Shown here: positions 1 to 24,598 of the stretch, one piece after another
Numbering within the stretch: the first letter of the stretch is position 1
Layout: every line of letters begins with the position of its first letter
Source: a virus
Reading direction: 5' to 3' (one strand)
DNA: 24,598 bases
Virus record (IMG/VR): IMGVR_UViG_3300042988_000097
Location: 1 to 24,598 of that record
Notes under the pieces: generated by a model
Database searches by the model: none
The model's input: only the letters and a program-made list of their open reading frames with translations
What the model was told of the DNA's origin: nothing
Made by a program: the position numbers and the translations under genes

Positions 1-797
1 AGAGCAATTTCAGCTGAACGGCGAGAAGAGAGGATAGTACCCAACCAGTTAACAATGTCAAGAATGTCGATACGAGTAAGCAAGCTACCGCTACGACGAT
101 TAAGGATTTTAAAAATCGCTTCGTAAGCTTTCGCAATAGCAGCGTCACCTGAACTAATCCAACCATAACCTTTCAACCTTTCACCTGCGGGACGAATCTG
201 AGAGAAGTCAAGAACCAGTTTCTTAGCTGGATACTTATGACTCATCAACTTACCAATTGACTTACTCCAAGCTTCAGCTGAGTCACCAACTTGAATAGTC
301 CACACACCATCTTCAAAAGTCTCTTTATTGACTTGACTACCACCCTTCTCAGTACGAGTAGAACGAATGATCTCAAGCTCTGTAATAGGCTTTTGGAAGC
401 CTGTAAGCTGTCCTACAATAGGACGGAAGCCAACACCACAGCCTTGCATCAGGAGCCATAACACATCAACCGTATCGTACACTGTTTCAACTTGTGTAAA
501 CGAACAGTTGAACTGAGAAGCTTCACGACGTTGTGCTACCTCTGTACCACCAAGCCACAGAGTACGACCAGACATAAGAACTTTACGTTCCAACATCATA
601 GTACGCAGCTCTTCTAGCTCAGCCAATTCCCAAGGGAACAATTCATCTTTCTTGGCACGTTCCCACAGCCATTTCTGATGACCGATAACACGGTCGATTG
701 TTTCTTCAAATGTCTCAAACACTGTACCTGCATCGTTCAGAGGACGATTGTAAGTACGACGGAAGAGAAGTTGTGCACGAAGCGATTGATCTGTCAT
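1..797 (-). CDS. nrdJ: Ribonucleotide reductase, class II (adenosylcobalamin-dependent), N-terminal part
   Basis: The window cuts this gene, leaving the first 265 codons. The start is an ATG at 797 behind a good AAAGGA ribosome site. The protein reads MTDQSLRAQLLFRRTYNRPL and has the monomeric class II reductase layout: QFNCSF around Cys98 (one of the redox-active pair), CGVGFRP around Cys120, then VGDSAEAW and SQIRPAGE in the ten-stranded barrel. These blocks are typical of B12-dependent reductases of phages and bacteria, which reduce ribonucleotides to deoxyribonucleotides without oxygen and need no second subunit. The catalytic thiyl cysteine and C-terminal cysteines lie beyond the edge. 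It follows the MazG-like gene by 16 nt and is the last visible gene of the nucleotide-metabolism group. The family call is firm; class II rather than class I is inferred from the N-terminal motifs. Confidence 0.9.
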   Translation of the reverse strand, partial: MTDQSLRAQLLFRRTYNRPLNDAGTVFETFEETIDRVIGHQKWLWERAKKDELFPWELAELEELRTMMLERKVLMSGRTLWLGGTEVAQRREASQFNCSFTQVETVYDTVDVLWLLMQGCGVGFRPIVGQLTGFQKPITELEIIRSTRTEKGGSQVNKETFEDGVWTIQVGDSAEAWSKSIGKLMSHKYPAKKLVLDFSQIRPAGERLKGYGWISSGDAAIAKAYEAIFKILNRRSGSLLTRIDILDIVNWLGTILSSRRSAEIA

Positions 798-813
798 TTA
801 TTTCCTTTTATTA

Positions 814-1194
814 TTAGTATGTTTTACCACCGAGAGCCAAACGGTTCTCTAATTTATGATCGTGACGACCAGCATTGTATTCTAGCTTTTCTTCAAATGC
901 CTTGCCAAGAGGCATATTATACGCTCCAGCCAGATCGAAAATACGAATAAGAGCGTCAGCCAGTTCAACAACACGGCCATCCATATGAGGAAGCTTATCA
1001 TCCATAAGTCCTTTACGATCAGCTTCCATAGCTTCAGACAGCTCAGAGACTGTCAACATCAGCTTATTACTGAAGGCCAGTGGATTATCAGTTACAGGAA
1101 GACCTGTAGCAATGTCATGCCACCAACCAGCTTCACGAGCCTGAGAGTGACATACGTATACCAAATCATCCACTTGTGCTTTCATTTTACCCAT
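814..1194 (-). CDS. MazG-like nucleotide pyrophosphohydrolase
   Basis: A 126-aa all-alpha NTP pyrophosphohydrolase of the MazG type. It shows the metal-binding helix pair: ELSEAMEADR (Glu51, Glu54, Glu57) followed by VVELADALIRIFDLAG (Glu77, Asp80). Members hydrolyse NTPs or dNTPs to the monophosphate and pyrophosphate; phage versions are thought to recycle nucleotides or lower alarmone levels during infection. The start at 1194 has AAGGA five to six bases upstream. The gene sits 8 nt after the metallophosphoesterase and just before the ribonucleotide reductase, which fits a nucleotide-pool role. The true substrate cannot be read from sequence. Confidence 0.85.
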   Translation of the reverse strand: MGKMKAQVDDLVYVCHSQAREAGWWHDIATGLPVTDNPLAFSNKLMLTVSELSEAMEADRKGLMDDKLPHMDGRVVELADALIRIFDLAGAYNMPLGKAFEEKLEYNAGRHDHKLENRLALGGKTY

Positions 1195-1202
1195 TTAATT
1201 CC

Positions 1203-1958
1203 TTATTGATATTTTTGATTGATGTAGTTAAGAGAGAGAGGCATGAGGTCAAACTGACCATTCTGTACTTCGTGAAGCATCAAGAAGCCACGCCAGTGTT
1301 TGTTACCTTGATGACCCAAGTAGTCCTCATCATGTTCATAGCAGCTACCTGCAATAATAGATGTAAGACGTTGACCATCTGCACGTTCTGCTGTTGCAAT
1401 CTGCAAGCCTTGCTGATGACCAGCAATACAGCTCATGTGTTTCTTGTTGAGCTGAGCGTTAGCAGTCGAAGCAGGTCGTCCAGCCACACCTGTGACAAAA
1501 TAATGACTGAAAGCAATACCGCCAATAAGTGCAACTTCAAGGAAGTCATAAGTCTCCCATCCTTGGAGGTTAAGATCATCGACACCAATAGTCCCTTCGA
1601 GCTTAGGATCGCTGTTTACAGCACGATTAATACGATTCTCATGGTTACCCATTAAGAACACTTTACGAGGGCTATAACGGGGCTTATGGTTAGCCCTAGC
1701 ACGTTCGTTATGGTCATTCAATGGCTTCATCAAAGCAGCCATACCTAAGTTACCAGCTTCAATGTCATTCTTATATCGACGACCTTCAAAAGCTTTCTTA
1801 CCTACGTCATAGCTACTTAAGCTAGGCATATCCCAATGATCACCCATATGGACAATAACATCAGGCTTCTTCTCTAGAATATACTTACCAATGTTTTCCA
1901 AGTATTTAGTATCAACACCTGGCTTAACTTGTGTATCAGGAATTACTGCAATTTTCAT
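1203..1958 (-). CDS. Calcineurin-like metallophosphoesterase
   Basis: A 251-aa protein with the metallophosphoesterase signature: PDTQ (Asp8; Gln10 where the family usually has His), GDHWD (Asp40, His41), GNHEN (Asn105, His106), and later SHYF (His152) and AGHQQG (His181). These residues bind two metals and hydrolyse phosphomonoesters, phosphodiesters or nucleotides. The Asp-x-Gln variant of the first motif occurs in some phage members. Its ATG overlaps the ThyX stop as ATGA (1955-1958), so the two are probably translationally coupled. Being between ThyX and MazG suggests a nucleotidase or phosphatase role in nucleotide salvage, but DNA or RNA processing is possible. Confidence 0.85.
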   Translation of the reverse strand: MKIAVIPDTQVKPGVDTKYLENIGKYILEKKPDVIVHMGDHWDMPSLSSYDVGKKAFEGRRYKNDIEAGNLGMAALMKPLNDHNERARANHKPRYSPRKVFLMGNHENRINRAVNSDPKLEGTIGVDDLNLQGWETYDFLEVALIGGIAFSHYFVTGVAGRPASTANAQLNKKHMSCIAGHQQGLQIATAERADGQRLTSIIAGSCYEHDEDYLGHQGNKHWRGFLMLHEVQNGQFDLMPLSLNYINQKYQ

Positions 1959-2599
1959 TTAACTACTTCCAAAATGTTAGGAAAATCCTTTTTCAAGGCT
2001 TGATATACTTTCTCTGCAACTTCACGATGTTCCTTCTGTGTAGAGGGATCAAGGCGTACTTGCAAGTAATGAATCCAACTACGTAGAGAACCTGTCATAT
2101 ACATACGACTACCTGTAAGACCTTCTGGTAACACCTTACGTGCTACTTCCTTGGCAATGCCATTGTCCAATGCCCATTGATAAGCTCGAACACTGTGATC
2201 AATCAAGTCTTTCTGAGCACGTTGCCATGTATCATCAAGCTCACGATCTTCGTTAAGCAAACTGCTCTGACGATTCTTCAAGTCTTGTAATCGTGTCTCA
2301 CCTGTCTCAAACTCAGTGGCAACTGCATATCGCTGGCTGAATTCTTGGAAGGCAAAGCTACGATGACGAAGGATTTGACGAGCAATGTCACGTGTAGTCT
2401 CAATCTCTACGCAAGCACTAACCATCTCGAAAGGAGACCAATGCTTGTTACGTACCAAGTATTGCAACAGCTTAGCTGATGTTTCCTTGTTGTCTTGATT
2501 AGCTGGATTGCTTACACGGGCCATGTATGCTACAAGGTTCTCACCGTCAGGTGTAGCCCAAATTAGTTTTACTTTACTTGACACGAGTTTCCAATTCAA
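1955..2599 (-). CDS. thyX: Flavin-dependent thymidylate synthase ThyX
   Basis: A 214-aa ThyX: it methylates dUMP to dTMP with methylenetetrahydrofolate and NADPH through FAD. The ThyX motif is present as ILRHRSFAFQEFSQRYA (Arg78-His79-Arg80, then Glu86, Ser88, Arg90, Tyr91), a form with Ala and Gln at positions that are Ser and Asn in the classical motif. The C-terminal part holds GSLRSWIHYLQVRLDPSTQ, the usual nucleotide-binding helix region. There is no ATG near the N terminus. The reading frame opens with TTG at 2599, or with GTG at 2584, which has GGA five bases upstream. Either start overlaps the end of the DUF3310 gene (26 or 11 nt). Function is firm, exact start is not. Confidence 0.95.
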   Translation of the reverse strand: MNWKLVSSKVKLIWATPDGENLVAYMARVSNPANQDNKETSAKLLQYLVRNKHWSPFEMVSACVEIETTRDIARQILRHRSFAFQEFSQRYAVATEFETGETRLQDLKNRQSSLLNEDRELDDTWQRAQKDLIDHSVRAYQWALDNGIAKEVARKVLPEGLTGSRMYMTGSLRSWIHYLQVRLDPSTQKEHREVAEKVYQALKKDFPNILEVVK

Positions 2600-2786
2600 T
2601 GAGAAGGTCGATATAGTGTTTTGCTTTTTCTAGATCAGCAATACCGTTTTTATTACGCCAACGTGTAACATACTTAATCACGTTTCCTTCAAAATACGGA
2701 ATAGCGTTTGAGTGGATATATTCAACAGGTTGGATTTTTAATTCTTTATAATGATTACCATCTACTTGCTTATCAAGCGGATTCAT
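2574..2786 (-). CDS. DUF3310 family small phage protein
   Basis: A 70-aa protein carrying the DUF3310 domain over nearly its whole length: HYKELKIQPVEYI, then FEGNVIKYVTRWRNKNG and a C-terminal helix LEKAKHYIDLLIELE. The family is widespread in phages and is often called a nucleotide kinase-associated or SaV-like protein; its biochemical role is not established. The frame is open upstream to 2897, but the ATG at 2786 is preceded by GGAG at six bases and begins exactly where the domain begins (MNPLDKQVDGN), so the shorter start is preferred. It overlaps the start of thyX. Confidence 0.85.
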   Translation of the reverse strand: MNPLDKQVDGNHYKELKIQPVEYIHSNAIPYFEGNVIKYVTRWRNKNGIADLEKAKHYIDLLIELETRVK

Positions 2787-2817
2787 TAGTTTCTCCATTA
2801 GATTATTAAATATTGTT

Positions 2818-3069
2818 TCACGCTGTAAGAACGAATCCACGGGCTTCCATCTCCGTCTTGAATTTATCTTTAGCTGTATTGCGATCTGCTTCAACAATAC
2901 GACTGAAGTAACTAAGAATCAGACTAGCACCTTTAGGATTGACTTTGCGTGTACGTTTATCGGAGTGATCTTCAGCCATGTTTGCCATAACACGACCACG
3001 ATTCTGAGCACGAAGCTCAGCGTCTTCAACATCATTGAACAGACTAAAACCTTTAAATTCGTTTTGCAT
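2818..3069 (-). CDS. Hypothetical phage protein (83 aa)
   Basis: A small charged protein starting MQNEFKGFSLFNDVEDAELR, with a lysine/arginine-rich middle (SDKRTRKVNPKGAS) and a helical C-terminal half that ends GFVLTA. I recognise the general look of a small conserved protein of phage replication regions but no named domain. The ATG lies in the 3' end of the HNH gene (17-nt overlap) behind a purine-rich AAGAGA, suggesting coupled translation. Function unknown. Confidence 0.75.
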   Translation of the reverse strand: MQNEFKGFSLFNDVEDAELRAQNRGRVMANMAEDHSDKRTRKVNPKGASLILSYFSRIVEADRNTAKDKFKTEMEARGFVLTA

Positions 3070-3439
3070 TCTCTTTTCTTTCTTTATTTTCTTGTTTTGT
3101 TATATCTTTGTGACAGGGCTTACACAAGACTTCTAGGTTATCTCGTTCACAGAATAAACGAGCAATTACATTATCCCAACTATCGAACCCTGAAGTTGGA
3201 ATAACGGGTAGTATATGATTTACCTCCACTTCCTTAGCAACGAACTCTCCTTTGCATTTATTGCATAGGTAGAACTTAGCAAGTCGTCCTGATTTAGGAT
3301 TTTCTTTCTGTCCTACACAAGCTTCAGATAATACTGAATACTTAGGTGGCCAACGTTGAGAAGCACTACGTAATGCACTCTTAACGAATGAATTAAAACG
3401 TGCTTCTGTCCATTGCCCATTATTGTACGTCTTCGTCAT
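3053..3439 (-). CDS. HNH endonuclease
   Basis: A protein of about 128 aa with a zinc-supported HNH nuclease fold: CNKCKGEF, then EVNHILPVI (the catalytic His), and DNLEVLCKPCHKDIT (the Asn and final His, with the second CxxC). The N-terminal helix region (WTEARFNSFVKSALRSASQR) resembles the conserved front of HNH proteins found in phage replication modules, so this is probably a resident phage nuclease rather than a recent homing intruder. It might process recombination intermediates or degrade DNA. Two ATGs are in tandem at 3442 and 3439; the second has GAGG at a better distance (six bases). It overlaps the acidic gene upstream by about 20 nt. Confidence 0.85.
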   Translation of the reverse strand: MTKTYNNGQWTEARFNSFVKSALRSASQRWPPKYSVLSEACVGQKENPKSGRLAKFYLCNKCKGEFVAKEVEVNHILPVIPTSGFDSWDNVIARLFCERDNLEVLCKPCHKDITKQENKERKENAKRI

Positions 3440-3728
3440 CATCTTCCTCTTCTTGTGGAGGAAGCTTAACGTTGGTCTCTCGTATACTTACATCGAATCC
3501 AAATGTCTCCAATAAACTTACGAACACCTCCTCTGCATCCCATGATTCTGAAGAATAACAATGTGCGTGTGGAATAAGTTCCATAATCACAACGTTATCT
3601 AAACGTACAATAGCTCCCTCTGCGTATGAAGGGCCACACATATCACATTCATATTGATCGTATAGCCATTCAATCTCTAGCTGTGGTCTGGGAGCGTCCA
3701 CATCACTGGCTTCTGGCATATTCTCCAT
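3420..3728 (-). CDS. Acidic hypothetical protein
   Basis: Encodes about 102 aa. Features visible: a possible metal site ECDMCGP, a sequence with His and Cys (IPHAHCYSSESW), and a strongly acidic tail (QEEEDDDEDVQ). The acidic tail recalls phage proteins that contact DNA-binding partners, but that is only a resemblance. The frame also offers starts at 3746 and 3719; none has a strong ribosome site. The beginning lies inside the 3' end of the homing endonuclease gene. No family recognised. Confidence 0.65.
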   Translation of the reverse strand: MENMPEASDVDAPRPQLEIEWLYDQYECDMCGPSYAEGAIVRLDNVVIMELIPHAHCYSSESWDAEEVFVSLLETFGFDVSIRETNVKLPPQEEEDDDEDVQ

Positions 3729-4191
3729 GGTATTTTTCTCGTGCATAATCAGCTACTAAAGTGGCAAGTTCTAAATCATCAAAACAGCCAAGTGATTTGT
3801 ATCTACCGTTAATAGTCATTCTTACATTGTATTTATTTGTATCAGCCCTAAAGAAAACATTTTTTACACCAGTGTTTGAATCCTGATGGGCTTTTATGTT
3901 TAACATATTCAAACGACGTGAAGAGATGCGTAGATTATTATATCTATTATCTTTCCTATCCATATTAATATGATCGACGTCTGATTCGGGATAGATATTA
4001 TCTACATATAAGAATACTAATCGGTGAGCAGGGTAAGCAACGTTATCAATAGTGATGTAAGTATAACCTGCAACATTGTAACCTGCTATTTCACCTTTCT
4101 TTTTAGTACCTGCATTTTTATTACGAATAAAACAACCCGAATCAGGGTCATACGTTAAATACTCTTTTAATTTCTCTTGTGTTAATGTCAT
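3703..4191 (-). CDS. HNH homing endonuclease with AP2 DNA-binding domain
   Basis: About 162 aa. The N-terminal part (MTLTQEKLKEYLTYDPDSG, then RNKNAGTKKKGEIAGY) and the HNH core (AHRLVFLYV, SDVDHINMDRKDNRYNNLR) are those of HNH_3-type phage homing endonucleases. The C-terminal part, GVKNVFFRADTNKYNVRMTI followed by YKSLGCFDDLELATLVADYA, is an AP2 DNA-binding domain. Such genes nick a related phage genome next to their own insertion point and so spread. It overlaps the end of the exonuclease gene by 44 nt (56 nt if the ATG at 4203 is used) and contains the start of the downstream acidic gene, so it appears wedged between two genes. Ribosome sites for both possible starts are weak. Confidence 0.9.
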   Translation of the reverse strand: MTLTQEKLKEYLTYDPDSGCFIRNKNAGTKKKGEIAGYNVAGYTYITIDNVAYPAHRLVFLYVDNIYPESDVDHINMDRKDNRYNNLRISSRRLNMLNIKAHQDSNTGVKNVFFRADTNKYNVRMTINGRYKSLGCFDDLELATLVADYAREKYHGEYARSQ

Positions 4192-5002
4192 ACCAATCTT
4201 CATAATTTACATTAGGAGGGTTCCACATAAGAATTTCAGAACCATTGGTTCTTTTAATCATATGTAGTAATCTAGCTTGTTCAAGAAGCTCTTCTTCATA
4301 TGAATTAGGGAAGAGTTCTCGATACATACCTAATACTTGATTATAGGCATCTTCTCGACATGAGATATTACAAAGAGAGTCAAACGCTGTTTTAGGGCCA
4401 GCTTTCGGGATTCCAGGTATTGAGTCCACAGGGTCTCCCATAATCAACTGAGCATAGAAAAACTTCTCTCCCTCGCCAGTTAATTTTTTATTGTCTTCAG
4501 AGATTCTAATATCTCCAAATGAGTCAACCAACATCGGGCCTCGTTGGGCTTGATTCCCAAGCTCCCACGAATACTTCCATCCGCTGAATCCGAATAGGTC
4601 TTTATCACGGGTGCATATGATGGTTTCGTGTGGTCGGCTGGTCTGCTCGATAGACATAAGGTCATCTGCTTCCATTCCTTCTGACACTCTAACGTCATAC
4701 TTAGCTTTCAAATATGCTGTAATATTTTTGAAATGCCAAGGCTTATTACCTGCTCGTTGTTTATACGGGGTACGCTTGGCTATATCAAACCTGAAGTTTG
4801 TACTTCCTGTGAGATATAATATAGGCTCTGCTATCATGCTTTCTGGTACAGCTTGTGAGGCTATTGCATTGATGTTTCCTATTCGATTATCTAGCAGTTC
4901 AGCCACATAATCGAAAGGAGGGAAACCAGCGTGTTGCCAGCCAGTTTCCGCAGCAAATCCTATTTCATATCGAAGCACATCAGCGTCGATAAGGCATTGC
5001 AT
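4148..5002 (-). CDS. 5'-3' exonuclease (T7 gp6-like, FEN family)
   Basis: A 284-aa 5'-nuclease. The acidic metal sites are present: LIDADVL (Asp6, Asp8), EADD (111-114), TRDKDL (Asp133, Asp135) and GDPVDSIPG (Asp190, Asp193), followed by a helix-hairpin-helix GIPKAGPKTA (197-206). This matches flap endonuclease/T7 gp6 proteins that remove RNA primers and degrade host DNA. T7 gp6 is about 300 aa, so the gene looks full length. Its ATG overlaps the stop of the SSB-like gene as TAATG (5002), a coupling junction. The C-terminal codons are shared with the beginning of the homing endonuclease gene, so the last residues may have been altered by that insertion. Confidence 0.92.
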   Translation of the reverse strand: MQCLIDADVLRYEIGFAAETGWQHAGFPPFDYVAELLDNRIGNINAIASQAVPESMIAEPILYLTGSTNFRFDIAKRTPYKQRAGNKPWHFKNITAYLKAKYDVRVSEGMEADDLMSIEQTSRPHETIICTRDKDLFGFSGWKYSWELGNQAQRGPMLVDSFGDIRISEDNKKLTGEGEKFFYAQLIMGDPVDSIPGIPKAGPKTAFDSLCNISCREDAYNQVLGMYRELFPNSYEEELLEQARLLHMIKRTNGSEILMWNPPNVNYEDWYDINTREIKRVFNV

Positions 5003-5712
5003 TAGAAGGGGTTGTTATCACCATCACCCTCATCAGCTGCTGCTGGTTCAGGCTTCTTAGCTTCAGCTTTCTTAGCTGGAGCACTACGAGGACGATCACC
5101 ACCACCTTCAAGAGCTTGTTCCAAAGGACTACCCTTGAAGTTTAGATTGCTCTTGATCTTGTCACGCAACCACTCAGGGAGTGCATTGAAGACTTCCAGA
5201 TCGGGGTTATCCAAGTCAAACAACTTAGCAGGATTGACCAGTTCGGGGCATTTGTCAGCGTCACGAGGACGCATAGCAGAGATAGTTGCAATGTTGTCAT
5301 ATACCTTATCACCAACTGCGTTATTCACAATGGTTACGTTGATTGGTGTACCAATAGCCTTAGCGAAGTCACCGTCAAACTCGCCTGATGGATCAAGAGC
5401 ATTGTAACGCTGTGTGCTCTTAGCCTTGTCTGCATACAAACCGTAGAAGGGAAGAGTCTCGGAAATCCAACGAGGCTTATCTTCCAATTCCTTACCATCT
5501 TCGTCAAGCATGAATGTGTCAACCAATTCGTATGTCAACATAATCTCTTGAGCTGGAGGCTTATCCTTACCTTGATAAGGACGTTGTGCTTGCAAACCTA
5601 GGTCAATGATTTGTACCAGTCGTGCTGGATATGTACCTGGCTCGATGTTCGCTTGAGGAACACGATTGCCACCACCATTACCACCGCCTACTTTCTTAGC
5701 ATTCAAACCCAT
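5002..5712 (-). CDS. SSB-like DNA-binding protein with acidic C-terminal tip
   Basis: A 236-aa protein. It opens with a glycine-rich segment (KKVGGGNGGGN), has a beta-rich core (GTYPARLVQIIDLGLQ, EIMLTYELVD), and ends with a Pro/Ala/Lys linker and the tip DEGDGDNNPF. An acidic tail ending in Pro-Phe is the hallmark of single-stranded DNA-binding proteins, used by T7 gp2.5 and bacterial SSB to contact polymerase and helicase. The position between exonuclease and polymerase supports this role. The core belongs to a phage family often annotated only as hypothetical, so ssDNA binding is inference from tail and context. A strong AAAGGA site precedes the ATG at 5712. Confidence 0.75.
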   Translation of the reverse strand: MGLNAKKVGGGNGGGNRVPQANIEPGTYPARLVQIIDLGLQAQRPYQGKDKPPAQEIMLTYELVDTFMLDEDGKELEDKPRWISETLPFYGLYADKAKSTQRYNALDPSGEFDGDFAKAIGTPINVTIVNNAVGDKVYDNIATISAMRPRDADKCPELVNPAKLFDLDNPDLEVFNALPEWLRDKIKSNLNFKGSPLEQALEGGGDRPRSAPAKKAEAKKPEPAAADEGDGDNNPF

Positions 5713-5741
5713 AGTATTTCCTTTCGATTTAATTAATTAAT

Positions 5742-5969
5742 TTATTGTGCTGGATAGTGACGAACAAATCGTACATCACCCATTGGATAGATATGTGTCT
5801 CACCGTCATGTGTCACAACAGCAATAACATCGTTACCGACTTGGTAGCCGATAATATTCTCGTACACTTTAACATCTTCAACAAAGCTGCCTGAATCAAC
5901 ATCATACTCTGAATATTCTGTTTTGAATGTCAATTCAATGTTGTACGGGATTTTTTCTTGATCGTTCAT
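5742..5969 (-). CDS. Hypothetical protein (75 aa)
   Basis: A small acidic, beta-rich protein (MNDQEKIPYNIELTFKTEYS to RHYPAQ) between the polymerase and SSB-like genes. The frame stays open upstream into the polymerase 3' end, but the ATG at 5969, 10 nt after the polymerase stop and behind a purine run AAGAAAG, gives the natural start. No domain recognised. Its location suggests an accessory replication role. Confidence 0.7.
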   Translation of the reverse strand: MNDQEKIPYNIELTFKTEYSEYDVDSGSFVEDVKVYENIIGYQVGNDVIAVVTHDGETHIYPMGDVRFVRHYPAQ

Positions 5970-5979
5970 ATTTTCTTTC

Positions 5980-7881
5980 TTAGTGAATGTCGTACCAATT
6001 ACGACCGATTGCGCCCTCACCTGCATGAGGACATTTGATATTGAAGTATTCGCCAGCTAGACGAATAGCGTCTTCAGAGATGCGTTTAACATCGTCTGCA
6101 ATTTCTTTTCTACATTCGATTGTATACTCGTCGTGATACCAACAGACTACACCGTAATCTTTACCCCAGACGTACTTCTTTTCAAGTTCTGCACACAAGA
6201 TGCAGTAGGCTTTAGCCATATGAATGGCTTCGTCTGATTGTAATAGATAAACGAGAATCTGATGTTCAGATGGTACAGTGATGGGTCTACCATCTAAGCC
6301 TGTAATCTTACCATTAAAGTATTCCATTCGATTAAACTTAGCATTAAATCTTTGTCGTGCTGTTGCCTTCCATTCTAACGTAAGTCTTTCCATAAGCTCA
6401 CCGAGTCCATCAAGTCCCCTGTAAAGCTTATCCCTAAGCTCGGCTCCTGTCCCTTGAGGCTTCTTAGCAGTCTTAGCAAGTTTTGCATCTCCTCCTCCGA
6501 AGAGCAGGCAATACATAACGTTCTTTGCAATATCTCGGGACTCAAGGTCGCCAGCTTTTTGTGTGAGTGTGTGAGGATCAGTGCCATCTTCTTTATTTCC
6601 GCTAGTCATAGCAAAGATGTACTGCGGATTATTCATCCTAGCAGCGAGTTGTCGAAGTTGATTACCTGCTGAGTCGGTGCCAACGAGAACATAACCTTCA
6701 TTGGAGGTGAAGATCTGTCGCATTTGCTTTCCATAGAAGGAAGAGGCTTTAGGTATGTTGACAATATTTCTGTGCGTAGCTCGTCCAGTGACTGCAAGAG
6801 TATTGACGACACTTGATATGCGTCCATCTTCTCGAATAAGTCCGAATAGTCCCTCAATAACTGAACGCCTCTGCCTGCATTGCACTCGTCGTGCGACAAG
6901 AGCGCCAAGCTTTGACTCAATTCCTTCAAATGGATCGTCTTTAGATAGTTTAGGACTTGTTCTTTCTCCGTCATCGTTTGTGTTCCATTCTAGTGGTTCC
7001 CATCCTAATTGTAATAAAAAGTCTTTAGTCTCGGAGTTTGAGTTTAAGTCAGTTACGCGGAAGCTAATACGGCTAAAGCAACCAGAAATGGGCTTAGTGC
7101 TAATGTCAACATTATTCCTGTCACACCAATCAACCACGCTTTGCGAATACTCACCTGATTTGAGGAAAGGTTTTCGTATGTAATTATATTCTCCATTCTT
7201 TTTAGTTTCTTCAATTTCAAGAACTTGAGGAAGACGAGGTGTAATAACCTTATCAATCCGTTCAATCCACTTCGTCAGTTGACGAATACAGAATGTCATA
7301 TGTTCTTGATCTACTTTCCAGCCGTACTGTTCTTGTTGTTGCAGTCTGGTGAATAACTCAAACGACAACAGAAACGCATTACGCCAGTTACTCCCATTTG
7401 CTTCTTCCATTAACGCATCGTACACCAGCTCAGTAATTTCTACGTCTTCTGAGTTACGATGGAGCATAGCTTCTGAGAAGTTCTCCCAGTCGTCATGCTC
7501 AGGCTTACCTCTACCAACTCGATAACCCCACGATTCTAGTGAATGAGGGCCAGCTTTCTTGTTAGGGCAATTGAATGGAACAAGCCTGTTAGGATTCAAT
7601 AAGCGAGACATGATGAGCGTGTCAACAATCTTACCTTTGAACTCCCAACCGTACAACTTCTTCAATAAAGGGAAGTCATATCCAATTCCGTTATGAGCAA
7701 TCAGTACGTCAAACGTATCCAAATGCTCTAGGAACTCTTTAACGAAGTCTTCACCACTTAGGGGCGAGAACTTGTGCATAGCACCTTTATAAGCCTTTAC
7801 AGACCCACAGTGCATCTTAGTAGCTTCACGAAGTAATCCGTTAGCTTCTATGTCAAATATGCCAATGTTTAACTTACTCAT
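5980..7881 (-). CDS. DNA polymerase I-type (family A, T7 gp5-like) with 3'-5' exonuclease
   Basis: A 633-aa replicative polymerase. The proofreading exonuclease motifs are intact: FDIEANG (Asp10, Glu12), AHNGIGYDFP (Asp69) and HRNSEDVEIT (Asp146). Polymerase motif A is GTDSAGNQLRQL (Asp403), motif B is RDIAKNVMYCLLFGG (Arg449, Lys453, Tyr457, spaced exactly as in T7), and motif C is YHDEY (His583, Asp584, Glu585). It is shorter than T7 gp5 (704 aa); whether the thioredoxin-binding insertion is missing needs an alignment. Its ATG overlaps the sigma-factor stop (ATGA, 7878-7881). It acts with the downstream SSB-like protein and exonuclease and the upstream primase-helicase. Confidence 0.96.
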   Translation of the reverse strand: MSKLNIGIFDIEANGLLREATKMHCGSVKAYKGAMHKFSPLSGEDFVKEFLEHLDTFDVLIAHNGIGYDFPLLKKLYGWEFKGKIVDTLIMSRLLNPNRLVPFNCPNKKAGPHSLESWGYRVGRGKPEHDDWENFSEAMLHRNSEDVEITELVYDALMEEANGSNWRNAFLLSFELFTRLQQQEQYGWKVDQEHMTFCIRQLTKWIERIDKVITPRLPQVLEIEETKKNGEYNYIRKPFLKSGEYSQSVVDWCDRNNVDISTKPISGCFSRISFRVTDLNSNSETKDFLLQLGWEPLEWNTNDDGERTSPKLSKDDPFEGIESKLGALVARRVQCRQRRSVIEGLFGLIREDGRISSVVNTLAVTGRATHRNIVNIPKASSFYGKQMRQIFTSNEGYVLVGTDSAGNQLRQLAARMNNPQYIFAMTSGNKEDGTDPHTLTQKAGDLESRDIAKNVMYCLLFGGGDAKLAKTAKKPQGTGAELRDKLYRGLDGLGELMERLTLEWKATARQRFNAKFNRMEYFNGKITGLDGRPITVPSEHQILVYLLQSDEAIHMAKAYCILCAELEKKYVWGKDYGVVCWYHDEYTIECRKEIADDVKRISEDAIRLAGEYFNIKCPHAGEGAIGRNWYDIH

Positions 7882-8351
7882 TCACGGTACAAATCCTTTA
7901 GCTCGTTTCGGAATCGTTGAATAATCTGATGATTACGTTTGTATGGGAACTCAGTGATATGAGTAATATCAAGAGCTGAATATCCTTGCTTGAAATATAA
8001 CGTAAGCACTTCGATCTGATCAGCACTCTTGGTGTCAATCAACTCAAAGATCTCACGCATAATACTTTCAGGATAACTAGGACACTCCATAGTCTCTTGA
8101 TCTTCGTCATCTAGTTCAACGTAGATGAACCCCTTCTCAGCGTTCTTATAATCACGCAGGGCGTTATTAAGAAGCATAGAGAACCATTGATTAAAGCGTT
8201 CTGGGTCACACGAACGTCGGTAACGAATAGCACGTTCATAAGCTGTTTGAACAACATCTTCACCAGCTTCGGGGGAGCCAGCTCGGAATGTCATTTTCTT
8301 GACGAGCTTCTGACGATTATCCAAATAATGTTGTTCAATTAGTTTAAGCAT
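7878..8351 (-). CDS. ECF-like RNA polymerase sigma factor
   Basis: A 157-aa protein with the two-domain plan of ECF sigma factors. Region 2 covers about residues 20-75: SPEAGEDVVQTAYERAIRY followed by FNQWFSMLLNNALRDYKN. Region 4 covers about 105-155: EVLTLYFKQGYSALDITHIT then KRNHQIIQRFRNELKD, a helix-turn-helix. phiEco32 encodes a sigma factor of this kind (gp36) that redirects host RNA polymerase to phage middle and late promoters. The gene is coupled on both sides: its ATG overlaps the helicase stop (TAATG at 8351) and its stop overlaps the polymerase ATG. Which promoters it reads is unknown. Confidence 0.8.
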   Translation of the reverse strand: MLKLIEQHYLDNRQKLVKKMTFRAGSPEAGEDVVQTAYERAIRYRRSCDPERFNQWFSMLLNNALRDYKNAEKGFIYVELDDEDQETMECPSYPESIMREIFELIDTKSADQIEVLTLYFKQGYSALDITHITEFPYKRNHQIIQRFRNELKDLYRE

Positions 8352-10009
8352 TACACAATCTCGTTAAATAGTCCTGTTGCTGCATCCCAATACAGCTTGT
8401 ATCGTCCTGTCTCACCGAATTCTCGGTCTTCTAGTAATACTAGAGTTCTAAGATTTCGTTCTTCAGGTCGTAAGTTAGGATCTCGATTTCCTTCAAGTCC
8501 GAGCATGAGGTTACACGAACGAGCCATAGCACGAGAGCCAGCAAACTGAGAGGAAAGAACTTCACCACCTCGCTCGTGAGGCGGGCCAGAATCAGGATTC
8601 CTAAGGTGACAAAAAATAAAAATAACGACGTTAAGATCAAGGGCCATAGCAGAAAGCTCTTGAGCGATTTCTTGAAGTTTGACGTTTGCACTAGCTGCGT
8701 CCATTCCGTTAGTTAAGTTTGTGATTGGGTCGATAATAATCGCTTTACATCCTTCAGCAGCAGCTGCACGAATGTCACCCTTGAGTGTGTCAAACCCTAC
8801 GTGTTGATACAAGTTCAACATATAGAGATGATCATCTAACACTTTACCAGCTTCGTCATAAGCTTTCTCATCGAACTCCTTAGTAGGGTCGTGAAAGAAC
8901 TTACCGACTAGCTTACCTGCCACGAGTTTATAGGTTTTCTTGTTGCTCTCTTCAGGTTTAACAAGAAATACTTTCCATCCGTGTTCTTTGATAAAATGTG
9001 CTGCAAGGGTGTTAACGATCTCCGACTTACCTTGCTTCTGCCCTGCACCAATATATATGGTTTCCCCGAGACGAATCCCTCGTGTTGCCTTAGTAATGTG
9101 TTCCCATGGCCACGAGATACCGAATTGAGGTGGTTCCTTACCAGATTCGTGTAAATCATTCCCAGATACCAGTCGAGTATTCTTCGGCTTCTGGGCGTTA
9201 AACTGGCAGGCGTTATAACACGCTTTAGAACGACCGTCGATAAGGCACTGATTTGCGTCTTTGGATGGGAGAGCTGCAACCATCGCATCAGGGGCAATAC
9301 GTAGTACATCTTCTACCGCTTTCTTTCCAGGTTCATCGTTATCGAATACAAGGATAATTTCTTTAAAGACTTTACGAATCTCAGGGAGCATCTTAGCGAA
9401 TTGCTTAGACGCACCACCAGACCCGTTACTAAGAGATACAACGGCAGGATTGTAGTCTGCATATTGCGTACCCTTATTGTGTTCTTTAAAGATTTGGAAC
9501 AGAGCTACTGCATCACATTCTCCCTCTGTAATGAACAGCTTCTTACCACCAGTCTGAATAGCTTGTTGCCATCCAAAGAAGTCAGCGTTCTTAGTAGAGC
9601 CTACGGCCCACATACGCTTGTTCTCAATCAGTCGTACCTTGTAGCCAATCAACTGTTCACCGTTATGATACGGATAGTAGTGAGTGACTGGGGTTACACC
9701 GTCAGTCTCAGATACACCAATCTTAATACCAAAGTATTCGAGATACTCTTTCTTAAGTTTACGATCAGGAAGATCAACTGTTTTATAGGTTGATACTTCC
9801 TTGATCTCAGCTTCAACTTGTTCAGGAGATTTAGTTAACGCTGTTGGTTTATAGTCTTCAGGTTTATCATGGTAAGGGTCTGGTACATACGTTCCACAAG
9901 AGAAGCAGAAACCGTCATACTTACCATCTTCACGAAGGAAGACTTGCAAACCTGAAGCTGAGTTACATTTATCTGTACGGTGTGGTAGTTTTTCTACACA
10001 CTTAGCCAA
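8351..10009 (-). CDS. DNA primase-helicase (T7 gp4-like)
   Basis: A 552-aa bifunctional protein. At the N terminus a zinc site (His10, Cys15, CFSC at 35-38) recognises primer templates. A TOPRIM primase core follows: LFITEGECDA (Glu162) and LVFDNDEPG (Asp223, Asp225). The C-terminal DnaB/RecA-type helicase has Walker A GAGQKQGKSE (321-330), Walker B AIIIDP (Asp427) and FCHLRNP (His468). The start codon is TTG at 10009, supported by AGGAG six bases upstream and by MAKCVEKLPHRTDKC matching the family N terminus; there is no usable ATG. It overlaps the preceding small gene by 8 nt. Confidence 0.95.
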   Translation of the reverse strand: MAKCVEKLPHRTDKCNSASGLQVFLREDGKYDGFCFSCGTYVPDPYHDKPEDYKPTALTKSPEQVEAEIKEVSTYKTVDLPDRKLKKEYLEYFGIKIGVSETDGVTPVTHYYPYHNGEQLIGYKVRLIENKRMWAVGSTKNADFFGWQQAIQTGGKKLFITEGECDAVALFQIFKEHNKGTQYADYNPAVVSLSNGSGGASKQFAKMLPEIRKVFKEIILVFDNDEPGKKAVEDVLRIAPDAMVAALPSKDANQCLIDGRSKACYNACQFNAQKPKNTRLVSGNDLHESGKEPPQFGISWPWEHITKATRGIRLGETIYIGAGQKQGKSEIVNTLAAHFIKEHGWKVFLVKPEESNKKTYKLVAGKLVGKFFHDPTKEFDEKAYDEAGKVLDDHLYMLNLYQHVGFDTLKGDIRAAAAEGCKAIIIDPITNLTNGMDAASANVKLQEIAQELSAMALDLNVVIFIFCHLRNPDSGPPHERGGEVLSSQFAGSRAMARSCNLMLGLEGNRDPNLRPEERNLRTLVLLEDREFGETGRYKLYWDAATGLFNEIV

Positions 10010-10220
10010 TATATGCTCCTTTATCTATAGGGAGTTTCAGATCATCAACACTATTAGCTAGACAGTATTTAGGTACGTATTCAGTACCATACCACCACGT
10101 GCCACTTCCTTTTTGGTCATAGTATTCGTATCCAATCATAAATAATTTCTTACGAACACCAAACATTCCATTGTTAAACTTAACAACGTGTGGCTTATAT
10201 GGGTTATACAGCTTGAACAT
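10002..10220 (-). CDS. Hypothetical protein (72 aa)
   Basis: A small aromatic-rich protein (MFKLYNPYKPHVVKF, GYEYYDQKGSGTWWYGTEYV). An AGGTGG ribosome site precedes the ATG, and it overlaps both neighbours by 8-17 nt, so it is part of the replication operon. Its last codons contain the ribosome site of the TTG-started primase gene. No domain recognised. Confidence 0.75.
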   Translation of the reverse strand: MFKLYNPYKPHVVKFNNGMFGVRKKLFMIGYEYYDQKGSGTWWYGTEYVPKYCLANSVDDLKLPIDKGAYIG

Positions 10221-10437
10221 ATTCCACCTTAAAGAACTTCATAATCTTAGTCAAACCATTGATGTTATAGTTTGGCAACTTATACAATCGTTTTTTGACT
10301 GAGTTAATGTATGACAAGAGAACCATTTTCTCTTTCTCATCTGTTGTTTTATCATACGTATCGTACAACAAGTTAAGACGAGACTCTAACATCAGAGACT
10401 CTTGCAATGTTTTAGTTACACCTGATTTGATTGACAT
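10204..10437 (-). CDS. Hypothetical protein (77 aa)
   Basis: A small, mainly helical basic protein (MSIKSGVTKTLQESLMLESR, then DEKEKMVLLSYINSVKKRLY). A good AAAGGA site is six bases before the ATG. The gene overlaps its neighbours on both sides. Function unknown; the helical content suggests protein-protein or nucleic-acid contact, without direct support. Confidence 0.75.
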   Translation of the reverse strand: MSIKSGVTKTLQESLMLESRLNLLYDTYDKTTDEKEKMVLLSYINSVKKRLYKLPNYNINGLTKIMKFFKVEYVQAV

Positions 10438-10631
10438 ACAGTTCCTTTAAAGAGGGCAGGGGTTTGAGGGATAAGTTTCTTTTGGAGACGACGCAGAGTA
10501 TTACAATACTCTTTGATATTAAACAATGTAGGGTACTCAAAATGCAAGTCAGCATCTTGTAGTGTTGTTTCCAACAGGTCTACATCAATCTTTTGGAAGT
10601 CTCGCAAATCAATTTCAGATAGGGCGCTCAT
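10416..10631 (-). CDS. Hypothetical protein (71 aa)
   Basis: A small helical protein (MSALSEIDLRDFQKIDVDLL to KGTVCQSNQV). GGAG lies about eight bases before the ATG at 10631. It starts 27 nt after the first ATP-grasp gene ends and overlaps the next gene by 22 nt, so it joins the ligase cluster to the replication block in one transcript. No family recognised. Confidence 0.7.
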   Translation of the reverse strand: MSALSEIDLRDFQKIDVDLLETTLQDADLHFEYPTLFNIKEYCNTLRRLQKKLIPQTPALFKGTVCQSNQV

Positions 10632-10658
10632 ACATTATTCTCCAGAGGGAACTGACTA

Positions 10659-11402
10659 TTACTCGAATTTGAGGAACTGTTCGACATATTTCTCCAATGT
10701 TGTACCAAATAATCCTGGGGCTGTGTTAATTTCTAATACAAAATACTTATTTTGCTTAGCATTATAGACCATATCAACAGCACCGAAGTCAAGATTCAGA
10801 GCAGCAATAGCTGCCACTGCACTCTGTTCAGCAATAGGCGGAAGTTGAACATCTTGATTAGCATAGTTGAAACCATTAGCATGATTACGTACTTGCCAGT
10901 TCACATCATCATCAGGTACATCAAACCGTCGTTTCTTCTCTTGAATAAAGAATACTTGACCTCTCATTACATGGAGACGATACTCCTTCACCTTAGGGAT
11001 GTATCGTGTATATAATGGTACGTCAGGCAATACACTACCTTTACCGTGTAATGTAATACCCTCACCACTATGTCCACGAAGCTTAGCACGAGCAACAACA
11101 CAAGCCTTGTCTGTATCAAGCCATGATTCAGCAACAGCTTTGTTAGTTGTATACTCTGGAATGTCAACGAAGTCTTGCAATGCTCGGAATGTTTCCAGCT
11201 TATTAGATGCACGATTAACAGCCTCAAAGCTATTCACTAGCTTGTCTGCGTTAATCTGCCGTTTAACTGAAGAATTACCCCAGTTAATCAGCATACCACG
11301 AACACGTAAGGGCTTACCCTCCTTACGTACTCGCTTAACACCTAACGCATCAGCTAAGGCTTTAGCTGACCCGCTATACATCTTATATGGTAAGATTTTC
11401 AT
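10659..11402 (-). CDS. ATP-grasp domain ligase (cluster copy 1)
   Basis: A 247-aa ATP-grasp protein. Visible elements: a nucleotide-binding strand and glycine loop VVARAKLRGHSGEG (102-115), KEYRLHV (Glu140, Arg142), and the metal-binding end DFGAVDMVY (Asp210) and VLEINTAPGL (Glu224, Asn226). ATP-grasp enzymes make an acyl-phosphate and couple a carboxylate to an amine. It is a clear paralogue of the second ATP-grasp at 15306-15998: both begin MKI, share an INWG/INYG segment and then TFR plus IPE(Y/F)T. Its ATG overlaps the amidoligase stop (ATGA, 11399-11402). Comparative genomics by Iyer and colleagues (2009) described such phage clusters as peptide-modifying systems. The substrate is unknown. 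Confidence 0.88.
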   Translation of the reverse strand: MKILPYKMYSGSAKALADALGVKRVRKEGKPLRVRGMLINWGNSSVKRQINADKLVNSFEAVNRASNKLETFRALQDFVDIPEYTTNKAVAESWLDTDKACVVARAKLRGHSGEGITLHGKGSVLPDVPLYTRYIPKVKEYRLHVMRGQVFFIQEKKRRFDVPDDDVNWQVRNHANGFNYANQDVQLPPIAEQSAVAAIAALNLDFGAVDMVYNAKQNKYFVLEINTAPGLFGTTLEKYVEQFLKFE

Positions 11403-12526
11403 TCACGTGCCTCTCTTTCGTTATGAGCTTCACGAATCTCCTTAGAGACAAGGAATCTTTGAAGTGTACGATCTGCCATTGGAATGATGTTTTGCTGTGG
11501 AATATTCTCAGCCCATTCTAGATTAGTTAGATCGTACTCATCAATCTCATCTGCAATAATTGCATGAGCACCTTGACCAAACACCTCTACTACTGGGTTA
11601 ACGGCCACAACAGCATGGTTCCATAGAACTGGATCATTAAAGTTTACTTGACCTGCAGCAAGCTCTTGAATTCTCTGCCGTTTTACCTTAGGCTTGACTT
11701 CTTCTTTTTGAATCTTAACTTCCCTAAACATATAGGGAAGGTCAAGAGACAATGAGAAGTTTGTACGCATATCATTAGTCTCATTCTCGTAAGAGAAGAA
11801 ACGATATACGTCACCTAATACCATCTCAAGGAACTTAGATGGTGGTGTATTCACAAACAGATCGTGAATCTTACGTGGGTCAGCATATTGCTGTGAGAAT
11901 TCACGCAGGTTATACAGAGCTTTCAACCAGATACGAATGTAGTCTGGATTGATATTACCTGCCATGCCACGGAATTCAACACTACCGTATCGAGCTGTTG
12001 CTGCTAGGTTAATTGCTGCATACTTCAATTCTTCCATGTTTAGATGGTGAATGAATCGTGCAGGGTCAGAGAACAATTGACCAATCGAATTGATAATGAA
12101 GTCAGCATCACGAAGACGTAGACAGAAACGATTACCAATACGCTCATCACCACAATAGCGAATCAAAGATTCTTCGATGATATAGTACGTATACACTAAG
12201 TTTAGATAGTGATGTACGTGCATATCTAGAACATTCATGTGAACGTGAACGCTAGTACGGAAAGAGAAATCAAACTTAGCTCTGGTAGCATTGCCATGTT
12301 TGATCAAATCCATGATAGCGGCAATGCTGTCGTCTAGAGAAAGAGGCTTTCTAAGTACATACTCTGAACGACCATGCGGATATTCGCCACGTAGAGAACC
12401 GTCATCACACTGATTCCAAGCAGTGCCAGGAGGCAGTAGAGGAAGACGCTCACCCTCACATTCGATTTCGATACCGAAGTCACCATTCTTACGGCCCTTA
12501 GCCAAAAGTTCGTACAGTTTTGTCAT
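11399..12526 (-). CDS. Amidoligase (glutamine-synthetase-fold COOH-NH2 ligase)
   Basis: A 375-aa protein with the motifs of the putative amidoligase family (PF12224): FGIEIECEG (Glu20, Glu22), DDGSLRGEY (41-49), SEYVLRKPL (Glu55), RTSVHVHMNV (His94, His96, Asn98) and GSVEFRGMAGN (Glu184, Arg186). These correspond to the metal- and ATP-binding residues of the glutamine synthetase fold. Family members are predicted to join a carboxylate to an amine at ATP cost. A basic stretch (KPKVKRQR) and a long C-terminal extension follow the catalytic domain. The ATG at 12526 overlaps the upstream gene by 29 nt and has no clear ribosome site, so translation is probably coupled. Confidence 0.85.
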   Translation of the reverse strand: MTKLYELLAKGRKNGDFGIEIECEGERLPLLPPGTAWNQCDDGSLRGEYPHGRSEYVLRKPLSLDDSIAAIMDLIKHGNATRAKFDFSFRTSVHVHMNVLDMHVHHYLNLVYTYYIIEESLIRYCGDERIGNRFCLRLRDADFIINSIGQLFSDPARFIHHLNMEELKYAAINLAATARYGSVEFRGMAGNINPDYIRIWLKALYNLREFSQQYADPRKIHDLFVNTPPSKFLEMVLGDVYRFFSYENETNDMRTNFSLSLDLPYMFREVKIQKEEVKPKVKRQRIQELAAGQVNFNDPVLWNHAVVAVNPVVEVFGQGAHAIIADEIDEYDLTNLEWAENIPQQNIIPMADRTLQRFLVSKEIREAHNEREARE

Positions 12527-13112
12527 AGTTTGGATTTAACAAGAGTTCAAGATGTTCTTTACCTTCGTTGAATGTAATACGATTTGTACTACGAGCAAGC
12601 TTAGGCAAGCTACCTACGCGATCCATTTTGTAATAGACGTTGCGTTCTTTATCAATAGCAAATTGACGGTCAAAGGCACAGCAACCCTTGGTGTTAGCTG
12701 CAATCTTAGCTGCCATTTGTAATGATGGATACTGACCAGTGATTGTGTTATGCCAATCCTTAGTACGCATATTATTGATGTTATCGCAAGCATCACGATA
12801 ACGACGATAATCGTTAGGCTGTGGGCCTACGTGCTGAATGATTGTGTTAGTACGGGTAATACCCACACTAAAGCGACGGGCTGGACGACGAGCTGCGTAG
12901 AAAACGAAACCATCCGAATTGACAAAACCTAACCGAGTCTTCAAGGATTTGAATTTGTCGAAGTCAAACTTAACGACAGCTTCTTTACCATGTTCTAAGT
13001 TAAGGATACGCATATTTCGTCCAGCCTTAATCACTTTAACTGGATGACCATCGTACATACAAACACTGTCAGCATATAGCTGAACAATATCGTGTTCACT
13101 AAGCTCAGGCAT
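12498..13112 (-). CDS. Unknown protein of the ligase cluster (204 aa)
   Basis: The frame is open to 13217, but the ATG at 13112 has GAGG at a good distance and gives MPELSEHDIVQLYADSVCMY as N terminus, overlapping the previous gene by only 8 nt. The protein is basic, with an RRPARRFSVGITRTN segment, then DNINNMRTKDWHNTI and AKIAANTKGCCAFDRQFAID. No domain recognised. It lies between the two COOH-NH2 ligases, so it is probably a partner, a carrier or a substrate-recognition protein, but that rests on position only. Confidence 0.75.
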   Translation of the reverse strand: MPELSEHDIVQLYADSVCMYDGHPVKVIKAGRNMRILNLEHGKEAVVKFDFDKFKSLKTRLGFVNSDGFVFYAARRPARRFSVGITRTNTIIQHVGPQPNDYRRYRDACDNINNMRTKDWHNTITGQYPSLQMAAKIAANTKGCCAFDRQFAIDKERNVYYKMDRVGSLPKLARSTNRITFNEGKEHLELLLNPNYDKTVRTFG

Positions 13113-13896
13113 AACACACCTCAATCTTCTCTGCTTCAATAATCTTCTGGGCTGCTTTCTTATCGCTAGTGTTGATGATTTCTTGAATATCACCATACTT
13201 AGCGAACAAAGCCTCACCCTTCATCAGACGATTCATACCGTCGATTGTGTTACGATACACCCAACGCATCAGTGTCTCACTCTTGAGCCAAGCATTAGAC
13301 AGAGTACGATACTCCATACCGTATGGCTTATAGCGGCAGCAACCTGCCTTACCATACATTTCTCGTCGTTGCGTATCGTTGTCGTACATCAAACTAGGTA
13401 AAGCAAGCATAAAGTCCATCTGCTTTGCAACATCGTTACACATAGCGACATGACCACCATCTTGTGTGTCTTTATCGTTAGTCCATCCGATATGAACATG
13501 ACCTGATGCTGTACGCATTGGTCGATTAGCATTAGGCTTTACGTTAGCCAGTCCAGTCCAGCCATTGTAATCTGGGTCACAGCCCAGTTCCAATGCAGCT
13601 TCTGGCTGTGTCTTCATGTATTCAGCATCGAAGTGAGCAACAGGAACAGCAACAACTTCATACTCAGGAACCATTAGTTTCATAGTATTGAATACGTGTT
13701 GCACGTTAATGCAAAACTCATTCTCATCACGAGCAGGGTCAATATTGAATTCAAGGGCCATACCGTCAACTTGGACAGCGCCCTTATCCACCTTCATCGG
13801 ATGTTTTTTATCGCCTTTAATGAGGCCATACGCTGATTTAAACACACCATTTTGTTTGACGAACACTTCAGGATCGCAACCTACGAGAATTTCCAT
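13105..13896 (-). CDS. phiEco32-like COOH-NH2 ligase type 2
   Basis: A 263-aa protein matching the phage COOH.NH2 ligase type 2 family (PF14395), named from phiEco32. Motifs in order: GCDPEVFV (Asp8, Glu10), KGAVQVDGMALEFNI (Asp44, Glu49), SGHVHIGW (His133, His135) and YGMEYRTLSN (Glu195, Arg197). These mirror the glutamate, histidine and arginine positions of the glutamine synthetase fold and of the amidoligase next door, though overall sequence is quite different. Predicted to form an amide or isopeptide bond using ATP. A GAGG site precedes the ATG. It starts 16 nt after the class II amidotransferase and overlaps the next gene by 8 nt. Confidence 0.9.
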   Translation of the reverse strand: MEILVGCDPEVFVKQNGVFKSAYGLIKGDKKHPMKVDKGAVQVDGMALEFNIDPARDENEFCINVQHVFNTMKLMVPEYEVVAVPVAHFDAEYMKTQPEAALELGCDPDYNGWTGLANVKPNANRPMRTASGHVHIGWTNDKDTQDGGHVAMCNDVAKQMDFMLALPSLMYDNDTQRREMYGKAGCCRYKPYGMEYRTLSNAWLKSETLMRWVYRNTIDGMNRLMKGEALFAKYGDIQEIINTSDKKAAQKIIEAEKIEVCYA

Positions 13897-13912
13897 TTTA
13901 CTACCTCTTTAA

Positions 13913-15286
13913 TTAAATTGCATTGACGGACACTTTAATAAAGCTACTCACCTCAGAATCAAGGGAACAGCTGTGGCAGACGCATTGACCTTCGGTAGTC
14001 AAGATATGCTTGTCTGTGGGTAGGACAGCGGAACCGCACCAAACGCAGTCACCGTATGCACCTATCCAGTCGTTGTAAGAGAGTTGTTGTTTCTTGTGAC
14101 CTAAGTACGTAGTGAAGTCACCACCCACAGGATCACCATCCTCATCCCCTACCAGTTCAACGGAATGTACAGCTACTTTGTAATAGCTGCCAGTTACATC
14201 ATCAAGGACTAGACCGTTAATGTCAGCCGTGATGGTTTCGTTGATATATTTGCTAGTATCAATGTTCTGATTACAATAGAAACGAATTGAATAACTCGGA
14301 TTATGTTCATCAAAACAAATCAAATAGCGGCTTCCTTTGTGGTCTATATCCTCAGCAAGAACTTCAAGTAACACGCCCTTTAAGTGTGAGTAACCAGCGT
14401 TTAAACTCCGCGACAGATGCTTCTGAGCCTCGTTTTGACTTGCTTCGGTTGTTTTGGGAACCACCCTTAACTTTCCCGCTGGCGCAGTGTAGCTGGATTG
14501 CTGTTGCTGTACTCGTGTATAATCAGCCGTACCATGGTTCTGTGAAGTACTTGTTGGAGTATAGGTCGTAGTTGTGAACGACTTTCCCGTTGATGGCGTG
14601 TAACGAATATGCGTCTTGTCCATCTCTCCAGTCTTGCTGATCTTAGTAGTATACAGACGATCTTCAGCCAACAGCATTGGCTTAGTGAACTCCAGATTGT
14701 TACGGCCTAATGCGCCTTCAATCATCCATGCCTCAGATGCCCAATACATCTTCTTACCATCGGGTGAATGAGATAGATACAATGTACGCTCTTTGTTACG
14801 AAGCAGGTTGATTGTCTCATTCTCCTTGTCCCACCACACTAAAGCCCAAGCACCTAACACAACCTTCATCAGGTCATCAAAGCCCTTAGTCTCCATGTGA
14901 TGGTACAAATTCTCACTATCGACTGTGTAGTCACGGGCATCAGCAAGTTGCCACTTGTTAGTAAGTGTACCGTTGTGAGCACCGATAAGAGTATCAAACT
15001 CATAAGGGTGAGCATTACGATCGTTCACTGCACCTTGTGTTGCATAACGATTGTGACCGATAATAGCGCGTTGAAAGCCAATGAACGCTTTGTCGTATGA
15101 CTTACGATCCATCAATCGGAATGGGTCGCCAATACCTTTCGTGATATGATGACCAGCATCACCTCGATGGATAACAGCTACGCCTGTACTATCTACACCG
15201 CGTACTGAATCCATGATAAGCATATTATGAAATGCTTTCTCATCTTGCGGTGTTAATACACCTGCCATGCCTACGTGTCCACACAT
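13913..15286 (-). CDS. Class II glutamine amidotransferase with C-terminal zinc motif
   Basis: A 457-aa protein. Starting at the ATG at 15286 (GAGG upstream) gives MCGHVGMAG, exposing Cys2 as the N-terminal nucleophile after Met removal. Other class II (Ntn-hydrolase) residues are present: GHNRYATQG (Arg80), NAHPYE (His93), GAHNGTL (Asn105, Gly106) and TVDSENLY (Asp123). The domain releases ammonia from glutamine, or acts as an amidohydrolase. After about residue 230 there is a Thr/Ser/Gln-rich linker and a long unassigned part, ending with a zinc-ribbon-like CVWC (414-417) and CHSC (437-440). In this cluster it probably supplies ammonia to, or trims the product of, the COOH-NH2 ligases. The longer frame to 15334 has no matching family sequence. 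Confidence 0.9.
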   Translation of the reverse strand: MCGHVGMAGVLTPQDEKAFHNMLIMDSVRGVDSTGVAVIHRGDAGHHITKGIGDPFRLMDRKSYDKAFIGFQRAIIGHNRYATQGAVNDRNAHPYEFDTLIGAHNGTLTNKWQLADARDYTVDSENLYHHMETKGFDDLMKVVLGAWALVWWDKENETINLLRNKERTLYLSHSPDGKKMYWASEAWMIEGALGRNNLEFTKPMLLAEDRLYTTKISKTGEMDKTHIRYTPSTGKSFTTTTYTPTSTSQNHGTADYTRVQQQQSSYTAPAGKLRVVPKTTEASQNEAQKHLSRSLNAGYSHLKGVLLEVLAEDIDHKGSRYLICFDEHNPSYSIRFYCNQNIDTSKYINETITADINGLVLDDVTGSYYKVAVHSVELVGDEDGDPVGGDFTTYLGHKKQQLSYNDWIGAYGDCVWCGSAVLPTDKHILTTEGQCVCHSCSLDSEVSSFIKVSVNAI

Positions 15287-15305
15287 TTGAGTTACCTCGC
15301 TCGAT

Positions 15306-15998
15306 TTAGTTAAAGAATTTCTTGAAGGCTTCAATAGCCTCGTCAGTAATGATTGGGCCTGAGTTAGCCTCTAGAATCTTGAAGTCTTTGCGTGTATTAG
15401 CTACAACATCAAAGCCTACAAAACCCATATTCAAAGCCTTAGCAGCTTTCTCACATTGCTCAATTATTTCATTGAATCCTCGCAGTTGTAGTTTAACCAA
15501 GTCCCAGTTGTTCTCGTCATCAAGAACCTTGGAGTAGATACCAATGACTTTGTTATTGAATACGAGTACACGGTATTCCTTCTTGTGAAAGAAATACTCA
15601 GTGTACACATACGCATCTAGCAAGTCACTAGGATAACGATACTCAATACCCTCGTTCTTACGACCATCACGTTTAGTGTGGCATACTACTAAATTATCCT
15701 TGTCCCATTTCTCTGCAATAGCCTTACGGTCAGTGAACTCAGGAATAGATAATCCAGCAGCTTCCAATGTACGAAATGTCAACAGCTTGTTAATACAATA
15801 ACGTGTATCAATCTGACTGTTAAACTCTTTAGTACGTTGATGGCGATTGTATTCGCGACATCCGTAGTTAATAATCAGCTTAACGTGTTCACCGTATGGA
15901 TACACCTCTTTGTAAGGGTTATACATACGAATACCAAGAGCATTAGACAGTTGTGTAGCGCTCTCTCTACACGCTTTAGGTGCAAGAATGATTTTCAT
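15306..15998 (-). CDS. ATP-grasp domain ligase (cluster copy 2)
   Basis: A 230-aa ATP-grasp protein with VVCHTKRDGRKNEG (104-117), KEYRVLVF (Glu141, Arg143), GFVGFDVV (Asp197) and KILEANSGP (Glu210, Asn212). It is paralogous to copy 1: same N-terminal plan (MKIILAPKACRESATQLSNA against MKILPYKMYSGSAKALADAL), a TFR segment and IPEFT. The glycine loop differs (RDGRKNEG against RGHSGEG), suggesting a different acceptor. The start is 2 nt after the stop of the 44-aa proline-rich gene and lacks a clear ribosome site, so it depends on translation of that small gene. Confidence 0.87.
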   Translation of the reverse strand: MKIILAPKACRESATQLSNALGIRMYNPYKEVYPYGEHVKLIINYGCREYNRHQRTKEFNSQIDTRYCINKLLTFRTLEAAGLSIPEFTDRKAIAEKWDKDNLVVCHTKRDGRKNEGIEYRYPSDLLDAYVYTEYFFHKKEYRVLVFNNKVIGIYSKVLDDENNWDLVKLQLRGFNEIIEQCEKAAKALNMGFVGFDVVANTRKDFKILEANSGPIITDEAIEAFKKFFN

Positions 15999-16000
15999 AT

Positions 16001-16135
16001 TTACATCAGGGCTGGTGGAATCTTATCACGCTGTTGTTTCTCATAAGCAACAATTTGCTCAGGAGTCCAAGGCTTGGGTGGATTAGTCGCTGGAAAGGGC
16101 CAGCTTGGGACAGGAGGATTGGCGGGTGCTATCAT
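16001..16135 (-). CDS. Small proline-rich peptide (44 aa)
   Basis: A 44-codon frame beginning MIAPANPPVPSWPFPATNPP and continuing KPWTPEQIVAYEKQQRDKI. AAGGAA sits upstream of the ATG, and the frame exactly fills the space between the 53-aa membrane-protein gene (12 nt away) and the second ATP-grasp gene (2 nt away). About a quarter of the residues are proline, with lysines only in the second half. It has no recognisable domain. Its place inside the ligase cluster makes it a candidate substrate or adaptor peptide; that is speculation. The packing and ribosome site make it likely to be translated. Confidence 0.65.
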   Translation of the reverse strand: MIAPANPPVPSWPFPATNPPKPWTPEQIVAYEKQQRDKIPPALM

Positions 16136-16147
16136 GCTTTTATTTCC

Positions 16148-16309
16148 TTACAACAAAACAAACCAAGCGAAATGAATCAGAGATACTGAACACATGACTC
16201 GACCAAGCAAACCAATAGCCCAATACCCATCTGATTCTTCAAATATACCACGAGTTGCGTTATGTATATATTCAGCCCACATCAGCAACAGTCCACAGAT
16301 AAACACCAT
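16148..16309 (-). CDS. Small membrane protein (53 aa)
   Basis: The ATG at 16309 has a perfect AGGAG six bases upstream and gives MVFICGLLLMWAEYIHNATR, a hydrophobic first segment, a short charged middle (FEESDGYW), and a second hydrophobic segment GLLGRVMCSVSLIHFAWFVL. Two membrane helices are likely. The frame is open upstream to 16411, inside the neighbouring gene, but that part is a shadow. Function unknown; it could anchor the modification cluster at the inner membrane or serve lysis, but nothing in the sequence decides. Confidence 0.7.
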   Translation of the reverse strand: MVFICGLLLMWAEYIHNATRGIFEESDGYWAIGLLGRVMCSVSLIHFAWFVLL

Positions 16310-16319
16310 GATGTTCTCC

Positions 16320-16985
16320 TTAACAGCACTCACACATAGGGACTTTCTTAGCTTCAACAGCCTTGAAAGAATGTTTAAAGTAACGCTCAAGTAGGCTCTT
16401 GAAGTAATCAAACATACCTGTATACGCTACACCTACAAACTCAGGGTGTGGTTGGAAGCAAAGACACTTCGTATCCTCATACCATACCACCTCAACATCC
16501 TCTTGAGACGTATCTCGATTGAATACTGTGTGATCCCACCACACTCGTTCACCACGAAGGCCAGCAGAAGCCACTAGAACGCCCTCAGGGGAGGGTTTCA
16601 TCATCTGGTGATGGGTAGATGACACTAGCACCACTTCGCCCGTTACAAGGTCTGTAATTTCATGGTCACCACAATGGTATGTAACATCCTGATACATCTC
16701 ACCGCCTGACATTACATTAAGGAACTGACCACCACGACAGATACCAACCATAGGAATCTCTAGCTGTAACGCAATAGAGAATACATCTGCTTCGTATCGG
16801 TCACGTGCTTCGTTGTTAAATGTTGTGTTGTGCTTCCGTGCTCCATACAAATCAGGAGACACATCTTCACCACCTGTGAATACAACCAGGTCAGCTTCCT
16901 CAATCTTTCGTGTAGTGTAATAACCAATACGATTGAACAAACCCTCGTATGCTCCACCACCATTCACAATGTATACGTGTTTCAT
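16320..16985 (-). CDS. Class I glutamine amidotransferase / C26 peptidase-like hydrolase
   Basis: A 221-aa protein with the class I amidotransferase triad: GICRGGQFLNV (Cys83) and FQPHPEF (His180, Glu182). FTGGEDVSPDLYG followed by RDRYE resembles the gamma-glutamyl hydrolase/PuuD branch (peptidase C26), which cleaves gamma-glutamyl or isopeptide bonds. In phage COOH-NH2 ligase clusters such an enzyme could remove or edit the ligated group. The C-terminal end is cysteine-rich (VPMCECC), which is unusual and might bind metal. Its ATG overlaps the upstream gene stop (ATGA) and has AAAGGA before it. Confidence 0.87.
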   Translation of the reverse strand: MKHVYIVNGGGAYEGLFNRIGYYTTRKIEEADLVVFTGGEDVSPDLYGARKHNTTFNNEARDRYEADVFSIALQLEIPMVGICRGGQFLNVMSGGEMYQDVTYHCGDHEITDLVTGEVVLVSSTHHQMMKPSPEGVLVASAGLRGERVWWDHTVFNRDTSQEDVEVVWYEDTKCLCFQPHPEFVGVAYTGMFDYFKSLLERYFKHSFKAVEAKKVPMCECC

Positions 16986-18025
16986 TTGATTTCCTTTGAA
17001 AGAATGTTAGCCAATACAATGTCAGCGTCAGCGCCTTTGATTTCAGGATACTTGTTGATGATGTTATTACCACCCCAACCCTTCTCGACTTTGAGTTCGT
17101 TAGGCTTGAAGAATGACAATACCTTAGCAAAGACTGTGCCTTTAATCTTCTCATCCTTAATATCGCCATACATACTGATGCCTTCGGCAATACTAGCCCA
17201 TACTTCATATCCATAGCCAGGCGATTGATTATACGGCTTACCCTTAGTCTTGAACATATCTTCATTGAAGAATGAGACTAGTTGTGTATAATCCATACGA
17301 CGATGGATAATATCGTGACCACAGCCTTCACGAGACATTAGATAACTGTTACCGTTAGACATACATGATGCAGCAAACGCTACATTAGGACTGTACTTAA
17401 GTTTCAGTAAACGAATGAACGTAGCTAGACGAGTAGGGAATTCACTAGCTTGACGCATAGCAATACACGCACCCACTAGAATATTCTTAGGTACATCTGT
17501 CTTAAGATAGACACCACTATCTAGCATCTCAGGTTTGAATGGTTCTTCAAATGCAATACGCCAAGGACTTTCGTTACAGATGTACGAATAGAAGGCAATC
17601 AAATCTTTACGATTACCGCTGACTTCATCACCTTTCTGATAACCCTTCAACGCATTGAATACACGTGTTGGAAATTCACCAATCTCATTACGATTCCAAT
17701 TCAAACCAGCATGACATGGAGCCATAGCATGGAAAGAACGACGACCAGTATTGAATTCATAAGCAAATGAACACGTACCAATATTACCTGCCATCTTCTT
17801 AATCAATTCCTCACCTAGTGTCATCTTAACAATAGGTTTAGGAGCAGGTTTAACTACACGATAAGGTGTAACAAAAGCCTGATCTGGTGCAATCTTAAAC
17901 ATATTGCAATCAAAAGGATGACGTAATCCTTTTAGATAGGTATGCAATGGAGTCATTTTATCAACTTCATAACATCCACCATGCTGAAGATACTTGGATT
18001 TACGCCCAAGATAGAATACTTTCAT
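16982..18025 (-). CDS. Unknown protein at the head of the ligase cluster (347 aa)
   Basis: A 347-aa protein starting MKVFYLGRKSKYLQHGGCYE, behind AAAGGA. Notable segments are KIAPDQAFVTPYRVVKPAPK, NIGTCSFAYEFNTGRRSFHA, CIAMRQASEFPTRLATFIRL and SREGCGHDIIHRR. No catalytic family recognised, and no signal peptide or membrane segment seen. It is the first gene after a 134-bp gap and is coupled to the class I amidotransferase gene, so it belongs to the cluster by position. It could be a new enzyme, or the protein that is modified. Confidence 0.8.
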   Translation of the reverse strand: MKVFYLGRKSKYLQHGGCYEVDKMTPLHTYLKGLRHPFDCNMFKIAPDQAFVTPYRVVKPAPKPIVKMTLGEELIKKMAGNIGTCSFAYEFNTGRRSFHAMAPCHAGLNWNRNEIGEFPTRVFNALKGYQKGDEVSGNRKDLIAFYSYICNESPWRIAFEEPFKPEMLDSGVYLKTDVPKNILVGACIAMRQASEFPTRLATFIRLLKLKYSPNVAFAASCMSNGNSYLMSREGCGHDIIHRRMDYTQLVSFFNEDMFKTKGKPYNQSPGYGYEVWASIAEGISMYGDIKDEKIKGTVFAKVLSFFKPNELKVEKGWGGNNIINKYPEIKGADADIVLANILSKEIK

Positions 18026-18159
18026 AACTATTTTCCTTTTTCCTGTCGAAAAACTACTGAATTTGGGGTATCGTTTCTATACGAAGTATATAGAATCGGC
18101 GAACGAATGAACGAACGAAGTGAGTGAGTGAGAGAGGATTCGATAAATACTAGAAATAC
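18026..18159. promoter_or_regulatory. Intergenic gap with palindrome and tetranucleotide repeats
   Basis: This 134-bp gap is one of the few gaps in the leftward gene series. It contains a palindrome at 18075-18095 (core TATAC-GAA-GTATA at 18078-18090) and a run of four-base repeats at 18101-18135 (GAAC/GAAT then GTGA units on the plus strand). It lies directly upstream of the ligase cluster, so it may hold its promoter or operator. No consensus sigma-70 promoter was found by eye. The assignment is tentative. Confidence 0.35.
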
Positions 18160-18462
18160 TTACCAGTCTACCTGCTTCTTAGGAGGGAATGTATGAATCA
18201 TTCGTTCCAATTCCATCCAGAAACCACCACCTTGAGGTGAGTCATGCCAACTAAATGCAGCACGAATATGAGCAGCATTCCAGTTAACATTAACTAGAGG
18301 ATGTGCATCCGCTGCTTTGATGTGCATAATCGTTTGTTTGAATAGTTCCCTAGGAATCTGACGATTCTTAAATACTTTCTTAGTCTCACGATATAGCTTA
18401 GTATGTGCGTAGTTCTGTACGACTACTCGTTCAAGCATTGGAGCTGCTGGAATATCAGGCAT
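18160..18462 (-). CDS. Hypothetical protein (100 aa)
   Basis: A basic protein (MPDIPAAPMLERVVVQNYAH, then YRETKKVFKNRQIPRELFKQ, and AAFSWHDSPQGGGFWMELER). AAGGA is six bases before the ATG. It overlaps the end of the upstream gene by 8 nt. No domain recognised. Confidence 0.75.
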   Translation of the reverse strand: MPDIPAAPMLERVVVQNYAHTKLYRETKKVFKNRQIPRELFKQTIMHIKAADAHPLVNVNWNAAHIRAAFSWHDSPQGGGFWMELERMIHTFPPKKQVDW

Positions 18463-18661
18463 CTTCAGTCCTTACGTATAACGTATTCATTGTTTCAAAA
18501 CCATCATCGTCTTTATTTAAGACGGATGATGTGCGTACCATTCCATTTCCCCATACTGGATGGTTCAATGCGTGTACATGAGCAACTTCATGTCCAGGAA
18601 ACATGGTTGTATTAAAATGTGGTGTGCCTTTAAAGTACACAACTGGTTTAGACTTTGCCAT
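18455..18661 (-). CDS. Hypothetical protein (68 aa)
   Basis: Starts MAKSKPVVYFKGTPHFNTTM with GAGG six bases upstream of the ATG at 18661; an upstream in-frame ATG at 18673 is less well placed. HEVAHVHALNHPVWGNG is histidine-rich and might bind metal, and the C-terminal part is acidic (NKDDDGFE). It overlaps both neighbours. Function unknown. Confidence 0.72.
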   Translation of the reverse strand: MAKSKPVVYFKGTPHFNTTMFPGHEVAHVHALNHPVWGNGMVRTSSVLNKDDDGFETMNTLYVRTEDA

Positions 18662-18878
18662 TAACAACCTCATTCACTAACAAAATAAATGTTGCATTGT
18701 CATCTGGTTTTTGAATGTAGAACCTATCTTCAAACGGGCCTTTCCAAAAGTGGATGTTATTTAAAGCACGCTGAGACTTTTCATATTTACCAATGTTCCT
18801 CAAAACACACATACCATTCTTGTCGTATAGTGTTTGTTGAGTTACAGACAGATACTCTGCGATTTCAAGAAGTGTCAT
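18648..18878 (-). CDS. Hypothetical protein with possible HTH start (76 aa)
   Basis: The N terminus MTLLEIAEYLSVTQQTLYDK looks like a short helix-turn-helix, followed by a basic and aromatic segment (IHFWKGPFEDRFYIQKPDD). A strong GGAGG site precedes the ATG. A DNA-binding regulator is possible but unproven. It overlaps the upstream gene stop by 4 nt. Confidence 0.7.
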   Translation of the reverse strand: MTLLEIAEYLSVTQQTLYDKNGMCVLRNIGKYEKSQRALNNIHFWKGPFEDRFYIQKPDDNATFILLVNEVVNGKV

Positions 18879-19075
18879 AATTTACCTCCACCTTTGTGTG
18901 AACTGTTTAATCCGATTAATAGTGACAAGTCAGTAACTACAATGTAATTACTCTTAGGCAATGGCACAATAGTATGTTTTCTTTGACGTGCCTCCTTGTC
19001 ACCACATGGTAGACAAGTCTTATACCCTAGCGCATAACGCTTAGGCGGTATATCTTCACCACATTTACAAAACAT
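18875..19075 (-). CDS. Small zinc-finger protein (DksA/TraR-like C4 motif)
   Basis: A 66-aa protein beginning MFCKCGEDIPPKRYALGYKT, with Cys3, Cys5, Cys21 and Cys24 (TCLPCGD). A C4 knuckle followed by IPPKR is like the zinc finger of DksA/TraR proteins, and very small phage proteins with this front end are common. The C-terminal part (VPLPKSNYIVVTDLSLLIGL) is unassigned. GAGG lies about nine bases upstream. A role in contacting RNA polymerase is only a guess. Confidence 0.72.
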   Translation of the reverse strand: MFCKCGEDIPPKRYALGYKTCLPCGDKEARQRKHTIVPLPKSNYIVVTDLSLLIGLNSSHKGGGKL

Positions 19076-19095
19076 AAAACTGTACCTCTACTTGT

Positions 19096-19269
19096 TTAGA
19101 ACAACCGAGCCTGACCGCCCAGCCCTTTCACTTGCCCAGAGCTATCATGCTTCTTCATTCGTGATGAAGCGTTGAGTGCCTTGGACAAACCAAATTCCCT
19201 TTGACCATACCATGCGTTACGTAGGTGAGAATCAAAGAGACAAGCAAGACCATGCGAGAATTTAGGCAT
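19096..19269 (-). CDS. Small hypothetical protein (57 aa)
   Basis: A 57-codon frame from the ATG at 19269, preceded by AGGGG at six bases. It starts MPKFSHGLACLFDSHLRNAW, continues YGQREFGLSKALNASSRMKK and ends GGQARLF. It fills the space between the terminator and the zinc-finger gene with a 20-nt gap. It is basic, with no recognised domain. The ribosome site and fit to the gap support a real gene. Confidence 0.65.
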   Translation of the reverse strand: MPKFSHGLACLFDSHLRNAWYGQREFGLSKALNASSRMKKHDSSGQVKGLGGQARLF

Positions 19270-19295
19270 AGAAAACCCCTAAAAAGTACAGACGA

Positions 19296-19329
19296 CAAAA
19301 AGCCACCTAAGGATAACCCCTAGGTGGCT
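19296..19329 (-). terminator. Rho-independent terminator after the 195-aa gene
   Basis: On the minus strand the stem AGCCACCTA pairs with TAGGTGGCT (9 bp, 11-nt loop) and is followed directly by TTTTT. It lies 26 nt after the stop of the 195-aa gene and 26 nt before the ATG of the 57-aa gene. It should end or attenuate leftward transcription from the divergent region. The opposite strand has only a loose AATTTATTTT after the stem. Confidence 0.85.
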
Positions 19330-19344
19330 AATTTATTTTGAACT

Positions 19345-19362
19345 ACTGTATATAATTACAGT
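19345..19362. repeat. Palindrome overlapping a stop codon
   Basis: ACTGTA (19345-19350) and TACAGT (19357-19362) form a perfect 6-bp inverted repeat around TATAAT. It covers the stop codon of the 195-aa gene, just before the terminator. It might be an operator or simply part of the 3' end structure. Confidence 0.4.
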
Positions 19363-19943
19363 GGCGCTGATTCCAAGTGAGACGTGCTAACTGTATCGGT
19401 TTCGCTGAATTCAAAGCCCAATTCATCCATTACTTGCACAATGCAAGCGGGTTCAATACCTGCCTTGAACACTGCCTTGAGAATATCAACTTGAGACAAG
19501 CCAACACCCGCGCCCTTTTGCAATGCACCCTTGATAAACTTTTCTACGTTTTCCACTGCAAAGGGCTTGGTTTCGATTTCAATGTGTCGTTCTGCCCAAG
19601 TCCACAAATTATTGTTGGGGTTTTCCAAGAATTCCACGCAAAGGGCATGAGCTTTTTCATAACGCTTTTTACTCTTACCCGTGAATTCACCCATGGTTTC
19701 GTCAAAAGAATACCCGCTGAAATGCTGGGCAAACTTTACGAATACTTTTTTGTTCACGGGTGTTAAGACTTTAAGCAAGCGGTTAACATAATGCACGTTA
19801 CCCGTTTCATGCCATGCTTGCATGATTGTACGTGACAAGTCACGCAATTCTCGTTTCGTGATATTCTCACTTGTGGCGATACTTTCCAAAGCCTTTGCAA
19901 AGGCGGTTTCAAAAGCTACTTTGTTGAATGGTTTGATTGTCAT
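19356..19943 (-). CDS. Hypothetical early protein (195 aa)
   Basis: The ATG at 19943 is preceded by AAAGGGG and gives MTIKPFNKVAFETAFAKALE, then NITKRELRDLSRTIMQAWHE and VKFAQHFSGYSFDETMGEFT. The protein is helical and mixed-charge, with no domain that I recognise. It is the first leftward gene beside the 1.5-kb divergent region and has its own terminator, a layout typical of a separately expressed early phage gene that may act on the host. The frame continues to 19997 upstream but that start has no ribosome site. A perfect palindrome CGTGACAAGTCACG lies inside the gene (19831-19844). Confidence 0.82.
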   Translation of the reverse strand: MTIKPFNKVAFETAFAKALESIATSENITKRELRDLSRTIMQAWHETGNVHYVNRLLKVLTPVNKKVFVKFAQHFSGYSFDETMGEFTGKSKKRYEKAHALCVEFLENPNNNLWTWAERHIEIETKPFAVENVEKFIKGALQKGAGVGLSQVDILKAVFKAGIEPACIVQVMDELGFEFSETDTVSTSHLESAPL

Positions 19944-19989
19944 GATATACCCCTTTAAGGTTAAGATTGTCAAAAAAGAATGGTTTAAT

Positions 19990-20031
19990 GAATACAAAAG
20001 TATTCTTATTATGCACTGTCACTGCATAATA
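19990..20031. repeat. Two adjacent perfect hairpins
   Basis: GAATAC-AAAA-GTATTC (19990-20005) is followed at once by TATTATGCA-CTGTCAC-TGCATAATA (20007-20031), a 9-bp stem. They lie in the upstream region of the 195-aa gene. They may be operators or leader-RNA structures. The first hairpin recurs in opposite orientation at 20295-20310. Confidence 0.6.
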
Positions 20032-20182
20032 GGCTTACTTTTACCACAAGCCACGGGTAGACTATAAGTTGACAAGACTGCATTAAAATTGGTTAAAATG
20101 TATTACTTTTAAACTATATCACGCATGGTATGCCATGACGCAAAAGGGAGTAGAAAAGGCTTACCATTCGCTACAATGTAAC

Positions 20183-20539
20183 GCTTAGTCTTACCCGTTT
20201 ATATGTAGGCCATGCGGCCATTTTTAATGAACGATTGATTGTGCCTTGCAGTTAATGGGTGACTTGTCCTAGTCACTTTTCTTACAGTTAACGTGAATAC
20301 TTTTGTATTCTGCAAGTCTTGCAACCTTTGGAAAATGTAACACCTTTGGAGAACGCGCACTTGTCCCTAGGGCATACCCTATGATTGACAAGTCCACTTC
20401 GTTCAAAGGTGCAAGGGAAATTCTAGCTTATTGCAAGCCCTTACGCTCTGTATCACGCACAATCAATTTTTAATGAACGTGCCCACAAGGGGCGAAGCTA
20501 TCATGCTCAATGGCTTGATGCTATCGGGTAAGACTAAGC
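20183..20539. repeat. Long-range inverted repeat (15 bp arms)
   Basis: GCTTAGTCTTACCCG at 20183-20197 is the exact reverse complement of the 15 bases at 20525-20539. Between them lie other nested inverted repeats: GTGACT/AGTCAC (20259-20276, followed by TTTTCTT), TGCAA/TTGCA (20311-20323), CACCTTTG/CAAAGGTG (20341-20348 and 20404-20411) and CTTGTC/GACAAG (20360-20365 and 20387-20392). The region could fold into an extended structure. Confidence 0.6.
20259..20283 (+). terminator. Possible plus-strand terminator
   Basis: A 6-bp stem GTGACT/AGTCAC with loop TGTCCT is followed by TTTTCTT. The stem is short and only half GC, so this is weak; it may instead be one of the structural repeats of the region. 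Confidence 0.25.
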
Positions 20540-20666
20540 AAACCCCATGCCAACTTGAAAACCCCTTGGGGCTTTGCCGCTTGGCCCAATTAACTATGCA
20601 AGGGGTATGCCAACTTTTTAGCCTACCGCATAAAACACCTAAAAAGCCTTATAAATCAACGACTTA

Positions 20667-20709
20667 GGCTAGTTATCCACAATCAATCCACAATGGCTAG
20701 TTATCCACA
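20667..20709. other. Candidate replication origin: DnaA-box repeat
   Basis: Two exact copies of GGCTAGTTATCCACA start at 20667 and 20695 (28-bp period). Each contains the consensus DnaA box TTATCCACA (20673-20681 and 20701-20709). Between them CAATCCACA (20684-20692) is a weaker box. An AT-rich stretch (about 20745-20960) follows, which could serve as the unwinding element. Together this is the typical look of a DnaA-dependent or DnaA-modulated origin. A role as a DnaA-titrating or regulatory site is the alternative. Confidence 0.55.
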
Positions 20710-20893
20710 GGATGCACCACAATAGAGCATTAACGCACAATCATAGTGCATCATATCATAATGTAAAATATAAATCCCTATTTTGGTGCATGATTACTAA
20801 CATATTAGCTTACAGAATACTGACAAAAAGTGACGATATTTTGACACTATTATAAAAATGAATAATCAATAGTATTACTTTTAGGTGTCGATT

Positions 20894-20942
20894 TATTGAC
20901 AGTATGTCGGTATATTGACAGTAGATTATAGTATTATATACG
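20894..20942 (+). promoter_or_regulatory. Direct repeat TATTGACAGTA with promoter-like sequence
   Basis: TATTGACAGTA occurs at 20894-20904 and 20913-20923. Each copy includes a perfect -35-like TTGACA. Behind the second copy TATACG (20937-20942) stands 16 bases away as a mediocre -10. This could be a sigma-70 promoter for the rightward genes or a repressor site. The -10 match is weak, so confidence is low. Confidence 0.3.
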
Positions 20943-20958
20943 TAAGTATTATATAAAC

Positions 20959-20998
20959 GTGCCTTCGGCACATATTAGTATTACAATGCCGAAGGCGT
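20959..20998. repeat. Paired TTC/GAA-loop hairpins
   Basis: GTGCC-TTC-GGCAC (20959-20971) is followed by ATGCC-GAA-GGCGT (20986-20998). The two are also complementary to each other over 10 bases (20961-20970 with 20987-20996), so either two small hairpins or one larger one can form. A similar pair is found at 21345-21382. Confidence 0.55.
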
Positions 20999-21055
20999 AT
21001 AGAACTAAATACCTAGTATTCATGCGGGTTGTGAACCATTGTACTACTCAAGAAG

Positions 21056-21105
21056 TAATGCTCAAGTATACATTTGGTGGATGAATAATGCTTAAGTGGT
21101 ACATT
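21056..21105. repeat. Imperfect direct repeat, 30-bp period
   Basis: TAATGCTCAAGTATACATT (21056-21074) and TAATGCTTAAGTGGTACATT (21086-21105) are near copies. They stand immediately before the Fur-box-like pair, at about the same spacing of three helical turns. Confidence 0.5.
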
Positions 21106-21115
21106 ACACCCCAAA

Positions 21116-21163
21116 TGATAATGATTCTCATTTACCCTCAAATGATAATGAGAATGATTCTCA
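21116..21163. promoter_or_regulatory. Two Fur-box-like palindromes
   Basis: TGATAATGATTCTCA (21116-21130) differs at one base from the 7-1-7 Fur consensus TGATAATNATTATCA. TGAGAATGATTCTCA (21149-21163) differs at two and is itself a perfect 6-3-6 palindrome. They are 33 bp apart and share the flank CAAATGATAATGA. Binding by host Fur is inferred from sequence only; a phage repressor with similar taste is possible. Confidence 0.5.
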
Positions 21164-21208
21164 ATATCACTCAAGGGGTACACAGGGGGTTAGGGGTAGG
21201 TTACATAT

Positions 21209-21221
21209 GGTGCAATGCACC
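21209..21221. repeat. Short perfect palindrome
   Basis: GGTGCA-A-TGCACC is a perfect 6-1-6 inverted repeat in the upstream region of the tail-fibre gene. No T run follows, so it is more like a protein-binding site than a terminator. Confidence 0.35.
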
Positions 21222-21294
21222 TTCTAAATTTCTCCAAAAAATTACAACATTTGACCTCAAGCATTCCTTTCCCATTAACTAACAATACATTCTC

Positions 21295-21318
21295 AAGAAC
21301 ATACTCAAGAGTGTTCTT
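21295..21318. repeat. Inverted repeat AAGAACA/TGTTCTT
   Basis: Seven-base perfect arms at 21295-21301 and 21312-21318 with a 10-base spacer, about 100 bp before the first tail gene. Possible operator or leader hairpin. Confidence 0.35.
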
Positions 21319-21344
21319 AACAATGTGTTGAGTAAACACAAGAC

Positions 21345-21382
21345 GTATGCTTCGCATACACATAGTATGTCCGAAGGACGTA
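21345..21382. repeat. Second pair of TTC/GAA-loop hairpins
   Basis: GTATGC-TTC-GCATAC (21345-21359) is followed by TATGTCC-GAA-GGACGTA (21366-21382, with one G-T pair). The pair resembles the one at 20959-20998 and the single palindrome at 18078-18090. It lies in the likely leader of the first tail gene, 37 nt before its ATG. Confidence 0.5.
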
Positions 21383-21418
21383 TAGAGATTAATGCGACAA
21401 CATTATGAAAGAACATAA

Positions 21419-22420
21419 ATGAGTAAGATTGTCTTAAATGACGTTACGAATCTGAATACTCTTAGTGTTATCAACGACAACTTTGATAAGATTGAACTAG
21501 AGTTTCAAAATAAAGCTCTCTACAGGAATAATCCAGATGGTGAGCCTAATGCTTTACAGAACGATATTGATGCTAACGGTAATAGCATTTATAACGTACA
21601 AGATTTAACCATCCAGGGCGGATTTACTGTTGATGGTCAAGACGTAGGTGAGTATATTGGTCAAGCTGCTGATGCTGCTGCTGATGCTTTAGCTAGTGCT
21701 ACAGCTGCTGCTAACAGTGCGACAGCTGCTGGAGCTAGTGCTTCTAGTGCTGCAACTTCTGCAACATCAGCTGCTTCTAGCGCATCTACAGCCACCACTA
21801 AGGCTAGCGAAGCCAGTACGTCTGCAACTAATGCAGCTAGCTCTGCTACAGCTGCTGCAAGCTCTGCTTCAACAGCTACAACACAAGCAGGCATTGCTAC
21901 AACAAAAGCTAGCGAAGCAAGCACATCAGCTTCTAATGCTGCTACATCTGAAACTAATGCTGCTGCTTCTGCAAGCACAGCAACCACACAAGCTGGTATT
22001 GCAACTACTAAGGCAAGTGAAGCTGCTGCTTCTGCCGCTGCTGCATTAGTCAGTGAGACAGCTGCCGCAGGATATGCAGCTAGTATTGATCCTGCTACAG
22101 TTGTTCGTAAGGACAGCGATACAGGGGCTGCTCAGCTTCCAGCTGGTACGACAGGTGAACGTCCTACAGGCGCTACAGGTAAGATTCGTGCTAACACAAC
22201 ATTGAATAAGTTTGAAGGCTACATCAATGGTGCATGGGGATCTATTGGTGGTGGTGCTACTGGTGGTGGTGCTGATGATATTTTTATTGAGAATGGTCAG
22301 ACAGTAACACAGAGCTACACTATTACGTCTGGAAAGAATGCTGGTTCATTTGGCCCTATTAGTATTGCTAACGGTGCTACAGTGACAATTCCTTCTGGCT
22401 CTGTCTGGACTATTGTTTAA
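21419..22420 (+). CDS. Tail fibre protein with Ala/Ser/Thr repeats
   Basis: A 333-aa protein. The N-terminal part ([20 protein letters not shown], then [20 protein letters not shown]) is of the kind that attaches fibres in podovirus-like tails. Residues about 82-220 are almost only Ala, Ser and Thr and contain a 35-residue repeat: KASEA recurs at residues 128, 163 and 198, with [11 protein letters not shown] before the later two. This is probably a trimeric coiled-coil shaft. The C-terminal tail ([20 protein letters not shown], then [15 protein letters not shown]) is a small beta module seen at the end of many phage fibre proteins. The ribosome site is weak (GAAAGA). Confidence 0.85.
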
Positions 22421-22429
22421 GGAATAATA

Positions 22430-22942
22430 ATGACAATGACTATTTCGGGAGACGGCACAATCAGTGGATTGGTTGCTGGTGGTCTTCCTAATGCAAGCGT
22501 ATTAGCAGCTGATTTAGCTTCTGGTGCTGCTCGCGCAAACTTTGGCGCTGGCACTGTGTTGCAAGTGGTGAGCTTTAGCTTGACCCCAAGTTTTTCTACA
22601 ACATCTGGCACTTACACAAACACTGGGATCAGCGCAACGATTACGCCCTCATCTGCGACCAGCAAAGTGTTTATTGCCGCCACATTCCTTCAAAACACGC
22701 AAGCATCAAACATCACAATGCTCACTACGGTGTTCCGTGATTCAACCGCGCTTGGCATTGAGGCTGGGCAGTATTCCGCTTCTGGCGGTTACATGGCTTC
22801 TGTTGGCGCAATTAACTTTGTTGATTCACCCAGCACCACTTCTGCCATTACTTACAGCATTCGCGCTCGCGTGTCGGCAGGAGCTGGCACGATCTCGATG
22901 GGTAATCCATCGTCAATCGTTTTAATGGAGATCGCAGCATGA
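22430..22942 (+). CDS. Tail fibre-associated protein (170 aa)
   Basis: Begins MTMTISGDGTISGLVAGGLP, a repeated tail-fibre start module, followed by SVLAADLASGAAR and a beta-rich domain (VLQVVSFSLTPSFSTTSGTY, then TITPSSATSKVFI). Such proteins are frequent in phage tail-fibre cassettes and probably bind host surface glycans or cap the fibre. AAGGA precedes the ATG, and its stop overlaps the next ATG (ATGA, 22939-22942). The exact role is unknown. Confidence 0.78.
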   Translation: MTMTISGDGTISGLVAGGLPNASVLAADLASGAARANFGAGTVLQVVSFSLTPSFSTTSGTYTNTGISATITPSSATSKVFIAATFLQNTQASNITMLTTVFRDSTALGIEAGQYSASGGYMASVGAINFVDSPSTTSAITYSIRARVSAGAGTISMGNPSSIVLMEIAA

Positions 22943-23223
22943 CGAAGCACGAAGCAATTTTTAAGCTGTACTCCAACGTGGTCACCATCCGTGGTGATGA
23001 GGCGTTCGACGCAGAAGAGAACATCGTCGCGTATGACGAAACCGCTGTGCAAGCAGAGATGGATGCCAACGCCTACAAGGCGCAACGCGCCGCCGAATAC
23101 CCTCCAATCACAGACTACCTCGATGGTGTGGTGAAGGGCGACCAAGCGCAGATCGACAAGTACATCGCTGACTGCCAAGCAGTTAAAGCTAAATATCCTA
23201 AGGGAATTAATAATGCCAGCTAA
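22939..23223 (+). CDS. Small tail-region protein (94 aa), GC-richer
   Basis: MTKHEAIFKLYSNVVTIRGD, a short stretch DAEENIVAYDETAVQAEMDA and a helical C-terminal part. Small proteins with this start are common beside tail fibres and may be assembly helpers, but the function is not established. Base use is clearly richer in G and C (many CGC, GCC, AAG, GAC codons) than in the neighbouring genes, indicating separate ancestry. The last codons overlap the next gene by 11 nt. Confidence 0.75.
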   Translation: MTKHEAIFKLYSNVVTIRGDEAFDAEENIVAYDETAVQAEMDANAYKAQRAAEYPPITDYLDGVVKGDQAQIDKYIADCQAVKAKYPKGINNAS

Positions 23224-23803
23224 ACTTTTAACCTCTGGAGGTGGTGGTGTAATCCTCCAGCCTGCCAGTTCTATTGCCTCTGATGTGACGGTTAATGTGC
23301 CTAATCGTGATTGTACATTACGTGCCACTGGTGAATCAGTAATTACATCTGGCACTGCTGTTACAACTACATCTGGTACTGCTGTTGACTTCACTGGCAT
23401 CCCATCTTGGGTGAAGCGCATTACTGTGATGTTTAAAGGGATATCTTTAAGCGGGTCTTCTAGCTTTTTGATACAACTAGGAAGTGGTTCGTACACAACG
23501 ACGGGTTACTCTGGTGGCGGTGTTCGTATTAGTGCATCAACTCCGGCAGGCGCTGGTTTCACTACTGGTTTTGCGTTCAACAACAGTAATGCTGCCACAA
23601 TTTACAGCGGTCATGCTGTAATCACCAACGTGTCAGAAAATATTTGGTGTGCAAGTGGAACACTAGGGGGAGATGCCACACAGCTTGCATGTGTCATGGG
23701 TGGGAATATATCACTCGGCGGAACACTTGATCGCATTCGCATCACCACAGTGAATGGCACAGACACCTTTGACGCTGGTTCAATTAACATTCTTTATGAA
23801 TAA
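23213..23803 (+). CDS. Tail fibre-associated protein (196 aa)
   Basis: Starts MPAKLLTSGGGGVILQPASS, then VTVNVPNRDCTLRATGESVI, a start module shared by many phage fibre-tip genes, followed by a beta-rich, Gly/Ser/Thr-rich domain ending in RIRITTVNGTDTFDAGSINI. AAGGGA precedes the ATG. It is likely a receptor-binding or fibre-tip protein. The fold is not assignable from sequence alone. Confidence 0.78.
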   Translation: MPAKLLTSGGGGVILQPASSIASDVTVNVPNRDCTLRATGESVITSGTAVTTTSGTAVDFTGIPSWVKRITVMFKGISLSGSSSFLIQLGSGSYTTTGYSGGGVRISASTPAGAGFTTGFAFNNSNAATIYSGHAVITNVSENIWCASGTLGGDATQLACVMGGNISLGGTLDRIRITTVNGTDTFDAGSINILYE

Positions 23804-23815
23804 GGAACAATTAGC

Positions 23816-24598
23816 ATGACAATGCAAGTAAGTGGAACGTCAGGCTTTACGTTCCCAGATAATACAACACAAGCTACAGCAGCTAGTGGTTTTGGATTTA
23901 AGAACCGCATCCTCAATGGTGCGATGATGATTGACCAGCGTAATGCGGGGGCTAGTGTTACAGCTTCAGTTGGTAACGCAATTACTTACACACTAGATCG
24001 TTGGGCATACTACGCAACCCAAACATCAAAATTTACTGTTCAACAAAATGCTGGCTCAGTTACACCGCCAACAGGGTTTAAAAACTATCTTGGTGTCACA
24101 TCGTCTGCTGCGACTACCGTTGGAGTGGGTGACATCTTTTTGATTCGTCAAGGTATTGAAGGTTTAAATATTTCAGACCTTGGTTGGGGGGCGGCAGGAG
24201 CTGCTTCTGTTACTTTGTCGTTTTGGGTTCGCTCAAGCCTCACAGGTACTTTTAGTGGCTCACTCACAAATAATGCGGCTGACCGTGGTTATGCGTTTAC
24301 TTACACAATTTCTGCTGCAAATACTTGGGAGCAAAAGACTGTAACCATTGCTGGCGATACTTCTGGAACTTGGCTAACCACTAACGGTGCGGGTATTTAT
24401 GTTGGCTTCAGCCTTGGAACAGGCGCAAATTTTTCAGGAACAGCAAACACATGGGTAGGCACTGGATTTATTAACGGAAACTCTAGCGCAGTAAACGTGG
24501 TTGCCACAAACGGAGCCACCTTCTACATCACAGGTGTTCAACTAGAAAAAGGCAGCACAGCCACATCGTTTGACTACCGCCCGTATGGTACTGAGTTG
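23816..24598 (+). CDS. Receptor-binding tail protein, partial
   Basis: The first 261 codons; the gene runs off the right edge. MTMQVSGTSGFTFPDNTTQA is a tail-fibre start module. FKNRILNGAMMIDQRNAG (28-45), YTLDRWAYY, then LSFWVRSSLTGTFSG and ITGVQLEKGSTATSFDYRP make a carbohydrate-binding-like jelly-roll module that is very widespread at the tips of phage fibres. AAGGA precedes the ATG. It probably determines host recognition. Confidence 0.82.
   Translation, partial: MTMQVSGTSGFTFPDNTTQATAASGFGFKNRILNGAMMIDQRNAGASVTASVGNAITYTLDRWAYYATQTSKFTVQQNAGSVTPPTGFKNYLGVTSSAATTVGVGDIFLIRQGIEGLNISDLGWGAAGAASVTLSFWVRSSLTGTFSGSLTNNAADRGYAFTYTISAANTWEQKTVTIAGDTSGTWLTTNGAGIYVGFSLGTGANFSGTANTWVGTGFINGNSSAVNVVATNGATFYITGVQLEKGSTATSFDYRPYGTEL

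Follow-up and report, generated by a model that had tools for sequence, protein, structure and literature searches.

In the window, by which we mean the whole stretch of 24,598 nucleotides of viral DNA that was analysed, a gene cluster was found exactly where it had been predicted, at positions 10659-18025. All of its named genes are encoded head to tail on the minus strand, with ends that overlap or are adjacent (Table 1).

Table 1. Genes of the cluster in the window and its constant neighbour.
Gene	Product	Position	Strand	Evidence
A	protein without assigned family, 347 aa, first gene of the module	16982..18025	-	phrog_34254 E 7e-16
B	class I GATase-fold Peptidase_C26, gamma-glutamyl hydrolase-like	16320..16985	-	PF07722 E 7e-21
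gC	membrane-like ORF, 53 aa	16148..16309	-	no Pfam/PHROG match
gD	Pro-rich ORF, 44 aa, MIAPANPPVPSWPFP...	16001..16135	-	lineage-specific
E	second ATP-grasp ligase, optional module member	15306..15998	-	phrog_2599 E 1e-32
F	class II (Ntn) glutamine amidotransferase	13913..15286	-	PF13522 E 3e-15; phrog_18128 E 2e-73
G	phiEco32-type COOH-NH2 ligase	13105..13896	-	PF14395 E 1e-7; phrog_3815 E 4e-95
H	protein without assigned family, 204 aa	12498..13112	-	in 120/127 loci
I	amidoligase (PF12224-like)	11399..12526	-	PF12224 E 2e-4; phrog_7469 E 6e-56
J	RimK-like ATP-grasp ligase	10659..11402	-	phrog_2599 E 2e-77
	DNA primase-helicase, constant downstream neighbour	8351..10009	-	conserved order; common to LUZ24, CVT22, O4

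All six enzyme assignments of the original prediction are backed by profile searches. Gene G, the family of which has a glutamine-synthetase-like (GS) fold, scores 31.8 bits against the Pfam profile PF14395 (cut-off 25), and 21 of its residues are invariant among the 14 phages compared. Gene I reaches 21.6 bits against PF12224 (Amidoligase_2), which is 0.4 bits under the cut-off of 22, while its strong match phrog_7469 is labelled 'amidoligase enzyme'. The best Pfam ATP-grasp matches of J and E are also under the cut-off, while both match phrog_2599 strongly, and the metal-binding ExN motifs can be read in their sequences as LEIN and LEAN. Gene F begins with MCGHVG, which gives an N-terminal Cys nucleophile once the Met is removed, and carries CxxC pairs in its C-terminal extension. 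No Pfam domain besides GATase_6 (PF13522) was found in its 458 residues, so that it is not of the asparagine synthetase or GlmS type, with a fused synthetase or isomerase. Gene B combines the PF07722 match with a Cys-His-Glu triad, consisting of Cys83 in GICRG and the His and Glu of FQPHPE. Its closest solved relatives are 3fij (Lin1909) and 7d4r, a 'probable glutamine amidotransferase' like 7d50 and 7d53; we take the latter three to represent the polyamine enzyme SpuA from P. aeruginosa. The catalytic motifs are intact, as had been claimed.

For the gene A family, C104 and R191 are invariant and E195 and H237 nearly so in an alignment of 53 relatives. The gene A model (pLDDT 81) has a predicted small N-terminal beta-barrel and gave no fold match in the PDB. 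That of gene H (pLDDT 94) shows an N-terminal SH3/PWWP-like barrel and an additional domain; the fold search returned weak SH3/PWWP matches and no confident relative, and H is likely a non-catalytic partner. A search for solved homologues gave none for G, A or H, and fold searches returned no metabolic homologue of A or H.

The comparison set consists of 127 distinct related loci that carry G, with the primase-helicase serving as anchor and control. Eight genes are conserved, in the order A-B(C26)-[second ATP-grasp]-F-G-H-I-J, adjoining the primase-helicase. F, H and I are each present in 120-124 of the 127 loci, and 12 of 96 loci have a second ATP-grasp copy. As the same gene order recurs across related viral contigs, the cluster is more than a chance arrangement, and the genes travel together as had been expected. 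The set in the window is a real, strictly ordered phage module of eight genes. The predicted size of nine to ten genes has to be reduced, as gC and gD are lineage-specific. A close relative of gC was found only in locus L047 (72% identity) and in the copy of that locus, L117, so that the membrane protein is not a module member. For gD, similarity is restricted to fragments in L021 and L022. This small peptide had been proposed as a candidate target but is a poor one because it is not conserved, and we rejected it as substrate. Clusters for graspetides and other RiPPs are characterized by a conserved gene for a precursor peptide next to the ligase, which is thus not found here; the tagged proteins of related phages described below have 50-130 aa and are mutually unrelated. 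A 72-aa ORF of the LUZ24 gp20 type was also considered as carrier, but its 7 matches are confined to the LUZ24/phiEco32 type and it is therefore not a general carrier.

The module is phage-borne, occurs in phages of very different hosts, and is known by name in Zobellviridae, LUZ24-like and phiEco32-like phages. Clusters of the phiEco32 type (Kuravirus ES17, LUZ24, UFV-P2, tf; PMC3890496) share the COOH-NH2 ligase, an H-like protein of about 200 aa, the amidoligase, the class II GATase and an ATP-grasp next to the primase. By gene content the window belongs to this type, as amidoligase, class II GATase and ATP-grasp are co-encoded with the PF14395 ligase in conserved order. However, phiEco32-type clusters lack C26 and run G-H-I-F-small ORF-J-GGCT, with A-like proteins encoded upstream, while the window has A-B(C26)-E-F-G-H-I-J with two ATP-grasps. 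Its gene order is the same as in the Zobellviridae (Citrobacter phage CVT22, Pseudomonas phages PA11, O4 and TC6, Klebsiella phages Klyazma and Asterion), where the genes have been listed individually without function (PMC4505115, PMC6209634).

When loci that are cut short or chimeric are left out, 112 can be assessed, and all of them carry C26 only (83), GGCT only (9) or both (20). In two loci GGCT is found at the position of C26 (A-GGCT-F in L555, GGCT-F in L478). Among Zobellviridae-type loci, GGCT is present in 4 of 4 that are devoid of C26 compared to 20 of the 103 others (hypergeometric probability about 0.002, phylogeny ignored). A locus lacking C26, L504, is on a contig that looks chimeric. 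The presence of C26 or GGCT in every assessable module, which looks new, together with the positional replacement and the homologies, points to gamma-glutamyl chemistry with removal. The ligase-plus-hydrolase (write/erase) logic of the original prediction is thus supported. Gene B would cleave gamma-glutamyl amides, which is supported indirectly by its replacement by GGCT, and the module as a whole probably makes and breaks amide bonds, likely gamma-glutamyl ones. A comparable logic is found in PuuA/PuuD (gamma-glutamyl-polyamine) and BtrJ/BtrG (butirosin), where a GS-fold or ATP-grasp ligase adds gamma-Glu and C26 or GGCT removes it. By analogy, the phage module may follow the same scheme of addition and removal, but it combines both ligase folds, and no dehydrogenase or acyltransferase was recognised in it.

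The original prediction did not mention a further feature of related phages, which names candidate clients. In each of about 17 module loci, a set of 5-17 small early proteins that are otherwise unrelated shares one C-terminal tag specific to that phage. The tags seen are LENE, LEND, LENK, FKGN, LEDWL and GDTEEDI, with a final residue that is E, D, K, N, V, L, M or I depending on the phage. In 12 loci with 134 tagged proteins, these are unrelated to one another within a phage, and homologous protein bodies bear different tags in different phages. Tagged genes sit between module genes, filling the gaps, while the module enzymes are never tagged; others lie near the polymerase, beyond the module. 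No tags occur in the structural halves of CVT22 and RHph_I3_11. In CVT22 and Asterion, the module and its surroundings encode 12-17 tagged small proteins, but O4 has no such family and none is visible in the window phage, where the largest tail cluster has size 1 (at least 5 sharing proteins were required) on a partial contig that covers the early region around the module. Because most module phages, including that of the window, are without a tag family, the tags are not required for the core chemistry. We found no description of a phage-specific tag system in the literature consulted and it looks new; the tags suggest a protein-labelling or docking system.

Chance as the origin of the tags was rejected against three controls: internal 5-mers of the same proteins, random contigs, and the opposite strand. 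There were no tag families in 239 random viral contigs and none in 66 loci without G, with the random and primase-only contigs being on average shorter than module loci. Expansion of paralogues was also rejected, as 19 CVT22 bodies fall into 19 separate groups. Many LEN* tags overlap the ribosome-binding site of the next gene, but a mere artefact of this site is disfavoured by codon use, third-position variation and untagged enzyme genes. Where no such site is needed, codons shift synonymously: of 54 tails with a start after them, 51 use the GAG codon that carries the SD, compared to only 10 of 15 tails without, and one tail (CTC GAA AAC GAT) retains LEND without SD. In DWL/DWM and Rhizobium tails the third positions vary freely, and enzyme genes that directly precede other genes are also untagged. 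The EELI/ERLV tails in L478, L485 and L555 are nearer to the SD pattern and were counted as weaker. Tag origins are few (5 changes by Fitch parsimony), and the link between tags and module is therefore not statistically independent.

As the best explanation we propose, tentatively and somewhat short of an even chance, an early module which makes and unmakes gamma-glutamyl-type amide bonds on proteins, with the tagged proteins as clients in related phages. The GS-fold ligases G and I and the RimK-like ATP-grasps J and E would activate a carboxylate with ATP and couple it to an amine, while F would draw ammonia or a glutamyl group from glutamine. Gene B, or GGCT elsewhere, would cleave the gamma-glutamyl bond, acting either as an eraser or in deprotection, as known from the Puu and butirosin systems. 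A and H may be recognition or scaffold subunits. We take the acceptors to be proteins, in related phages likely the small early proteins, and the tag could be either the end that is modified or a label by which these proteins dock to the module.

It is quite possible, if rather doubtful, that the tags have nothing to do with the amidoligase chemistry and represent a degradation signal, a capsid cargo peptide or a docking motif for another phage protein, shared by descent. This concerns the tags only and is compatible with any reading of the chemistry. The few tag origins and the tagged genes near the polymerase are in its favour, and shared cargo tags are familiar from the T4 capsid-targeting sequence and encapsulin cargo peptides. 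However, it has to cope with the lack of tags in the random contigs and G-less loci, with tagged genes that fill gaps between module genes, and with the untagged structural halves. A further proposal, which we regard as doubtful but possible, places the module at the heart of a protein-labelling or docking system of phages, in which C-terminal tails specific to each phage act as address labels. The enzymes, or A and H, would read the tag on unrelated small early proteins and conjugate or activate them, C26 or GGCT would reverse this, and within one phage the tag would change in concert on all small proteins. Where tags are lacking, as in relatives of the window phage, the small domain would form part of gene A by fusion in cis. 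Gene A of untagged phages has an N-terminus similar to free tagged domains: when 1051 long proteins were compared, the 15 best matches were gene A without exception, and hhalign gives 92%, but over only 16 columns. Gene H was not found as a sequence homologue of tagged domains. In pupylation, PafA and Dop are a GS-fold ligase and deamidase. By analogy, the phage system might likewise pair a GS-fold ligase with small proteins that are recognised, in tagged relatives only, through their C-terminal residues, but its tags vary by phage and occur on many proteins that are unrelated.

It is unlikely that the targets are host proteins, for instance ribosomal protein S6 or RNA polymerase, to which the RimK-like ligase and its partners would attach residues to the benefit of the phage. 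The family of J and E, phrog_2599, is labelled 'ribosomal protein S6 glutaminyl transferase', and phage R2K ATP-grasps have been predicted to modify host proteins (PMC4431377). However, this label is a similarity annotation, eight co-inherited genes with an eraser exceed the needs of RimK, and this reading offers no explanation for the tags on phage proteins. We give slightly less chance to modification of host peptidoglycan or surface polymers that blocks superinfection, although the early-region position suits superinfection exclusion, and bacterial class II GATases and ligases amidate wall precursors. The module has no conserved membrane protein, a profile search gave no Mur-type ligase, the hosts are very different, and the shared tags would not be accounted for. 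This cell-wall and superinfection idea for phiEco32 is a prediction of Iyer 2009, as cited in PMC10580990. The literature consulted names no demonstrated substrate, in line with the earlier statement. A small-molecule pathway, with a gamma-glutamyl amine, polyamine, nucleotide or amino-acid derivative as its product and with deprotection by C26 or GGCT as in the utilisation of putrescine (PuuA/PuuD) or in butirosin (BtrJ/BtrG), is improbable even though the GS-fold and C26 pairing fits the logic of PuuA/PuuD and gene B has the presumed SpuA structures among its relatives, as the module contains no conserved tailoring enzymes or transporter, A and H are without metabolic homologue, and the tags are again unexplained.

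The gene group predicted in 2009 gains two handles. The interchange of C26 and GGCT would narrow the chemistry to gamma-glutamyl amides, and tagged proteins become candidate clients. If the module reads the tags, phages would have their own protein-labelling scheme with fast-changing labels and a logic like that of pupylation or adaptor docking. The tails name at least a dozen exact candidate client proteins in sequenced isolates such as CVT22.

The amide-bond cluster is present in the window at the positions given in the original prediction (10659-18025), on the minus strand, and its six enzyme calls were borne out by Pfam and PHROG profile searches. Gene B is a hydrolase of the C26/class I GATase fold (PF07722, E 7e-21), gene F a class II GATase (PF13522, E 3e-15) and gene G a COOH-NH2 ligase (PF14395, E 1e-7, exceeding the cut-off). 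Gene I, the amidoligase, stays 0.4 bits under the cut-off of PF12224 and matches phrog_7469 (E 6e-56). The two ATP-grasps, J and E, match phrog_2599 (E 2e-77 and 1e-32), with Pfam models under cut-off. Catalytic motifs are intact, as claimed: gene B has GICRG and FQPHPE, and gene F begins with MCGHVG. Genes A (347 aa) and H (204 aa) encode proteins of no assigned function.

Profiles from annotated relatives were run across all fetched loci. In Zobellviridae-like contigs the order A-B-[E]-F-G-H-I-J-primase is almost constant, the chief variable being the ATP-grasp position. The order in LUZ24/phiEco32-type phages is A-like pair-G-H-I-F-small ORF-J-GGCT-primase (GGCT, gamma-glutamyl cyclotransferase). 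Across 127 distinct loci, G is accompanied by F in 124, I in 121, H in 120 and J in 117. Given this co-occurrence and the near-constant order, the genes do travel together, and we define a module of eight genes (seven plus an optional second ATP-grasp). The original prediction had counted nine to ten; the 53-aa membrane-like ORF gC, with a single close relative among related loci, and the 44-aa peptide ORF gD, matched there by fragments only, lie outside the module. A small peptide made in the cluster had been considered as substrate, and gD is thus a weak candidate. In the J protein of locus L555, the C-terminal extension has the appearance of repeated small beta domains.

The window is a viral contig of 24.6 kb. 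Of 50,697 phage records, 312 contain a relative of gene G; these include Zobellviridae (PA11/O4/TC6, CVT22, Klyazma), LUZ24-like phages, phiEco32-like Kuravirus, Lahexavirus, Dalianvirus, one Rhizobium phage and one crAss-like phage. A scan of 84,980 species genomes of bacteria and archaea gave just 13 loci, each on a contig from a metagenome-assembled genome. Most have several of the module's genes, with the phage primase-helicase also present in six, which fits phage contigs binned with their host. The module appears to belong to phages.

LUZ24 gp22 and its counterparts are GGACT-family GGCTs (PF06094, E 4e-20). The 127 loci comprise 83 with C26 alone, 20 with C26 and GGCT, 9 with GGCT alone and 15 with neither. 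In fourteen of these 15, the sequence upstream of G, in which B would be expected, is no longer than 3.05 kb; the remaining one, L504, is a chimeric-looking contig. When these are set aside, all 112 assessable modules have at least one enzyme from families cleaving gamma-glutamyl bonds. In L555, a GGCT (PF06094, E 1e-18) occupies the place of C26 between A and F, and in locus L478 it lies directly ahead of F. Among Zobellviridae-type loci, all 4 without C26 have GGCT, compared with 20 of the 103 that do have C26 (p about 0.002 by the hypergeometric distribution, relatedness ignored). That one position is exchanged between unrelated folds argues for a single reaction common to C26 and GGCT in the module. 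PuuD (C26) and BtrG (GGCT) each take off a gamma-glutamyl group put on by a GS-fold or ATP-grasp ligase, and both ligase types occur in the module, too. We propose that G, I and the ATP-grasps build amide bonds, that F would provide nitrogen or glutamyl groups, that B or GGCT would strip gamma-glutamyl groups, and that A and H may recognise partners. Proteins are the likeliest acceptors; no client can be named for the window phage.

Upon reading the small ORFs between module genes, we noticed C-terminal tails shared within single phages. The tail of the Rhizobium phage RHph_I3_11 comprises ten residues ([DN]Qx-GD[TR][ED][ED]DI). When the final five residues of small genes were clustered per locus, a clean split resulted: 14 of 112 module loci have clusters of 6-17 and every other locus has at most 3. 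When these proteins were cut 6-21 residues upstream instead, cluster sizes were 1-3, except for four values of at least 4, most of them from the Rhizobium phage with its longer tag. In control contigs, which are shorter than the module loci, the biggest cluster was 2 (239 random viral contigs, 2.0 Mb), and no cluster above 2 occurred in 66 loci without G. Wider sampling raised the count to 17 of 127 loci (cluster of at least 5) and added the tails KxDWL, LEDYM, EELI and ERLV. On a tree built from F, G and I, tags are confined to few clades (5 parsimony changes), and only a small number of origins underlie the association of tags with the module. In one clade all 9 members are tagged, the tag drifting among LENE, LEND, LENK, MENE, LEENV and FKGN(K).

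Tag families in module loci and other features of the window and its relatives
Locus	Positions	Feature
CVT22 (L003)	2066-17313	17 x LENE
Erwinia Pecta (L012)	1780-16411	14 x LEND
Klebsiella Asterion (L018)	4213-17497	12 x LENK
Oyster phage T2S1		6 x MENE
Rhizobium phage RHph_I3_11 (L009)	1548-15244	~13 x GD[TR][ED][ED]DI
Window	16982-18025	gene A
Window	1-8351	early genes, named by appearance
Window	21419-22420	plus strand; tail-fibre-like protein, long Ala/Ser/Thr repeats
L504	7749-9959	class II GATase frame continuing into phage head-protein-like sequence; probable chimeric assembly
L555	7594-9396	ATP-grasp J, ~600-750 aa, C-terminal extension
L485	3944-5779	as L555
L478	8692-10497	as L555
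L014	12445-14697	as L555

Many LEN* tails double as ribosome-binding site for the next gene. Where no start follows, codons shift while residues are kept (CTC GAA AAC GAT for LEND, TTA GAA AAT AAA for LENK); the GAG codon is used in 51 of 54 tails with a start after them versus 10 of 15 others. In DWL/DWM and Rhizobium tails, synonymous sites show free variation; EELI/ERLV tails are a less clear case and were given little weight. The tags are a feature of the protein level, and the strongest sign of this comes from the tagged bodies. The 134 bodies fall into 106 groups, a count in which relatives of orphan small proteins may have been missed, and the 19 tagged proteins of CVT22 are 19 separate groups. 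In CVT22, Pecta and Asterion, the 12-17 small early proteins sharing a tetrapeptide are unrelated to one another. One body group (14 members) covers eight loci under differing tags. As bodies are kept while tags swap in concert, each phage most likely has a factor that recognises its tag in trans.

Tagged genes occupy the gaps between module genes and other parts of the early region; enzymes never carry the tag, and the structural halves of CVT22 and RHph_I3_11 are free of tagged genes. When a tagged-domain profile was compared to the 1051 long proteins of these loci, 91 of which are gene A, the top 15 matches were all gene A. These matches are chiefly N-terminal and chiefly in untagged loci; hhalign gives 92% for tagged domain against gene A, yet over just 16 columns. 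The gene A model has strands consistent with a small N-terminal barrel, and that of gene H an SH3/PWWP-like barrel, with no sequence match between gene H and tagged domains. Together, the matches and models suggest, but do not prove, that this domain acts together with A, as a fusion in some phages and as a free, tagged protein in others. Gene A itself may be catalytic, possibly a new Cys/His enzyme, as C104 and R191 are invariant and E195 and H237 near-invariant in its family; its fold has no match among solved structures (PDB).

The module is said to have been predicted in a 2009 study by Iyer and colleagues, and the window adds a member to this already predicted type. Papers on phages having the module list its genes without function (PMC6209634, PMC3890496, PMC4505115, PMC3517423), and PMC10580990 restates the cell-wall/superinfection idea. 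Our reading of the papers on CVT22 and Klyazma, and of the wider literature searched, which did not include the 2009 study, turned up no reference to shared tails. With the C26/GGCT exchange and its tag families, the module type is richer than previously described.

The early gene set of the window resembles that of other Zobellviridae. By the look of the sequence and gene order in relatives, it appears to include class II ribonucleotide reductase, MazG-like, metallophosphoesterase, ThyX, DUF3310-like and HNH genes, an exonuclease, DNA polymerase A and a sigma factor gene.
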